Position numbers and translations under genes: made by a program
Shown: piece after piece, positions 1 through 64,000 of the stretch
Layout: every line of letters starts with the position of its first letter
Numbering within the stretch: the stretch's first letter is position 1
The notes under the pieces: model-generated
The model's database searches: none
What the model was told of the DNA's origin: nothing
Seen by the model: only the letters and a program-made list of their open reading frames with translations
Assembly: GCF_000012325.1 (NCBI RefSeq)
Contig: NC_003910.7
Coordinates: forward strand, 3,038,001-3,102,000
Direction of reading: 5' to 3'
Origin: Colwellia psychrerythraea 34H
Lineage (GTDB): Bacteria; Pseudomonadota; Gammaproteobacteria; Enterobacterales; Alteromonadaceae
DNA: 64,000 bases

Positions 1-243
1 ACTGCTTCGGTCATTTTAATTCTCAGTTATTCGAATTTATCTTAGATTAGTTATTTATAGCATAACGCTGTTTGTCACGATAAATTTGCATGTTGTAGCT
101 TTTCGCTTACAGCTTGCGTCCTAAGTGTAAATTGTTAATTTTATCAGTAACTAGCTTGAGTATTTTCTAGGTGCTATCGTTCCTTAACAACATTACAACA
201 CATTTAAATTGCCTTTTCTAGCAAGAAAGAATGGAGAAAAACA
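1..243. other. Left-edge intergenic region
   Basis: This region lies upstream of the leucine dehydrogenase gene and is A+T-rich. A minus-strand ATG at 14-12 (reading M-T-E-A) could be the start of a divergent gene that lies almost wholly outside the window, but five codons cannot prove it. A Shine-Dalgarno GGAG at 233-236 serves the plus-strand gene starting at 244. I see no other feature. Confidence 0.4.
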
Positions 244-1281
244 ATGGCTTTATTTGATTTACCCGATTTTGACGACCACGAGCAAGTGGTTTATTGCAGC
301 GATGAAGCAAGTGGTCTTAAGGCTATAATTGCCGTACATAGTACCAAGCTTGGAGCAGCTGTAGGTGGCTGTAGAATGTGGGATTACGCTGACGATGATG
401 AAGCCCTGGTTGATGTTTTACGATTATCTAAAGGTATGACGTATAAAAATGCTATGGCTGGTCTTAGCATGGGTGGAGGAAAGTCTGTCATTATTGGTGA
501 TGCTAAAAAACTAAAATCTAAAGCGTTATTCAAAGCCTTTGGTGAAGCATTAAATAGACTAAATGGACGTTATTTAAGTGCAGAAGATGTCAATATTACT
601 ACCAGTGATATTGACATCACAAACAGTGTTACCCCGTTTGTAACAGGCACAGAAGGCAAAAGTGGTAACCCCGCACCTTTTACCGCGCTTGGAACTTTCC
701 TCGGTATCAAAGCGTCAGTAAAACATAAACTTAATCGTGATGATCTAACCGGTCTCAAAGTCGCCATTCAAGGCTTAGGTAGCGTAGGTTATCAATTATG
801 TGAGCACCTGCACAAAGCTGGGGCAGAACTTGTTATCACTGACATCAATCAAACAGCTTTAGATATGGCTGCTACTGAATTTAATGCCACCATAGTTGGC
901 TTAGATGAAATATACGATCAAGACGTCGATATCTATGCCCCATGCGCTCTTGGTGCCACTATTAATGATGATACGCTTAGCCGTTTAAAGGCAGTAATTA
1001 TCGCAGGTTGTGCGAATAACCAATTAGCCGAGCCTCGCCATGATCAAGCTTTGTTAGAGCGCGGTATATTATACGCACCCGATTATGTGATTAATGCCGG
1101 AGGTATCATTAATATTTCGTTTGAAAATAATTATGATCATGAAAAAGCGACCGAAAAGGTTGGCGATATTTATCACACTTTATTAGATATTTACGCTAAA
1201 GCTGACGCTCAAGCAAGACCTACTGGTATCATTGCTGATGAAATGGCGCGAGAAATAATTGAAAAAGGTGGCAAGGATTAG
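244..1281 (+). CDS. ldh: Leucine dehydrogenase (Glu/Leu/Phe/Val dehydrogenase family)
   Basis: This enzyme oxidatively deaminates leucine (also valine and isoleucine) to the 2-oxo acid with NAD+, in the cytoplasm, at the head of branched-chain amino acid catabolism. At 345 residues it has the usual length of bacterial leucine dehydrogenases rather than the roughly 450 of glutamate dehydrogenases. Visible motifs are the substrate-side glycine-rich segment GGGKS with catalytic Lys80, Lys68 in TYKNA, the domain-linking SAEDVN segment near 112-117, and the NAD-binding GLGSVG at 177-182. The ATG is preceded by GGAG at good spacing. It is monocistronic, and a bidirectional terminator separates it from the convergent purC. 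Confidence 0.93.
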   Translation: MALFDLPDFDDHEQVVYCSDEASGLKAIIAVHSTKLGAAVGGCRMWDYADDDEALVDVLRLSKGMTYKNAMAGLSMGGGKSVIIGDAKKLKSKALFKAFGEALNRLNGRYLSAEDVNITTSDIDITNSVTPFVTGTEGKSGNPAPFTALGTFLGIKASVKHKLNRDDLTGLKVAIQGLGSVGYQLCEHLHKAGAELVITDINQTALDMAATEFNATIVGLDEIYDQDVDIYAPCALGATINDDTLSRLKAVIIAGCANNQLAEPRHDQALLERGILYAPDYVINAGGIINISFENNYDHEKATEKVGDIYHTLLDIYAKADAQARPTGIIADEMAREIIEKGGKD

Positions 1282-1325
1282 GTCGCATTATTAAGGCTTA
1301 TTATCTTTGATGTAAAAATGGATAT

Positions 1326-1354
1326 AAAAAAACCAGCACTAAGCTGGTTTTTTT
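1326..1354. terminator. Bidirectional intrinsic terminator between ldh and purC
   Basis: A perfect AACCAGC / GCTGGTT stem (1331-1337 and 1343-1349) with loop ACTAA is flanked by an A-run on the left and a T-run on the right. It can therefore end transcription of both convergent genes. Confidence 0.9.
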
Positions 1355-1375
1355 ATTAATTAAATTAGCTAAAAA

Positions 1376-2479
1376 CTAATCAATTAACTGATACTGCTCA
1401 CGCAAAATGGCAATAATTTCAGCTTTAGGATTATCAGATAAAACAATTTTATTACCGGTAATTTTTTCTGCTATATCGGTATAAGTTTTTGATACATCCA
1501 TCAGCACTGATAGCGGAAGTTTATTGTCACGTGCTAATGCTTCACGCTCACTCATACGATCTTTGTTTAATAAAATATCAGCATCCGGAAAATGGTTTAA
1601 TAGTAACTGTCGGAAACCTTCTTTGGAGTTTTCAACAACCTTACCTGCTCGGTATTGCTCGCCATCCCATATTCGTGAAGAATCAGGCGTACCTACTTCA
1701 TCCATATAAATCAGTTTGTCATCGCCATTAACATCTTTGACATAGCCAAACTCAAACTTTGTATCAACAAACACTTGGTCTATTTTTGATAAAGCGGTAG
1801 AGATAACATCAAAACCTTCAGTAAGCAGTTTTTCATACCGTGCAATATCATCGACTGATTTAAAGTTAAACGCTTCAAAATTATCTTCAATGTTTTTACG
1901 GGTAATATTTACATCATCAACCGCTGGTACACCGGGAATACCTTCTAATATACCTTTAGTAGAAGGTGTTTGTAATAGTGAAGTTAACTTACTATCTTTC
2001 GCTAGTCCTTCAGGTAATTCAATACCACAAAAGTCTCTTTCACCCTTAGTATATGAACGCCACATTGAACCTGTAATGTATTGACGACAAATGGCTTCAA
2101 TCATTACCGGCTTAGCTTTTTGTACAATCCATACAAACGGGTGTGGAATGTCTAGAATATGGCTATCGGCAAGACCTTGTTCTTTGAACATTTTAAACCA
2201 ATGGTTTGATATTGCATTAAGTGCTGCGCCCTTACCAGGAACACCGCGCATATCATTCTCACCTGACCAAATACAATCAAAAGCAGAAATACGGTCACTT
2301 ATCACCATAATAGCTAACGAAGTATCACTGGGAACATCATAGCCTTTTTCTTCGATAAGACGTTTGCTATCTGTTGCTGTTAACCAATAAACAGAACGTA
2401 CTTTACCGCTGTGTACAGGCGAATCCGTACGGATAGGAAGATCGTTATTAACGGCTAAAACTTTATCAGCTAAGTTCAT
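1376..2479 (-). CDS. purC: Phosphoribosylaminoimidazole-succinocarboxamide synthase (SAICAR synthetase)
   Basis: This enzyme catalyses the ATP-dependent ligation of aspartate to CAIR, giving SAICAR in de novo purine synthesis. At 367 residues it is the long form found in several marine gammaproteobacteria, not the roughly 237-residue E. coli form. Family landmarks are [10 protein letters not shown] near the N terminus, the ISAFD segment, RQYITGSMW, and [12 protein letters not shown] near residue 260. The ATG start at 2479 has A/G-rich sequence upstream. The gene is monocistronic and convergent with ldh. The family is clear from the motifs; choice of the long subfamily rests on length. Confidence 0.95.
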
Positions 2480-2650
2480 AATTAGTTCTCTTGATTATTT
2501 ATTTTGGTTAAAGATTAAATATTTTCAGCACGTATAAAAATTGCTGCTTAACTAACGTTACTTAAGGTTTCTTTTACAATGGTAAAAATTATTATGTAGA
2601 AACGGACTGTAATGAAGTAATTTTAGTTAAACACTATCTTTTAAAAATAA

Positions 2651-2679
2651 AAAGGACGCTATAAAGCGTCCTTTTTTTT
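2651..2679 (-). terminator. Intrinsic terminator of the thrS-infC-rpmI-rplT operon
   Basis: The stem AAAGGACGC / GCGTCCTTT (2651-2659 and 2666-2674) with a 6-nt loop is flanked by A- and T-runs. It lies 40 bases past the rplT stop codon on the minus strand. Confidence 0.9.
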
Positions 2680-2718
2680 AAGCTTAACTAAATTTTAGCT
2701 AAGCTTACATTACTTTAC

Positions 2719-3081
<363 letters not shown>

Positions 3082-3094
3082 CTATCTCTCCTAA

Positions 3095-3289
3095 TTAACC
3101 GTGACGTAAAAGTTTTTTAACTGACTTAATGTCAGATGCGGCGATCATGCATTTAGCACGAAGATGACGCTTAACTTTAGTACGACGCTTAGTCAAGATA
3201 TGACGAAGGCCAGCTTGTTTGAACTTGTAGCCAGAGGCTGTTTTTTTAAAGCGCTTTGCAGCACCTTTATTGGTTTTCATTTTAGGCAT
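3095..3289 (-). CDS. rpmI: 50S ribosomal protein L35
   Basis: This small basic ribosomal protein has the family signature [17 protein letters not shown] at its N terminus and ends [10 protein letters not shown]. The reading frame stays open upstream to about 3400, but the conserved N terminus fixes the start at the ATG at 3289, giving 64 residues, the normal L35 length. The upstream extension is an artefact. It lies between infC (210-base gap) and rplT (16-base gap). The gap before it is where the L20 autoregulatory site lies in E. coli. Confidence 0.97.
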
Positions 3290-3499
3290 GTGAATAATTC
3301 TCAAATTTATACCGTTTCTAATAAAAAAAAGGTATATGCCAAATATTAAGTAGCGAGGGCGAAACTGACGTTTATCACAATATAACGTGAAAACAATCAA
3401 TTTACTTGCAAGCCTGTACTACCAGCGTAAAGATAAAATTGGTGAATTAAACTTCTATTTAATAAAAAGTAAAAGTTTAATTACTTGTCAAACCAAGGA

Positions 3500-4051
3500 T
3501 TATCTATTTTTAGGGGCTAAGACCATCACCATTTGACGTCCTTCCGCACGACGCGGGAAGAACTCAAGTACGGTTAACTCTTCTAAATCGTTTTTAACAC
3601 GCGTTAAAAGTTGTAAACCTAACTCTTGGTGGGCCATTTCACGGCCACGGAAACGTAATGTTACCTTGACCTTGTCGCCGCCTTCTAAAAAGCGTTTCAG
3701 GTTACGTAATTTCACCTGATAATCGCCTTCATCTGTACCAGGACGGAATTTAATTTCCTTAACCTGTATTTGTTTCTGGTTTTTACGTTGTTCTTTCTGT
3801 TCTTTAGCTTTTTCATAGATAAACTTGCCGTAATCCATCACACGACAAACGGGTGGTTTAGCAGTAGGGCTAATTTCAACAAGATCAACACCAGCGTCAT
3901 CCGCTTGGTCCATTGCTTCATCTAATGTAACGATGCCACCAGGTTCTCCGTCAAACTTAATCAAACGAATTTCGTTGTCTAGGATATCTGTAATTAACTC
4001 ATTCAAACGATGAGCTGGCTCTTTACGCCCGCCTCGTTGTCCACCTTTAAT
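3500..4051 (-). CDS. infC: Translation initiation factor IF-3, probable ATT start codon
   Basis: IF-3 binds the 30S subunit and proofreads start-codon and initiator-tRNA choice. The protein has the IF3-N domain followed by IF3-C, with [17 protein letters not shown] in the middle and a [16 protein letters not shown] end. The usual E. coli start is the rare AUU followed by AAA-GGC-GGA. Here ATT-AAA-GGT-GGA begins at 4051. The SD sequence GGAGG (4061-4065) lies 9 bases before that ATT but only 3 bases before the in-frame ATG at 4057. I therefore prefer ATT at 4051 (183 residues). The ATG at 4057 would give 185. An AUU start is the basis of IF-3 autoregulation in E. coli. Confidence 0.93.
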
Positions 4052-4178
4052 AGCCATGTTCCTCCAAAGAACTCTTTAATTTATTTAATCTCTGCCTTTA
4101 TTCTATAGAATTATAGAAAAGACAGACTATTTTGCTTTTATTATGTTATCCGTTTATAACTTTATCGTTATTATAGTT

Positions 4179-6089
4179 TTACTGACGAGATTTAACTTCA
4201 TCAGATAACTTAGCAATAAAGTCATCAACCGACATTTTTCCTAAATCTTCACCACTTCGAGTTCGAACGGATATTTCACCGGATTCCATTTCTTTATCAC
4301 CAACAACTAATAAATAAGGAACTCGCTTCAAAGTGTGCTCGCGGATTTTAAAGCCTATCTTCTCATTTCTCAAGTCTATTTTTGCTCTAAAGCCATTTTC
4401 TTTTAGTTTTTTAACAACTTTCTCACAATATGGTGCTTGTTTATCGGTAATATTCATAATTGTTGTCTGAATAGGCGATAACCATGTTGGAAACTTGCCG
4501 GTGAACTCTTCGATTAAAATACCAATAAAACGTTCTAATGAACCTAAAATTGCTCGGTGAATCATTACCGGAGTATATCTTTCGTTATCTTCACCAACAT
4601 AAGTTGCACCTAAACGCTCTGGTAATGCAAAATCAAGTTGTACTGTGCCACATTGCCAAGCACGACCTAAACAATCCATTAAGGTGAATTCTATTTTAGG
4701 GCCGTAAAAAGCACCTTCACCCGGTAAGTATTCAAAGGCAATATTACTGTCTGTTAATGCTTGTGCTAAACCTGCTTCTGCTTTATCCCAGATTTCATCA
4801 CTACCAATACGGTTGTCTGGACGTGTAGAAAGCTTCACAACAACATCTTCAAAGCCAAACGAGCCGTAGACGTCATATACCATTTCAATACATTTTTTAA
4901 CTTCAGCTTGAACTTGTGATTCCATACAGAAAATATGAGCATCATCTTGAGTAAAACCACGAACCCGCATTAAACCATGTAAAGACCCCGAAGGCTCATT
5001 ACGATGACAACAGCCAAATTCAGCAATACGCAATGGTAAATCACGGTAAGATTTCAAACCTTGATTAAAAATTTGAACATGACCAGGACAGTTCATTGGT
5101 TTAATTGCGTATTCACGCTTTTCTGAGGTAGTAGTAAACATGCCATCAGCATATTTGTCCCAGTGACCTGATTTTTCCCAAAGACTTCTATCCATCATCA
5201 TTGGTGCTTTAACTTCGTCGTAATCATATTCGTGTAACTTTTCACGAATAAATTTCTCTAACTCAGTATAAATAGTCCAACCATCGTTATGCCAAAACAC
5301 CATGCCTGGTGCTTCTTCTTGCCAATGGAATAAATCTAATGTTTTACCAATTTTACGATGGTCGCGTTTTTCAGCTTCCGCTAAACGTACTATATAAGCT
5401 TTAAGTTGCTTTTTATCAGCCCATGCTGTGCCATAGATACGTTGCAACATTTTGTTGTCTGAATCGCCACGCCAGTAGGCACCAGCAACTTTCATTAATT
5501 TAAAGTGATGACAATGACGCATGCTTGGTACATGAGGACCACGACACATATCAATGTATTCTTGGTGATGATATAAAGCCGGTGTATCTGTTTTCTCAAT
5601 GTTCTCATCAAGAATGGCTAATTTGTATGTTTCGCCACGTTCAGTAAAGGCGTCGTAAGCATCTTGCCAAGAACCTGTCTTTTTAACAACTTCATAACCG
5701 GTACGTGCTAGTTCAGTCATGCGTTTTTCAAGCTTAACTAAATCATCTTCACTAATTGATTCATCAAGATCAATGTCATAATAAAAGCCATTTTCGATCG
5801 TTGGACCGATAGCCATTTTAACATTTGGATATAACTGCTTTATTGCATGCCCTAATAAATGTGCACATGAGTGACGAATGATCTCAAGACCTTCGCTATC
5901 TTTACTGGTGATAAGTTGTAAAGAGGCATCTTGAGTAATTAATTCACAAGCATCAACAAGGTTTCCGTCGATACGACCAGCAATGGTTGCTTTAGCAAGT
6001 CCAGGGCCAATATCTAGAGCAACATCCATTACAGATACAGCTTGTTCAAAAGAACGTTGGGAACCATCAGGGAGAGTAATTACAGGCAT
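4179..6089 (-). CDS. thrS: Threonyl-tRNA synthetase
   Basis: This class II aminoacyl-tRNA synthetase charges tRNA-Thr and edits mischarged Ser-tRNA-Thr. At 636 residues it is full length. Domains in order are TGS (1-60), the editing domain with HSCAHLLGH near residue 73 and CRGPHVPS near 180, the catalytic core with motif 2 ([17 protein letters not shown]) and motif 3 ([14 protein letters not shown]), and a C-terminal anticodon-binding domain. An AAGGA lies 7 bases before the ATG. It heads the operon thrS-infC-rpmI-rplT. Its leader contains two competing hairpins that could act as an attenuator. Confidence 0.98.
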
Positions 6090-6102
6090 GTTTTTTCCTT
6101 AT

Positions 6103-6232
6103 TCAGTGGCGGCGCATACTAAGCGTCGCTTGAGTTTTAATAGTTAAAAAATAAATGGTATTAGCCGCTGCGTCCTGCAATAGCTTTTTTATGTTCATCC
6201 TGAACATAAAAAAGAGCCTATAGCTCTTTTTT
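6103..6232 (-). promoter_or_regulatory. thrS leader with terminator-like hairpin, competing hairpin and a short ORF
   Basis: On the minus strand a hairpin AAAAAAGAGC / GCTCTTTTTT (6232-6223 and 6217-6208) has a T-run and looks like an intrinsic terminator, yet no gene ends here. Its T-run is also the first arm of a perfect 13-bp inverted repeat, TTTTTTATGTTCA / TGAACATAAAAAA (6213-6201 and 6197-6185). The two stems are mutually exclusive. A 34-codon ORF (6207 to 6103), starting inside the second stem and holding four Thr codons, ends 13 bases before thrS. These structures are seen directly; an attenuation role is inferred. Confidence 0.5.
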
Positions 6233-6475
6233 TAAATTAGGTTTTTTACCCGATTATTGTAAAAGCCTTACCCTTTTTAAACAAGGGTTTTCAACAAGGT
6301 TTGAACAATTAATACTGTTTATACCTGCTTTAAATTCGACTGCTGTCAAAACTATCCTATAACAAAGTTATGTTTGTGGAATAAATGACAAAACTATCAG
6401 CGCCGAATCTACATAGCACTTTACCGAAAAATCAGTAATACTATTGATAAAGTACTTAATAACTAGCTGAATTTA

Positions 6476-7201
6476 GTGAAAATATTTACCCTTTGTACAA
6501 CGCTACTTTTTTATATCTGTCTATCCTTCGCCAATGCCTCAGAAATACCATGGAAGTTATGGAAAAAAACCAGCGCACAAAGCGTTAGTTACCGTCCCGC
6601 TATAATAAATGATCAAACTGACGACAAGCTAATTGAAATTAAGGCTACGGCGACAGTCAAATCAAGTATCTCTGGGTTTTTATTTTTTTTACAAAATGTC
6701 GATAACACCCAACATTGGTTAGTTAATGCCAGTGAAAGCAAAATAATTAAGCAATATTCAGCGACAGAAAATAGCTTCTATATAAAACTGACTAAAATCT
6801 GGCCATTACAGGCAAGAATTTTAATACTCAATTCTCTTTATTGGCAAAACGATGACTTAAGTGTTGAGATAAAATTAACAGATGCCGTAAACGTTGAAGA
6901 CTATATGCTTTTGGCTGTGAGCAATTTAAAGGATTACTTACAAGTTAAAACCCACAGTGCTCATTGGAAAATAATGCCTAAGCAGTCAGAAGAGGAAGGT
7001 AGTGAAATTGCTATTGAATATATTTTTATTGCTGATGGTCGGGGAGAGACACCAAAGTGGTTGGCTGATCATCTAGCGCTTAAATCTATTTGGAAAAGTA
7101 TGCGAAATATTAGGCGACAATTACCAAAAGAAAAATGGCAACAACAAACAATAAAAGGTATTACTGAATTATCAGTAATACCTTTAACTAAAAAACCTTA
7201 A
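6476..7201 (+). CDS. START-domain-like exported protein
   Basis: The 241-residue protein probably belongs to the START/SRPBCC lipid-binding fold group. It opens with a hydrophobic signal peptide of about 20 residues (MKIFTLCTTLLFYICLSFANA, cut likely after ANA), so it should be exported. The body shows START-like features: a W-x-L-W start, NVDNTQHWLVNASESKII near residue 80, an aromatic TKIWPLQARI segment, and a C-terminal helix that would close the pocket (IWKSMRNIRRQL). The start codon is GTG at 6476. Ligand and role are unknown. It stands alone between divergent thrS and the convergent FAD dehydrogenase. Confidence 0.65.
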   Translation: MKIFTLCTTLLFYICLSFANASEIPWKLWKKTSAQSVSYRPAIINDQTDDKLIEIKATATVKSSISGFLFFLQNVDNTQHWLVNASESKIIKQYSATENSFYIKLTKIWPLQARILILNSLYWQNDDLSVEIKLTDAVNVEDYMLLAVSNLKDYLQVKTHSAHWKIMPKQSEEEGSEIAIEYIFIADGRGETPKWLADHLALKSIWKSMRNIRRQLPKEKWQQQTIKGITELSVIPLTKKP

Positions 7202-7223
7202 TTAATTGATCAAGAACATCAAA

Positions 7224-8948
7224 TTAATGCTCTTGCTCTGCTGTAATGGCTAATGCCATTGCTTCGGCAATTTTAATACCATCAATACCGGCAGACAAAA
7301 TTCCACCCGCATAACCCGCACCTTCACCAGCAGGGTAAAGACCTTGCGCGTTAAGGCTTTGTAAGGTCTCTTTATCTCTCGTAATTTGAATAGGTGATGA
7401 AGTTCGAGTTTCTACTGCGGTTAATGTTGCTTCTGCCATTGAAAAACCCTTAATTTTTTTATCAAAAGCAGGCAGTGCTTCTCTAATTGCAGCTATCGCA
7501 TAATCGGGTAAGGTTTCACTTAAATCGCAATAAGTTACACCTGGTTTATAAGACGGGGCTACTGAGCCGTGTTCGCCACTTTTACGTCCTGCAAGAAAAT
7601 CACCTACAAGCTGTACTGGCGCATCATAACTTTCGCCGCCAAGTTTAAACGCTTTTGCTTCTAAGTTACGTTGAAATTCCATACCCGCAAGTACATAATC
7701 TCTATCTGAAGCAAACTCACTGGTGATGAAATCTTCCGGTTCAATACCCACAACAATAGCACTATTCGCATTACGCTCAAGACGAGAGTATTGGCTCATA
7801 CCATTAGTCACTAAACGGCCCTCTTCCGAGGCAGCGGCAACAACAGTTCCCCCTGGACACATACAAAAGCTGTAAACTGAACGGCCATTACTACAATGGT
7901 GAACTAACTTGTAATCTGCCGAGCCTAAAATTTCATTACCGGCATTATTGCCAAAGCGTGCTTCATCTATGACCGCTTGTTCATGTTCAATACGAAAGCC
8001 AACAGAGAAGGGTTTTGCTTTCATGTAAACATCTTCATCAAATAACATACTAAAGGTATCACGAGCACTATGTCCGATAGCTAAAGCAATATAGTTAGTC
8101 TCTATATGATCACCATTAGAGAGAGTTAACCCTGTCACTTTTTTGTTTTGGTAACCTTCAATGCCCTGCGCGGTACATTCATTACCTTCAACATCAGTAA
8201 AGTGAATTTTATCTACTCGCTGGTTAAATCGAACTTCACCGCCAAGTTCAAAAATTTTGGCGCGCATTTTTTCAACCATAGTTACTAATTTGAACGTACC
8301 AATATGGGGTTTGCTTACGTAAAGTATCTCTTCAGGTGCACCCGCTGCCACAAATTCATGAAGCACTTTACGACTATAATGCTTAGGGTCTTTAACTTGA
8401 CTATAAAGCTTACCGTCTGAGAATGTACCTGCTCCCCCTTCACCAAATTGCACATTGGATTCAGTATTTAATATTTTTTTACGCCAAAAACCGAAAGTGT
8501 CTTTGGTGCGTTGTCTAACTTCTTGACCACGCTCTAACACAATAGGATTAAAGCCCATTTGTGCCAACACTAAACCTACAAATAAACCACAAGGTCCCAT
8601 ACCAATAACAACTGGGCGATTTTTAAGGTTCTTGGGTGCTTGGCTAACAAATTTGTAAGCCATATCTGGCGTTTCTTTTACTTGGGTATCAGCAATAAAT
8701 GTTGCAAGAAGCGCTTCGTCAACATTCGTTTCAACATCAAGGGTATAAATCAAGAAAATACTATTTTTCTTACGTGCATCATAACCACGTTTAAACACGG
8801 TGAATTTTATTAACTGAACGGCTTTTATTGATAATTTAGTTAAAATTGCTTGTTCAAGTTCGTGCTCTTGATGATCAAGCGGAAGTTTAATATTGGTTAA
8901 ACGAATCATTCTGTTGAGATCCAGCATAGGAAGAGTAATATTTTTCAC
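7224..8948 (-). CDS. FAD-dependent dehydrogenase of the COG2509 type
   Basis: This 574-residue protein is an NAD(P)/FAD-dependent oxidoreductase of unknown substrate. After an N-terminal region of about 100 residues it has a Rossmann dinucleotide-binding site (IGMGPCGLFVGLVLAQMGF near residue 115, followed by an acidic residue in VLERG). Further family marks are FGEGGAGTFSDGKLYS near 170, CMCPGGTVVAAASEEG near 365 and the C-terminal FAD-binding PAGEGAGYAGGI near 545. Such proteins are common as single genes in gammaproteobacteria. It is convergent with the START-domain gene and divergent from fdxA. Confidence 0.85.
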   Translation of the reverse strand: MKNITLPMLDLNRMIRLTNIKLPLDHQEHELEQAILTKLSIKAVQLIKFTVFKRGYDARKKNSIFLIYTLDVETNVDEALLATFIADTQVKETPDMAYKFVSQAPKNLKNRPVVIGMGPCGLFVGLVLAQMGFNPIVLERGQEVRQRTKDTFGFWRKKILNTESNVQFGEGGAGTFSDGKLYSQVKDPKHYSRKVLHEFVAAGAPEEILYVSKPHIGTFKLVTMVEKMRAKIFELGGEVRFNQRVDKIHFTDVEGNECTAQGIEGYQNKKVTGLTLSNGDHIETNYIALAIGHSARDTFSMLFDEDVYMKAKPFSVGFRIEHEQAVIDEARFGNNAGNEILGSADYKLVHHCSNGRSVYSFCMCPGGTVVAAASEEGRLVTNGMSQYSRLERNANSAIVVGIEPEDFITSEFASDRDYVLAGMEFQRNLEAKAFKLGGESYDAPVQLVGDFLAGRKSGEHGSVAPSYKPGVTYCDLSETLPDYAIAAIREALPAFDKKIKGFSMAEATLTAVETRTSSPIQITRDKETLQSLNAQGLYPAGEGAGYAGGILSAGIDGIKIAEAMALAITAEQEH

Positions 8949-9057
8949 TATTTTACCTGTACGCCATCATTTTATAAACAAGAGATTGAATTTGCTCCCA
9001 ACAAAGGTATGATCCACACCATTATTAAGATAAAAATTAACAAATTTAGATAAAGCC

Positions 9058-9393
9058 ATGGCATTTGTAGTAACCGATAACTGTATATTATGTAAATACA
9101 CTGACTGTGTGGCAGTCTGCCCTGCTGATGCGTTTTATGAAGGACCTAATTTTCTCGTGATTAGCCCTGATGATTGTATTGATTGTGACTTATGTCCTGT
9201 TGAATGCCCTGCAGGTGCTATTTACCAAGAAGATGAAGTACCCGCAGACCAGCAAGAATTCATTGAACTGAATGCCGAACTTGCAAAACACTGGCCCAGA
9301 ATTACCGAAGTAAAACCGCCATTAGAACAGGCTGAAAAATGGGATGGCGTTGCAGATAAAATCCAATATTTAGAGACTCAGTCAGATGACTAA
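9058..9393 (+). CDS. fdxA: 7Fe ferredoxin, FdxA type
   Basis: This soluble low-potential electron carrier has 111 residues. Two cysteine clusters near the N terminus ([14 protein letters not shown] and [15 protein letters not shown]) match the [3Fe-4S]/[4Fe-4S] FdxA family (about 107 residues), which has a long C-terminal tail with the WPRI and KIQYLE segments seen here. Conserved landmarks include [10 protein letters not shown] and IDCDLC. The physiological partner is not evident from the neighbours, although a flavoprotein gene lies divergently upstream with a gap of about 110 bases that must hold both promoters. Confidence 0.94.
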
Positions 9394-9482
9394 AACGTAT
9401 TAAATAAATATTTTTTTCCAAGACAACACTCTGTAGGAAAGCAGCTATACTAAAGAACATATAATTACTCTTGGAGATAACT

Positions 9483-10403
9483 ATGTGGCATAGCATTGAA
9501 CAAGCCATTAGCGTTGAAACTGGGAAGTCATTTTATATTTCAGAAAAAAAAGAAATATCGACAAGACCGGCCAGCAGTTCCTCATTCACTTGTTCATATG
9601 ATAATAAAGAGCCACCTCCAAATTTATCATTCAAAATAACTGACGGACACCGCAGTTATTTTCTAAAAATCAACAACAAAGACTATCTAGAAAACTTCCA
9701 AGCGGAAGCATACTCATTAAAACAACTTAATAGCTTAGCGAATATTGCCAGTCCTAACGTAACAGCTATAGGCACTAGTTTAGACAAGAGCTTCTTAGTA
9801 CTCGATTATATTGACTTTAGTAAAGCAAAACCTATGCTTTGGTATCAACTTGGTCAACAGCTCGCTCAAATGCATTACGAAAATCGCCACGGTCAATTCG
9901 GTTGGCAACATGATAATTTCATTGGCAGTACAATTCAGCCCAATCATTGGAGCAGTAACTGGACAACCTTTTTTTCTGATCAACGAATTGCTTGGCAATT
10001 ACAATTGCTGTCTGAGCGTTCCATTATGCTAGGTAATATTGAGCATATTACCCAAGTTTGTCACGACGCATTACTGCACCATCAAGTGTCTCCTTGTCTG
10101 GTTCATGGTGACTTGTGGCAAGGTAATACTGGTTTTTCTGGTGAAAAAGCTATGATATTTGACCCTGCTTGCTATTATGGCGACCGAGAAGTGGATATTG
10201 CCATGACCGAACTATTTGGTCACTTTCCTGATGATTTTTATCATGGCTACCAAGCAGAATATCCCTTAGATGATGGTTACGAACAAAGAAAACTAGTCTA
10301 TAATTTTTACCATATTTTAAATCACGCTAATATTTTCGGCGGCATTTATATTGATCAAGCCAAAGCAACCTTATCTAGAATTATGTCATTACCATTACAC
10401 TAA
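9483..10403 (+). CDS. Fructosamine/ketosamine-3-kinase family protein
   Basis: This protein has the aminoglycoside-phosphotransferase-like fold and is expected to phosphorylate sugar-lysine adducts for deglycation. Motifs include the start MWHSIEQAIS, YFLKINN (ATP-binding Lys), the LVLDYID hinge, the catalytic loop LVHGDLWQGNTGF near residue 210 and the metal-binding FDPACYYGDREVD. The frame is open to a TTG at 9471, but GGAG at 9473-9476 sits 6 bases before the ATG at 9483, so I take the ATG (306 residues). The family is clear; the true substrate is not established. Confidence 0.88.
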   Translation: MWHSIEQAISVETGKSFYISEKKEISTRPASSSSFTCSYDNKEPPPNLSFKITDGHRSYFLKINNKDYLENFQAEAYSLKQLNSLANIASPNVTAIGTSLDKSFLVLDYIDFSKAKPMLWYQLGQQLAQMHYENRHGQFGWQHDNFIGSTIQPNHWSSNWTTFFSDQRIAWQLQLLSERSIMLGNIEHITQVCHDALLHHQVSPCLVHGDLWQGNTGFSGEKAMIFDPACYYGDREVDIAMTELFGHFPDDFYHGYQAEYPLDDGYEQRKLVYNFYHILNHANIFGGIYIDQAKATLSRIMSLPLH

Positions 10404-10544
10404 TAATTTAAGATAATAAGTAGATATACAAATACTCGTTTTCCAGAAAAAATTTCGACTGTTTTTTAGTCATTTAATTAAAAATAGTTATACTGAATAA
10501 ACTCGATTATATGAAATCGAATACCCCTTACTTACGGAGGCTAT

Positions 10545-10751
10545 ATGACCATTAAACTAAGTGAAAAACGCATTACTTGTCCTCACTGTGGTCATCATTT
10601 GCACGCGACCCTAGATGCCTCTGCTGGTGATCAAGATTATTACGATGAGTGCCCTTCTTGTTGTATGGAGATTCACTACAATTTGCATGTTGATGAATAC
10701 AGAAAAAAGATTCAATTAACCGTAGATAGTGATGATGAGCAAGTCTTCTAG
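10545..10751 (+). CDS. CPXCG motif-containing cysteine-rich protein
   Basis: This 68-residue zinc-ribbon mini-protein has two cysteine pairs, CPHCG at residues 12-16 and CPSCC near 37-41, followed by a short beta-rich tail (YNLHVDEYRKKIQL). It matches the CPXCG family found across gammaproteobacteria, whose function is unknown. A GGAGG lies just upstream of the ATG. It sits between the fructosamine kinase gene and the MATE exporter with no sign of an operon. Confidence 0.88.
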   Translation: MTIKLSEKRITCPHCGHHLHATLDASAGDQDYYDECPSCCMEIHYNLHVDEYRKKIQLTVDSDDEQVF

Positions 10752-10916
10752 ACATCCTCATTCAAGACTCTGTAAATTGTACTAATAAAAACCTGGATTA
10801 CTTTACTTTTAAAGAGACTGTTTGCCTTGTTTGCTCAGGCTATCTCATCTATGATGCTTGAAATTTGGCAATACCGATAATCGCTCCCCTTCTTCTTTAC
10901 TAAAGTAACCAATGAC

Positions 10917-12335
10917 ATGAATTTAGCTGATTTCTTCACCCATAGTAAAAGCTTATTAAAACTCACTTATCCCATTTTAATCGCGCAATTAATTCAAAAC
11001 TTAATGGGCTTTGTCGATATTGTTATGGCCGGACGCGTCAGCGCTACTGATTTGGCCGCGGTTGCCGTAGCGAATAGTATTTGGTTACCACTTATATTGA
11101 CCATTTATGGCTTAATAATGGCACTTTCTGCTATTGTTTCTCAGCTGGCCGGTGCCAAAAACTATAGCAAAATAGTAGAACAAACCTATCAAACCGCTTG
11201 GATATCTTTAGTGTTAGGCTTATCACTGATACTTCTCTACTACCTACTCATTCCTATAGTGTCACCACTCGTCACTTTAGAGAGCAACCTTGAAGAGTTG
11301 ATGTTCGATTACTTAGGTTTTATTGTTTGGGGTGCTCCTGGCTTTTGTTTATACCTTGTACTAAGAAATTATTCCGAAGGCCTTTCATACACTAAGCCAA
11401 CGATGATTATTAGTATCATCGGTTTACTGGTCAACATCCCTGCTAATTATATTTTCATCTATGGCAAATTTGGCATGCCTGCTCTAGGCGGTGCTGGGTG
11501 TGGAGTAGCCACAGCACTCGTTTACTGGTCTATGTTTATCAGTATGCTTATTTATTGCTTTTATTCAAAGGTACTAAAACAAGCAAACTTATTTAGTGCG
11601 TTTTATTGGCCCGTATTAGCAGAAATCAAAGCAATATTAGGCTTAGGTATTCCAATCGCTTTATCACTTCTTTTTGAAGTGAGTCTTTTTGCTATTGTTG
11701 CTATTATTTTAGTGCCCTTTGGCGCGCAAGTGGTCGCAAGTCATCAAGTAGCATTAAACTTTACTGGTCTAGTATTCATGGTGCCGTTAAGCATAGCCAT
11801 GGCTACCACCATTAAAGTCGGCTTTGCTATTGGTAATAAAGACTTCAAACAAGCAAGAGATTACACCATGTACTCTATTGTTCTGGGCTTAGCCCTCGCT
11901 TGTATCACGGCGCTAATAACCGTACTTTTTAGAACACAAATTGCTGGTATTTACAGTACAGAAGCTCCCGTTATTGAATTAGCAGCCAGTTTAATGTTAC
12001 TTGCTACCATTTATCAATTTTCAGATACTATTCAAGTTGTCTCTGCAGGCGCATTACGCGGCTATAAAGACACTAAATCTATATTATATATAACCTTTGT
12101 ATCATATTGGCTTGTGGGTTTATCTGTAGGCTTAATTTTAGGTGTCACCGATTGGATTGTTCCAAGAATAGGACCTTATGGCTTTTGGATTGGTTTTATT
12201 GTTGGTTTGACCACAGCAGCAATATTGCTCGCTTGGCGCTTACGAATAATTCAAGAGCGAATTAAAAATAATACTTTTGTGCCGGAAGAAACTGACACCT
12301 TGATACATATTTCTTCAGGTAAAATAGATGACTAG
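10917..12335 (+). CDS. MATE-family multidrug efflux transporter (NorM-like)
   Basis: This inner-membrane antiporter expels cationic drugs using a Na+ or H+ gradient. The 472-residue protein shows about twelve hydrophobic segments in two homologous halves. Family marks in the N-terminal half include YPILIAQLIQNLMGFVDIVM and GRVSATDLAAVAVANS. In the second half, LGIPIALSLLFEVSLFA and the ASHQVALNF segment near residue 275 are typical of NorM. A soluble tail of about 25 residues follows the last membrane segment. It is the last core gene before tRNA-Val and the island. Confidence 0.92.
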   Translation: MNLADFFTHSKSLLKLTYPILIAQLIQNLMGFVDIVMAGRVSATDLAAVAVANSIWLPLILTIYGLIMALSAIVSQLAGAKNYSKIVEQTYQTAWISLVLGLSLILLYYLLIPIVSPLVTLESNLEELMFDYLGFIVWGAPGFCLYLVLRNYSEGLSYTKPTMIISIIGLLVNIPANYIFIYGKFGMPALGGAGCGVATALVYWSMFISMLIYCFYSKVLKQANLFSAFYWPVLAEIKAILGLGIPIALSLLFEVSLFAIVAIILVPFGAQVVASHQVALNFTGLVFMVPLSIAMATTIKVGFAIGNKDFKQARDYTMYSIVLGLALACITALITVLFRTQIAGIYSTEAPVIELAASLMLLATIYQFSDTIQVVSAGALRGYKDTKSILYITFVSYWLVGLSVGLILGVTDWIVPRIGPYGFWIGFIVGLTTAAILLAWRLRIIQERIKNNTFVPEETDTLIHISSGKIDD

Positions 12336-12461
12336 CACAACTTTCGGACATATTGCTGGTAAAACCAGCAAACGAATCTTTTTTTCAAATGAATTAAACA
12401 AAACTACTTGCAAGGCGATTAACCAAAAGCTAACATAGCGCTCGTTGAGTTATCAACATGT

Positions 12462-12538
12462 GCTCGCTTAGCTCAGTTGGTTAGAGTACTTGCATGACAT
12501 GCAAGGTGTCACAGGTTCGAGTCCCGTAGCGAGCACCA
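12462..12538 (+). tRNA. tRNA-Val (anticodon GAC)
   Basis: This is a complete cloverleaf of 77 nt with encoded CCA. The acceptor stem GCTCGCT pairs with AGCGAGC, followed by discriminator A and CCA (12536-12538). The D-arm is GCTCAGTTGGTTAGAGT, the anticodon stem CTTGC/GCAAG encloses loop ATGACAT with GAC at 12496-12498, and the T-loop is TTCGAGT. One A-C mismatch is present in the T stem. The 3' end serves as the attachment site of the island that follows. Confidence 0.97.
12519..12538 (+). other. attL: tRNA-Val 3' end used as the integration site
   Basis: The 20-bp sequence GAGTCCCGTAGCGAGCACCA at the tRNA 3' end recurs, with one A missing, at 61993-62011. Together with the integrase 166 bases downstream this defines the left boundary of the island. 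Confidence 0.85.
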
Positions 12539-12566
12539 AATACAGGTTCATTAAGAACCATTAAAG

Positions 12567-12606
12567 ACCCGTAAAGCCTTATAAAACAAGCTTTACGGGT
12601 TTTTTT
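12567..12606 (+). terminator. Intrinsic terminator after tRNA-Val
   Basis: A perfect 11-bp stem ACCCGTAAAGC / GCTTTACGGGT (12567-12577 and 12590-12600) with a 12-nt loop and six T residues. Lying inside the island, it was brought in by the element and now replaces the original tRNA terminator. Confidence 0.88.
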
Positions 12607-12648
12607 ATGTCCATTACCTTCCATTCCTGTCCCGTGACATCTGCACTT

Positions 12649-12703
12649 TTTAGTAGTACATTTAGTAGTACAGCATTTATCTAACAAAAGTTGTACTACT
12701 AAA
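12649..12703. repeat. Left arm-type repeats TTTAGTAGTACA
   Basis: Two direct copies abut each other at 12649-12660 and 12661-12672. One inverted copy (TGTACTACTAAA) at 12692-12703 ends at the base before the integrase ATG. The same repeat pair recurs at 61914-61937 near attR. Their position suggests integrase or excisionase arm sites that may also autoregulate the integrase. Confidence 0.7.
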
Positions 12704-13951
12704 ATGGCTAGAAAAGTAAAACCTCTTACCAATACTGAAGTTAAGCAGGCAAAGCCTAAAGATAAGATTTACAAGTTATCTGACGGCGATGGCTTACAAT
12801 TGCGCATAATGCCAAATGGCTCTAAACAATGGCTGTTAGACTACTTCAAACCTTACACAAAAAAACGTACCTCATTCAGCTTAGGATCATACCCTGATGT
12901 TACATTAGCCAATGCAAGAGCCAAGCGTGCATCTTCAAGAGAACTTTTAGCTCAAGACATCGACCCCAAAGAACATAAAGAAGACCACCACCGTGAACAA
13001 TTGCTTATCGCTAGCCACACTTTAAAGAGTGTTGCTGAAGATTGGTTTGCCATCAAAAAGACCACGATTACAGAAGTTACTGCTAAAAGCCTATGGCGTA
13101 AGTTTGAAAACCACGTTTTTCCAAAGCTAGGCCACAGGCCAATAGACAAAATATTAGCACCAGAGGCTATTGAAGCACTTAAGCCTTTAGCTGCTAAAGG
13201 TAACCTAGAAACAACAGGTAAAATCATTGGCCATTTAAACAACATAATGACCCATGCCGTAAATACGGGGATATTACATCACAATCCGTTATCAGGGATT
13301 CGTAGCGCATTCTCAGCCCCTAAAGTAACTAATATGCCCACCATTAAGCCTAATGAATTAGGTAAGCTAATGAAGGTCATCAGTTACGCCAGCATTAAGC
13401 TAGTCACCAGATGTTTAATTGAGTGGCAACTTCACACAATGACCAGGCCCAGCGAAAGCGCTAAAGCTGAGTGGTCAGAAATAGATTTAGAGAATAGATT
13501 ATGGGTTATTCCTGCTGAACGTATGAAAATGAGATTAGAGCATAAAGTACCACTGACCAAACAATCCATTGAAATACTTGAACGATTAAAGCCAATTACA
13601 GGCCATCGAACACACCTATTCCCTTCCCACATTAATCACCATAAACACTGCAACGTTGAAACAGCAAACAAAGCATTAATACGTATGGGCTATAAAAACA
13701 GATTAGTCGCTCATGGCTTACGTGCTTTAGCTAGCACTACTTTAAACGAACAAGAGTTTAATGCTGATGTTATCGAGTCTGCACTATCTCATGTCGATAA
13801 AAATGAAGTTAGACGTGCCTACAATCGTGCAGAATACCTTGATAGCAGGCGTGAACTAATGTGCTGGTGGAGTGAGCATATAGAGCAGGCAGTAAGTGGC
13901 AACTTACCTGTCTCAACGTTAAAAGAGCAAAAGATAATCTGCAACGAATGA
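12704..13951 (+). CDS. P4-type tyrosine integrase
   Basis: This site-specific recombinase inserts and excises the island at tRNA-Val. The 415-residue protein begins with the DUF4102-like arm-binding domain (LSDGDGLQLRIMPNGSKQWLLDY and SLGSYPDVTLANARAKR). A core-binding helical domain follows (about 100-200), then the catalytic domain with the Arg box MTRPSESAKAEW, the HGLRALASTTLNE box near residue 345 and SHVDKNEVRRAYNRAEY with the catalytic Tyr. It is oriented away from the tRNA and lies 166 bases from attL, the usual layout for P4-like islands. The ATG is contiguous with an inverted arm-type repeat. Confidence 0.95.
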   Translation: MARKVKPLTNTEVKQAKPKDKIYKLSDGDGLQLRIMPNGSKQWLLDYFKPYTKKRTSFSLGSYPDVTLANARAKRASSRELLAQDIDPKEHKEDHHREQLLIASHTLKSVAEDWFAIKKTTITEVTAKSLWRKFENHVFPKLGHRPIDKILAPEAIEALKPLAAKGNLETTGKIIGHLNNIMTHAVNTGILHHNPLSGIRSAFSAPKVTNMPTIKPNELGKLMKVISYASIKLVTRCLIEWQLHTMTRPSESAKAEWSEIDLENRLWVIPAERMKMRLEHKVPLTKQSIEILERLKPITGHRTHLFPSHINHHKHCNVETANKALIRMGYKNRLVAHGLRALASTTLNEQEFNADVIESALSHVDKNEVRRAYNRAEYLDSRRELMCWWSEHIEQAVSGNLPVSTLKEQKIICNE

Positions 13952-14085
13952 TATAAAAGCTGCGTACGTAACACATCTCATTCGTATTTGATTTAAGACT
14001 TACCTACTCGGCCTCATTTAACCTAAACAATGGCACGATTATGAAACCCTTCTTTATCTAAAGGGCTAGAGTCAAGCGTTATTGA

Positions 14086-14111
14086 TTTGTGTACGCTTTG
14101 GGGTACACAAA
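14086..14111 (-). terminator. Hairpin at the 3' end of the minus-strand operon
   Basis: A perfect 9-bp stem TTTGTGTAC / GTACACAAA with an 8-nt loop lies 3 bases beyond the stop codon of the 731-residue nuclease-like gene. The T-tract after it on the minus strand is poor, so terminator activity is only likely. Confidence 0.5.
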
Positions 14112-14114
14112 AGA

Positions 14115-16310
14115 TTATTCCGTACCATTTTCTAATAAAGACTCCCAGATTTTCGAGTTTTCAATAACATCAACAAACGACTCTGAACTAAAGCCATTTT
14201 GATACAACGAATCAGCCTCTCTGTCATTTTCGTCATCACCATATAACTCAGTCATATCCATTAAAAGGTTAGCATCATCGTTTAATGCTATATGTAGCTC
14301 TTCAACAGAAACTTTTAAAAAATCATTAAAATATTCATGATCAAACTCCATACACGTATCAGCAATCCAACCAATAGCCGTGCAATGTGAACTTTCACCA
14401 ATTCCAAGTGATGATTTAAACTGATTGTCAGTTAATAAAAGATGCTTAACCGCATCAGTTTTGCGCTTTATTTGTAACCCTGCTTTCCTTAATGCATGGT
14501 TTTTATAACCTATAGCCTCCCTTTGACTACTTCTTCTATAAGTAGATTTCACTTCAATCACCAATACAAAGTCATCTAACTTACATATCAAGTCGATTTC
14601 ACCGGGGTTTATAGAATCACAACTAGAAGGCATATAACTATCAAGAACTGTAAAACCTCGTTTTCTGAAGGACTCACCAAGCCGCTCTTCAATTCTGGAG
14701 GTTTCATCCTTTAATTCAGGTCTGCTATTTGCAAAACGTCGAAGATTATTAATAGCATTAACGTTCGTTAATTGACATGCCATCATCCATGGAAGCTGCA
14801 CGCTATAGTTACCCAATTTAAAAATTGGACGTTCGGTCAATACTGGAAGTTTTTGTCTGTTACTATTTTGTAGTTCGCTGCCCCATTTTTTAAAATCAAG
14901 TGACCAAAAATCTAATATAGCCTCTGCCGCCTTTAAGTTACCCTTTGGAAAAACATCAGACACTGTCCAGCCAACTATGTTTTTAGCTTTTTGTTTCCAA
15001 TTGAGCCAGGTAATTGGGAATCGGTTTTGAAATTCATTATTAGTAGTATCAAGCAATCCACCCATTGCCAACATACTCAAAGCTCCTTGCCATTGCCCTG
15101 TATTTTCGTACTCTCTAAAAAACACTTCGATATAATCTTTATTGTAAAAAGCAAGCATCAACTCAAGTGATAACAAAGCTTGGAAAACTTCAACGTTCAT
15201 ACCATTATCAGTTGATACAGTTTTATCGACACCGTATATTTCACTCAGCAGTAAAGCTGATCCAAGAGCTTTGATATAAGCTGTTTGGTTCCACTGGTGA
15301 TAATATTTTGAGCCAATTTGTTGCTCTGCCATTCCTGAGTTTATAAACTCATTTAGCCCACGATAAAACCAATAACCATCGAGTAGATTAAGCTTTCTCC
15401 CGTTTAGGTCCCATGCTTGATTTACCACATTATCTAAAATGGTACGCTCTAATTGATTTCCGTTTAAAAAGTAACTTTCTTCATCATCAAAACAAAAGGG
15501 CACAACACTCCGTGATAAAAATTCATTGAGTTCAACTTGAGCCTGGATTAATTCAGAAAATTGAAAGAGAAGCGTTTCTGGAATAACAGAATCTTCATTA
15601 GATGGGAAGATAATTGGTGATAGGTGAACTTTCAGTGATTCGGCGATCTTCATTTCAGTTAATTTAAATGATACTGGTTCAGAAGTACTGATTTTCCACT
15701 CTACTATTTTCGTTAATGCAATAAACTTAGCCGTTGTAGATATTACTTCTCTATCCAAAGATAACTCCGGCTCTACAAAACCTTGAAATGCATATAAGCT
15801 TGAATAACTTAACACCTCAAAAATAGATAATTTTTCAAAAGGCTTTTGACATTGAGCAAGTAAATCTAGTCTTTGTTTATGTGCCAGTTGGAAACATTCA
15901 CAGACTTTAATTAACTTAGTCAACGAACCAGGCACAGTTTCACCTAATTTCTTTATCTCAGCCCATTTGTCACTTTCTGGCCTTAATACAACTTCAGAAT
16001 GCCGGACCCCCTTGCCAACTGACGATGGAGAGTTTTTTGCTATGTACTTTAACAAGTCAAAATTAGTTGTATTTCCTTGGGCGAAATAACGAGACAAAGC
16101 TAGAACAAAAGCATTAGAACTTAAAACTTCTGTACTGAAGTCCCAAATGACTTTGGAAGACCAAAACAGATTGTCTTTATTAACTTTTTTCTGTTTTTTT
16201 AATCTAATTGGTTTACCTGCAAGGTATGCATCTATGATTTCCAATGATGCTTCGTCACAACTGCAACCTCTTTCTAGTAAGGATGAATATTTCTGCTCAA
16301 AGTAATTCAT
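14115..16310 (-). CDS. Large protein with C-terminal PD-(D/E)XK nuclease-like domain
   Basis: This is the last gene of the eight-gene minus-strand operon. The first 500 or so residues match no family I recognise. Near the C terminus an ordered nuclease motif is visible: GEIDL with Asp573, then VLVIEVKS with Glu585 and Lys587, preceded by an RxxE helix (SRIEERLGESFRKRGF). This is the D-x(n)-E-x-K pattern of restriction-endonuclease-like folds. The sequence is rich in Trp and acidic residues and has no signal peptide or membrane segment. Cleavage of DNA or RNA is plausible but unproven. It starts 5 bases after its upstream neighbour, so co-expression is likely. Confidence 0.6.
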   Translation of the reverse strand: MNYFEQKYSSLLERGCSCDEASLEIIDAYLAGKPIRLKKQKKVNKDNLFWSSKVIWDFSTEVLSSNAFVLALSRYFAQGNTTNFDLLKYIAKNSPSSVGKGVRHSEVVLRPESDKWAEIKKLGETVPGSLTKLIKVCECFQLAHKQRLDLLAQCQKPFEKLSIFEVLSYSSLYAFQGFVEPELSLDREVISTTAKFIALTKIVEWKISTSEPVSFKLTEMKIAESLKVHLSPIIFPSNEDSVIPETLLFQFSELIQAQVELNEFLSRSVVPFCFDDEESYFLNGNQLERTILDNVVNQAWDLNGRKLNLLDGYWFYRGLNEFINSGMAEQQIGSKYYHQWNQTAYIKALGSALLLSEIYGVDKTVSTDNGMNVEVFQALLSLELMLAFYNKDYIEVFFREYENTGQWQGALSMLAMGGLLDTTNNEFQNRFPITWLNWKQKAKNIVGWTVSDVFPKGNLKAAEAILDFWSLDFKKWGSELQNSNRQKLPVLTERPIFKLGNYSVQLPWMMACQLTNVNAINNLRRFANSRPELKDETSRIEERLGESFRKRGFTVLDSYMPSSCDSINPGEIDLICKLDDFVLVIEVKSTYRRSSQREAIGYKNHALRKAGLQIKRKTDAVKHLLLTDNQFKSSLGIGESSHCTAIGWIADTCMEFDHEYFNDFLKVSVEELHIALNDDANLLMDMTELYGDDENDREADSLYQNGFSSESFVDVIENSKIWESLLENGTE

Positions 16311-16315
16311 AGTCT

Positions 16316-17563
16316 TTACCCTGCCATTAAGCTTTCTGTATTATTTCGATTTGTAGCAAATATTTTAAAAGCCTTGATTACTTCATCCAAATCTATCAAC
16401 TTAATATCTAATACTACTTGTTCATTTTCTGAGGCCATTGAGTTTAGAGAGCTAATTTGTTCGGCTCCTATATGATTGTTCTTAATTAACCATTTCCCTA
16501 ATAGTCTCATCATTTTTGATGACTCTATTAGCAATAAAGTAGTTTGTTCGATTCTTTTAGACAAATTTAATGCAAACTTTTTTTGACAAAAAGTTGTTAC
16601 ATCTCTTGATTCTACAAGTGCATAACCAAGAATGTCGCCAATTAACTTTTTACTATCATGAGTATCAAACGTTTCATCTCTTCGATGCTCCAGTAGTGGA
16701 GGTGTGTTGAAGAGTTTAAAGTTACAAGTGAAAGCATCTGAAGCCATGACCATATCACTACGACGACTAATAAAATTTGAATAGCGTAAAGAATCATTTT
16801 TACACAGTAAAACCTCAGAATTCAGTACAATTGTTGCTCCACCACGCTCTCGTCCGTTTGCAGGCGTTATCTTTGACGGTAGTTTTATGTTCCGAGTTGT
16901 AGCCTTACCCTTTACAAGACAGTCAATAAAATCATCCCATTTTAAGGTAGCGACATTCACGTTATAACGGTTAAAATCACGAGGGTTGAAAGAATAGAAG
17001 TCATGATGTGCATTGATTGAATCAGTGCTTGTAACTACCGATTCTACAGGACTAAGGTACTCATTTATCTGAAATATATCTCCCCCCACCCCGTCATCAC
17101 GAATTGCCAGCAAAACATCAAGTAAAGGACTCGTTCTAGTATATTCTTTTGGAATTGGTGAATCCCCTGATAATGTGCTGAAAGCCATATCACAACCCAA
17201 TTCGTTTAATTGGTTAATAATATTAATAAAACTCAGCTCAGGAAGGCTCCACAATAAATCGTCATCAAGTATAAAACCAATTCCTCCTCTTTCATTCATT
17301 TTTTGCTTAAGGTGCAATTGGCAAATGTTGCGGTTATCAACAATCGGTGGGTAATTAACGAAGCATTCAATCAAATCTACAGGTATAGAGAACTTACACG
17401 GTTTTATTGGTTGTGCCATACCAAATAGGAGCACAGACGCTTGAACATCAAAACTTGGTAATGCCTGTTGCATGCTTATTAATAAGCGATTGGCTACCTC
17501 TGGATGAGCTGTAGCTAATACCACATGTATATTTTTACTAAGATTCATCGTTATATAACGCAT
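16316..17563 (-). CDS. Unknown protein, possible GT-A-like nucleotide-sugar transferase
   Basis: I cannot place this 415-residue protein firmly. A hydrophobic N-terminal strand (NIHVVLATAHPEVANRLL), then a helix and later GIGFILDDDLLWSLPEL near residue 93 resemble the nucleotide-binding strand and the metal-binding DxD motif of GT-A glycosyltransferases. The C-terminal 150 residues are helical. It overlaps the upstream M20 gene by 26 bases if the first ATG is used, or 11 bases from the second ATG at 17548. Neither start has a strong ribosome-binding site. Tight coupling within the operon suggests it acts on the same substrate as the neighbouring enzymes. Confidence 0.45.
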   Translation of the reverse strand: MRYITMNLSKNIHVVLATAHPEVANRLLISMQQALPSFDVQASVLLFGMAQPIKPCKFSIPVDLIECFVNYPPIVDNRNICQLHLKQKMNERGGIGFILDDDLLWSLPELSFINIINQLNELGCDMAFSTLSGDSPIPKEYTRTSPLLDVLLAIRDDGVGGDIFQINEYLSPVESVVTSTDSINAHHDFYSFNPRDFNRYNVNVATLKWDDFIDCLVKGKATTRNIKLPSKITPANGRERGGATIVLNSEVLLCKNDSLRYSNFISRRSDMVMASDAFTCNFKLFNTPPLLEHRRDETFDTHDSKKLIGDILGYALVESRDVTTFCQKKFALNLSKRIEQTTLLLIESSKMMRLLGKWLIKNNHIGAEQISSLNSMASENEQVVLDIKLIDLDEVIKAFKIFATNRNNTESLMAG

Positions 17564-18380
17564 AATTAGCTAAGAATTTTTCAAACTGTTGCTGATGTTT
17601 TAACAATTTATTCTCATTCAACGATTCATTATCCCGATGAATAAAGTGTAAACGGTCATTAGGTCCAAATCCCATGTAAACAGCGTTTTTCGGTAAGTTA
17701 TATAGCAATGGACAAGCTTTTATACCATTCAATTTATTTAAATGTCTATATTCTATTCGGGGGCTGTCTAGGCTGCTTTCAAGTAAACTATGCCATGGTA
17801 TTAACTCCGAATCAGACTTATCCGGAGACCATAAAAACGCAATTTGCGTATTACTGTCTAAATCATTAAATCCTGTTTCTTCAATATACACCGGGGCACC
17901 AAATGCGGGTATTTCATCCTTAAAAATATCATGAGCAACCCTATCCCCCTGTGTAATCTCCTCTTCACCTTGAATTAACCACAGAATTTCAGGGATTGCT
18001 TTATCTGATAATATTAGGGATTTTAATGCGATCATACGGGCCATTAAAGGCCCTTTGTTATCAGCAATACCTCTTCCGTAAAGGCGGCCGTTAATATTTT
18101 CTAAGGTAAATGCTTCTTCACTGACCCAACTATTCAATTCTTTGACTGGAGCAACATCATAATGCCCATAAATCACAATTTTATTGTCACTTAGTCGCCC
18201 AGGGTAATGTGCAATAATTGTCGGCTGTTCGGTTTTCTCTATATCGGTAATACGAATATCAAAACCTAAACCCTCTAGAAATTTTATTACAAACGCTATT
18301 GCTTCAATATTGCCTTGAGGATGTCCTACAACTGAAGGCATCGCAATAAACTCTTTATAAATTGGTAATTCTAAACTCAT
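17538..18380 (-). CDS. M20-family metallopeptidase/amidohydrolase lacking the lid domain
   Basis: M20 enzymes hydrolyse amide bonds in peptides or acylated amino acids with two zinc ions. All expected ligand motifs are visible in order: IYGHYDVAPV near residue 70 (His and Asp), GRGIADNKGP near 102 (bridging Asp), QGEEEITQ near 136 (catalytic and ligand Glu), an IEET segment near 163, and a final His in RLHFIHRDNE near 250. Typical members have 370-480 residues. At 280 this one lacks most of the dimerisation/lid domain normally inserted between the Glu-Glu motif and the last His. It is therefore either a compact variant or an old internal deletion. It lies 78 bases after the AsnB-like gene. 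Confidence 0.75.
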   Translation of the reverse strand: MSLELPIYKEFIAMPSVVGHPQGNIEAIAFVIKFLEGLGFDIRITDIEKTEQPTIIAHYPGRLSDNKIVIYGHYDVAPVKELNSWVSEEAFTLENINGRLYGRGIADNKGPLMARMIALKSLILSDKAIPEILWLIQGEEEITQGDRVAHDIFKDEIPAFGAPVYIEETGFNDLDSNTQIAFLWSPDKSDSELIPWHSLLESSLDSPRIEYRHLNKLNGIKACPLLYNLPKNAVYMGFGPNDRLHFIHRDNESLNENKLLKHQQQFEKFLANYALYNDES

Positions 18381-18458
18381 CTCGGTAAATCACTGTTTTG
18401 TATGGAAGTAAGGAAAAATGGTGTGTTCATGTATTATTCGTCTGCCCACCTATTTCAA

Positions 18459-19958
18459 CTATTGGGTATTTATTGAAAATTCGATCTTTCGATATTTTAA
18501 GTCGCGCCGATCGATCATCTTATCAAAGGCTGGGTAATGAGAAAAATAATGATGATTAACTATGGGATAGTTAGCCAATGTTTTTTCAAAAATAGTCCTT
18601 AAAGCAACTCTTTCTGACTTAAACTCTTTCTGTAATTCATCTATTACCAATTTTTGCAAACCAGAAGTTATATCAAAGGACTCTTTTGGCGCATTAATTA
18701 TTGAATGTGGCAGTAAGTGTTTGAAAGTGTCTCTTAGTAGTGTCTTACCAATATTCATCGGTATATCGCAAAGGTTTTTTACATCCAGCATCATTGCGAT
18801 TTGAGTAACTCGTTGGTCTAGAAATGGGCAACGAGCCTCAACACTAAAACTTGCACTTATTAAATCTAAACGCCTTAACTCAGTGAAGTGCAAGTCTTTA
18901 ATTAAATTGGCTCTCATCTCAGTCGGATCATTGCGCCCATTGTACATGCCCTGATAACCACAGAAAAACTCGTCTGCACCTTCACCAGATAGCATGACTC
19001 GAATACCATCTTGATGAACCGCTTTGCATAAAAGTAGTGTAGCTAATCCATTAGATATAATTGATGGGTTATAACTCTTAGTGATATGGCACGTTTTTGT
19101 AATTAACTTAAGTAATTCATCTGCTGGAGGCGGCTTAATTAAATGAACACGGCTGAGGCAAATATTCAAATGTTCTAATAATGCTAATACTGAATCAGGG
19201 TATCTTTCGCCAACGACATAATAATGTGCATTTTCACTTAACCTAGCCTCTAAGATATAGGCAATAATAGAGCTATCTAAACCGCCACTAAGTGCAACAG
19301 CAAAAGGCCTGTTTTTTGGAACACGAAGCGATATCGCGTCCTCTAGAGTATCAATAAGGTTTGATTCATTACCTTTTATTGGCAAGTGACTATATTCTTT
19401 AAAGGTATTGCCCGTTTTTATATCAAACGCCGAAATCCCTGGTGGCACTACCTTTATTTCAGTTGTTTTTTCATCAACATAGTTAAAATCTATTCCTGTA
19501 CCTACATGCCAACCAATTCTACTATTCCATACTAACAGTGGTTTTTTACCAACATGATCTGTAAAAATTTCACATTGGCCCGTTATTTTATTAAATAGGA
19601 AACCTGAGTACATTCCATTTGACCGCATCAAGGTATCAAGTAATCCGTAGCATTCGATATGTTTAAAAAAAGTACTTACATCGTTAAATTTAGTCGGATC
19701 AATATTCAACCGTGCTGCTAGCTCTTGGTAGTTATATATCTCACCATTCAATACCAAAACCTGAGAATTACTTTGTAACGGTTGGTTTACCTCTGGTTCA
19801 GTTATATAGAGATGCGAAAACTCAAAATATAAACATGAACCATTTGAATAAAAAACGTCTGAATTGTAAGAGTCTAAACCACGCAACAACGTGTCAGGTC
19901 CAACTTTTTCATTAAAATCAACTAGATTTTTAGTAACGCTAACAACAAAGCCACACAT
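18459..19958 (-). CDS. AsnB-type glutamine-dependent asparagine synthetase-like amidotransferase
   Basis: This 499-residue protein has an N-terminal class II glutaminase domain with nucleophile Cys2 (MCGFVVSV) and the substrate-binding VLNGEIYNYQEL. The C-terminal synthetase domain has the PP-loop SGGLDSS near residue 225 and LSGEGADEFFCGY near 325. AsnB uses ATP to activate aspartate and glutamine-derived ammonia to amidate it. In biosynthetic clusters the same fold amidates other acids or closes beta-lactam rings. The gene overlaps its upstream neighbour by one base and sits among acyl-transfer and amidohydrolase genes. A non-housekeeping substrate is therefore plausible, but the sequence does not show which. 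Confidence 0.88.
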   Translation of the reverse strand: MCGFVVSVTKNLVDFNEKVGPDTLLRGLDSYNSDVFYSNGSCLYFEFSHLYITEPEVNQPLQSNSQVLVLNGEIYNYQELAARLNIDPTKFNDVSTFFKHIECYGLLDTLMRSNGMYSGFLFNKITGQCEIFTDHVGKKPLLVWNSRIGWHVGTGIDFNYVDEKTTEIKVVPPGISAFDIKTGNTFKEYSHLPIKGNESNLIDTLEDAISLRVPKNRPFAVALSGGLDSSIIAYILEARLSENAHYYVVGERYPDSVLALLEHLNICLSRVHLIKPPPADELLKLITKTCHITKSYNPSIISNGLATLLLCKAVHQDGIRVMLSGEGADEFFCGYQGMYNGRNDPTEMRANLIKDLHFTELRRLDLISASFSVEARCPFLDQRVTQIAMMLDVKNLCDIPMNIGKTLLRDTFKHLLPHSIINAPKESFDITSGLQKLVIDELQKEFKSERVALRTIFEKTLANYPIVNHHYFSHYPAFDKMIDRRDLKYRKIEFSINTQ

Positions 19959-20638
19959 TAATTAATACTCTTCAAATACATAGTTAGATCAGGCGTTAAC
20001 TCCGGAAAGTGAGCATGAACATAACTGATTAACTCAGATGGTGTTAAACTACATTCCTGACAGGGTTTACCTGATTCGTACAAAGCTAAATTGAAGCCTG
20101 AAATCCTATGAAATTGTTCGTTTTGCAACCAACTAAGCCTAAGTTCATTACTGTAAGGCAACGGTTTGAGATATCGGTTGGGAAATTTAGCTAATATTGA
20201 CTCTTCATTTTGCTTTGCGACTGAAATACGGTTCATGTCACGCCACTTCAATCCCTCATACCTCTTAATTAGTAAATAATCTTGCTCTCTAATAATTCTG
20301 AAGTGTATTCCAGCCGTTGTATTTTCATACTCAACGTCTTTCAGGTTAGCCTGGTATAACGTTGGCCACCCAGACCCTGTATCTAGAAAAGCCACTTCAT
20401 TTGGAAGCACTACCCTTACTAAACGGTGCGATTTATCACCTGTTAGGCAAACCTCTGCTTCATGTAATGTAGCTTCAAAACCTCTTCCTACCAGCTCAGA
20501 TCGAAGCTTTAGTGCATGGTCAAAACATGTACCACCATTAAGAGTTTCTTTATTTAGTAATTGCGCTAAATTATGAAATGGAAAGCTTTGTAATTGGTTC
20601 CTTAGTAAGGTTAAAAGTTCGTGGTTTAACTCAAACAT
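19958..20638 (-). CDS. Arylamine N-acetyltransferase-like acyltransferase
   Basis: The 226-residue protein resembles the NAT family, which transfers an acyl group from CoA via a Cys-His-Asp triad. Visible elements are FPFHNL (usually PFENL), the nucleophile in GGTCFDHALKLRSEL near residue 38, His in KSHRLVRVVLP near 70 and Asp in VAFLDTGSGWP near 85. The triad spacing is as expected, although the protein is shorter than the usual 270-280 residues and lacks much of the third domain. NAT-fold proteins also act as amide synthases in natural-product pathways. It overlaps the deacetylase gene by 8 bases and the AsnB gene by one, so it is translationally coupled to both. Confidence 0.7.
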   Translation of the reverse strand: MFELNHELLTLLRNQLQSFPFHNLAQLLNKETLNGGTCFDHALKLRSELVGRGFEATLHEAEVCLTGDKSHRLVRVVLPNEVAFLDTGSGWPTLYQANLKDVEYENTTAGIHFRIIREQDYLLIKRYEGLKWRDMNRISVAKQNEESILAKFPNRYLKPLPYSNELRLSWLQNEQFHRISGFNLALYESGKPCQECSLTPSELISYVHAHFPELTPDLTMYLKSIN

Positions 20639-21431
20639 TATAATCTTCCGTCACATGTACCCTTCTTAATACAGCTGAATCTAAGGTATCACAATCCACT
20701 CCAAGTAGAATTTGACCAACTGATTGACTCAGTTTTATGACTTGCTCATTATGTTTGCCATGAGGAAAACAAATAGAAACAGCAGACATACTCCCAAGTG
20801 ATTTTAGCCAATTCAAACTACCTATTAATTCAGAATAAAGTTCAGATGAAGTAAGGTTAATGAATGCTCTATGACTACGCCCATGAATACCAAGCTCAAT
20901 ACCTTGCGCACAATAGCGCTTTAGCTGTTGTTCCGACATAAACAAATCACTATTATCGGCATCAATAGTTATGCTAAACCAATGCTTTCTATAATACCGG
21001 TACCTTAATGCTGACATGCCTCGTAGTAGTTTTTTTATTCGCCCCCCTAGCAATGATTGAAGGAGGCTTGGGGTAATATCATTGCTTGCCATTACATGTT
21101 GAGCCATATCATCAATAGGTGAAAAACCCGTTAAAGAAAAATCTTTTACTGGGAATACCGTTGCTGTCATACCACGTCTAATCAATTCATCTAACGCATT
21201 ACAGTTATCTTCATAACCATCATCAAAAGTAATAAATACATCTTGGTCTGTAAACCCCATCGTTATGTTAGAAATAGGTTTAGTTTTCCAACTATTCATT
21301 TCAATTAGGTCGAGCAGCTCTATGAACTTATTCCAGCTAATAGCGGTTTTTCGCTGAAAGTAATAATCATCTTCATCATAATGCTCAATAACCCGATGAA
21401 GCATATAAATTCTAGGCTGTTGTTTCATCAT
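20631..21431 (-). CDS. Polysaccharide deacetylase (NodB homology domain)
   Basis: The NodB fold removes acetyl groups from N-acetylated sugars (carbohydrate esterase 4) using a metal held by Asp-His-His. Motif 1 is VFITFDDGYEDN and motif 2 is GIHGRSH (H-x3-H), both intact. The frame is open to 21497, which would overlap the upstream gene by 86 bases. I prefer the ATG-ATG pair at 21431/21428, because GGAG at 21441-21438 precedes it by 6 bases and the protein then starts MMKQQPRIYMLHRV, aligned with family N termini (about 266 residues). No signal peptide is seen, so it should act in the cytoplasm, unlike cell-wall deacetylases. Confidence 0.82.
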   Translation of the reverse strand: MMKQQPRIYMLHRVIEHYDEDDYYFQRKTAISWNKFIELLDLIEMNSWKTKPISNITMGFTDQDVFITFDDGYEDNCNALDELIRRGMTATVFPVKDFSLTGFSPIDDMAQHVMASNDITPSLLQSLLGGRIKKLLRGMSALRYRYYRKHWFSITIDADNSDLFMSEQQLKRYCAQGIELGIHGRSHRAFINLTSSELYSELIGSLNWLKSLGSMSAVSICFPHGKHNEQVIKLSQSVGQILLGVDCDTLDSAVLRRVHVTEDYNV

Positions 21432-22389
21432 TATGGTCTCCAATAATCGAGAATATACGAGAACCATTTGAGTGGCTAAAATCGTAAAAATCGGCAATAG
21501 CTAATGAAGCTAAATCAATACGATAAACCCCAGTGCGCGTATCTTCTATCGGTCTTTTCAACCAATTTGTACGACTACACTCCTTATGAATCGCAGTAAT
21601 GCCAACATAAATTGAATCATCTGTTACTAATAAGCCCCGGCACCATCCCTCAGATTTAGTCGTTTGAAATAAATCAAAAAACAATTCGAACTGTAGAGGT
21701 AATGATAATGAAGAACGATATATTTGCCCTGAAACGGTGGTTATCCAGATATAGCTTTGATCTACATAGCCATCATGTGGTTGGGTAGGTAAGTCATTAC
21801 TTAGTGGCTGCATTGTTCTGGCATCGAGTAAATGCTTCTTCTTGAAACTGGTTGCTATAATCCTGTTATCTAAGCGTTCTCCAGCCTTAATGACATGATT
21901 GATGTGCCAAGTATCAGGTACTTTTCGAAGGTGAAATTCAATTGCTGAAGTTTCATTATCGTAATAGTCACCTTTAGTACTATATTGCCCTTTAACACGC
22001 ACAGCTACTTCCGCATCTGACAGAAAATCTAATCGGCTAACAGGATGAAATTGATGATCTAATATATCAATGCAATCACGGCCGGTATTTGCGAGGTAAA
22101 CTCCCTGTCCTTCTACACTTATATGATGCAAATCATTATATTGTTCATCTTGTCTTATCTGTGTTAACTCACATAGAGCAAGGTCGAAGATAAAAACCCG
22201 ATTAAAGTCACATCCAACAAGTTGTTGATCGTTAATCCAAGCAATACTTGTAATACCTTTACCAACAACATCTCGGCCTGAACTAGGCAATGTAGCTAAT
22301 AATCGTTTGTGCTTGGTTTCTGTATCAAGTTGCCATAATTCACTTTTGGGTTCACCAAAAAAGTAACTGATAGGAATGAATAACTTCAC
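21412..22389 (-). CDS. Beta-propeller-like protein of unknown function
   Basis: The 325-residue protein shows recurring short strands of the type ITSIAWINDQQLVGCD, YNDLHHISVEGQGVYLAN, IWITTVSGQIYRSS and LLVTDDSIYVGITA, about 45-60 residues apart, each ending with Asp or Thr-Gly. This is the look of a six- or seven-bladed propeller. No enzymatic motif is obvious. Clusters with glycosyltransferase-like and deacetylase genes sometimes include such proteins as binding or lactonase-like partners. It overlaps the SLOG gene by 4 bases (ATGA type), so the two are translationally coupled. Confidence 0.5.
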   Translation of the reverse strand: MKLFIPISYFFGEPKSELWQLDTETKHKRLLATLPSSGRDVVGKGITSIAWINDQQLVGCDFNRVFIFDLALCELTQIRQDEQYNDLHHISVEGQGVYLANTGRDCIDILDHQFHPVSRLDFLSDAEVAVRVKGQYSTKGDYYDNETSAIEFHLRKVPDTWHINHVIKAGERLDNRIIATSFKKKHLLDARTMQPLSNDLPTQPHDGYVDQSYIWITTVSGQIYRSSLSLPLQFELFFDLFQTTKSEGWCRGLLVTDDSIYVGITAIHKECSRTNWLKRPIEDTRTGVYRIDLASLAIADFYDFSHSNGSRIFSIIGDHNDETTA

Positions 22390-22934
22390 CTGTTATGGCC
22401 ACTATTAATACAGCCACTATTAGGAACAATCGTAGATAGACTTTTCAGTGTTTTTCGTAGCTCATCGAGGCTATGTATATGGTAAAGTCTTGAGTTACAT
22501 CGTTGGTCAAGGTATTCATCGGTTAGCTTATCAGCCCAGCCTCCAGAACCTTTCATCAAAAGTATCGGTTTATTAAATTGGGATGCTAAGGCAACTTCAC
22601 TCAACGTTCCTGCACCACCACCTAAAACGACAACAGCAAATCCACTAGCTACAACTAATTGATTTCGCCCAACATCTAACCCTGATGGAATGACAATATC
22701 AATGAATTCATTGGCTGTATCAGCCTTTATTGAGGGTAAAATCCCGATAGTCTGACATGGCATGTCACCCGATTTATGTCCGATGCAACTTGCTTCCATC
22801 ACACCACCTAGCCCACCACAAACTAAATGAAACCCTAACTCATTAATAATTAGGCCAACTGATTCAGCCATATGCTGCAAAATAGATAATTTAATTCTGG
22901 CGTTACCAATTACAGCAACTTGAGGAAATGACAA
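22386..22934 (-). CDS. SLOG/TIGR00725-type nucleotide-binding protein
   Basis: This is the first gene of the operon. The 182-residue protein has a Rossmann-like fold typical of the LOG/SLOG superfamily: QVAVIGNARI at the N terminus, VCGGLGGVMEASCIGH near residue 40 and VVVLGGGAGTLSEVALASQF near 103, matching the PGGxGTxxE motif with its catalytic Glu. Relatives either hydrolyse nucleotide-sugar bonds (LOG phosphoribohydrolases) or sense nucleotide-derived ligands in defence systems. It starts about 50 bases from a perfect 17-bp inverted repeat in the divergent promoter region. Which of the two roles applies cannot be read from sequence. Confidence 0.78.
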   Translation of the reverse strand: MSFPQVAVIGNARIKLSILQHMAESVGLIINELGFHLVCGGLGGVMEASCIGHKSGDMPCQTIGILPSIKADTANEFIDIVIPSGLDVGRNQLVVASGFAVVVLGGGAGTLSEVALASQFNKPILLMKGSGGWADKLTDEYLDQRCNSRLYHIHSLDELRKTLKSLSTIVPNSGCINSGHNR

Positions 22935-22982
22935 TCTACGGCTCCATGTAAAAAGAATTTTTATTTTTAAAAGAAATGATTA

Positions 22983-23019
22983 TATATAATATATTGATTG
23001 TTAATCAATATATTATATA
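22983..23019. promoter_or_regulatory. Perfect 17-bp inverted repeat in divergent promoter region
   Basis: TATATAATATATTGATT (22983-22999) and its exact complement (23003-23019) flank the spacer GTT. It lies centrally between the divergent genes at 22934 (minus) and 23072 (plus), so it is placed to act as an operator on both. It could instead form a hairpin in either transcript, but it has no G/C core or T-tract like a terminator. Confidence 0.65.
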
Positions 23020-23071
23020 AACTCTAGATTATCACTGAACAAAAAATATAATTACAGAAGGAGGGACTAGT

Positions 23072-23803
23072 TTGTCTAATATGATAAGTATTGTTGGTAT
23101 AGGCTCAGGAAACCGTGTGGAAGAATTAACCATCAAAGCTTATAACACCCTTAAAAATTCAGATATAGGCATTTATCCTGGAAATTTTATTGGTGAAGAA
23201 CTCAAAGAGCTATTCGAAGATAAAACGATGTTTACCGGACGAGATATCACATCCGAAAAAATAAAAAACATTTTCCACAACAATAGAGATAAAAACATTT
23301 GCCTCATGGTATCCGGAGATCCAGCACTATATTCTGGGCAATTCAATACGAATTTATGTCTAGATGAACACATAAAATGGTTTAATGAACACAATTATAA
23401 TTATGAGATGATCCCAGGGCTAAGTAGTCTCAGTATTTTATGTGCAAAAAAAAGTATCGACCTTACACCCTTCTCAAAAACTCAAAATGTATTTATTACA
23501 AGTATTGAACGGTTACGAGATTTGAAATGCTTTAATTACACTGAGTTAAAGTCTATTCTCTCTACAAAGCCTGTACTTGCTCTTTATCAATCATTGAAAG
23601 AATTCGATAATATTAAGAGTCTATTGATGGAGTTTTATCCTCCTACCACAAAAGTAATTTTTGCTCAGTCTTTATCATGGAGTAATGAATGCATTTTTGA
23701 GACTGATCTTAAGACGCTCAATGAAACCGAATCAACAACCAGCCAATTTAATGATCAAACATTAATACTGGTATACCCGTCAACTATTCTGACTATCAAA
23801 TAA
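23072..23803 (+). CDS. Tetrapyrrole-methylase-family SAM methyltransferase (CbiF/CobM-like, orphan)
   Basis: This family transfers methyl groups from SAM to precorrins, or in other branches to peptides or diphthamide precursors. Matching motifs are ISIVGIGSGNRVEELTIKA at the N terminus, LMVSGDPALYSGQ near residue 90 and PGLSSLSILCAKKSIDLT near 117. This most resembles precorrin-4 C11-methylase. No other cobalamin genes are nearby. An excellent AAGGAGGG at 23058-23065 lies 6 bases before TTG at 23072, which I take as the start. The ATG at 23081 is 15 bases away and less likely. Three bases separate its stop from the next gene, so the two form an operon. Confidence 0.75.
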   Translation: MSNMISIVGIGSGNRVEELTIKAYNTLKNSDIGIYPGNFIGEELKELFEDKTMFTGRDITSEKIKNIFHNNRDKNICLMVSGDPALYSGQFNTNLCLDEHIKWFNEHNYNYEMIPGLSSLSILCAKKSIDLTPFSKTQNVFITSIERLRDLKCFNYTELKSILSTKPVLALYQSLKEFDNIKSLLMEFYPPTTKVIFAQSLSWSNECIFETDLKTLNETESTTSQFNDQTLILVYPSTILTIK

Positions 23804-23806
23804 CAC

Positions 23807-24721
23807 ATGAATTATTTAAATACCTCATGGCTTGGGCATTTTGTTAAAGTTCCTAAAGGTCAGTTTTCGATGGGTAACTCTAGTGCATACACGTCGTTAT
23901 TTGGAAAAAAATTAATTGAACGACCTCAAGCAAGAAAAGTCCATACCGTTGCGGTAACTCAAGAAATTGCAGTGTTAGAAACACCTGTTACGAATTCAAT
24001 GTTTCAACATTACCTAAAAGCTCAGCCAGAATCTTTGAATGAAATGGAATTTAGCTTTATCGCTAACAAAGCATACTTCTCTGACTATTATTTCAAAAAC
24101 AAGTCAGAAAAATCGTTAAAAGATAAAATAGAGTGGCAATCAAAAAATCTACTAAATTACATTAATAAGGCTGAAAATAGTAACCTACCTGTTGTCGGTG
24201 TTGATTACTTCACGTGTATTAATTACTGTCACTGGCTATCAAGTAAGCTCAATTGTAAAGTGAGACTGCTTACTGAGGCTGAATGGGAGTATTGTGCAAG
24301 AGCTGGTACAGATACCATTTTTTCTTGGGGAAATGAGATATCGCCTGTAGCAAAACATGCATGGTTCTTTGATAACGCAAAGTTAAATATAAAAATGGTT
24401 AAGCAACTAGCGCCGAACAATTGGGGCTTATATGATATGACAGGTAACGTATGGGAGTGGTGTGCCGACAAATATAGCCAAAAATTTTACGATTACTCCA
24501 ATAAAAAAGATCCCAAATCGACACATGGCAACTGTAAAAGATATGTTATCTGAGGTGGCAGTGCATTAAATAAAGCGGAAACAACCAGAGTTACCCATCG
24601 TTTTGGTTTACCGCCGAATATAAGAAATGAATTTTTGGGCTTCAGAATTGTAATTGAACGGCCTGTCAAAGGTTATTCAGAGCTTGTATCACAAAAATTA
24701 ATTACAATTAGTGGATATTAA
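23807..24721 (+). pseudogene. Formylglycine-generating-enzyme-like protein interrupted by an in-frame TGA
   Basis: The SUMF1/FGE-sulfatase fold is shown by VPKGQFSMGNS, ETPVTNSMFQHY, PVVGVDYFTCINYCHWLS, RLLTEAEWEYCARAGT and NWGLYDMTGNVWEWCAD. The frame stops at TGA (24551-24553) after RYVI. It remains open in the same frame for 55 further codons that encode the rest of the domain: GGSALNKAET, TRVTHRFGLPP and EFLGFRIVIERP, ending at TAA 24719-24721. The family consensus at the stop position is Arg before GGS (RGGSW), so a single C-to-T change of CGA to TGA explains it. The truncated 248-residue product lacks conserved core. Function in this cluster is unknown. Confidence 0.8.
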
Positions 24722-25392
24722 CGTTTTACAATCTCAACCATAATTTGACCTCTGGGGTGAGCGTATTCACTTTTACATTCTTTTAGCTTAAATCCATTCC
24801 TTTCAACTAAATTTTCAAAAAAATCAAACGGATAATAGAAATTTTTAAAGCCAACCTCTCGATACTCAACGCTATTATTATAAGTAAAATAAAAAGCCGA
24901 ATCCTCGTTCATGATCTGACCAATATTCTCAAAGCATTCAGATATATGCTCAGGTTTCAAATGGGTAAATACTGATTGAGCAAATATAAAGTCAAATGTT
25001 TTACCTAAATAACAATTAAAATTAAGGCTCTTATTTTTATCCAAAAGTAGCTGAGGCTTTTTATCCGATAGCTTTTCTTCAACAACTAATTCCTTAGCCG
25101 ATTCAATAGCCTTAAATGAAATATCTACACCGTAATAGTTTGAGCTATTTAAATACTTTATAAAATGTCGCCCTCCCCTTAGGGTACCGCAGCCAATATC
25201 AAGCAATTCATGATGGCATTGGAGACCTTTTTTAGTTAAGTACTCAAACTGAAGCTTGCCAATCTCTTCCCACATACCTCCAATTGCTAACTTAGGATCA
25301 ACATCCACACGTAGATCTGTATGCCGACTGTATGCCTCTAGGTATTCATGTTCGTTGTAAATAGCCTTTACTCGTTCGCAGGATTCATCCAT
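24718..25392 (-). CDS. Class I SAM-dependent methyltransferase
   Basis: The 224-residue protein has the Rossmann methyltransferase core: motif I LLDIGCGTLRGGRHFI near residue 65, an acidic YYGVDISFKAIE after strand 2, FDFIFAQSVFTHL (motif IV region) near 130, and a C-terminal strand pair. The substrate cannot be told. It overlaps the end of the FGE-like gene by four bases tail to tail (24718-24721) and has its own upstream region of about 350 bases, so it is probably transcribed alone. Confidence 0.82.
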   Translation of the reverse strand: MDESCERVKAIYNEHEYLEAYSRHTDLRVDVDPKLAIGGMWEEIGKLQFEYLTKKGLQCHHELLDIGCGTLRGGRHFIKYLNSSNYYGVDISFKAIESAKELVVEEKLSDKKPQLLLDKNKSLNFNCYLGKTFDFIFAQSVFTHLKPEHISECFENIGQIMNEDSAFYFTYNNSVEYREVGFKNFYYPFDFFENLVERNGFKLKECKSEYAHPRGQIMVEIVKR

Positions 25393-25748
25393 ATTGTTAC
25401 TACTTCCAATATTGTTTTGTTATGAATAAATATTATCTAAACATGATAACACACCTAATTTGTTGGTTAAGTATCTATACTATTGCACATGAACTTTTGG
25501 TTTAACTATGACTGTAGCCCCAATTAATTTCTGTTAACTTTATAAAATACCATCAAATGAAACCTGCTCTTAGCCATTTCGATATGCTAATCAAAATATG
25601 GTGAAGTATTTTTATGTAAAAGTCCGGGCATCCAGAAAAAATAAGGCACTTAAAAAGAAATTTTTATATATACATTACTATCAAATCTTATAAAGTTATT
25701 GCTTTTATTAAAATAAATATAATGTTAAAAGTTAGCTAAATTCCTATT
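25393..25748. other. A+T-rich intergenic stretch
   Basis: 356 bases without a convincing ORF on either strand. It should hold the promoter of the minus-strand methyltransferase gene and the 3' end of the minus-strand transcript ending at 25749. I see no clear hairpin, repeat or RNA gene in it. Confidence 0.5.
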
Positions 25749-26150
25749 TTATACTTTTGTACTCATTAATTTATGACTACTAGAAAAACCAAACTTCTCA
25801 TATAAAGAATGCGCATCATCAGTTACAAGCAACTGGAATTTGCTTTTCCACCTTGGATCATTAACTATCGTATCCACCAACCACTTCCCAAGTCCTTCAC
25901 TGCGGTGTTCCGAATCAATAATTACGTCTGAAATATAAGCTACTGAAGCAAAGTCAGTAACAACTCGACCAAAACCAACTTGTATTTTATTATGAAATAA
26001 AGAAAAGCAAATACTGTTTTTAATAGATATTTGAATAGTTTCAACATCTCTATCACTTGCCCAATAAGATTGTTTTAGTAGTGATTTAACTTCATCAAAT
26101 TGAACTTTATTTCGGTCATCATAAATATAATAATTACCTTTAGAGTACAT
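25749..26150 (-). CDS. GNAT-family N-acetyltransferase
   Basis: The 133-residue protein shows the GNAT acetyl-CoA site: AYISDVIIDSEHRSEGLGKWLVDTIV with the R/Q-x-x-G-x-G/A loop (RSEGLG) near residue 82, followed by LLVTDDAHSLYEKFGF, the usual C-terminal motif B. The substrate is unknown. It lies 46 bases after folE on the same strand and may be the last gene of that transcript, although it has no known link with 7-deazaguanine synthesis. Confidence 0.83.
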   Translation of the reverse strand: MYSKGNYYIYDDRNKVQFDEVKSLLKQSYWASDRDVETIQISIKNSICFSLFHNKIQVGFGRVVTDFASVAYISDVIIDSEHRSEGLGKWLVDTIVNDPRWKSKFQLLVTDDAHSLYEKFGFSSSHKLMSTKV

Positions 26151-26196
26151 TTATAGCCTCGAATAAGTTGGTTAAACTACTTTAAATAAATCATGA

Positions 26197-26745
26197 TTAT
26201 GGCCTAACGAGTGCTAACATCTCTTGTCTCGCAGAAGAATTATCTCTCATCTGCCCTAACATTACTGACGTTGTCATTGACGAGTTTTGCTTTTCAACGC
26301 CACGCATCATCATGCATAAATGCTGTGCTTCAATAATTACACCTACGCCAATAGATCCAGTTATTTCTTGTATTGATAAAGCTATTTCTCTAGCCAAATT
26401 TTCCTGAATTTGCAAACGCCTTGCATACATATCAACGATCCGTGCAAACTTTGATAATCCTAAAACTTTACCGTTTGGGATATAAGCAATATGGCACTTT
26501 CCAATAAAAGGAAGCATGTGATGTTCACACATCGAATATAACTCGATGTTTTTCACTACTACCATTTCATCTGCATCAGATTCAAATAAAGCCCCATTTA
26601 CCACATCGTCAATATTTTGCTTATATCCTTGAGTCAAGAATTCCATTGCCTTTGCAGCACGTTTTGGCGTATCTAATAAGCCACCTCTATTAATATCTTC
26701 ACCAATTGTTGCAAGAATCTCTCGATAGTTATTTTCTATAGTCAC
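26197..26745 (-). CDS. folE: GTP cyclohydrolase I
   Basis: This enzyme converts GTP to 7,8-dihydroneopterin triphosphate, the first step of both folate and 7-deazaguanine (preQ0) synthesis. The 182-residue protein has all family marks: [20 protein letters not shown] (zinc Cys and His), [20 protein letters not shown], and [12 protein letters not shown] with the third zinc ligand. It starts at GTG 26745 with AGGA upstream. Its place beside queD, queE, queC and dpdA indicates an island-borne copy dedicated to making preQ0 for DNA modification. It follows a 324-residue zinc-motif gene by 20 bases. Confidence 0.95.
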
Positions 26746-26765
26746 TTATTTATTCCTAATTCAAA

Positions 26766-27740
26766 TTAATTGTTAAATTGAGATTCAACATACTTCCAAA
26801 GAGTAACATTTGGATCTTTTGTTTCTCTCCATACAGGGGAAGACAACCGTTTATCCATATAGATTTCTAAAGCATTAAACATTTGAAAAACTTTTTTATC
26901 TCCCTCAAAAGAGAAAGTTTCAAAAAATTTATCTTCCAACATATCTAGAGTTTCAAAATCAATAACCCCATTGTTCATTGCCCAATGGATAGATAAAACA
27001 GGGATAGTGTTCTTTCTAATGCTAACAGGCATTATTGAATCAATACTTATATTTAATTCTAATGCATCACGTTTCTTGTTCCTTAATACAAGCGCTTCTT
27101 TTTCTCTAAAAGACTCAACTAAATCATCAAATGCTTGTTCTCTTTGACTTTCAGACTCATTAGGAACTAATCTGCAAAATTTTACAGCTTCAATTGCTCT
27201 ATCGTTGCCATATAAGGTGAGTACTCGATTTAAAAAGTTTTTATTCAAAAAGAAGGTTTTACTTAAATAATTTAACATCCCAGTAAAGTTGCTAAATGCA
27301 AGACCATCAAATTCAAATGTTTCTTCAGGCAATATCTCTCTAACCGGTATACCGTCAATACATAGATCCCACGCTTTGAAGTTGACTCTTTCTTTTGCGA
27401 TAAGAAACATTTCCCAACCGCTTTTCTTGAAACCTTCAAACGCATTACCAGTAAAATCTGATTCATTTAACTCTTTTTCTGTCCAATTTGAACCTATCGA
27501 CAACTCTTTGCTGCTGCGAATAATAATTTTATCTTTAATAGTTTGCTTGAGTTCTTCTAAAGAACTCGCTAAGGGGTGACATCCATATGACTGGCATTCA
27601 TCACAAGTAGGTATAGATATCATATCTAGTCCGCCCTTTACCTCTTGGTCTCTGACTTCTATATTTGTGTGAGAGTTTTCACCACAAAACCAACACTTGA
27701 AACGACAATCAAACGGTATATCTATATCTAGCAGATCCAT
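26766..27740 (-). CDS. Unknown protein with two N-terminal Cys pairs
   Basis: I do not recognise this 324-residue protein. It begins with two zinc-ribbon-like cysteine pairs, CWFC near residue 16 and CDEC near residue 46, an arrangement seen in HNH-like and RNA/DNA-binding proteins. A following His (GCHPL) could be a further ligand. The rest is mixed helix and strand, with a Trp-rich stretch and an acidic, helical C-terminal half. It lies in the minus-strand unit 63-residue ORF - this gene - folE, with 14- and 20-base gaps, and that unit diverges from queD. A role linked to the dpd system is suggested only by position. Confidence 0.6.
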   Translation of the reverse strand: MDLLDIDIPFDCRFKCWFCGENSHTNIEVRDQEVKGGLDMISIPTCDECQSYGCHPLASSLEELKQTIKDKIIIRSSKELSIGSNWTEKELNESDFTGNAFEGFKKSGWEMFLIAKERVNFKAWDLCIDGIPVREILPEETFEFDGLAFSNFTGMLNYLSKTFFLNKNFLNRVLTLYGNDRAIEAVKFCRLVPNESESQREQAFDDLVESFREKEALVLRNKKRDALELNISIDSIMPVSIRKNTIPVLSIHWAMNNGVIDFETLDMLEDKFFETFSFEGDKKVFQMFNALEIYMDKRLSSPVWRETKDPNVTLWKYVESQFNN

Positions 27741-27754
27741 GCTTTATTATTCCT

Positions 27755-27946
27755 TTATATTAATGCCATATACTTATCGATTTGTTCTTCAGAAACTACA
27801 TTAATCATTTCACGAATTGAGTTATGTTCAACTTCAATACCTAATGCTTCTTTTGCCATATTTATAGCTTCTTCTTTACAACCGTGATGATCACTTTGTA
27901 AAGTCAAAATAACTTTTACAAGCACTTTCTTTTGTTCACTATTCAT
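27755..27946 (-). CDS. Small conserved-looking protein, unknown
   Basis: This 63-residue acidic helical protein (ends EEQIDKYMALI) is the first gene of the minus-strand unit leading to folE. Its ATG follows GGTGAAATA, a fair ribosome-binding context, and its stop lies 14 bases before the next start. A His-His-Gly-Cys segment (residues 20-23) is the only unusual feature. Spacing and coding-like composition support a real gene. No function can be proposed. Confidence 0.55.
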   Translation of the reverse strand: MNSEQKKVLVKVILTLQSDHHGCKEEAINMAKEALGIEVEHNSIREMINVVSEEQIDKYMALI

Positions 27947-28089
27947 TATTTCACCACTAAATAAATTTCAACCTTAATGCTACGGACACTATAACAATCC
28001 ATCGGAATTTAACAATCGATAGTAGTGGCTGGAGACATAATTCTAGTGTACAATGCTGTTTTTATTGACAGTGGATTACCTAGAAAACG

Positions 28090-28452
28090 ATGAATACAGC
28101 CATATATAAGGACTTTATGTTCGAAGCAGCACACAAATTACCCAATGTTCCCGCAGGACATAAATGTGCAAGGCTTCATGGGCATTCATATAAAGTAAGA
28201 ATCCACCTTGAAGGCACTGTAGACAAAGATTCAGGTTGGTTTATAGATTTTTCAGACGTAAAAACAATTTTCAAACCAATTTATAACCAATTAGATCATT
28301 ATTATTTAAACGATATTGAAGGCCTAGAGAATCCTACTGCTGAAGTTATCTCGAAATGGATCTGGGATAAATTAAAGCCTGATCTTCCAGAACTTTCAGC
28401 TATTGAGTTGATGGAAACTTGTACTTGCGGTGTTATTTATAAAGGTAAGTAA
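28090..28452 (+). CDS. queD: 6-carboxy-5,6,7,8-tetrahydropterin synthase
   Basis: QueD turns dihydroneopterin triphosphate into 6-carboxytetrahydropterin, the second step to preQ0. The 120-residue protein has the PTPS/QueD zinc site: FEAAHKLP (first His) and RLHGHSYKV (second and third His), with the catalytic Cys in [17 protein letters not shown] and the substrate-anchoring Glu in ELMETCT also fit. It heads the plus-strand run queD-dpdC?-dpdA-dpdB-queC, and the divergent 143-base gap to the folE unit must hold both promoters. Confidence 0.95.
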
Positions 28453-28454
28453 CT

Positions 28455-29375
28455 TTGAAAATCCACTTAATCACTAACTGCACAAACCTTAAAAAATCTA
28501 ATATTCAGGGTAAAGTGACATTAGAGAGCTTAATAAGAGAACATAACTCTCAAAGTATAGTTAGTGCTTGGTTTGAGCACCTTGAAAATGCTGTTCAAAA
28601 GGTTCCAGCAAATGAAGTTTATGCGGGTGATCATTGGAAAGTTGCTACAAGCATCGTAGTTCCAAATTTAGACTTATGGGTACTATCCGCAGGTTATGGA
28701 TTAATTCATAGTTCATCACACATTGGCTCTTATGATGCTACGTTTTCAAGTGGAAGTGAAAATTCAATCAATAAAACAGGGTTATCGAATAATGAATGGT
28801 GGGAGAGTTTACATCAAGTAAGGAATAGCGAGAATTTTAAGTGTCAATCGCTTCATTCATTGGTCTCAATTAACGTAGATGATGTATTTTTTATAGCTGC
28901 TTCTCCTGATTATTTAAGAGTAATACAGAAGGAACTAAAACAATTACTTTTAGATAAAAAGCTTACAAATAAGAACCTTTTTATTATTTCAAGTAAGCAT
29001 AATATAGATAAAATACTCATGCCCTATTTCTTAGAATCCAGCGCTGATTTTTGTAGTACCCTAAAAGGCGGGCGAGTATCATTAAATATAAGGTTAGCAA
29101 GATATTTATTAGAGCAAGATAGTGTTAAAAAATTTAGCCCTAACCATATTATTGATAAATACAATCACCTTCAAAAAACATCTGTAAAATTACCAGTTAA
29201 GAATCGTAAAAAGCTTTCTGATGATGAGATTAACAACTTTATTATAAAAGAGTTAGAAGTTAATCAAGGATTTAAAGTCTCAGCAACAATGTTACTGAAA
29301 AAACTAAGAAGTATAAACTTAGCGTGTGAACAAAAGCGATTTACAAAGCTATTGAATAAAATACAACTCCAATAA
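28455..29375 (+). CDS. dpdC: Probable DpdC (preQ0-in-DNA nitrile hydrolysis)
   Basis: In studied dpd islands DpdC converts dPreQ0 in DNA to the amide dADG. This 306-residue protein starts 2 bases after queD and lies directly upstream of dpdA. The N-terminal domain (LITNCTNLKK, YAGDHWKVA, LWVLSAGYGLIHSSS, YDATFSSGSE) resembles the YaaA/DUF6884-like fold. The last 60 or so residues look like a small helical DNA-binding domain. The early Cys in NCTNLKK is an attractive nucleophile for nitrile attack, an inference by analogy with the PCS-x-K motif of archaeosine synthase. The DpdC name rests on position and on all other dpd genes being accounted for. Confidence 0.6.
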   Translation: MKIHLITNCTNLKKSNIQGKVTLESLIREHNSQSIVSAWFEHLENAVQKVPANEVYAGDHWKVATSIVVPNLDLWVLSAGYGLIHSSSHIGSYDATFSSGSENSINKTGLSNNEWWESLHQVRNSENFKCQSLHSLVSINVDDVFFIAASPDYLRVIQKELKQLLLDKKLTNKNLFIISSKHNIDKILMPYFLESSADFCSTLKGGRVSLNIRLARYLLEQDSVKKFSPNHIIDKYNHLQKTSVKLPVKNRKKLSDDEINNFIIKELEVNQGFKVSATMLLKKLRSINLACEQKRFTKLLNKIQLQ

Positions 29376-29409
29376 TTTTTTATAACTATCCATAATACAT
29401 AGGTTTAAC

Positions 29410-30822
29410 GTGACAACTTTTAATTATTATTTTCCAGACAACTTAGATTTTGTCGACCCTAAATTTAATGGTATTACCAACGAAAAAACCAAGCATCATC
29501 GTAAATATGACGATGACGCCTACCCTCATGAAATATTAAAGGAATTGCCTTACAACGGCATGCTTGTTTCATTAGCTGGTGTTGGAACGATGCAGAAGAA
29601 AGGAAAGTACTACACCCAAGAACTCACTGAAGATTTCTATTATTACGGTGCTAAGAAGTTTCTAAGATTAAACCAAGATAAATATTCGAGTGTATTACTG
29701 ATGGGGGATTGTGGCGCATTTGATTATGTAAATGAACCTGAGCCACCATTCACAATTGATGAGTTAATTGAATTCTATGACCGGGGAGGATTCGACTGTG
29801 GAATATCACTCGATCACATCGTATTCCCATATGCCAAAGATGATGAAGCATTAAAAGCTATGGATTATGCTGACATAAGAGAAGCTGAACGCAGAATAAA
29901 AATAACTCTAGATAATGCCGTTCTATTCTTAGAACGTTCTAAGGTTCTTAATACTTCTAAAGGTAAGTCTTTCATTCCTTATGGTGTAGCTCATGGTTTT
30001 AGCAAAGAGTCTTTTATTAGTTCGGTGAAAAAGCTAGAAGAGATCGGATACACTCATATTACAATCGGCGGTATGATCAAATCAAAAACGCCTGACTTAT
30101 TAGATTTATTAGAAACCCTCTCTTCTATTAAAAAGAAAGAAACACAATTTCACTTACTGGGAATCTGTAGATTTGAAAATATTCCTGCATACGCAAAATA
30201 TGGTGTAACTAGTGCAGATAGTACGTCTCCACTAATGCAAGGCATTAAAGCTGGAAAATACTTTGAATTTAATGATGATGCTCATGAGCTTATTCAATCC
30301 TTATCAATAAGAATCCGTCAATGTGATCATGATAATGTTCAGAAATTAATTGATAAACATCGCCATGAAATTCGAAGCCTAGTAGTTAAAATGCTAAACA
30401 ATAATGAAATGGATATAGACCTTTCCAACAATGCACTATCCACAAATGAATGTGTAAAAAGGCTTGAAACTGATTGTATCAAAAAATTAAAACAATATGA
30501 TGCAACCGGCGAACACTTTGACGCTACATTTAAGGCTCTAATGGCTTATGAAAAAGTAACTACGGCCGATCATTTAGCTGAAATAACGCCAGTTAAACAA
30601 GCTATCTTAAACAAAGATAAGTTAAGAGTTAAAAAGTTTTTGTTAGAAAGGCCCTGGAAAACTTGTACATGTGGAGTTTGTGAAAGTGGAATAATGAACA
30701 TCATTTTTCGCTCTAACCAAACCAACCGTCGCAGAGGTATACATAACTTAGCTATGGTGACAAAACATAAAGATAAAGTTATTGATGACATGAAAAGCAC
30801 GATGATTAAGGCTAATAAATAA
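29410..30822 (+). CDS. dpdA: DpdA, TGT-like enzyme inserting preQ0 into DNA
   Basis: DpdA is a tRNA-guanine transglycosylase homologue that exchanges guanine in DNA for preQ0. The 470-residue protein shows the TIM-barrel TGT core: GGFDCGISLDHIVFPYA near residue 120, YGVAHGFS, GYTHITIGGMIKS, then FHLLGICRF, and KYGVTSADSTSPL near 275, whose Asp matches the TGT nucleophile position. The zinc site CTCGVC with a downstream His lies near 419-445, followed by the FRSNQTNRRRGIHN segment. The start is GTG at 29410. It overlaps dpdB by one base, so the pair is translationally coupled. Confidence 0.93.
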   Translation: MTTFNYYFPDNLDFVDPKFNGITNEKTKHHRKYDDDAYPHEILKELPYNGMLVSLAGVGTMQKKGKYYTQELTEDFYYYGAKKFLRLNQDKYSSVLLMGDCGAFDYVNEPEPPFTIDELIEFYDRGGFDCGISLDHIVFPYAKDDEALKAMDYADIREAERRIKITLDNAVLFLERSKVLNTSKGKSFIPYGVAHGFSKESFISSVKKLEEIGYTHITIGGMIKSKTPDLLDLLETLSSIKKKETQFHLLGICRFENIPAYAKYGVTSADSTSPLMQGIKAGKYFEFNDDAHELIQSLSIRIRQCDHDNVQKLIDKHRHEIRSLVVKMLNNNEMDIDLSNNALSTNECVKRLETDCIKKLKQYDATGEHFDATFKALMAYEKVTTADHLAEITPVKQAILNKDKLRVKKFLLERPWKTCTCGVCESGIMNIIFRSNQTNRRRGIHNLAMVTKHKDKVIDDMKSTMIKANK

Positions 30823-32021
30823 TGAAACCAGTCATTTTAAAAATCCAAGTAATTAAAAAAGTTGTTAATAACGTCACTGTATTTTCTGGCTGGGTAGAAG
30901 GAAAAAAAGTAAGAGATATCGCTAAAATCGTCCATATAACAAGGGAAGGTAAATACATCCATGGATATCAAAGAAGCGAACTACCAAAACATATTGAGTC
31001 TATAAAAGATTACGTTGAATCCCCTAAGTCTACTATTTTGGCAAATCTCGTTATTGGCTTTAATAAATCAGTTACCTTTACTCCTTTAGAAGGTCAAACT
31101 GAGTTTGGACATTTGGAAGTTCCATACTTTCCTGAATCTCCATCACAAGAGTTACCGGGATCAATTGTAGATGGTCAACAACGTTCAGGGGGAGTTAAAA
31201 ATAGTTGTCATGAAAGTTATCCTTTGCCTGTTTCTATTTTCATTTCTGAAGATGAAAATGACTATATTCAGCAATTTTTGATTCTTAATCTCGGCAAGCC
31301 ATTAACATCAGTGCAATTAAATGCTTTAGCACTCAATGATGACATTTATAAGCCTCCAGCATTAGCTATAAAGGCCTTTCCTCTATCTATTTCAGAGGAA
31401 CTAGGGTTTGGGGATAATAAAAATGGAACGCCTCCTTTAAAGGGACTTATCAAATCGAATGGCAACCCTTTAGGAAAAATTGCTGAATCATCAATTACTG
31501 AGTTTGTTTCTAACGTCGAAAGAATGATCTTGAAATCTATTAACGTAAGAGTGCATCAAGACTTAACAAAAGAGTCAAAACAGTTGTTTGCTCAAATAAT
31601 TAATAACTTTTGGATAGCAGTTACGATTGTATTCGAAAGTGAATGGAAAAACACCTCTAAAAGCATGAAAGATACTTATATCATTCATGGTACTAGCATA
31701 TTTGGTTTCTCATTTTTATGTCGCCATATGATAAGAGTATTTCTCGAAGACAAATCGTTGAACACAGTAAATATCCCCACTATTGAATTTTTTACTCAAG
31801 AGTTAAAACTTATATCTAATAAATGCCATTTCAGTAAAACATCATGGAATTTGGGTCTTATAAGAAGTGATGAAGAAGGTGGTGATGATATAAAGTTTTC
31901 TCGAAGGTGGCATGATTTTCAGAATACGACCTCAGAGAAGCAACTATTTGCCGGAAACTTATTAAAAATTTATGAAGTGGCTAAAGAGTTTAAGACAGAT
32001 TACGATGTTTACTTTAGCTAA
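30822..32021 (+). CDS. dpdB: DpdB, DndB-like DGQHR-domain protein
   Basis: DpdB is needed together with DpdA for preQ0 insertion in Salmonella Montevideo. It belongs to the ParB/DndB-like DGQHR group. The 399-residue protein has the signature IVDGQQRSGGVKN near residue 117, in the IVDGQQR form. The preceding HIESIKDYVES and following FLILNLGKPLTSVQLNAL segments are shared with DndB-type proteins. Its ATG overlaps the dpdA stop (TAATG), indicating coupling. queC follows after 20 bases. Confidence 0.9.
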   Translation: MKPVILKIQVIKKVVNNVTVFSGWVEGKKVRDIAKIVHITREGKYIHGYQRSELPKHIESIKDYVESPKSTILANLVIGFNKSVTFTPLEGQTEFGHLEVPYFPESPSQELPGSIVDGQQRSGGVKNSCHESYPLPVSIFISEDENDYIQQFLILNLGKPLTSVQLNALALNDDIYKPPALAIKAFPLSISEELGFGDNKNGTPPLKGLIKSNGNPLGKIAESSITEFVSNVERMILKSINVRVHQDLTKESKQLFAQIINNFWIAVTIVFESEWKNTSKSMKDTYIIHGTSIFGFSFLCRHMIRVFLEDKSLNTVNIPTIEFFTQELKLISNKCHFSKTSWNLGLIRSDEEGGDDIKFSRRWHDFQNTTSEKQLFAGNLLKIYEVAKEFKTDYDVYFS

Positions 32022-32041
32022 TTAGGAAGGGAATTTAAGAA

Positions 32042-32701
32042 ATGAAAAAACTTGTTGTTATATATTCAGGTGGAATGGACTCTTTTACGGCTTTAAACAA
32101 AGCAGTAAAAGAAGGTTTTGATGTATATGCTCTGTCTTTCGATTATGGTCAAAAGCATAATAAAGAACTCATTTACGCACAAAATGTGTGTAATGAACTT
32201 AATGTTCCACACAAAATTTTAGATATAAAATCTATCTCAACATTGTTTACTAGTTCATCACTTGTTTCAGACGATATTAATGTACCTGATGGCCATTATG
32301 AAGCTGATAACATGAAATCGACTGTAGTGCCCAACCGTAATATGATTCTCATTTCATTGGCCATTGGTTATGCTGTAGACATTGAAGCTGAAGGTGTTTG
32401 GTATGGTGCTCATTCGGGTGACCATTTAATTTATCCCGACTGTCGACCAGAGTTTGTAAAAGTTATGGACCAGGCTTCAAAAGTAGCTAACTTTGAACCG
32501 GTTTATGTTCATGCTCCATATTTAAATACCGATAAAATTGGTATTCTTAAAGATGGTATCAAAATGGGCCTAGACTATTCAAAAACATGGACGTGTTATC
32601 AAGGAAAAGAAAAAGCATGTGGCACATGTGGTTCTTGTGTTGAAAGACTTGAGGCTTTTCAAGCCAACAATATTGATGACCCTGTTCAATACAGCATTTA
32701 A
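32042..32701 (+). CDS. queC: 7-cyano-7-deazaguanine (preQ0) synthase
   Basis: QueC uses ATP and ammonia to convert 7-carboxy-7-deazaguanine to preQ0, the base inserted by DpdA. The 219-residue protein has the PP-loop [12 protein letters not shown] at the N terminus, [35 protein letters not shown], and a C-terminal zinc site [31 protein letters not shown] precedes the ATG. It ends the plus-strand run of the dpd locus and is convergent with the DUF2971 gene. Confidence 0.96.
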
Positions 32702-32810
32702 AAAATTGATACTATGCAAAGTTCCTTAATATCAATAGTAATGACTAAGTAAAATATTGGTTGGGGATTAGTAGAGAATAGCTAAGAATATTTTCTACTA
32801 ATTGGAAAGA

Positions 32811-33848
32811 TCACGACAGTCTAAAAATAGGTTCGAAAGAAAGCTCAAATCGTTCTGAACTAGCACTAGCCTTATAAATATCCACATGCTGTAGGCTGGC
32901 ATTACCTTCTATTTTTTTAATAAAATTTTCTACATCTTGTTTTTCTGTCCGGCAACCAATATAAACTGACTTTATCGCTTTTGGTGAGACCTTATATAAA
33001 AAAACTGTTCTAGGATCTTTAGATATTTCACGTAAGTTTTGAGAATAGGTCGAGTCTTTCCAAAAATCAGACAAGCTTTTGAATTCATTTTTCGATTTGT
33101 TTTCTTTGTAAGGCATAGCTTCCGGGAAAAAGTGAAGCATATCTTCCATTAAAATATCATCTATATGCAGTAAATACATATCATCTTCCATTTCCTGAAA
33201 CTTGATATTCATACCTTGCATCGTGGCATCATAAAGTCTATCTAAATGGCATTCATGTACAACTATAGTATCCGCATCAAATAGAGGAAGAATTACCCTG
33301 TGCTCCTTTTCATAGATCCATTCATCACTTTTAATTAAAAAGTGTTCAAGAATGTTTTCATATTGATCAATAACCGGCCTATTTCGATTGTATCTAACTC
33401 TATGGAGAAACCCTGTGTTTATGTCTCGTCTTTTCTTAGACTCTTTCACATCAATAGCTATTTCGTGATCAAAACAACTGATCACACCCTCATCTATTGT
33501 TTCTGTGCCTCCATCCTTTATCTGACTAAGAAAATTATAAGCCTTAACATCTTTATGGAAGTACCTTTCAAAGATCGGTTTGCTTGGGTCAAACTCAATA
33601 ACTATACCTTTATGCTCGTCTGCATAATGAGACCACATTAACAAATTATTATGAGTTTCAGAAACGGAAAAAACTGAATAGTCAAAATAAGAATTAATGC
33701 ATTTATCTTCATCACCACTGTTTCTCATTGAGCCAGCTGGCGTAAGTTCAAAAGGGTCATTAAGTGAAAATTTTTGACTCCCCCGTACTAAAAGATTATC
33801 AAAAAAATCTTCCCTTAAAGGAGAGTATTTATATATATTCTCTATCAC
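32811..33848 (-). CDS. DUF2971-family protein, distal gene of the dpd operon
   Basis: DUF2971 proteins occur in many defence and mobile islands; their activity is unknown. The 345-residue protein has the family marks IYKYSPLREDFFDNLLVRGSQKFSLNDPFE at the N terminus (given here in part: YKYSPL and NDPFE), VFSVSETHNNLLMWSHYADEHKGIVIEF near residue 60-85 (FSVS and LMWSHYADEH), and a C-terminal AIKSVYIGC strand. It starts only 34 bases after the dpdD stop on the same strand, so it is probably transcribed with dpdE-K-D. I do not know it as one of the eleven named dpd genes. Confidence 0.8.
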   Translation of the reverse strand: MIENIYKYSPLREDFFDNLLVRGSQKFSLNDPFELTPAGSMRNSGDEDKCINSYFDYSVFSVSETHNNLLMWSHYADEHKGIVIEFDPSKPIFERYFHKDVKAYNFLSQIKDGGTETIDEGVISCFDHEIAIDVKESKKRRDINTGFLHRVRYNRNRPVIDQYENILEHFLIKSDEWIYEKEHRVILPLFDADTIVVHECHLDRLYDATMQGMNIKFQEMEDDMYLLHIDDILMEDMLHFFPEAMPYKENKSKNEFKSLSDFWKDSTYSQNLREISKDPRTVFLYKVSPKAIKSVYIGCRTEKQDVENFIKKIEGNASLQHVDIYKASASSERFELSFEPIFRLS

Positions 33849-33882
33849 AACTTTACTTCTCGTTTCTAGTCTTACAAATAAA

Positions 33883-36075
33883 TTAGTTAATGAAGTCTGT
33901 TAATGCTCTAATAATCGAAGAACTACCTTTGCCATCACAATAGATAATATCTTTATTTATTGCTTTAACGGCATAATAGGATTGGTGAGCAGCACTTTTA
34001 TTACAGAAAATAAAGTAATCAGCACTTGAAGCAAGGTTCTTCAATTTGTCTGTGGCGACTTTATCATGGTTCAGTTTAATAACGACTCCAGGGAACAAGC
34101 TCTGTAACATTTCAGCAGCCCGTTGTCCTGCTTTCTCGGTAAGTGTTGATATACCGATTAACTTGTCTTTTAATGAAACTTTTGTATCTTCATTAGAGGA
34201 ATCATCCTCACTCATTAAATGATCAAAAGACTTATCTTCTGGTGCTATGTGTTTATCTAGCCATGTAAGAACTGTTTGTAGTTCGAAATCAATATCAGAC
34301 CAATGTGTTATTGAATATTGGCAGATGCCATTCCACAGTGGATATCTCACTACTTCCGGTGACTTTATTGCATAATCAAATAACATTTCGCTAAATTCAA
34401 TAATGATAGGTAGTGATTTTCGACTTATTTCTACCTTAACTACAACCTCAAAAGCCTCTATTGCAGACGAGTACTGTTCTATAGAATGAGGAGTATTGAG
34501 TAAGCCTTGAATTAAGTCTCTCATCAGGCCAAGCGTTATGTATGACGTTTCATCATCCATTGCAATTAACTCAATCAGCCCTAACCAAAAAGCGCTAGTG
34601 GTTACTACTTTGTTATCATCTAACCAACTAAGTAAATGAGGAGCTATATTTCGAATACTTTCGGCATCTGCTGAAGTTGATATCGCCTCGGTAATAGATT
34701 TAATATCGAACTCGCAAGGTTGCCATTCACTTATTAAATCAAAATTAATAAGCTCTCCATTTGCATAGTGTTTAAACCAGTCATTCCAAGAGTTAATAAC
34801 TGAACTCTTGGGGTTTTCTGCTGTTGGTTCAACAACCTCACTTTCTTCAATAATTACCGGTTCATTATTACTACCATATATATAATCTTCTAATGAACTC
34901 CATAATTTCCTAAAGGGAGCTGAGGCTTTTGTTTTTTGACGAATTTCAAAAGGAAGCTCTTCTAGCCAACTGAATATTTCACTAACCTCAGAGGGCATAC
35001 ATGCTTTTGAGTAATCCAGAACTTGAGTAACCACATCAAGACTCATAGGGGAATCAAATAAAGCTTGAAGCCTTGAAGACTCAATTGATAAAGCATTACG
35101 AGTTTCAATGAAGGATTCAATTTTTTCAAATAACTCACTCACCCACTCTTCTGTGATAAAGCCAGGTGAAAATGAAACGATATCGCTTTTATCAATCCCT
35201 ATACTAACAGCTAAAGCAGACCAAGCTTCCCAGTCCTCTTTATATTTATCTTCTTCCTTCAGTCTAGGTTTTGAAAGTAAAAACGATTCATAATCAGCTA
35301 AATTAGGCTTTAAACCAACCCAATCTACATTAGACAAATCAGTTAAATCTAAATTGTTTACATGCATCAATGCACGAATTAATAAATGGTATATTCTCGT
35401 GGGGATTATACCCGCTAAATAATCAGGTAAACTCTTATGTTCAAGTATTTCATGCCATGAAGCGTTAATAGCCAAGGATTGAAGTTCAAGACCCACTAAG
35501 TTTCTATGACTTAACTTACCTGAGCCTTTAGCTTCATTATAAAAAGCTAGCGCACTTTCTCCATCGCCTTCTCGACTTGCTAAAAAGAAATCACGTAGAA
35601 TACGTCCTATTGGACGTAACCTTACACTGGCAAAGTTAGGCTTTTCTTCAAATCGGGCAGAGACTTCATTTAACGTTTTAACTATATAACTAGTATCTTC
35701 CTTAAAGTTGTCGGTATTAACTTGAGTGAACCTGATTACGCCGTGCGATTGATTAAATAATAATGGCTGTTCAAACTTAAGGTCGGGTGACTTTATTATT
35801 TCATAAGATGATGTATGTGAAGATCCTAATCCGTAATATAAGCAGTTCTTCAACTCGTTTAATGATTTTGTGTCTGGGCACATACCATAGAAGTACAATT
35901 GACCATTTACATAAGCCGGTAAAAAGAATGGAGTTTTAGATTCCAAATTGCGTATAGACTTTAACAATAATAAATTTATAGAGTCAGAGATTTCTTCCAC
36001 TGGTTTCTCTAATTCAATTGCATTCTCGGCAGTAAAAAAGTCTACAAACCAAGATGGATAGTTAGAAAAAGTCAT
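33883..36075 (-). CDS. dpdD: DpdD, dpd restriction-associated protein
   Basis: This is assigned to DpdD, which is linked to the restriction-like phenotype in Salmonella Montevideo. Evidence is position after dpdK, size, and a C-terminal domain (KLNHDKVATDKLKN, SADYFIFCNKSAAHQ, IYCDGKGSSSIIRAL) that looks like a Rossmann-type segment recognising tagged nucleic acid or nucleotide. The middle 500 residues are helical and acidic. The frame is open to 36108, but the ATG at 36075 (protein start MTFSNYPSWF, 730 residues) follows a GAGG and overlaps dpdK by only 14 bases, so I prefer it. No catalytic motif is clear. Confidence 0.72.
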   Translation of the reverse strand: MTFSNYPSWFVDFFTAENAIELEKPVEEISDSINLLLLKSIRNLESKTPFFLPAYVNGQLYFYGMCPDTKSLNELKNCLYYGLGSSHTSSYEIIKSPDLKFEQPLLFNQSHGVIRFTQVNTDNFKEDTSYIVKTLNEVSARFEEKPNFASVRLRPIGRILRDFFLASREGDGESALAFYNEAKGSGKLSHRNLVGLELQSLAINASWHEILEHKSLPDYLAGIIPTRIYHLLIRALMHVNNLDLTDLSNVDWVGLKPNLADYESFLLSKPRLKEEDKYKEDWEAWSALAVSIGIDKSDIVSFSPGFITEEWVSELFEKIESFIETRNALSIESSRLQALFDSPMSLDVVTQVLDYSKACMPSEVSEIFSWLEELPFEIRQKTKASAPFRKLWSSLEDYIYGSNNEPVIIEESEVVEPTAENPKSSVINSWNDWFKHYANGELINFDLISEWQPCEFDIKSITEAISTSADAESIRNIAPHLLSWLDDNKVVTTSAFWLGLIELIAMDDETSYITLGLMRDLIQGLLNTPHSIEQYSSAIEAFEVVVKVEISRKSLPIIIEFSEMLFDYAIKSPEVVRYPLWNGICQYSITHWSDIDFELQTVLTWLDKHIAPEDKSFDHLMSEDDSSNEDTKVSLKDKLIGISTLTEKAGQRAAEMLQSLFPGVVIKLNHDKVATDKLKNLASSADYFIFCNKSAAHQSYYAVKAINKDIIYCDGKGSSSIIRALTDFIN

Positions 36076-36664
36076 GTTCATCATCCTCATCTTCTTCAAT
36101 TTCAACAACTGGATTTTCTATCGCTTTTGTTTTTTGTTGATAGTTTTTAAAATAAAGATTACTGAAATCAATCCTAGTGGTTGAAATCTGATGAGTATCA
36201 CCTGAAATAGTGACTAACTCATCATTTCTATTTGCCCCTGAGAAAGTAAAGTTCATTGAACCATCAAAAAAACACGACTCTGTAACTAACCCTTTAATAT
36301 GCACTTTATCTGATATTTCAAACCTAAATCCGTCTTCATTGACAAGCTTGTTTTTCAATAGGCTAAGTGCAGAATCATTTGTTTTAGTCTCATTAACTAC
36401 AAGGTTGAGTTTACAACCATTCAGCACAGCTGTTTCTAATAACTCTATAAAGGTAACCATTCTATTACCCCAACTCGCATTAAGGTAACTCCAATTTCCA
36501 GAGCGATTATCGAGTATCTCAAAATCAGTAAACCAGGCTGTTACTAACCATATTTCTTGCGGTGATAGTATTAGCCCTGCAAAAGTACTTCCTAAAACCT
36601 CTTTTAAATGTCGCTTACCTAATGGCGTGTTTGTTAATATTTTACGAGAATTGGAATTAATCAT
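36062..36664 (-). CDS. dpdK: DpdK, phospholipase D-like protein
   Basis: This 200-residue protein has a single PLD-like half-site: VHIKGLVTESCFFDGSMNF (HxK followed by GSxN) near residue 120-135, then FSGANRNDELV. PLD-fold nucleases such as BfiI or Nuc dimerise to form one active site from two such halves, so DpdK may be the DNA-cutting component. That cleavage role is inferred. The gene overlaps dpdJ by 4 bases and dpdD by 14, indicating translational coupling. Confidence 0.85.
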   Translation of the reverse strand: MINSNSRKILTNTPLGKRHLKEVLGSTFAGLILSPQEIWLVTAWFTDFEILDNRSGNWSYLNASWGNRMVTFIELLETAVLNGCKLNLVVNETKTNDSALSLLKNKLVNEDGFRFEISDKVHIKGLVTESCFFDGSMNFTFSGANRNDELVTISGDTHQISTTRIDFSNLYFKNYQQKTKAIENPVVEIEEDEDDEHDFF

Positions 36665-39600
36665 TGAATAGCCTCCGCCAGCTCGACAAATAATATTATT
36701 TCACCTAATTGTCTATCAATTCTATTAACCCTAATGTGGAAAAACATACCTAGTTGATCTATCTGAATTGTATTTATTTTTAATATAATTTGATTTAATT
36801 TAGATAAGTGTTCAGATGAAATTACAAGCTTAACTATCCCTTTACGACTAATTCTTTGTTGTAATTCTCCCTCCCAGTTATTTCCATAATTCATTGTTTC
36901 ACTATTGCCAGATATCATTTGTTCGACAATTAGCCTTTCTGTTCTATTATTTCCACTTATGAAGCGATTATAAAACTGTGTACTGGACTGACGTATAACA
37001 TTGCCTCTAGGCCATAACTGCCCAATGACCTTATCTTTAAGCTTGTTTATAGTTACATTCGTATCCGATGTAATTTCTTTAGCTATTAGAAAAGATGCTA
37101 TGTTTAAAGGTATCTCTACTTTTAACTCTTTTTCAATTTCTCGCCATCTGTCCATCCAGCTCTTTAAATCTCTATCTGTTTCTTTAGAACTGCCGGCTTT
37201 TAATACTCGAGTATGAAGAATGCTATTGAAGCTATGAGATAAAATGACTCCCATCTTTCTTAAGTTTTCATTAATAGCCACATTTGCTTTAACTCGTGCA
37301 CTAAATTTTTGTGAGTCTCTATGAGACTTAAAAGATGATTCTAAATTTTCGTCACACTCTAATTTTGATAATAATTGATGAATATCAAAATCAACCTGCT
37401 CATAATCACCTGCCTGAAAACATCTAGAGAAATGATTTAGAATATTAAGAGGATCACTACTGTATACCCTCTCAAACCTATTAATTATACCTACCCCACC
37501 TGATTCATTCTCAGTTAACCAAATAGTTAAGTCATCACCCATCCATACCGGATCTACATTTAAATCATTATCACCAACATCTGGTAATACCGTACTTACC
37601 AATTGATTAATGCCTCCAGAGAGGGTATTTGACATTAATATTCTCAACCATGAAATATACGAATCACCTGACAATTCAGTATATAAAGGGGTTAATAAGT
37701 TACTAATTTCACCAATAATTAAATCGTTCGATAAAAGGGAAATCAACTCACTTTGTAACGCCTGCTCTTCATCTTCGTCCTCACTTAATACATTCAATTG
37801 AAATAATTCTAGAGGGATAGTATTTAGTAACTCTCGTCCTTCTTTTGAACTCAAAAACGTAATAGAGTCTTGAATAGATAAGTTTTTTTGCGTTGAAATG
37901 AATATCACTGTGGTAGTAACACACTCAAATACCCAATTTGCTTGAAATGTATTGTTAAAAATAGAAGAATTTACAAAGCAATCTTGAACAAAAGAAAAGC
38001 GTAAAGAAGACTCAACGTTTTCATTTGTCCCTAAACTAAGTAACTGCTCATCTGAGAATGTAAAGTTCCACCTCATTCCATCGACAAAGAGAATAGTCCC
38101 AATACCAACTGATTCACCTTGTTCTTGCCAATTTAATTTAATATTAGATGCTTCTTTAGTCTTAAATTTAATCTGAGCATTAGATCCCGTTGTATACCTT
38201 GTAACCTCAACTGGTTGCATATGTTTGTGCTCAAAAAAACAAACATTACTTAAATGACGTTTCCAGTCACAATTAGCAGGAAGTGACAGTTGATGCTTGT
38301 CTTCATCAATTTCAAATATGCTCTCCCAGTTCAAAAAAGCATTACTTGTTTCTGTAACATTCTTTAGTTCAAGTCGTTTCGTTAGTATTTGCCTTGGTTG
38401 ATAGATTTTCATCTGAGTACCAGGCTTATAAATTATTTCTTTAATAAAGTCTCTATTTAGTCCAAAAGCATCTTCAACTTCGAAGCCTATTTCACCATCA
38501 ACTCCTACCTCTGGCTCAAAACCTTCAGGGACTAGCCAATCAGTTTCATAACGGTTATTTAATGTAAATCGTTTCGAAATTCTTCCCGGAGCATATTCTT
38601 TTAATCCCTGAAAGAACCCCATACTTTGCCATTCCTGAGTTCTCTCCTCTTTACTCCCCCTAAGTAAGGAGATATCAAGTGATGGGAGAATTAGTTCACT
38701 AAATAATGTAGCAGGTATAAACTCAGGCATAGGTGAACCTTTACTTTGAACACCTAACCACTCTTGCCCATTTACAGACCAATTAGTTCGTAGCTTTTGT
38801 AATAAGCTGGGTAAGAAGTCCATTAATAAAGAGCGCGGAGGTTGCCAACAAAGCTTTTCAACTTCCTGACTATTAATCCCAAGAGATGAAGTCAAATAGG
38901 CTGTTAATGAATTCTTCTTACTTGAACCATCTAACAAGGCATTGATAGCTTTCTCTAATTTATAAAGGTATTTTTTATTATTTGAATATTGGTTGGGATT
39001 CCTTAGGTAATACCAAATACTTCCTTTACCAACCTCTCTACCTAACCACTCCAAAGTGGCCAAACTTGCTTGCATCTTTTGTATATGGTTATTTCCGACA
39101 GGTAGTTTGTTCACTTTAATTTCTGGATCTACCAAATTTTCATATCTATGAAAAGCTACTCTGTCACGCCCATAATCAGAAAGGACTGTAATCATCCAAG
39201 GTCTCATACCTCGAGATCGCCCTGCACGCCCTTTACGTTGAAGATATGATGCTACGCCCCTTGGTGCTTTGTGTTGAATAACAGCTCCAACTTTTGCATC
39301 GTTGTAACCAACTTCTAAGGAGGCTGTTGCGACAATAATTTCAGCCGTTTCACTTACCCCTGAATCTTGGCTTGAAGTTCGACCTACTTCCGCACGATCT
39401 TCTTCGTCTGTACTATGTCCGATATATTCACAATTCGACCAATCTTGACCAAGTAGTTGAATTTGTTCTTTATTTGTCTGATAGTTAGGATGCTTTTCGC
39501 TTCTGAGAAATGCTAACGGCTCAGCTTCAGGAGTAAGTTTTTTAAATGCGTGACTCCACCCCTCTGCATCTGCAATCATCTCAAAGAGTCGATTGTTAAC

Positions 39601-41088
39601 ATCTAAGTCATCTGTAAAAACAAATGTTTTGGTTCCAAAAGTGCCTTTTGATGCAGGCTCTTTATTACTATTACTATCTAACATACGTCGAGTTAGCATA
39701 GTTGTTTGAATTGTTGTTGAAAGAAGTGCTGATTGAGATACAGGATCGCCTCGCAAAGCCAATAGATATTCAGCACCTTCTTCTATTATTTCTGAGGGTA
39801 GAGGCTCAATTAACTCAACATTATGCTTTGCTGTTCCGGTTAAACTGCCAAAAAAACCAGCTGCGTCACTAAGGGTTGCTGATAGTCCAACAAAGTGGGG
39901 TTTATTGTCTGAACGCTTCATCCACCGTTTAAGTAAATAGGACGTTTGGGCACCTGTTGTGCCTTCATATGTATGAACTTCATCAAGTAGAACTAGTGGG
40001 ATTGGCTTGTTAGTATCAACGCCGAAAAGATGATTATATTTACTGTTTGCTAGATGTTGGTTTAACATCTCAGTTGTTGTAAAAAGAATATCTGGTTCTG
40101 AAGATTGTCGAGTTAGTGCAACCTCATCATCATTAATTTTATGCCCACAGCGACTACAAGTCAGTATTTCTTTCTTTAATTTTACATCTTCTTCTAACCA
40201 CTTTAAATTTCCAGAGCATTTGCACTTTAATAAATCAAAATCAATGGCATTAAACTTAAGCTTATCATTTAAATAATCACCATCTAATGTGTCTCCAAAA
40301 AAAGTACCTATTTTAATTTTTCGTTTATTATTGGTTAACAAGTAATCATCCAATAACCTTGCTTGTTTAAACGTTTCATTATACTGGTCTTTAAGTAGTT
40401 CTTTTCGAGGATAGATTGCTAATATTTGAACTCGATTACTATGATCACTGCAAATGTTTTGTGATAGTTGTGTCAAAGCAGGTAAATAAAAGGAGAGGGT
40501 TTTTCCACTACCGGTTCCAGAACACACGATGGTTCCCGAAGGTTGATTAGGCCTTGAACTAGACATGTGCTTTGAGTACTTATCTAATACTCTTTCTGTA
40601 GCTCTTACTTGAAAACCAGAAAGGTTAAATGATTTACTACCTCCACCTAATAATGAGAGCAATACCTTACTGTGCTCATTAGACAGTTTCAATTTTTCTT
40701 TTAGTTGACTAATAGCCATTGAAGATGGCATGTTTCTGTTAGGATATTGGCGTGGTCGACGAATAAAACGAAAGTCGGAGACTAATGTTTTAGCGCTTCT
40801 AAGGTCTTGTCCATGAAACCATTGTCTCAAATTACTATAGAGATAAATTGCCTCAGCCATTCTAGATCGATAACAATCAACTATATAAGAAGATTTTACT
40901 TCTACAATTAGGCTTTGCTCACATAACTCTTCAAAAATCTCTTCCCAATCAGATGGTGTTCGTAACTTTATGAGTTCTATAATCTCACTCTTATTAAAAT
41001 AAAAACTCGTATCACCCCATGTTAATAATTTAATTTCTTTCTCTTCAATTAAATCAAGACAAGATAAAATTAGGCTTTGTTCAATCAT
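36661..41088 (-). CDS. dpdJ: DpdJ, large DEAD/DEAH-type helicase
   Basis: This 1475-residue superfamily 2 helicase is one of the dpd restriction-associated proteins. Motifs in order are Walker A GTGSGKT (191-197), a four-Cys zinc site (CKCSG...CSRCG) near 285-310, DEVH box PLVLLDEVHTYEG near 365, motif III VGLSATLSD, and the C-terminal RecA-like motifs ATASLEVGYNDAKVGAV and YLQRKGRAGRSRGM near 630-660. About 800 residues of unassigned sequence follow. The Zn insertion and overall arrangement recall the helicases of DISARM/DrmA type. The gene lies 26 bases after dpdI and overlaps dpdK by 4. Confidence 0.9.
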   Translation of the reverse strand: MIEQSLILSCLDLIEEKEIKLLTWGDTSFYFNKSEIIELIKLRTPSDWEEIFEELCEQSLIVEVKSSYIVDCYRSRMAEAIYLYSNLRQWFHGQDLRSAKTLVSDFRFIRRPRQYPNRNMPSSMAISQLKEKLKLSNEHSKVLLSLLGGGSKSFNLSGFQVRATERVLDKYSKHMSSSRPNQPSGTIVCSGTGSGKTLSFYLPALTQLSQNICSDHSNRVQILAIYPRKELLKDQYNETFKQARLLDDYLLTNNKRKIKIGTFFGDTLDGDYLNDKLKFNAIDFDLLKCKCSGNLKWLEEDVKLKKEILTCSRCGHKINDDEVALTRQSSEPDILFTTTEMLNQHLANSKYNHLFGVDTNKPIPLVLLDEVHTYEGTTGAQTSYLLKRWMKRSDNKPHFVGLSATLSDAAGFFGSLTGTAKHNVELIEPLPSEIIEEGAEYLLALRGDPVSQSALLSTTIQTTMLTRRMLDSNSNKEPASKGTFGTKTFVFTDDLDVNNRLFEMIADAEGWSHAFKKLTPEAEPLAFLRSEKHPNYQTNKEQIQLLGQDWSNCEYIGHSTDEEDRAEVGRTSSQDSGVSETAEIIVATASLEVGYNDAKVGAVIQHKAPRGVASYLQRKGRAGRSRGMRPWMITVLSDYGRDRVAFHRYENLVDPEIKVNKLPVGNNHIQKMQASLATLEWLGREVGKGSIWYYLRNPNQYSNNKKYLYKLEKAINALLDGSSKKNSLTAYLTSSLGINSQEVEKLCWQPPRSLLMDFLPSLLQKLRTNWSVNGQEWLGVQSKGSPMPEFIPATLFSELILPSLDISLLRGSKEERTQEWQSMGFFQGLKEYAPGRISKRFTLNNRYETDWLVPEGFEPEVGVDGEIGFEVEDAFGLNRDFIKEIIYKPGTQMKIYQPRQILTKRLELKNVTETSNAFLNWESIFEIDEDKHQLSLPANCDWKRHLSNVCFFEHKHMQPVEVTRYTTGSNAQIKFKTKEASNIKLNWQEQGESVGIGTILFVDGMRWNFTFSDEQLLSLGTNENVESSLRFSFVQDCFVNSSIFNNTFQANWVFECVTTTVIFISTQKNLSIQDSITFLSSKEGRELLNTIPLELFQLNVLSEDEDEEQALQSELISLLSNDLIIGEISNLLTPLYTELSGDSYISWLRILMSNTLSGGINQLVSTVLPDVGDNDLNVDPVWMGDDLTIWLTENESGGVGIINRFERVYSSDPLNILNHFSRCFQAGDYEQVDFDIHQLLSKLECDENLESSFKSHRDSQKFSARVKANVAINENLRKMGVILSHSFNSILHTRVLKAGSSKETDRDLKSWMDRWREIEKELKVEIPLNIASFLIAKEITSDTNVTINKLKDKVIGQLWPRGNVIRQSSTQFYNRFISGNNRTERLIVEQMISGNSETMNYGNNWEGELQQRISRKGIVKLVISSEHLSKLNQIILKINTIQIDQLGMFFHIRVNRIDRQLGEIILFVELAEAIQ

Positions 41089-41114
41089 AACTATCTATAC
41101 CGCTCATTAGTTTA

Positions 41115-41909
41115 CTAACGTGAAATTTTTAATTTAGAAAGTAGATCTTGTTTGGTTAACCACTCAAAAACCTTAGGCGTCAAAAGCTTTAATGTTGGAG
41201 TAGTATAAGGTGAATCAAGTTCTTTTAGAAATTTGGCAACACCTTCAGGTAGATCAGAGGTATCCATTTCCCCTCGTAATGTAACCAACTGTTCTTTTAA
41301 AGAATTTAGAGAGGAAACTAAACCAGAGTTAACATTTTTCGAAGTTTTATCTGTATCAAAATTGGCTTTCAGACGGTTATATTTTTGATAAGTCTCTTTT
41401 TTACCAAGACTGCTTTGCTGCTCTAAAACGACTTCTTCCACAACAAAGTCATTCTCTAAATGAATTAACCATTGGTCCCAATACTTGTCATTTATATCGT
41501 TAATTGCTTTTGTAAAATGTCTCAATGCAACAATTGAATTATTTAACGAATCATCCTGTTGTGCTTTATGTTCTAATTCTCTCCATTTTTCAATAAAAAG
41601 AGAGGTAGACTCTATAGCATTTTCTAATAAAGCCTTAACATCATCACCTAGAATTAATTCTGATGATTCATTAATTAAAAATCCGTCACTTTCATCATTT
41701 TCGAGACGCGGAATTAACTGCGCATCAAGTTCACTAATAATGGGCATAACATTGAATTTAGTCTTATTACCGGTAAGCTCATCTAAAGATTTATTTAAGC
41801 GATTTAATATATTGGAATTTGCTTTTATGATCGTTTCATTTTCCTGAGCATTAGAAGATAGCTTTATTTGGCTTTGGATTTTTTCAACCTGAACTTTTAA
41901 AGTGCTCAT
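41115..41909 (-). CDS. dpdI: DpdI, helical protein of the dpd operon
   Basis: The 264-residue protein is mostly alpha-helical and acidic with coiled-coil-like heptads (LKVQVEKIQSQIKLSS; SLNSLKEQLVTLRGEMD). It has no catalytic motif that I can see. The name DpdI is assigned by place between dpdH and dpdJ and by size. It overlaps dpdH by 4 bases (ATGA). In Salmonella Montevideo dpdI is among genes tied to the restriction-like phenotype. A scaffold role bridging the ATPase and the helicase is speculation. Confidence 0.7.
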   Translation of the reverse strand: MSTLKVQVEKIQSQIKLSSNAQENETIIKANSNILNRLNKSLDELTGNKTKFNVMPIISELDAQLIPRLENDESDGFLINESSELILGDDVKALLENAIESTSLFIEKWRELEHKAQQDDSLNNSIVALRHFTKAINDINDKYWDQWLIHLENDFVVEEVVLEQQSSLGKKETYQKYNRLKANFDTDKTSKNVNSGLVSSLNSLKEQLVTLRGEMDTSDLPEGVAKFLKELDSPYTTPTLKLLTPKVFEWLTKQDLLSKLKISR

Positions 41910-44900
41910 AAAACCACCTCAATTACGTGCTCACTGAACTCTTCCAGAACCGCTTCAATTGAGATAAACGATTCATTTATTTCTTTATTTATTTTATCTA
42001 CCTGCTGTGTGCTGGTTGTATCATTAATTTTCTCTATTTTAGAAAGTACGTTACTATTAAATTGCTGCCAGTTTTTTAAAACTTTGCATACGCTTTTAAT
42101 AACGCTACCATCTAATGATGAAAGAATTTCCAATTGCTTACTCTCATCCAAAACAGATAATAATTTGATGCTATTCTGAACGTCGTTCCATTTGCAGTTT
42201 TTGATTAATTCGTTAATATCTTTATTTAACGTTTCTCTTGAAACAAAACTATTTGGATATAACCCCATGTCTAATATGCTTTTATAAATAGTCTTTATCT
42301 CATCTAATAATCTAATAAACTCTTCTTTATTGACACAATCATGGAGGTAATTATTTATCAATTCAATGTTGGGTTTTAACTCTTGAATAGCTTCATTTTT
42401 AAGTTTCTTCTGTGGTGAGGTTAAGAGTTCTTGATTTAGCTTTTTTGCTTTTTTATGAGCAAAGTTAAAAATATCATTATCAAAAGCAACATTACTAATT
42501 TGAATTAAACTCATCCATACCTGCTGTGTTTCATCCCATTGGTATAATAATTTTTCTCTAAACTCTTGATATTTTTCATTTATAGCGGGCTTTAAAGTAT
42601 CTTGAATGTGGATAGATTTTTTTAATAGTATATTTTGTAAATTACTTTCAATTTTGATACCAAGTCCGTTAATTAGTAGGATATGCTTTGCTAATGAGTC
42701 GACTAAGTACTTGCCTCTAATTTCTTTAAGCATAAACTCAATCGCTTTAGGGGCCCAAAGTTGAGAAAATTGAGTATAGTAAATAAAATCATCATAACCT
42801 TCAGGGTAATTCCAATCTTTAGTTTCTTCCTTGTTATTAAAGAGATTATATCGAAGAATTGCTAGCGCCGAACGCTGAAGGAATATTGATCTTTCAGTAT
42901 CTTTTAAATCATCTTCAGTAAAAAAGTCATATACGCAACCAGGAGGATTATTTCCGGCAAGCGGCAAATTAATTAAATATCTCTGCCCTTGTTTAAATAT
43001 ACTTTCATATACATTTTTATTGTTGGTATTAGCAAAAACACTAATATTTTCAAACCCACTCCATTCAGGCAGTTGAAAATCTTTAATCATATCAAAAAGT
43101 TGAATTCTTATTTTATTTGCAGAACTATAAGATATAGGCTGTTCACCATTAAACCAACGTTGAATTTCATCCTGAATACCGTCATCTTTAGTTTGTCTAG
43201 GAGGCAATATTTCTTTTACAGGCGAAGTTGGCCCTTCAGGTGTATCCGGGATATGTATTTTAGTATCTGATGATAATTTCTGTGCAAAATCTTCAAGAGA
43301 GAAAGCTAAAGCCACATTACCATTCAAGGATTCTTGAACGGATTTAAGGTTCAAACCATTCCCCCAAATTGTAGAAAGAACCTGTGCTCTTCTAGGAGAA
43401 ACTAGTCCTAAATTTTGTATTTCACTATTTAACGTTGTTACTGATTCTTTAATAGATAAGTTTTGTGGAAAAGTTTTATCTAAATAATCTTCCCTGTTAT
43501 CTCTAAGTAAGTTTAAAAGAATGCCATTTATTACATCTCTAGGGTTAAAAACAATATTTTTGTCCTGATCTATACAGTACCATTTAGTTAACGTATTAAT
43601 TGCTTCTTGGTTATAGGGAAATAGTGGAATTCCAACAGATGATGTTCCAAAGGCATTTAACTGTTCTGATTCTGTTTTAGAAAGGTCACATTCCCATACC
43701 GGTAATACGTCATTTTGGTTGTTTAAGTTTACCTTTTTTTCTAGTGATTTTTGTCCATACCTTGCTGCATTTATATAACGACTACAAAAGTCCACAATTC
43801 GTTTGGGAATATTCTCTTGATTATCGCTGTCTTGCTCTATATGCCACTCAAAAAGAGCTCGTGACCTAATGGTAGCCTGTCTACGCATATATCCATGGTA
43901 ACCCGTTGTCACCGCTAGGACAGACCTTAATACGCAAAGGTCTTCTTGACGTTCCTCTAGTAAACAATCAATCAATACATCTTCTATTGCAGATATAGCA
44001 GCTAAATCTTCCACTAAAATAACTAAAGTTCTACCTAAGCTTTTTAAGTGCCTTCTAATTTCTTTAAATAAGTCTTGAAAATTACCATTATTAAACTGAA
44101 ATAACTGTTGAAAAGCTGTTTGGGTTGCCTTACCTATCGCTTCATTTAACATGGCTACAGCTTTTATTTTTTGCTCTTTATCAGAATCTAGCCTAAGTAG
44201 TTTTATAGCTTTTCTTGCTGGTAATGCTAAATTATCAATTTCTATTGATTCAAGCATTGTCTCAAAATCATTTAATGTTAGTTCATATTCTGTATTATTG
44301 ATTTCTTCGTCAGAAGCCCCTTTAATCCACCTTGTGGCGATACTATAGACGCAGCTTTCACCACTCAATAATTGAGATTTAAAAAGTACATCTGTAATCA
44401 AGGTTGGGAGTAAATCAGACATACTCATTATCTGTCTTAATTCAGCGTAATTATCAGGACGTTCATTAAGAATTTTTAGGTGTTTGGCTGTTTCAAGCCC
44501 TATATCTTTTACTCTATGAGAGATAAAAGTAACAAATAAATCAGCCACTTGCTGTTCGTTTAATGCGCTACCAACTTGATCGATTCTCTTTCTTGCTTGG
44601 TCAAACACCTCACCTTCTAACCCGTCCAACAGTTTATTTAAAGTTTGTCTTAAACTTGCATTTTTAGGTAATCGAACTATTTGCCACTTCTCATCGATTA
44701 CTGTTTTGTTAACACTTAACTTTGCATGTAACCATCTAATTAGGTGAGACTTTCCCATGCCTGCCGATGCAACTATTGGAATAGGTCTTTCTATTTTTAA
44801 AAAGTGTTTTAGTAGATCATTTTCTGTTGCATTATCCTTCGTTCCCTTTTCATCATATTTTTTCAAGTGCATAGGTTCATGCACTGCTAGTAATGTATGA

Positions 44901-44977
44901 TCATACAACTCTTCAGCTTCAGTTTTAATGCAATCGAAGATATTTTCTTTAGTCGGCCAATAACTCTGTAAATTCAT
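41906..44977 (-). CDS. dpdH: DpdH, P-loop ATPase of the dpd operon
   Basis: The 1023-residue protein has a Walker A site IVASAGMGKSHLIRWL at residues 68-83 and a Walker B-like LGRTLVILVEDLAAI near 320, both consistent with an AAA/STAND-type ATPase. The C-terminal half is long, helical and rich in Lys, Asn and Glu. It is named DpdH by position between dpdG and dpdI. It starts one base inside the dpdG stop and overlaps dpdI by 4 bases. A motor or sensor role in restriction of unmodified DNA is an inference from the operon. Confidence 0.8.
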   Translation of the reverse strand: MNLQSYWPTKENIFDCIKTEAEELYDHTLLAVHEPMHLKKYDEKGTKDNATENDLLKHFLKIERPIPIVASAGMGKSHLIRWLHAKLSVNKTVIDEKWQIVRLPKNASLRQTLNKLLDGLEGEVFDQARKRIDQVGSALNEQQVADLFVTFISHRVKDIGLETAKHLKILNERPDNYAELRQIMSMSDLLPTLITDVLFKSQLLSGESCVYSIATRWIKGASDEEINNTEYELTLNDFETMLESIEIDNLALPARKAIKLLRLDSDKEQKIKAVAMLNEAIGKATQTAFQQLFQFNNGNFQDLFKEIRRHLKSLGRTLVILVEDLAAISAIEDVLIDCLLEERQEDLCVLRSVLAVTTGYHGYMRRQATIRSRALFEWHIEQDSDNQENIPKRIVDFCSRYINAARYGQKSLEKKVNLNNQNDVLPVWECDLSKTESEQLNAFGTSSVGIPLFPYNQEAINTLTKWYCIDQDKNIVFNPRDVINGILLNLLRDNREDYLDKTFPQNLSIKESVTTLNSEIQNLGLVSPRRAQVLSTIWGNGLNLKSVQESLNGNVALAFSLEDFAQKLSSDTKIHIPDTPEGPTSPVKEILPPRQTKDDGIQDEIQRWFNGEQPISYSSANKIRIQLFDMIKDFQLPEWSGFENISVFANTNNKNVYESIFKQGQRYLINLPLAGNNPPGCVYDFFTEDDLKDTERSIFLQRSALAILRYNLFNNKEETKDWNYPEGYDDFIYYTQFSQLWAPKAIEFMLKEIRGKYLVDSLAKHILLINGLGIKIESNLQNILLKKSIHIQDTLKPAINEKYQEFREKLLYQWDETQQVWMSLIQISNVAFDNDIFNFAHKKAKKLNQELLTSPQKKLKNEAIQELKPNIELINNYLHDCVNKEEFIRLLDEIKTIYKSILDMGLYPNSFVSRETLNKDINELIKNCKWNDVQNSIKLLSVLDESKQLEILSSLDGSVIKSVCKVLKNWQQFNSNVLSKIEKINDTTSTQQVDKINKEINESFISIEAVLEEFSEHVIEVVL

Positions 44978-45927
44978 TACTTACCTCCAACAATTCGAAT
45001 ATGGCTTACGGTTCGGGTTTCGCCATTAGGCAATGGAAGTGAAACAGCGTCTAGAGAATCTGAGAGTCTATCTAAATATATGTGGTTTTCTAAATTCAGG
45101 CGATATAAGGCATGACTTAAACTCTTAGAGAGTGTATGAGAGGGACTAGGAAGCCAATCAATTTTTTTAGATTGCATTAAAGCTTCAATTTCTACTCTAT
45201 ACTTGCCTCCATCGAAAATAGGAACTTGGCTATTCAATCGCTTAATAAAATCATGGATACTAATACTGTCCCCACTAGTTTCAGAAAAAATATCGTATAA
45301 AAATATTTTTATTAACCGTGTCGGATCGACTACGTATTTATCCTTATTTATTTTCTCCATAAAGCCCAAAAGTAAACCAAACTCTGCAAACCTTCGGCGA
45401 TCATCAGGGTTCATGCTTAAACGAGTTCCATCTTTTGAACGCTCCGGCATGTATCGAGCACTTATGGTGGGAATTTCTGTATGTTTAAAAAAAACGCCTC
45501 CAGAGAATGTAATTTCTTCTATAGCCAAGAATAAGCACATCCCTCTAATTAGCGGTTCTATAGAAGAACCAGTATGAAGATCATATGTTTTATTGAAAAC
45601 AGACCGTACAATCCTAGCATGTATATTAAAATCATTAGACAGTGCCGAAAAAGCTTTAATCCCTTCAGTAGAACTATCCCAAAGACCTTGCTTTATCCAA
45701 AATTGCAATGTTTCTGGTAACTTCTTTTTTGGGTTGTCTTTTATTTTGAAATTACCTTCATTATCTTTCATCTCATCTATAAACAAACTATCAGGAGAGT
45801 TTTGACTAATTATCGACTTAATAGAAATAAATTCTGAAGATTTAATGATATTGCGGTTTAAAAGGCGATCTACAAAGATTAAAGATGGAATGTGACTACC
45901 GGAATGGGCATTATTAATTACAGACAC
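44977..45927 (-). CDS. dpdG: DpdG, dpd restriction-associated protein
   Basis: The 316-residue protein has no enzymatic motif I recognise. A winged-helix-like segment is possible (GLLLGFMEKINKDKYVVDPTRLIKIF). It is named DpdG from position between dpdF and dpdH. Its start overlaps dpdF by 10 bases and its end overlaps dpdH by one, so all three are coupled. dpdG was reported among the genes involved in the restriction-like phenotype in Salmonella. Confidence 0.7.
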   Translation of the reverse strand: MSVINNAHSGSHIPSLIFVDRLLNRNIIKSSEFISIKSIISQNSPDSLFIDEMKDNEGNFKIKDNPKKKLPETLQFWIKQGLWDSSTEGIKAFSALSNDFNIHARIVRSVFNKTYDLHTGSSIEPLIRGMCLFLAIEEITFSGGVFFKHTEIPTISARYMPERSKDGTRLSMNPDDRRRFAEFGLLLGFMEKINKDKYVVDPTRLIKIFLYDIFSETSGDSISIHDFIKRLNSQVPIFDGGKYRVEIEALMQSKKIDWLPSPSHTLSKSLSHALYRLNLENHIYLDRLSDSLDAVSLPLPNGETRTVSHIRIVGGK

Positions 45928-48449
45928 GTGTTTTTCTCAACTATTTTAATGAAGTTTGTTAATGGAATAGATTTATTATTATCTTGCCACCACAATCGGT
46001 ATTTATTTGATTTTGTTTTTTGGTTATATTCAGCTAAAAAGAATGTCGCCTGATCCTCAAATGATGGAATTAACACCTCGGAACCAATAGATGAATTTAT
46101 ATGTAAAGATGGCCAAATATTACTATTATCAAGATAACTCTGAGAAATCCAAAATGGTTTAAAAGACTTGAGTCCTTTCTGTTTTCCCGCTAGCCTTTTT
46201 AAGAATTCGATATCTCCCTTGACAGCAAAAATGTACTTTCTATCAAGCATTAATTTAATGAATACAGACCATTTTAACTCAGATGTAAGATCCTGAGATT
46301 TGTCGTAATAAACACTGCAAACATTATCAAAAGAGATGTAATCATTTAAAGTGTTCGGCAGTAAGTGTGACGAACTATAATTATCAACAGAGACATCATC
46401 TCCTACTGTCGGCAGAAACCCTTCGCATGCTACACAACCTCCGCATGCTCTTTGAGGACTATTACCATTTACAGTGTAATACTTCACTAACTCTTTACAA
46501 ATAGGTTGTTCAAGAGACGTTATATTCTCAGATAAAGTTAGAAAGCCATTATCTTGAGTCTTCTTTTCTTTATTACGGTGTTTTTGAATATTGGTTTCCC
46601 AATATAAATTAGAGAGACATTGCTCATTAAGGATTAGAACTAAAATCTTGCTGTTATAGCCCTTCCAATACTCTTTTCGTTGGCTATTCCTTTCAAAATC
46701 ATTTAATTCACTGTCATCTTCAATTTCTGGCACATCATAAAAAATTCGGATTAAACCTGCACGCTGCATAAACAAAAGTGTTAACCAATTCCAGTCTTCA
46801 TTTCTATCACTCTGGTTGCTGAGTCCCTCATGATAATATGAAGTATCTAACAGATATAAATCTCCTTTTAAAACGGAATGAGAAGACACTTCAACTCGCC
46901 TATCCCACATACCTTTCCACTTTTTGAAACCTAACTCTGTAGATATGATTCTTTCACTATTAATTTTTTTGGCTTTAGCTAATTGTTTATTATAATAAAT
47001 AACTTCGGATGTTGCTGCTTCACCGTCTCGACCTGCTCGGCCAATCTCTTGATAATAACGATCGATATTATCAGGAATACAAGCATGAATAACACTTTTC
47101 ACATTCGACTTATCCATACCAACACCAAAGGCCGAGGTGGCAATAATTATATCTAAGTCATCTTTTTGCCACTGCTCAATTATCTTCTCTCTTGAGCGTA
47201 TATCAGTTTTACCGTTAAACAGGGCAATTCGATTCAGTCCTATAGCTTTCAAATGACAACTTAAGTCAATAGAATCCTGAACAAGTGTTGTATATAAAAT
47301 CAGTGGTTTGGGTAAAGCAATCACTCTCCCTACAACTGATTGAAGGTGGTTGTTCTCACCTTCATTCTTATAAGATGAACTAATTTCTGGACGTAAAAAA
47401 TTACCATTAACAACAATTGGTTTGTTATCGGATTCACAGTACAAAGTTGTTAAAGAACCTATATTGCTTTGAGTGAAAGTTGCCGACATAAGTATCGTTT
47501 TGAAAGGTGAATTGCTTACTTGCCTTAAAGACGCAACCAAAGCGCCAAAACGTTGAAATTCAGAGCGAAAATTGCTCCCCCATGTGTCAATTAAATGCGC
47601 TTCATCAATTATGATATTCGCAATAGAGTTTTGCTTAGCTAATCGGAATAATAAAGGTAGTAGGCTTCCAGTAACTGATTCTGGAGAGGTAAAAATTACT
47701 TTTTGCTTATCATTGTCAATATTATCCCTAATTTCAGATTTTTCGCCATCCGACAACTGTCCATGCCAAGCATAATTTTGAACAGAATCACTATCCGCTT
47801 TTTCAAGTAATTCTTTCGCTCTTTTACCTTGCTCTATAGCCAAACCGACAGTAGGAACAATAACTATTGTAAGCGCTTTACTTTTACTAAATAACATACA
47901 GGCATGAGCAACTAATGTTTTACCGCACCCAGTAGGTAAGTTAATAAAAAGAGTAGAGTCTTGAGGGCATGTTAAAGCAACCCTCACAGCCATCCTTTGC
48001 CCAGCACTAGAATACTGACTATAGTTTTGGTCTGATAACCTTGAAATTAAGGCTAAATCCATTTCTACCTTTTTCACTTTACGTTTTTGTTTCTGTTCGT
48101 AAACATCCATCAGCTTTTGACTAACTACTGGAGTTGATAAAGTAAGGAAGTTTGAACCAACTTGATAATTCAGCATAGCTTTGGCGCAGAGTACTCCCTC
48201 TTCACTAGATAAACGTCTAGGTATTGGAAAGTTATTGTGCTGGTTATCCAGCTCTTTTTGAGATGAATATAAGTAATCTTTAATTGATAAAAGCAAGTCC
48301 AATAAACTCGTGTTATCCCCATCAACTACTTTTTTTAATCTCTGTGCAAAATGGTTATCAGGATAATGGCTAATAACACTATCAACCGTATGATGTAAAT
48401 CCCTTAACTCAGTACCTGAAAACAATGAAGAAATAATTAGATTATTCAT
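45918..48449 (-). CDS. dpdF: DpdF, RecQ-like helicase
   Basis: This 843-residue superfamily 2 helicase of RecQ type has Walker A LPTGCGKTLVAHACM (GCGKT 174-178), DEAH box IIIDEAHLIDTWGS, ILMSATF, and the RecQ-typical ATSAFGVGMDKSNVKSVIH followed by PDNIDRYYQEIGRAGRDGE. A later Cys cluster (RACGGCVACEG near 670) may bind zinc, as in RecQ. It presumably unwinds or translocates on target DNA during restriction of unmodified DNA. It overlaps dpdE by one base and dpdG by 10. Confidence 0.92.
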   Translation of the reverse strand: MNNLIISSLFSGTELRDLHHTVDSVISHYPDNHFAQRLKKVVDGDNTSLLDLLLSIKDYLYSSQKELDNQHNNFPIPRRLSSEEGVLCAKAMLNYQVGSNFLTLSTPVVSQKLMDVYEQKQKRKVKKVEMDLALISRLSDQNYSQYSSAGQRMAVRVALTCPQDSTLFINLPTGCGKTLVAHACMLFSKSKALTIVIVPTVGLAIEQGKRAKELLEKADSDSVQNYAWHGQLSDGEKSEIRDNIDNDKQKVIFTSPESVTGSLLPLLFRLAKQNSIANIIIDEAHLIDTWGSNFRSEFQRFGALVASLRQVSNSPFKTILMSATFTQSNIGSLTTLYCESDNKPIVVNGNFLRPEISSSYKNEGENNHLQSVVGRVIALPKPLILYTTLVQDSIDLSCHLKAIGLNRIALFNGKTDIRSREKIIEQWQKDDLDIIIATSAFGVGMDKSNVKSVIHACIPDNIDRYYQEIGRAGRDGEAATSEVIYYNKQLAKAKKINSERIISTELGFKKWKGMWDRRVEVSSHSVLKGDLYLLDTSYYHEGLSNQSDRNEDWNWLTLLFMQRAGLIRIFYDVPEIEDDSELNDFERNSQRKEYWKGYNSKILVLILNEQCLSNLYWETNIQKHRNKEKKTQDNGFLTLSENITSLEQPICKELVKYYTVNGNSPQRACGGCVACEGFLPTVGDDVSVDNYSSSHLLPNTLNDYISFDNVCSVYYDKSQDLTSELKWSVFIKLMLDRKYIFAVKGDIEFLKRLAGKQKGLKSFKPFWISQSYLDNSNIWPSLHINSSIGSEVLIPSFEDQATFFLAEYNQKTKSNKYRLWWQDNNKSIPLTNFIKIVEKNTCL

Positions 48450-51400
48450 TACGATTTACCTATCAAAGTAACAGACCTCATAGTAGATAGATTGACGCCA
48501 AACTCTTCCCTTGAAGATAAATCATATTGTTGATTAAGTTCAGATTTTATTTTTTCTGTAGAGTCTGATGCTATACTCAACACTAAATCTCGCCATTCAT
48601 CTTTACTTAAAAATGAATCAACTGCATCCCACATATCTTGTTCAAAACCAACACTAATATTGTAATCCCTGTATAGGCCTTTAGTTAAATCACGTGACTT
48701 CTCATAGGGTTTATTCAGTATATTTACTAAAGCCTCTTTTGTTACTTCATTTCCCAACTCGTCTACCCAACGTTCTAAAATTTTAGGGGCAAGTTTTCGA
48801 TCGTTGTTCCTCTGACTAACTCTTGTATGGCAACCACTCTCTAATGTACAAATCCAGTTTAATTTAAAGAACGTTTTAGGCTCTTTAAGAGCTACATTAA
48901 TCTCTCTGATTATCGCATTTGATATACCTAAAGTGGTTTGTTGAGAAAATGAATAAACTGTATCAACAAAAGGTTGTCCATACCTAAATGGGTATGAACC
49001 AGTTTTCGCACTTTGGTCTCTAGATGCGCTCATGGGTTTAGTTGAAGGGTTTTTTAAACCGCTATCAAAGTCCATTCCTAAGATACAATGACTCACGAAG
49101 TCATCGACATTTAGGCGGGTTCGTCCTAATTGGTATTGAAAGACAAAGTTGTCATCCTCAGTCTTCCTATAATCAAATCTAAGACTCTTGTTAATCCACC
49201 CTTGCATCTCTTTACTTAAATCATCTGCATTTTCATCAACAATTCTTAATCTTTCTGAGAATGTTTTTATTTCAGAAAGATCTACTTGCATTCCATTCCA
49301 TACTTCCTGATCTGCAACTTTCTTTCTTTCTTTTGCAACTAAACCAGACTCTCCTTCTATTTCTTCTGAGAGTTTGTCTAATTGTGTATACCCCTGATGA
49401 ATAATACTTTCACAATAAGACTCTATTTTCTCATCCAATACCAATTGAATACTTGAGCAATTTTGATTAAAAACACCTATATCAGTTTTTAGTAACTGAG
49501 CCCAAGAACCATAAAATCCCTCACGACAAGGAGTAAGTACTAGGTTCTCAACAGGAAGAACTCCTATACTACTTGCACTGTATCTATTTAAACGACCGAT
49601 TCTTTGTTCAATTCTCATTACCGTTCTAGGTAAACTATAATGGATAGCTAGACGGCATTTTCCTTGTAGGTTTAGACCATCCTCTCCTGACTGGTCACAT
49701 ATCAGAACATTATATTGAGGTGAAATATTGAAACCTGGAAGTTTGCCATCAATGTGTCTTTCAACTGAAGGCAAGTTTTGTTCAATAAACTTATAGACAT
49801 TATCTGCTACAGTTTTATCCCCACAAAAAACGACAATTTTACCATCCGTGTTTTTTTCCAACCATGATGTAATCTCTTCCAGTAATAATTCATCTTTATT
49901 GGATTGCTCAACATGACCCATTTCAATCATTGTTGTCAAAATCAGTTTTTCTTCATTTGTAATAGTGTTATTAGATGCCAATACAGCCTCTGCCTTTGCT
50001 ACAAGTGAAGAGGGAGATATAAGTAAAGCATCTAACCATTGGAAATAGTTTTCACGTGTAATTCCGGCAAAATTTTGATCTCCGTGTATTAAAGAATTTC
50101 GGTAATCATCTAATTGCTCATCTAAAGAAACAAATTCATCGCCTATCTGCCATGATGATGTATTACAATCCCCTAACCCTGGGAATATTTGCTCGATATA
50201 GCTATTTTTACTTCCTCTTCTGTTTCTTATAAAACGCTGGAATAATCTATACTTATCCCCAAAGTAATCTTGTAATGCCTTTACAGCCAACTTACGTTGA
50301 TTTTCATCTTTTTCTTCAGAAAAGTAATCAATATGAGGTTTAAGATTAGCGATTAAAAAATTTAATTCATCATCTTTAAAATCAAAACTCTCAACCTGTT
50401 CTACTATACCCTCCAGAGTGAAATCATCACTTTCCGGCACTAGTGCACCATATATTCCTGAATATTTTTCTCTTTCTTCAATCTTGTTATTAAATGATGA
50501 TATTCCATCATCATTTAATTGATAAGAATCGGGATTCAAGCAATGAAGCATAGCCAAGAAGTTTTTGGTATTCCCTGTTATAGGTGTACCTGACAGAACG
50601 ATTGTCGAAATAGAATTATGGCAAGCTGATGCTATTTGGGAAAATACACCTTTATTGTCGTCACCCCAAGCAAACGAACCCAACTGGTGACCTTCATCTA
50701 TAACAACCATTGTAGGTTTTTTAGTAATAAACTTACTTGTCAAAATATCTTGAAAACTTCCTATAAAGACTTTTTGATCTTCTTCATCAAGATCCTCATC
50801 CATAACATCTTCTAAATGAAATTTCTGACTCATTTCACCTCGCCATTGCTGAACAAGAGAAGGAGGGGTTAAAATGAGAACACAAGCCTTGTCTGTGTAT
50901 TCTAATATATGTTCACGAACAAGAAATCCAGCTTCAATAGTTTTACCTAACCCTACTTCATCACCAAGAAGGTACTTCTGTACATTATCATTCAAGACTT
51001 GTAGAACTACGGATAGTTGATGTATTTCTAAATTAACAGCACTACTAGGGATTGAGGATATTGAGGAACATGAAGCTCTTTGATTTAAGTAGGAGTTAAA
51101 AAAGGATGTACGATCATTGATGTACATAGGAGAAGTTGTAGCTCTTCCAGCTAAGAAGTTGGCTGGGCAGAATTGAGAGCCTTCTAATAGGTTGGGTACA
51201 AAAACTTCCTCCAAAGGAACTACATCGGAGTCGTTATAGTTATATTTAATTAAGTGTTCATCATTAGGCCTTTGCCCATCATAAAAGCCTGCTCGCCAGT
51301 TCTCTGACTTCCCAACTTTACAATAAACCACCGTTTGCTCGAACAATTTTGATTTACCAATAAGCTCGGAACCTGCAACTTCAATTGGATTTGAAATTGG

Positions 51401-51523
51401 AGATAGCGGAGAAGTAAAGAACCCCACTATTGCACTTTTTTTCTCACTGGAAATAGAGACTACTTTACCGACGCCTTTGAAAGCGCTCTCACTTTCAACT
51501 AAAGAACCTACACCTATCTTCAC
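48449..51523 (-). CDS. dpdE: DpdE, SNF2-type helicase/translocase
   Basis: This 1024-residue SNF2/RapA-like ATPase is the first gene of the dpdE-F-G-H-I-J-K-D operon. It has an N-terminal beta-rich domain, Walker A LLGDEVGLGKTIEAG (187-195), DEGH box VVIDEGHQLGS, LSGTPITGN, and the C-terminal domain with LICDQSGEDGLNLQGK and RTVMRIEQRIGRLNRYS. Such enzymes translocate on duplex DNA without full unwinding. dpdE was reported as required for the restriction-like phenotype. A 221-base gap to queE upstream should hold the operon promoter. Confidence 0.92.
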   Translation of the reverse strand: MKIGVGSLVESESAFKGVGKVVSISSEKKSAIVGFFTSPLSPISNPIEVAGSELIGKSKLFEQTVVYCKVGKSENWRAGFYDGQRPNDEHLIKYNYNDSDVVPLEEVFVPNLLEGSQFCPANFLAGRATTSPMYINDRTSFFNSYLNQRASCSSISSIPSSAVNLEIHQLSVVLQVLNDNVQKYLLGDEVGLGKTIEAGFLVREHILEYTDKACVLILTPPSLVQQWRGEMSQKFHLEDVMDEDLDEEDQKVFIGSFQDILTSKFITKKPTMVVIDEGHQLGSFAWGDDNKGVFSQIASACHNSISTIVLSGTPITGNTKNFLAMLHCLNPDSYQLNDDGISSFNNKIEEREKYSGIYGALVPESDDFTLEGIVEQVESFDFKDDELNFLIANLKPHIDYFSEEKDENQRKLAVKALQDYFGDKYRLFQRFIRNRRGSKNSYIEQIFPGLGDCNTSSWQIGDEFVSLDEQLDDYRNSLIHGDQNFAGITRENYFQWLDALLISPSSLVAKAEAVLASNNTITNEEKLILTTMIEMGHVEQSNKDELLLEEITSWLEKNTDGKIVVFCGDKTVADNVYKFIEQNLPSVERHIDGKLPGFNISPQYNVLICDQSGEDGLNLQGKCRLAIHYSLPRTVMRIEQRIGRLNRYSASSIGVLPVENLVLTPCREGFYGSWAQLLKTDIGVFNQNCSSIQLVLDEKIESYCESIIHQGYTQLDKLSEEIEGESGLVAKERKKVADQEVWNGMQVDLSEIKTFSERLRIVDENADDLSKEMQGWINKSLRFDYRKTEDDNFVFQYQLGRTRLNVDDFVSHCILGMDFDSGLKNPSTKPMSASRDQSAKTGSYPFRYGQPFVDTVYSFSQQTTLGISNAIIREINVALKEPKTFFKLNWICTLESGCHTRVSQRNNDRKLAPKILERWVDELGNEVTKEALVNILNKPYEKSRDLTKGLYRDYNISVGFEQDMWDAVDSFLSKDEWRDLVLSIASDSTEKIKSELNQQYDLSSREEFGVNLSTMRSVTLIGKS

Positions 51524-51744
51524 TATTTACTCCTTGTGATAATCAAAAATGACCTGGGTTCTAATACCCTATATATGAAATTATTTTAATTAAAACTAAG
51601 CAAAGATATTGTAAATAAATGTACTATTGACACATCCATGCTCTAAAAAAACCATTCCATAACAAACAATTACACTTTATTTGTACAAGCAGACTATATT
51701 ATATTCATGTTGTAAACAAGTTGTTCTATATCAAATAATTGAAG

Positions 51745-52425
51745 CTATTCAATACCTATATATTTATGTACTTGAACAGATAACCTCCAATTGTTTTCAA
51801 TACATGATCTAATAGCTAGTTCTGTCGCTCTCTTCTTTTGACTTATTGGTTGGATATAAATCTGTTTATTCTCAATTTCATGTTCATTTAGTAAAGCTTT
51901 TAAGTCATCTATATGTTGCTCCGTTGCAACAGGATGCTTTATTTCATCAGCCCTTAAAAGGGCTGACTTCAATACCTTAAAGCCCCCTTTCATGTTTACC
52001 TTGGGAGATACGGTTACCCAACATTTTTTTGAGACTTGGATTTCAAAAGTACCCGATGTTTCAACTTGGCAACTATAACCTAGAGCTTCAAAATTTTGAC
52101 AGAGTGGTTTCAAGTCATACATACATGGTTCACCGCCTGTTATCACTATGTGTTTAGCTTGATAACCTTCAGAAAGAAATAGTTCTTTTAGTTGAACGAT
52201 TGTAAATATGCCCCAACTATCATTTTCTGATTTTTTGGAAACTATATTATTTTGTGCTACTTCCTGCTCTAGTGATACTTCCCAAGTGTGTTTAGTATCA
52301 CACCAGGAACACCCTACAGGGCAACCTTGTAATCTTATAAAGATCGATGGTTGACCAGTAAAAGAGCCTTCACCTTGGAGGGTTTCAAATATTTCGTTTA
52401 TTTTATAAGTGGTTTCTAAATTCAT
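51745..52425 (-). CDS. queE: 7-carboxy-7-deazaguanine synthase (radical SAM)
   Basis: QueE rearranges 6-carboxytetrahydropterin to 7-carboxy-7-deazaguanine, the third step to preQ0. The protein has the radical-SAM cluster motif LQGCPVGCSWCDTKHTW near residue 33 (C-x3-C-x2-C), EIFETLQGEGSFTGQPS before it, and VITGGEPCMY for SAM binding. The frame extends to a GTG at 52449, but homologues begin at the residue equivalent to ATG 52425 (MNLETTYKINEIF), giving 226 residues. With FolE, QueD and QueC it completes a preQ0 pathway inside the island. It lies upstream of dpdE on the same strand. Confidence 0.95.
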   Translation of the reverse strand: MNLETTYKINEIFETLQGEGSFTGQPSIFIRLQGCPVGCSWCDTKHTWEVSLEQEVAQNNIVSKKSENDSWGIFTIVQLKELFLSEGYQAKHIVITGGEPCMYDLKPLCQNFEALGYSCQVETSGTFEIQVSKKCWVTVSPKVNMKGGFKVLKSALLRADEIKHPVATEQHIDDLKALLNEHEIENKQIYIQPISQKKRATELAIRSCIENNWRLSVQVHKYIGIE

Positions 52426-52616
52426 AAGTTCTTCTAAGTGGATAACCACTCCTGCTTGAGATGTTATTTTTTAAAAATATTTAGCCATTTACAGATCGAT
52501 AAAATCATCTGTAAATGGCTAAAGGAATTTAAGTAGTCATATAGAAATATTATAATATAATCCACCGCCCTTCTAAATAACCTATTATCCCCCCAAAAAA
52601 AATAAACGACAAAGTG

Positions 52617-52836
52617 TTAATTAACCAGGTAATAACAACCATCATACTTAAACGGTTAAATTTATCTTTGATGTTTTTTCAATTTTATCTACCATTCACT
52701 ATTAAACCTCACGTACTTCATATGCAATTGCCAGTTCCCTTAAAAAGATATAAATAGGAAAGCGTCCTTCTGCCATAATTTTTGAGCGGTATAATCCTGT
52801 TAATTGTTTAACTTCTACGTGTCTAATTAATCTTAT
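52617..52836 (-). pseudogene. Decayed duplicate of the AlpA-type regulator
   Basis: Translation of the minus strand gives RLIRHVEVKQLTG and MAEGRFPIYIFL, clearly parallel to the intact AlpA gene at 53771-54082 (RLIRLKEVMSISG, MEEGRFPMSISL). The ATG of the intact gene is ATA here (52836-52834). The frame stops early after EVREV. Beyond the stop, DNA matching the 3' end of the intact gene (52617-52680, ending at ACCTGGTTAATTAA) is preserved with the middle deleted. The frame reads open to 52887, but that extension is not homologous. Confidence 0.75.
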
Positions 52837-53113
52837 TTTGAATTCCTGTAAATTAATCAAAATATGAGGTGACTCATTAAAAACCAATAAATTAATTATC
52901 GCGCGTACTTTGTAACGTATTAATTGTATTTATAAATAACCCATCAAACAGCATTGAAAATAATTTCACATATATATTACCCCTCTGCATGTACGTTAAA
53001 TAATACAAAGATGCTCTATTCAGAGTAATTTAAAATGAGATGAATCGCCTAATACAAGGGGATTTTAGGTTTATCGTTCTGCTTAACTTTCACACAATAA
53101 AATCGAGAAACTT

Positions 53114-53563
53114 ATGAAACTGAACTTTAACAAGTCACAGGGATTTACCCTACCCGTAACACTCTATTCATTGCTGAATATAACATTAACCACACTTGTT
53201 AGTGATAAAGACCTAGTCCATATAGCTAACGCCAATGCAATCACCTTCAACTTTAGAAATGAAAATTATTCAGCGAGTAATGGAGGTTATCACCCCGTAG
53301 AAATACGCATTGAAAAAGAAGTCGATACTAATGGCTCTGAACAATGGCACTTTAACTACATCACTGATTTTTCTTATCAGGGTAATACCTACCCTGAGTT
53401 AGTCAAAGAAGTTGACGTCTGCTTTGCTAAGATACAAGTTTATAGCCTGTACGGTGGGTGGTTGAATGATCGGGAGGCTAAGTCGTTGTTAAAACTATTT
53501 ATCGATAACTTCATTCATTGCTTTGATATGGGTGTGTACAAAGCATGTATCTCAACTGATTAG
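53114..53563 (+). CDS. DUF2787-family protein, copy 1
   Basis: The 149-residue protein is of a family common on mobile islands of Vibrio, Shewanella and Colwellia, with no known function. It is paralogous to the protein at 54908-55342. Shared segments are MKLNF-K-QG at the start, AITFNFR, GGYHPVEIR, YITDFSYQG, YPELVKEVDVCF and VYSLYGG. It is probably cytoplasmic with mixed strands. It is flanked by the decayed and intact alpA copies, which suggests one ancestral alpA-DUF2787 unit was duplicated. The 220-base gap before it holds no other gene. Confidence 0.85.
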   Translation: MKLNFNKSQGFTLPVTLYSLLNITLTTLVSDKDLVHIANANAITFNFRNENYSASNGGYHPVEIRIEKEVDTNGSEQWHFNYITDFSYQGNTYPELVKEVDVCFAKIQVYSLYGGWLNDREAKSLLKLFIDNFIHCFDMGVYKACISTD

Positions 53564-53770
53564 TGCATGTTGTAGTGGTATAGTTAATTTGGCCACTTAC
53601 AACATCGATTTGTTCTTCGTATATCATGTTTACTTTCCGTTAAGTTTGATGATATTCAGGATGCTCGTTTACTCATCAAGGAATCAAAAAGGAAAACGCT
53701 ATCGAGTATAGTGCTTAATACTAAAACCATTTTACTAGATGATTTAAACTAGCAATAAATCTTATGCTTT

Positions 53771-54082
53771 TTACTTAGCTTGCTTATAAACCTGCATTAA
53801 CCAGGTAATAGCCTCATTTATACTTAACAGGCTAAACTTATCATTAATGTATTTGGTTACATCTATTTCAGAAACTTTCCCCTGCTGTTTTGGCTCAACA
53901 AGTTTATTACGCCCTTCTATTTTATCTAATACCCATTCTTCAACCTCACTTACTTCCCATGCAATTGCCCTTTCACCTAAAGAAATAGACATAGGAAAGC
54001 GTCCTTCTTCCATAAATTTGTAAATAGATGAACGACCTAAGCCACTGATACTCATGACTTCTTTTAATCTAATTAATCTCAT
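53771..54082 (-). CDS. AlpA-family transcriptional regulator
   Basis: The 103-residue protein begins with the AlpA/MerR-like helix-turn-helix RLIRLKEVMSISGLGRSSIYKFMEEGRFPMSI, the family marker (read in two parts: SISGLGRSSIYKFM and EEGRFPMSI), then AIAWEVSEVEEWV. Members of this group activate excision genes in P4-like islands. Family members have 60-90 residues; here an added C-terminal tail of about 40 residues is shared in remnant form with the decayed copy at 52617-52836. It is divergent from radC. Confidence 0.88.
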   Translation of the reverse strand: MRLIRLKEVMSISGLGRSSIYKFMEEGRFPMSISLGERAIAWEVSEVEEWVLDKIEGRNKLVEPKQQGKVSEIDVTKYINDKFSLLSINEAITWLMQVYKQAK

Positions 54083-54248
54083 TTTGTTGTTCCTCAGTAT
54101 TGATTCACAACATGGGTAAAGCCAATAAAAATTAATTATCCGATTAAAAACCTAGCTTTGTTACCTCGCACAGCAACGTCATTCCAAAATATTACAGACC
54201 TATATCATCTCTTTGCATTACTACATAAATACATTCAAGGGGCTGAAT

Positions 54249-54725
54249 ATGAATGACAACAATGACAAGGTTTATATTAGTGATAAGCCAATGACAGAAA
54301 ATCAGATACTGGACGCTGCAGCAGAAATACTAGCGTGTAAATACGTACGTAAGGATGCTTTTACCAGCAGCCAAGCGACTAAGGACTTCCTTCGATTTAA
54401 ACTAGCCAATAAAGAACATGAAATTTTTGCTGTAATGCTATTAGATAACCAACATCAGATGATAGATTTTGTTGAATTGTTCAGGGGGACTATAGATGCA
54501 AGCGCGGTATACCCACGAGAAGTAGTTAAAACGGTATTACTTGAGAACGCCGCTGCTGTTATTTTAACGCATAACCACCCAAGCGGGCTCAACTCCCCTT
54601 CTATAGCTGACAAGGATATAACCAAGAGATTGCAAGAGGCATTAGCGTTAATTGATGTAAGAGTACTGGACCATATAATCATTGGTGAAGGCACTTATTC
54701 ATTTGCTGAAAATGGTCTACTTTAA
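54249..54725 (+). CDS. radC: RadC/JAB-domain protein
   Basis: RadC-like proteins carry a JAB1/MPN metal site; biological role is uncertain, and they are frequent on mobile islands. The motif is intact: ILTHNHPSGLNSPSIADKD (HxHP...SxxD) and an upstream Glu in VELFRGTIDAS. The frame is open to 54213, but AAGGGG at 54237-54242 lies 6 bases before ATG 54249, giving 158 residues, the standard length for island RadC. It is followed by a second DUF2787 gene. Confidence 0.93.
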   Translation: MNDNNDKVYISDKPMTENQILDAAAEILACKYVRKDAFTSSQATKDFLRFKLANKEHEIFAVMLLDNQHQMIDFVELFRGTIDASAVYPREVVKTVLLENAAAVILTHNHPSGLNSPSIADKDITKRLQEALALIDVRVLDHIIIGEGTYSFAENGLL

Positions 54726-54907
54726 TTTTAAAACTCACGAAATCGAGGCGTTCAGCTAGAGAGCGTCACGCCCCATAAATAGGGTCATATCCCCATGGCT
54801 AGTGGGTATTTAAATTTTAGTACTTATAAAACAACCCGCATATTGAGGCAGGTAACTAGACTGCCTCAATTAACTTTATAACCACCATCAACAATAAGCT
54901 TAATACC

Positions 54908-55342
54908 ATGAAACTGAACTTTAAAAAGCCTCAGGGCTTAACCCTGCCGGTAAAACTATTTAAGTTACTGAATGCTGAAATAGTTAAATCCGCAATAGCT
55001 ATAGCATCACACAACGCCCTTACATTTAATTTTAGGGATACGGATTACAGCGCCATCTCTGGCGGCTATCACCCCGTGGAAATCAGAGTAGAAAGAATAG
55101 GTAATAATCACAAACCCGATTACTGGCAACTGGTTTACATAACCGACTTTTCCTATCAAGGAGCACCCTACCCAGAGCTAGTAAAAGAGGTTGACGTTTG
55201 CTTCGTAAACCAGCGAGTGTATAGCTTGTACGGTGGCAATCTAAGCAATTATCAGGGTCAAGCACTCTTAAGCCTATTCATATCTAACTTCATTGAATAT
55301 CACACCATGGACACTTATGAGGTATCCATTAGTTTCGACTAA
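54908..55342 (+). CDS. DUF2787-family protein, copy 2
   Basis: The 144-residue paralogue of the protein at 53114-53563 shares the same conserved segments (ALTFNFRD, GGYHPVEIR, YITDFSYQG, YPELVKEVDVCF, VYSLYGG). The variable region between them and the C terminus (TYEVSISFD) differ. Like copy 1 it lies next to an alpA/radC unit, which is typical of backbone genes in this type of island. Function is unknown. Confidence 0.85.
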   Translation: MKLNFKKPQGLTLPVKLFKLLNAEIVKSAIAIASHNALTFNFRDTDYSAISGGYHPVEIRVERIGNNHKPDYWQLVYITDFSYQGAPYPELVKEVDVCFVNQRVYSLYGGNLSNYQGQALLSLFISNFIEYHTMDTYEVSISFD

Positions 55343-55392
55343 TCGTAAGCAACATCATCAACAAAACTCTACCCAATATAAGAGGATTTATT

Positions 55393-55953
55393 ATGGCTGA
55401 AGTACAAGCAGTAAAAGATTTAGACACAGTAAGGCTTATAAGTCACTTACTAGAAAGGCGATATTCAAAGCAAATGAGGTTTGTTTGGGAGGTGGGTATA
55501 AATTTAGCATTACGCGTATCTGACTTGCTATCGATTAAGTTTACTGATTTCACAGATGGACGACTGATTATTAAAGAAGGAAAAACCGGAAAGCGAGCTG
55601 AGATTAAAGTTAATCCCAAAACACAGATGTTAATTAACGATATTCAATTACAACATCCACACCATGTGTATTTATTCCAATCTTATCGTAACCAAAGAGC
55701 AATCAATGGTCCTGCAAGACCATTAACAAGAAGATCTGTATCCAAAGCTTTTGAATTAGTCAGTGAAGAGTTAAATATTCATATCAACAGTCACAGTATG
55801 CGTAAGACACGCGGATATCACCTATATAAGAAAACTAATGACATTGCCCGTGTGATGGTAATGCTAAGACATAGTTCCGAGAGTACAACACTTAGGTATA
55901 TCGGTATAACCCAGGAGGATGTCGATAGGGACTTTACAGAACTAGAGCTTTGA
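55393..55953 (+). CDS. Small tyrosine recombinase (catalytic domain only)
   Basis: The 186-residue protein has the tyrosine recombinase catalytic core without an N-terminal DNA-binding domain. Catalytic residues are visible: Arg in NLALRVSDLLSIK near residue 41, Lys in KEGKTGKRAEIK, His-x-x-Arg in NSHSMRKTRGYH near 136, His in MLRHSSESTTLRYIG and the Tyr in RYIG near 171. Similar stand-alone cores occur in Vibrio and Alteromonas islands and resemble FimB/E-type recombinases. GGATTTATT precedes the ATG. A role in inversion or resolution of the island is possible; it is unlikely to be the main integrase. Confidence 0.88.
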   Translation: MAEVQAVKDLDTVRLISHLLERRYSKQMRFVWEVGINLALRVSDLLSIKFTDFTDGRLIIKEGKTGKRAEIKVNPKTQMLINDIQLQHPHHVYLFQSYRNQRAINGPARPLTRRSVSKAFELVSEELNIHINSHSMRKTRGYHLYKKTNDIARVMVMLRHSSESTTLRYIGITQEDVDRDFTELEL

Positions 55954-56032
55954 TAATTATCAACTACGGATTAATACAACATCACTAACTAGGTGCTATT
56001 AACGTACCTTTCATTTAACCACAGGAGAAAGT

Positions 56033-56272
56033 ATGAATATTAAGAATGCAGCAACCTTAGGGCTAGCGGGTAATGAAATATCAAAAACAGTAACAGGGTC
56101 TTCGGAGGTAAGCCCAAGCAGAACGGCTATTGCAACTACCTCAGGAGCTATATTAGGCGTTTGTGCTTCAGGGGCGGCAACCGTAACCCTTGGTGCCGTT
56201 TCGGCTCCAGTAACTGTCCCTTTAGCTGTAGCAAGTGGCTTAATAGCAGGAGTAGCAAGTTTGTTTGATTAA
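56033..56272 (+). CDS. Small Gly/Ala-rich hydrophobic protein
   Basis: This 79-residue protein has a soluble N terminus of about 30 residues and then a long Gly/Ala/Val-rich hydrophobic stretch (ATTSGAILGVCASGAATVTL then APVTVPLAVASGLIAGVA) that could form two membrane helices with glycine-zipper spacing. GGAG (56023-56026) lies 6 bases before the ATG, and a terminator follows the stop, so it is probably an independent expressed gene. The layout recalls holin-like, bacteriocin-like or entry-exclusion peptides, but no specific match is claimed. Confidence 0.6.
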   Translation: MNIKNAATLGLAGNEISKTVTGSSEVSPSRTAIATTSGAILGVCASGAATVTLGAVSAPVTVPLAVASGLIAGVASLFD

Positions 56273-56280
56273 CCACTAAA

Positions 56281-56317
56281 AGAAGTGCTAGCCTTAGCGC
56301 CAGCCTTCTTTTTTTTG
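56281..56317 (+). terminator. Intrinsic terminator after the 79-residue protein gene
   Basis: The stem AGAAG-GCT-GC pairs with GC-AGC-CTTCT (one bulged T, one mismatch) and is followed by eight T residues. It starts 9 bases after the stop codon. Confidence 0.75.
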
Positions 56318-56450
56318 TGTAATTCTACTTTAATCAAAACATCCGATAACTACCCTCCTATAAAGATAGTTTTCAACCACTAATTCAAAATATTAATTCT
56401 CGTGCTGAGCTGGACCGCGGCTTTGTAGACACCTAAATTAATGGTCTTTA

Positions 56451-56684
56451 TTAGCTTACGCGCCTTCTTTTATAGAAATCTGAGCGTTTTTCTATTAGGG
56501 ATAATCTCACCAGGCGAGCTGCGATAGATGAGTTTGTTCTTCCGTGTAACCTCGAAATGACATCAACACAATATCCTTTTTCAAATAGCCCTGTTAAATT
56601 CAAATCCTCATTAATTCCCCATGCTTTCCTGGTACTATTTAAGTTGCTCTTTAAGTGTGCTTTTCTCATATAAAATTTATTCAT
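56451..56684 (-). CDS. Small helix-turn-helix-like protein, unknown
   Basis: This 77-residue basic protein contains a Myb/SANT-like helical pattern: AWGINEDLNLTGLFEKGYCV, then ISRLHGRTNSSIAARLVRL, in which W-x(4)-E-D and G-R-T-x(2)-S-I-x(2)-R-L recur as in small phage and SWIM-adjacent DNA-binding domains. The C terminus is Arg/Lys-rich (KRRRVS). It stands alone on the minus strand, with an upstream region of about 490 bases without genes. A DNA-binding role is likely from composition only. Confidence 0.5.
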   Translation of the reverse strand: MNKFYMRKAHLKSNLNSTRKAWGINEDLNLTGLFEKGYCVDVISRLHGRTNSSIAARLVRLSLIEKRSDFYKRRRVS

Positions 56685-57171
56685 TAAGCTTACCTTCGAT
56701 GTAAATCGTTAATTTTAATTAGATTGGTTGTATTCAAAGGATTACTTACTTCAATAAAAATTTATTCGTTCAATATCAAATTCAAGATGATTTCAAATGT
56801 ATAGTAAAAATAGTAGGCAGGCTTGTTCGTTTATGCATAGGTTTGATTTTTAGTTTAATGTTACCGATGCGGGGTTACTCTTGGGGTATAATCTAATTAG
56901 AGGCGACGATTAGCTTGACCGATTCGTATCAATTAAGTTGATGGCTTATATCCTACTACTCAACTTGGTAGAACGTGACTTTGAAAACGCAATTAAAACA
57001 CAGTAAAACAAACACTTAACAACATCACCTTAACTTAGATTCCTGAAAGTACTTCTCACAGAAAAAAAAGGCCTTTGAGGGCATTACAGCCCTAAACAGT
57101 TAAAGTCATTGATAAAGTTAATCTACAATTAACTTTACAAGAGCGCATTAGGTAAAAAACCCCATTGGCAC
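56685..57171. other. Non-coding region next to the Gp2-like gene, with hairpins
   Basis: 487 bases without a credible gene. It holds a perfect 9-bp inverted repeat TAAAGTTAA / TTAACTTTA (57113-57121 and 57129-57137) and a weaker stem at 57078-57093. Such a hairpin-bearing gap beside a YfjJ/Gp2-type protein and a helicase could include an origin of replication or transfer. I see no iterons. Confidence 0.4.
57062..57093 (-). terminator. Weak intrinsic terminator downstream of the Gp2-like gene
   Basis: On the minus strand AGGGC-TGTAAT-GCCCT (57093-57078) is followed after 8 bases by a run of eight T (57069-57062). The short stem and spacer make it only a possible terminator. Confidence 0.4.
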
Positions 57172-57849
57172 TTAAAGGGAACTATATCCAAAAAACCGAT
57201 TATCCCCCCCTTGTCCATAAGGCTTCGTTTGAACTTTTGCAAAATAGCTTAAGCGATAAAGAATGTCTTCTAGCTGCTGCTCGTAATTATCAGCATTGGT
57301 GTTGACATCATACACATCATTATCAGGAAGGTGCACAAGACCTAATGCAGCATCAAAGCTTACACCAATAGCACTAGCCCATGCAGCTCTAATTCTAGAA
57401 TACATATTACCCTCATTAGCCTTTAATCGCCCAAAACAATTATATACATCTCGATTAAGAAAAATAACCACGTGAAAATGCCAATTAATAGATGTTGAAT
57501 ACTCACAAACCCACACATATGAAAGCTTACACTCATACTTCTTATCTAAACGTTTATTTTTGTTTGCTATGTCAGATTTGATTCTTACTCTTAACGAATC
57601 AAAAAATTTAGAAATAGCATGGTTAACGATATATTGCTTATTTCGAGGGAATTTCAATTCAAACCTAAAAGCGCTTGTACGTTTATGGTGAGATAAAGCT
57701 TTCATTAAAACCTTCTCATGGACTAACAGGTTATTTACTATGAGAGGTTGGTATTTATCCTGAATAGGATATCCATTAAAGTAAGGCTCTGTATGTAACG
57801 TTGAGTGTGTTGGTTTATTATCTTTCAGTAATTTGTTGTTGTGTTTCAT
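57172..57849 (-). CDS. YagK/YfjJ-type inovirus Gp2-like protein
   Basis: The 225-residue protein matches the YagK/YfjJ C-terminal/inovirus Gp2 family found on satellite islands and filamentous phages. Features are FRFELKFPRNKQY, the metal-site-like HFH in INWHFHVVIFLNRD near residue 125, MYSRIRAAWASAIG near 150 with a candidate Tyr, and the C-terminal LSYFAKVQTKPYG. The HxH plus Tyr pattern resembles rolling-circle HUH replication initiators, and some members act in replication. It lies upstream of a helicase gene on the same strand across a 254-base gap. Confidence 0.85.
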   Translation of the reverse strand: MKHNNKLLKDNKPTHSTLHTEPYFNGYPIQDKYQPLIVNNLLVHEKVLMKALSHHKRTSAFRFELKFPRNKQYIVNHAISKFFDSLRVRIKSDIANKNKRLDKKYECKLSYVWVCEYSTSINWHFHVVIFLNRDVYNCFGRLKANEGNMYSRIRAAWASAIGVSFDAALGLVHLPDNDVYDVNTNADNYEQQLEDILYRLSYFAKVQTKPYGQGGDNRFFGYSSL

Positions 57850-58044
57850 GTTTTGCTCTTATGTTGATTATTTACATAAGGTTATGATTTCAATTATTTA
57901 TTACTAAACTTAAGCACATGAAGGGTCCTATTAATATAACTGTAACCAATTGATAACTTCCCTTTAGTAGTTGGCCTTTTTATTTTTATGGACCATCCTC
58001 CGAGGTGTTTTTTTATAGTGTTACTCTGGAGTTAAAAGTAAAAA

Positions 58045-58061
58045 GCCACTAGCAAAGTGGC
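58045..58061 (-). terminator. Hairpin terminator after the helicase gene
   Basis: The 6-bp GCCACT/AGTGGC stem with a 5-nt loop is followed on the minus strand by TTTT. It lies 43 bases past the stop codon of the helicase gene at 58104. Confidence 0.6.
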
Positions 58062-58103
58062 CTCAATACCCATCCATCTACGAAGGTAAAACTAAAAGAT
58101 TAA

Positions 58104-59570
58104 TTACTTGCTCACATACAAGTTTTTTGATGTTCGGGTAACGGCCGTATACAACCATCTAAGGCATTCATTTGATTTAGGGAGCCTATGGTATCTATCA
58201 ACAAACACATGAGCCCACTCACTCCCTTGCGCTTTATGGCAAGTGATTGAATAGCCAAATTTTATTTGAATAATATTAAGATAAGGGTCTTTATTCATAA
58301 GCTCCTTACACTCTGCAGGAGAGGTGTTATAGTTGATATTGGGGTTTCTTTGAAAAAAATCTGCATATAACGCTTTATATTCTAGCTGGCTTAAGCGAGG
58401 CATGGCCCCATATAATAAATTTGATAGTATTTTACTGGCTAAGATGAAAGGTTTACCGTGGTCATCTAGAAATTCGATTTCAACATCTAAAAAGACTAAA
58501 TCAACATACTTCAGCACACGCCTACCATGCCTTTCGGTGTAGACTTCAGCCGTCCTAATTTCTATATTCGACGAAATATTAATTACTTTGCCAAACTCAC
58601 CATTTGAAATAAAACTATCATCATGGATAAAGTTTGAAACGCACATGATTTTTTCTCCAATTTGTAATGGAGCATCAGGGCTAAAAAGTTTTGCTCTAAT
58701 AGTATTATTGTAATTTCTTACCTGTATATTAGAATAAGCAATGATGATAACTTCTTTCGTTTTTTCAACTCTCTCCTCGCAAACCCGAAAGTATTCTTCT
58801 AGCATTTCATTTATTGTTAATACATGAGTATCACCAGCACTCACATCAAAAGACAGTTCGCTGAAGGTGTTACTGCCTATGGTATGCCTTAACTGTTTTG
58901 CAATCGCTATAACGCCGCTACCCGCTTTTTGCCGCACTACCTCTTTTAACTCAAATGCTTGGCAATTTAATTGATATTTATCTCTAAGGTACTGGTTATC
59001 CAAAGCTGGAGAGAAATTATCACGCACAGGTGGCAACTGAGCATTATCACCAATAAAGATAACTTTCTTTTTATGCCTTTTATCTAGGTTGATATATTCA
59101 AGTAAATCAATAAGAAGATAACCCGAGCCATACGAGCATGCTTCTGATTTGTTAAACTTGTCTGATATCATTGATGATTCATCAATAATATAAACAGTAT
59201 CAGGCGCATCTTTATTTTCTTTTATTTTTGAGGCTACTATTGGAGGTTCTAACTTGTCTTTATTTTCGTTGCTGTTGTTAACATCAAAATAACTGTAAAT
59301 AACTCGATGAATAGTTAGTGCTTTTTGCTTTGTTTTATTAGCAATAACTTTTGCTGCTTTACCTGTTGGAGCCATTAGAACAAATTGCCGCCCCTCTGTA
59401 TTCAAGTACTTAGTGATTCCGGCAGTAATAAATGTTTTGCCCACACCTGCCCAGCCTTTTAATAAAAAAACTGAACGAGTATCATCAAATAAAAACTGGT
59501 CTAATTCTTCTACTAAATCATGTTGTCCTTGAGTAAGTTGCTTGCCTGAGAAGCAGTCTAAGATATTCAT
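58104..59570 (-). CDS. Dda/RecD2-like superfamily 1 helicase
   Basis: The 488-residue protein has SF1B helicase motifs: Walker A LKGWAGVGKTFITAG near residue 40, MAPTGKAAKV, TIHRVIYS, DEAD-type VYIIDESSMIS, GDNAQLPPV, KEVVRQK, and the C-terminal GYSITCHKAQGSEWAHV and LYTAVTRTSKNLYVSK. This matches Dda/RecD2 5'-3' helicases, often present on plasmids and phages to support replication. Its position near a Gp2-like protein suggests a replication module for an excised circular form. A sequence gap of 83 bases separates it from the winged-helix gene upstream. Confidence 0.92.
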   Translation of the reverse strand: MNILDCFSGKQLTQGQHDLVEELDQFLFDDTRSVFLLKGWAGVGKTFITAGITKYLNTEGRQFVLMAPTGKAAKVIANKTKQKALTIHRVIYSYFDVNNSNENKDKLEPPIVASKIKENKDAPDTVYIIDESSMISDKFNKSEACSYGSGYLLIDLLEYINLDKRHKKKVIFIGDNAQLPPVRDNFSPALDNQYLRDKYQLNCQAFELKEVVRQKAGSGVIAIAKQLRHTIGSNTFSELSFDVSAGDTHVLTINEMLEEYFRVCEERVEKTKEVIIIAYSNIQVRNYNNTIRAKLFSPDAPLQIGEKIMCVSNFIHDDSFISNGEFGKVINISSNIEIRTAEVYTERHGRRVLKYVDLVFLDVEIEFLDDHGKPFILASKILSNLLYGAMPRLSQLEYKALYADFFQRNPNINYNTSPAECKELMNKDPYLNIIQIKFGYSITCHKAQGSEWAHVFVDRYHRLPKSNECLRWLYTAVTRTSKNLYVSK

Positions 59571-59653
59571 TTTATTTACCTTGTGTTATTAATGCACAAG
59601 ATAGTTAACTGATATTAAATTTAACTGTTAAGTAGTTTATATGAAGAGCATCA

Positions 59654-60844
59654 TCAAATTTGAGAAATAGGTTTTCCAACTAAAATACAAGGCGGGCTTT
59701 TCAACTCTTCATTCGGTGAACCATTTTTACATTTTCTTATCACGGCAAACTTCATTCCATCAGGCAAAAGCACATCAAAATACATCCAAAAAGCATACAA
59801 ATGAACTAAATAGATAACCTCCTCAGATAACTCTTTGGCTATAGGAAACATTTTATGAGCTGGTTCTTTCTCTAAAGACGGGTTATCAAGCCATTCGTGT
59901 AAAAACTCTTTTCGTATGTCCTCTTTAATGTAATTAAAGAAATTAAAGTTACTTAGGTGCTTTCTAAATTGAGCATAGTTAACAGTTTTTACTCTCCCTC
60001 CATCAATCTTAAACACATTCTGCTGCAAAGAATCAATAAAGCTTTGAACCAGGTTTATTTCAGTCTTTAATTTAACTATTTTGGTTAACATCCCCCCTGA
60101 GAACTTGTCAACTTTGCAAGTAAGTGAGTTAAAAAAAATCGCCTTACTTTTTGGCGATAGGTTTTTAATATATCGTCCAACCTTTGAGTTTACCTCGTTA
60201 TTTTGAGAGTGATATTTAATAATGTCATTGTAGGGTAGTGACTTTTCAAGCAATACAATTTTGAGTTGTGAAGATTCATATTTAACGAGGTTTAAGTAAA
60301 ACATCCCTTTCACTTTACTAGGAAATATTTCGATATTACCTCCTGGTGAATACCCAAACACAAAACCTAATTCAATCATTTTCATCAAGTGATCTTTTAT
60401 AGTCTGTGGTCCCATCCCTGTCAATTTGGTAAGTCCAACCAAACCTAGGCCATCTACTACCCCAAAATCATCTGACGAACTTAAAAGTGTGATAAAGATG
60501 AATTTTTGCATAGGCTTCAGGTCATTAAGAAATAGCACCATGTCAACTATTTCTGTGTGTTTCATACTTAAGTTAAATTTTTCATGTAGGGTATAGGAGT
60601 TCTCCCCCCTTCCTTTTTTAAAAATAACATGCCTTTCACTACTCAGAATACCTGATTCTTTCAATTCAGATAAATACTTGATTACTGATCTTTCAGATAG
60701 GGATGAAATATTTACAAAATCTCTAATATTTTTATCCTTAATCTTATTTTCAACAAGACCAAGAGGACGAGACATAAGCATTAATAAATATCGTGCACCT
60801 GACGAAATATCTTTAATAAGTTTTTCATTACCCATATACACCAT
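59654..60844 (-). CDS. Winged-helix replication/regulatory protein, unknown
   Basis: I do not recognise this 396-residue protein. Two regions look like winged-helix domains: RDFVNISSLSERSVIKYLSE near residue 45-65 and LTKLTGMGPQTIKDHLMKMI near 135-160. This repeated layout is common in plasmid and phage replication initiators. The C-terminal half is helical. The start is ATG 60844 or ATG 60835, and no clear ribosome-binding site decides. It is divergent from the 240-residue gene across a region containing repeated ATACATGTAT motifs, which could be its binding sites. Confidence 0.6.
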   Translation of the reverse strand: MVYMGNEKLIKDISSGARYLLMLMSRPLGLVENKIKDKNIRDFVNISSLSERSVIKYLSELKESGILSSERHVIFKKGRGENSYTLHEKFNLSMKHTEIVDMVLFLNDLKPMQKFIFITLLSSSDDFGVVDGLGLVGLTKLTGMGPQTIKDHLMKMIELGFVFGYSPGGNIEIFPSKVKGMFYLNLVKYESSQLKIVLLEKSLPYNDIIKYHSQNNEVNSKVGRYIKNLSPKSKAIFFNSLTCKVDKFSGGMLTKIVKLKTEINLVQSFIDSLQQNVFKIDGGRVKTVNYAQFRKHLSNFNFFNYIKEDIRKEFLHEWLDNPSLEKEPAHKMFPIAKELSEEVIYLVHLYAFWMYFDVLLPDGMKFAVIRKCKNGSPNEELKSPPCILVGKPISQI

Positions 60845-60897
60845 AGCTAGCAGAGTCCTTTATAAGTGAATTAATATACCGCTTAAACTTGCATGTA

Positions 60898-60966
60898 ATA
60901 CATGTATGAATACATGAACAACTACAAACTTAATACAAGTACTACATCCTAATTAATACATGTATT
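60898..60966. repeat. ATACATGTAT repeats in the divergent promoter region
   Basis: The 10-bp palindrome ATACATGTAT occurs at 60898-60907 and within AATACATGTATT at 60955-60966. Half sites ATACATG begin at 60898, 60910 and 60956. The region separates the winged-helix gene (minus) from the 240-residue gene (plus), so it is placed for an operator or iteron array. Confidence 0.6.
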
Positions 60967-61039
60967 ACTTCGTAATTACTACAACTATATAGAATAAATT
61001 TATAAAGTAAGATATAACTTCATATCTCATCATAAAAGA

Positions 61040-61762
61040 GTGTCATTCCACTTTATGGTTTTCTTAGATTTATATACGAGTGAATTACAGATGAATAGTA
61101 AATACAACTTTACCTGGATAAAAAACAACACATTTCAACTAGAATGGCTTACTGGATATCTAAAAAACAAAATCCAATTAAACTCACTTGCTGTTCCCTT
61201 TAATGATTTCTCAGTGAAGCAGATAGAGGCGGATATTCGAGCAGCTAAATCTGGTGAGGGGCTAGAGCTATTTCTTAAAAAAACAAGAAGCGCTTGGAAT
61301 CAATACCAGAGAAGACATAGAATGAAGTCATCCCATGTTACTGCGACAGTAGAGCTCAAAAAGGATGTATATAAAAACGTAGTTAAAGTAGCAAAAAAAT
61401 ACAATATCCCTATAAGCTTTGCTATCGAAGAATTACTTATTAATAGTTGTGATTTCGAAGAATCAAATACTCTAAAAGATAAACAAATCAAAAGATTAAG
61501 TTTGAGTCAACAGTCCATACAGCGAAGAAGATACCAGCAATCAGTAAATTTAAAGCAAATAAAATCAAAGGACATTTCGAAAAGTGAGTTATGTGATAAA
61601 TTAAGTTTGGAAATGCTTGAACGGCACCAGTTAGAAATGGATATAATTGAGCTTTCTTCTAACAATAACAGCTCTAAAATTGAAGATTACAAAACAAAAG
61701 AAATTAAAAGGTATTCCATTGATTGTAATGAATATGGTGTAACTTGTGTATACGATGAATAA
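61040..61762 (+). CDS. Unknown protein, possible ribbon-helix-helix domain
   Basis: The protein is basic and Lys/Ser-rich. A segment of about 45 residues, HVTATVELKKDVYKNVVKVAKKYNIPISFAIEELL (read as HVTATVELKKDVYKNV and KKYNIPISFAIEELL), has the strand-helix-helix pattern of ribbon-helix-helix DNA-binding proteins. The tail is helical. Start choice is open: GTG 61040, ATG 61055 or ATG 61091 (the last gives MNSKYNFTWIK). It is the last gene before attR. A role in island maintenance or in control of the divergent gene is inferred from position only. Confidence 0.55.
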   Translation: MSFHFMVFLDLYTSELQMNSKYNFTWIKNNTFQLEWLTGYLKNKIQLNSLAVPFNDFSVKQIEADIRAAKSGEGLELFLKKTRSAWNQYQRRHRMKSSHVTATVELKKDVYKNVVKVAKKYNIPISFAIEELLINSCDFEESNTLKDKQIKRLSLSQQSIQRRRYQQSVNLKQIKSKDISKSELCDKLSLEMLERHQLEMDIIELSSNNNSSKIEDYKTKEIKRYSIDCNEYGVTCVYDE

Positions 61763-61913
61763 TTAAATCAAAACTTAATTTACAGATGACAATTCAGTTT
61801 GAGGATAACCCTATATAACTAACAAGCATTTCGTTAAGCATTGTTATAAAAAACTATACCCCTTCAATTAAGTATCCAGAGTAATATCATAAAATTAACA
61901 GTGACAATTAACC

Positions 61914-61937
61914 TTTAGTAGTACAGCGAGTAGTACA
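61914..61937. repeat. Right arm-type repeats
   Basis: TTTAGTAGTACA (61914-61925) is followed at once by GCGAGTAGTACA (61926-61937). The same unit and 12-bp period occur at 12649-12672 near attL. Matching repeats just inside both ends are expected for integrase or excisionase arm sites. Confidence 0.7.
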
Positions 61938-61992
61938 CAAAAAACACAAATAAATTTAAATCATATTTAACAACAAGATAACATGCATAACA

Positions 61993-62011
61993 GAGTCCCG
62001 TAGCGGCACCA
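61993..62011 (+). other. attR: degenerate copy of the tRNA-Val 3' end
   Basis: GAGTCCCGTAGCGGCACCA repeats the 3' 20 bases of tRNA-Val with one A deleted inside the acceptor stem. It marks the right edge of the island. Confidence 0.82.
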
Positions 62012-62023
62012 TATAATATGAAG

Positions 62024-62057
62024 AAGCCGTTTTACTTTATTGTAAAGCGGCTTTTTT
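62024..62057 (+). terminator. Intrinsic terminator, probably the native tRNA-Val terminator
   Basis: The 12-bp stem AAGCCGTTTTAC / GTAAAGCGGCTT (one G-T pair) with a short loop and six T residues lies 12 bases past attR. Before integration it would have followed tRNA-Val directly. Confidence 0.8.
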
Positions 62058-62168
62058 ATTGCCTGTCATATCAAGATGTTAGTCACTAACCCTTGTTCCC
62101 AAATAGCTAAATAACTAATACCCTATCACTGAATACTTAAGAAAATTCTCTCAAAGGATCTCCAATTT

Positions 62169-62206
62169 ACTACGGACGTCCGTAATTGTCACTACGGACG
62201 TTTTTA
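62169..62206 (+). repeat. Direct and inverted ACTACGGACGT repeats forming a terminator-like hairpin
   Basis: ACTACGGACGT occurs at 62169-62179 and 62191-62201. ACGTCCGTA (62176-62184) pairs perfectly with TACGGACGT (62193-62201) across an 8-nt loop and is followed by five T. TACGGACGTCCGTA (62171-62184) is also a palindrome by itself. From here to the IS end at 62436 I see no gene. Confidence 0.55.
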
Positions 62207-62464
62207 TTAGCCTTCAAATGAAATACACGAAATATATTTGAGGCTAAACTTTAACAAATACAAACAAAGTAAAACACCTTAGTAAATGTCATGAGTTGCC
62301 ACATTCGAGACATTAGCTTTTAAAGACAATCAATACTTCGGATTAGGTTTTGTATCGATAACGCCGTAATAAGCGGAAAATTACTGTTGGCTAAAATGTT
62401 TGAGGCACGAAAACAGCCAACTGTAAATTTTGATCTTCCCCCGATAAAACGGACACATTTTATT

Positions 62465-63352
62465 TTACGCTGCCAGGGCTTCATATTCTATTGGAGAACA
62501 ATAGTTTATCCCTGAATGCATCCTCGAAACATTGTAGTATTTGTTAATGTAGTTGCCAAGTGTTCCGCGCAGTTCTTTATCACTTTTAAACACATTACCA
62601 CGAATAACTTCCGTCTTCATTGAATGGAAAAATGACTCCATATGCGCATTATCAGTACATTTTCCAGCTCTACTCAAACTATGAGTGATCCCATGTCGTT
62701 TCAATGCTTTCTGGTAAATGTGCCCACGATATTCTACGCCTCTATCAGTGTGGAGCATTAAGTCACCGGATGGTTTGCGTTTCTTAACTGCATTTTGCAA
62801 TGTACGCTTGGTCACTTCCATCGTCCTACTTTTATCCAAACTCCAGCTAATAATGCGCCGTGAATATAAATCCATGATGACCGACAAATAACGCCATACG
62901 CCTTTAACTTTCAAATATGTGACATCAGCTACCCAGACCTTATCTTTAGCCAATGGGACTTCGCCATCAGGTCGTAAGTTTTTACCTGTCGTTAGGAAGC
63001 GTTTATAAAAGGCTGAACGTGTCGTCACGCGCATCACTCTGGCAACCAAACCAAGCGCACGATACAAACGTTCGACACGTTTTTTACCTATGTTGTACCC
63101 TTGCTTTTGTAAGGCCTTAAATATTCGAGGGCTCCCATATCGTCCTATATTCTCTTTGAAAATTTGCTGTATTTTATGTTTAAGCTCAACATCTTCTATG
63201 GCTATAGCACTCGGTTGGCGCTCACGCCAGTCATAATAACCACTTTTAGATACATCAAAAAACGTCAGTAATCGCGTAACTTTTATGTCGGCTCTGAGTT
63301 TTTCGATGAATCGATATCGACTTGATGTTCCTCTGCAAGAAACCGTTGCCAC
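62465..63352 (-). CDS. IS3-family transposase OrfB (DDE catalytic subunit)
   Basis: This 295-residue rve-type integrase core has the catalytic triad visible as WVADVTYLKV (first Asp), LHTDRGVEY (second Asp) and NAHMESFFHSMKTE (Glu). The GRYGSPRIFKALQKQG segment is typical of the N-terminal HTH_21 region of IS3 OrfB. It is expected to be made as an OrfAB fusion by a -1 frameshift in the overlap. The annotated start GTG 63352 lies at the shift site and may be used little for initiation. Confidence 0.93.
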   Translation of the reverse strand: MATVSCRGTSSRYRFIEKLRADIKVTRLLTFFDVSKSGYYDWRERQPSAIAIEDVELKHKIQQIFKENIGRYGSPRIFKALQKQGYNIGKKRVERLYRALGLVARVMRVTTRSAFYKRFLTTGKNLRPDGEVPLAKDKVWVADVTYLKVKGVWRYLSVIMDLYSRRIISWSLDKSRTMEVTKRTLQNAVKKRKPSGDLMLHTDRGVEYRGHIYQKALKRHGITHSLSRAGKCTDNAHMESFFHSMKTEVIRGNVFKSDKELRGTLGNYINKYYNVSRMHSGINYCSPIEYEALAA

Positions 63353-63657
63353 TTTTTTAGGATATACAGCTCCTCCTTGAGTGCTTTATTTTCACGTTCA
63401 AGTTGCTGTTCTTTGGTCAGTACTTTTTTGGCTTTTGATTGCCCTGCCACTTTTTTTCGTTTATCCACCACAATGATCCCTTCACGATATTCTTTTCGCC
63501 ATCGTGACAGCATAAATGGGTGTATGTCGAGTTTTTCAGCGACAGATTTGATTGTGACGCCGACAACAAAACTCAGTTGAACAGCATTGACTTTAAAGTC
63601 GTTTGAATACTTCCAAGTTCGTCTTGGATTGTTGTACTTTGGCATAAGACACCTCAT
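63283..63657 (-). CDS. IS3-family transposase OrfA
   Basis: This 124-residue DNA-binding subunit has the HTH of the transposase_8 type (FKVNAVQLSFVVGVTIKSVAEKLDIHPFMLSRWRKEY region: SVAEKLDIHPFMLSRW) followed by a leucine-zipper-like coiled coil (LTKEQQLERENKALKEELYI), as usual in IS3 elements. The first residue of the frame could be at 63657, but the conserved start is MPKYNNPRRTW at 63645 (ATG). It ends in the overlap with OrfB. Confidence 0.9.
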   Translation of the reverse strand: MRCLMPKYNNPRRTWKYSNDFKVNAVQLSFVVGVTIKSVAEKLDIHPFMLSRWRKEYREGIIVVDKRKKVAGQSKAKKVLTKEQQLERENKALKEELYILKKWQRFLAEEHQVDIDSSKNSEPT

Positions 63658-63731
63658 CTTTAGTTAGATTTTGGTGTCCGTTAAAGCGGGGGAACTTCAT
63701 TGTCCTTGTTAATGCGCTTGTTAGCTGCTGA

Positions 63732-64000
63732 TTATATAATACCTTGCTCTGTACACCATTCTCGTAATGCATCTTCAGTGTGCTTTGCATCAAATTTATA
63801 CCACTCTTCAATTTTACCAGCGCTCTCTAGTAAAGATTTAAACCTTGCATAGGCACCTTTACGATTGAACATTGAACGTACTTTTTCATATTCTGTCGGT
63901 AAGTATTCTAGAGTAAAATCGAAAGCGAGATTATTGCCAAGATTCAATTCATTTTTATGAGGAATGGTCAAATATTTTTCATCATTAATATCGTCTGGTA
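63732..64000 (-). CDS. UPF0158-family protein, 3' part (runs off the window)
   Basis: The minus-strand frame remains open from its TAA at 63732-63734 to the window edge, so only the last 89 or so codons are seen; the internal TTG at 63971 is not the start. Family marks are IPHKNELNLGNNLA, LEYLPTEYEKVRSMFNRKGAY, RFKSLLESAGKIEEWY and ALREWC, matching the UPF0158 (PF03682) C terminus. Function is unknown. The gene lies 38 bases past the IS end. Confidence 0.8.
   Translation of the reverse strand, partial: PDDINDEKYLTIPHKNELNLGNNLAFDFTLEYLPTEYEKVRSMFNRKGAYARFKSLLESAGKIEEWYKFDAKHTEDALREWCTEQGII

What the first reader, a model, noticed from the sequence alone, without database searches (positions are those of the whole stretch)
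14115..25392. Unassigned divergent gene cluster with amide-bond, acyl-transfer and nuclease-like functions
Eight minus-strand genes overlap or nearly touch: SLOG protein, propeller-like protein, NodB deacetylase, NAT-like acyltransferase, AsnB-type amidotransferase, lid-less M20 amidohydrolase, GT-A-like protein and a PD-(D/E)XK protein. Divergent from them are an orphan tetrapyrrole-family methylase and an FGE-like gene, and a separate methyltransferase follows. I know no named defence or natural-product system with this set. Two readings fit: a small-molecule or sugar-conjugate pathway with its own amide ligation and hydrolysis steps, or a defence system that makes a modification or signal and ends in a nuclease effector. 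The two cannot be told apart by sequence.
Basis: partly seen in the sequence, partly recalled or inferred. Interest (0 to 1): 0.85.

Follow-up and report, generated by a model that had tools for sequence, protein, structure and literature searches.

The report
Mobile sugar-amide pathway in defence islands
A marine bacterium carries, on a movable stretch of DNA next to anti-virus genes, a conserved set of seven enzyme-like genes that look built to make an unknown sugar-containing small molecule inside the cell; the same set recurs in distant bacteria, but its product and purpose are unknown.

Summary
The genes are real and correctly placed, but the recurring unit is seven genes, not eight or eleven. 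SLOG, propeller, NodB deacetylase, NAT-type acyltransferase, AsnB-type amidotransferase, lid-less M20 hydrolase and a GT-A-fold protein occur together in another Colwellia, Spongorhabdus and Arsukibacterium. A contig-cut copy lies in an Osedax symbiont. SAR324, Rhodopirellula and one gammaproteobacterial MAG have a variant in which AsnB + short NAT is replaced by PhyH dioxygenase + long NAT. Catalytic residues are conserved and no protein shows a signal or membrane segment. The PD-(D/E)XK (NERD) gene is independent: relatives lie in three related genomes and eight plasmid records without the cluster. The TP-methylase and FGE genes find no match beside six of the seven other copies; the seventh has a different FGE-type neighbour. 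The window copy sits in a tRNA-Val island beside a complete Dpd locus (dpdA-K). Four of the seven other loci have defence-type neighbours (Ssp; type IV-like; patatin/TIR; generic UvrD helicases), three do not. None of the seven proteins matches a PADLOC model. Best reading: a horizontally moving cytosolic pathway for a glycosylated, N-acyl/amide-decorated small molecule. An anti-phage role is plausible but unproven; the nuclease-effector version is not supported.

The parts
22386..22934 (-). SLOG (LDcluster4/TIGR00725-like) protein, 182 aa; conserved Arg and GGGxGTLSE motif; C-terminal SGH tail in 5 of 6 orthologues
   Evidence: PF18306 2.4e-30; TIGR00725 101.3 bits, just under its cut-off of 106.9; alignment of 6 orthologues
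21412..22389 (-). beta-propeller (six-bladed by its best matches), 325 aa, invariant His88, His162-x-Asn164, His205-Asp206, Arg251
   Evidence: AF2 pLDDT 92.6; fold matches; 37 homologues; alignment A2 of 23
20631..21431 (-). NodB-type polysaccharide deacetylase, apparently cytosolic (start probably the ATG near 21431)
   Evidence: PF01522 4.9e-14; (T/S)FDDGY, HGx(S/T)HR and C(F/Y)PHG conserved in 7 of 7 loci aligned; no signal or membrane segment by hydropathy
19958..20638 (-). arylamine N-acetyltransferase-like acyltransferase, short form, Cys-His-Asp conserved
   Evidence: PF00797 39.1 bits against cut-off 22.8; alignment of 7
18459..19958 (-). AsnB-type glutamine-dependent amidotransferase/ligase, 499 aa, Cys2 and SGGLDSS conserved
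   Evidence: PF00733 2.2e-40, PF13537 2.1e-12; alignment of 5
17538..18380 (-). lid-less M20 amidohydrolase, 280 aa
   Evidence: PF01546; H73, D107, E140, E141, E168 and H248 invariant in A3, 22 sequences; 238 homologues at 1e-20
16316..17563 (-). GT-A-fold putative glycosyltransferase, 415 aa, invariant DDD (100-102), unnamed sequence family
   Evidence: 47 homologues; A1 of 26; AF2 pLDDT 87.2; GT-A matches
14115..16310 (-). NERD/PD-(D/E)XK nuclease, 731 aa: adjacent, NOT part of the conserved unit
   Evidence: PADLOC Viperin-associated NERD 3.5e-15; other contexts
12462..12538 (+). tRNA-Val(gac), probable integration site of the island
   Evidence: NorM-tRNA-integrase stretch also aligned end to end or nearly so in related genomes
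12704..13951 (+). tyrosine-type integrase of the island
   Evidence: PF00589 1.9e-27, PF13356 9.9e-25; 83-88% identical copies beside the same NorM gene in G007, G016, G024 and a fragment (81% over 103 residues) in G012

Best explanation
A self-contained, horizontally moving biosynthetic operon that makes a soluble glycosylated small molecule in the cytosol. Proposed logic: the GT-A enzyme transfers a sugar (probably an N-acetylamino sugar) to a small acceptor. The cytosolic NodB deacetylase, with the propeller protein, frees the amine. The NAT-like enzyme re-acylates it from an acyl thioester. AsnB turns a carboxylate (for example a uronic acid) into an amide, or in other lineages a PhyH dioxygenase hydroxylates the scaffold instead. 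The lid-less M20 hydrolase removes or exchanges an acyl/aminoacyl group. The SLOG protein releases or carries a nucleotide-type piece. Shown: gene set, order, recurrence, alternative modules, intact catalytic residues, no signal or membrane segment by hydropathy, folds of GT and propeller. Seen by eye only: no exporter, polymerase or flippase within the unit. Inferred: substrates, order of steps, product. The use (protection against phages is my first guess, from the company it keeps) is inferred only.
For: Same seven genes in L004 (same order), L005 (plus a nucleotide-sugar dehydrogenase between AsnB and M20) and L006 (AsnB and NAT divergent); contig-cut copy in L003. Long NAT + PhyH in place of short NAT + AsnB in L007, L008, L012. 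Equal contig lengths link GT and propeller hits 7 times and GT and M20 hits 19 times, own genome included (my count from the tables, a proxy for the same contig); locus tags QM504_05540/05575 and KAG56_08335/08315. Distances between loci co-vary for M20-GT (r=0.85, permutation p=0.0015, 8 loci) and NodB-GT (r=0.81, p=0.029, 7 loci), not for the exchanged NAT against GT (r=-0.04) or NodB (r=0.11). Catalytic residues kept; hydropathy. Distant propeller relatives lie in exopolysaccharide-type loci, with a NodB-like ORF in 3 of 4 and an AsnB-like ORF in 1 of 4 fetched. Defence-type neighbours: Ssp, mREase_IV, patatin/TIR, UvrD, Dpd.
Against: No substrate is fixed by sequence. L012 lacks the propeller gene; L007 lacks SLOG in the about 465 bases that its contig holds before the propeller. 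NAT distances do co-vary with SLOG (r=0.53, p=0.002) and weakly with M20 (r=0.34, p=0.029), so the 'exchanged module' reading of the distances is not clean; SLOG-GT is r=0.62, p=0.056. L003, L007 and L012 show no defence-type neighbour beyond one weak hit, and the UvrD hits of L004 are generic helicases. L012 has an FGE-type gene next to GT. SLOG relatives in the PDB include a Moco carrier protein, so SLOG need not be catalytic. Rare: 2 of 147 (NAT), 2 of 369, 1 of 247, 1 of 299 (GT), own genome included each time; propeller 3 strong of 395, plus 14 weak distant matches.
Confidence: 0.55

Rival explanations
1. Surface-glycan tailoring: the cluster decorates envelope polysaccharide or LPS precursors in the cytosol (deacetylation, amidation, acylation, side-branch sugar), perhaps masking phage receptors.
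For: Distant propeller relatives sit in exopolysaccharide-type loci with polymerase- and flippase-like genes (by eye), with a NodB-like ORF in 3 of 4 and AsnB-like in 1 of 4; GT fold close to TarP, WrtF and RmlT.
Against: No polymerase, flippase or export gene seen within the unit in the ORF lists (by eye); no membrane segment in the unit's proteins by hydropathy; SLOG is unexplained.
Confidence: 0.22
2. Anti-phage small molecule: a glycosylated nucleoside-like or amide compound that poisons phage replication, comparable in outcome to ddhNTPs of viperins (recalled); M20 or NAT switches it between inert acylated and active form.
Against: AvpGT is one of many GT-A matches; no kinase, sensor, effector, self-resistance or transporter gene recognised in the unit; three loci without defence neighbours beyond one weak hit.
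Confidence: 0.25
3. Eight-gene defence system with the NERD nuclease as effector (second reading of the first reader).
For: 5-bp spacing to GT; PADLOC NERD hit.
Against: Nuclease gave no match in L003-L008 and no such ORF in L012; its relatives lie elsewhere in G010, G035, G082 and on 8 plasmid records, where GT, propeller and M20 have no match.
Confidence: 0.04
4. Amidated dipeptide or osmolyte pathway of the N-acetylglutaminylglutamine amide type.
For: AsnB is an amidotransferase relative (TIGR03104 82.1 bits) and an M20 hydrolase is present.
Against: Score far under the TIGR03104 cut-off of 570.1; the partner synthetase (ATP-grasp/GNAT, recalled) is not seen; GT and NodB unexplained.
Confidence: 0.05

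Closest known systems
Exopolysaccharide-type loci of related genomes (same family) with a distant propeller + NodB-like (once AsnB-like) ORF
   Same: homologous propeller (hhalign 99.4% for two of them; HMM E 1e-19 to 5e-20 in all four), NodB-like ORF in 3 of 4 (6e-6 to 4e-15), AsnB-like in 1 of 4 (3e-37)
   Different: those loci carry polymerase- and flippase-like genes and several GTs (by eye); the island cluster has SLOG, M20, NAT and its own GT family instead
Peptidyl-nucleoside antibiotic pathways (blasticidin S, gougerotin; pathway details recalled, shared CGA core from passages of PMC5572114)
   Same: logic of base release, sugar transfer, uronic acid amidation and protective acylation
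   Different: no homologous CMP hydrolase or CGA synthase was tested or shown; resemblance is by analogy only
AvpGT/NucGT nucleoside 3'-O-glucosyltransferases (GT2)
   Different: no sequence match of the GT profile in the PDB at E 0.1; equal or better matches to B4GALNT1, GalNAc-transferases, RmlT, MtdL, WrtF
Arylsulfate sulfotransferase ASST propeller
   Different: hhalign against two AssT-type proteins 0.2% probability
Viperin-associated NERD (PADLOC)
   Same: C-terminal part of the adjacent 731-aa protein
   Different: the nuclease is not part of the unit, and no radical-SAM gene is in the unit

Membership tests
Known defence system (PADLOC-DB) | at least one core protein matches a PADLOC model | tested here: not met
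   none of the seven proteins hits at E 0.01; the adjacent nuclease does
Dpd 7-deazaguanine system | cluster travels with dpd genes | tested here: not met
   Dpd genes lie at about 26-52 kb of the window; of the Dpd-region genes queried (FolE to DpdJ, not DpdE-H) none matched in L003-L008
Glycosyltransferase GT-A superfamily | GT-A fold with DxD-type metal motif | tested here: met
CAZy family placement of GT415 | sequence membership in a numbered GT family | tested here: inconclusive
   no Pfam GT family, no PDB sequence match; CAZy itself was not searched
Arylamine N-acetyltransferase (PF00797) | score over curated cut-off and Cys-His-Asp triad | tested here: met
   39.1 vs 22.8 bits, triad in 7 of 7 aligned; the L006 copy scores 20.7, just under the cut-off
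Asparagine synthetase (TIGR01536 equivalog) | score over the equivalog cut-off | tested here: not met
   161 vs 267.1 bits: AsnB-type, different substrate likely
Canonical M20 peptidase | catalytic domain plus inserted lid/dimerisation domain (recalled) | tested here: not met
   280 aa; matches the N-terminal part of longer Pfam and NCBIfam profiles; metal ligands conserved
N-acetylglutaminylglutamine amide pathway | TIGR03104 amidotransferase | tested here: not met
   82.1 vs 570.1 bits
Exopolysaccharide assembly locus | polymerase or flippase in the unit | tested here: not met
   none recognised by eye in the ORF lists of the unit; no membrane segment in unit proteins
Lonely-guy-type nucleotide phosphoribohydrolase | catalytic Arg and PGGxGTxxE motif (recalled), activity | tested here: inconclusive
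   Arg and GGGxGTLSE conserved in 6 of 6 but the CtkRMPhLog model scores 24.6 vs cut-off 300 and a Moco carrier is among PDB relatives
Nucleoside antibiotic (CGA) pathway | CMP hydrolase and cytosine/UDP-GlcA transferase | not tested
   no such reference proteins were compared
Arylsulfate sulfotransferase (PF05935) | sequence homology to AssT | tested here: not met
   hhalign 0.2% against two AssT-type proteins; the own genome has no PF05935 match at E 0.001

The most novel reading that the evidence does not exclude
A chemically new class of bacterial immunity: a mobile seven-gene pathway, with exchangeable tailoring modules, that makes an intracellular glycosyl-amide or nucleoside-like antiviral compound, unrelated to viperins, cyclic oligonucleotides or DNA modification.
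Probability: 0.2. Interest if true: 0.92.

Novelty: new variant of a known kind. Interest (0 to 1): 0.62.

Why it matters
It defines a conserved, mobile enzyme set, including two protein families without a named function (GT415 and its propeller), that can be cloned as one unit of about 6.6 kb and tested at once for a new metabolite and for phage protection. If the product is antiviral, it would add a chemical-synthesis branch to bacterial immunity; if not, it is still an undescribed glycan/small-molecule pathway found in several phyla.

Tried and rejected
Rejected: chance juxtaposition (synteny in several loci). Nuclease as component. TP-methylase, FGE and methyltransferase as components: no match in L003-L008. 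One result against this: L012 has an FGE-type ORF (410 aa, PF03781 3e-29) 160 bp downstream of GT; it is a different subtype (23% identity over 115 columns to the window's FGE), so I read it as unrelated, but an FGE link is not excluded. The TP-methylase is about 25% identical to plasmid-borne CobM-type enzymes. Propeller as sulfotransferase: suggested by ASST rows in VIA, not supported by hhalign. Osmolyte amide. Borosin idea for the TP-methylase: one paper in the listing, no precursor ORF that I could recognise; dropped.

Led nowhere: GT in plasmids and phages, propeller in plasmids, NAT in phages, M20 in plasmids at 1e-20 and phages at 1e-10, GT and M20 profiles in viral contigs: no match. 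First genome-contig scan with one sequence confirmed no relative. A second copy of the tRNA 3' end marking the right island border was not found in the window (up to 3 mismatches) or own genome (up to 2). A second clade of lid-less M20 proteins (about 36-45% identical) could not be placed; 180 genomes gave only the own copy at E 1e-45. Paper searches; none of the listings named this gene set in title or abstract; four of the ten returned no paper. PMC12839542, PMC11888242, PMC5572114 and PMC11959488 were only searched for terms.

PADLOC neighbour scans outside the window used 30 chosen proteins, not all neighbours. One further equal contig length (1,853 bases, M20 P0095 and GT P0020) was left out because the two have different sources.
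Full report
WHAT WAS CHECKED. The 'propeller-like' protein scores only weakly to DUF4915 (20.5 bits, cut-off 35). The 'GT-A-like' 415-aa protein has no Pfam family of its own. The nuclease is a weak UPF0102/NERD match in Pfam but a clear PADLOC 'Viperin-associated NERD' match (3.5e-15). None of the seven other minus-strand proteins matches a PADLOC model at E 0.01. The genome is a Colwellia-like bacterium: a genome of the same genus (G029) has a contig of the same length (65,693) as the Colwellia sp. D2M02 record.

THE REAL UNIT IS SEVEN GENES. TBLASTN of window proteins against L001-L008 and ORF lists give this. L004 (Colwellia D2M02): SLOG, propeller, NodB, NAT, AsnB, M20, GT in identical order. 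L005 (Spongorhabdus): the same with a UDP-glucose/GDP-mannose dehydrogenase-type gene between AsnB and M20. L006 (Arsukibacterium): SLOG, propeller, NodB, M20, GT in order, AsnB and NAT divergent beside them. L003 (Osedax symbiont): NAT(cut)-AsnB-M20-GT at a contig end. L007 (SAR324 MAG) and L008 (Rhodopirellula MAG): propeller-NodB-NAT(long)-PhyH-M20-GT, with SLOG first in L008; in L007 no SLOG lies in the about 465 bases before the propeller, where the contig begins. L012: SLOG-NodB-NAT(long)-PhyH-M20-GT without the propeller. So NodB, M20 and GT are the steady core, usually with SLOG and propeller, and the middle is an exchangeable module: AsnB + short NAT, or PhyH dioxygenase + long NAT.

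CO-VARIATION. Distances between loci agree for M20-GT (r=0.85, permutation p=0.0015, 8 loci), NodB-GT (0.81, p=0.029, 7), NodB-M20 (0.77, p=0.0035), SLOG-M20 (0.78, p=0.017), SLOG-NodB (0.76, p=0.0135), less for SLOG-GT (0.62, p=0.056, 6 loci). NAT does not follow GT (-0.04) or NodB (0.11) but does co-vary with SLOG (0.53, p=0.002) and weakly with M20 (0.34, p=0.029). In the large protein set, 7 of 37 propeller hits share an exact longest-contig length with one of 47 GT hits, and 19 of 47 GT hits with one of the 120 listed of 238 M20 hits, own genome included (my own count). Equal length is a proxy for the same contig and could be chance for some short ones; two pairs are backed by neighbouring locus tags.

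WHAT DOES NOT BELONG. The NERD nuclease, 5 bp downstream of GT, gives no match in L003-L008 and no such ORF in L012. In 197 related genomes it occurs in three besides the own one (88, 61 and 30% identity), in stretches without any cluster gene, and on 8 of 72,556 plasmid records, where GT, propeller and M20 find nothing. TP-methylase, FGE and methyltransferase gave no match in L003-L008. L012 does have an FGE-type gene beside GT (PF03781 3e-29), but of a different subtype. The nuclease-effector story is therefore not supported.

SETTING. The window cluster lies just inside an island at tRNA-Val(gac) with a phage-type integrase. The same NorM-tRNA-Val-integrase arrangement with other cargo is found in G007, G016 and G024 and, with an integrase fragment, in G012; G024 carries a SIR2/STAND protein there that matches LmuA. 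So the site is a hot-spot. To the right is a complete Dpd locus: DpdA to DpdK all match PADLOC, with GTP cyclohydrolase I, PTPS/QueD and QueC; the QueE-like ORF is a weak radical-SAM match. Elsewhere: L006 beside SspB/C/D and PbeA with WYL proteins, L005 beside a type IV restriction-like helicase (1.5e-103), L008 beside a patatin effector-type (3.9e-46) and a TIR protein (8e-8), L004 beside UvrD-type helicases (GajB-like, generic). L003 and L012 showed none among the neighbours scanned, L007 one weak CARF hit of a MarR-like protein (5e-6). So five of eight loci including the window, or four if the generic helicases are dropped. This is suggestive, not a measured enrichment; 30 chosen neighbours outside the window were scanned.

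HOW IT MOST LIKELY WORKS. I commit to a cytosolic pathway for a glycosylated small molecule with an N-acyl/amide-decorated sugar or sugar acid, carried on islands (confidence 0.55 for the pathway; about one in four for an anti-phage compound). GT sets the sugar; NodB with the propeller frees an amine; NAT acylates; AsnB amidates a carboxylate or, in the other lineage, PhyH hydroxylates; M20 trims an acyl group; SLOG handles a nucleotide-type piece. The dehydrogenase in L005 would supply a uronic acid, which makes a uronamide a sensible guess for the AsnB step. All substrates are inference.

NOVELTY. Ten paper searches did not list a paper that names this set in title or abstract; subscription papers are not held. 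It is not a member of any system for which a defining feature was tested. It works like a small glyco-conjugate biosynthetic cluster, so I file it as a new variant of a known kind, with a bolder reading kept open.

Noticed in passing
window 26197-52449: Complete Dpd locus: DpdA, B, C, D, E, F, G, H, I, J, K all match PADLOC, with GTP cyclohydrolase I, PTPS/QueD and QueC and a QueE-like ORF (weak radical SAM match).
   Followed up: yes
window 32811-33848: 345-aa ORF inside the Dpd locus matches the PADLOC candidate PDC-S31 (2.8e-27).
   Followed up: partly
window 12462-13951; L050, L051, L052, L053: tRNA-Val(gac) beside a NorM gene is an integration hot-spot in this genus; G024 carries a 1193-aa SIR2/STAND protein matching LmuA there instead.
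   Followed up: partly
window 23072-24553: TP-methylase about 25% identical to CobM-type enzymes, followed by an FGE-like gene that ends about 39 profile positions early; not found beside the cluster in L003-L008.
   Followed up: partly
L012 7479-8711: FGE-type 410-aa ORF (PF03781 3e-29) 160 bp downstream of the GT gene, a different subtype from the window's FGE.
   Followed up: partly
window 14115-16310; plasmid hits H9-H16: NERD nuclease recurs on Vibrio, Aeromonas, Rhodoferax, Pseudomonas and Arcobacter plasmid records, probably a stand-alone defence gene.
   Followed up: partly
L032, L033, L034, L035: Uncharacterised propeller family (331-341 aa) in exopolysaccharide-type loci, beside NodB-like ORFs in 3 of 4; several of the invariant His motifs recur by eye.
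   Followed up: partly
P0154-P0204: A second clade of lid-less M20 proteins (mostly 262-280 aa, about 38-45% identical over the longer alignments), context unknown.
   Followed up: no
L008 7208-12290: Rhodopirellula MAG: patatin effector-type protein, a membrane-like protein, a 178-aa ORF without Pfam match and a TIR-type protein in a row; looks like a conflict system.
   Followed up: partly
window 26766-27740: 324-aa ORF with CxxC pairs between FolE- and QueD-type genes; no Pfam or PADLOC match.
   Followed up: partly
window 62465-63657: Overlapping transposase-like ORFs; the 295-aa one matches rve and HTH_21, IS3-type by recall.
   Followed up: partly
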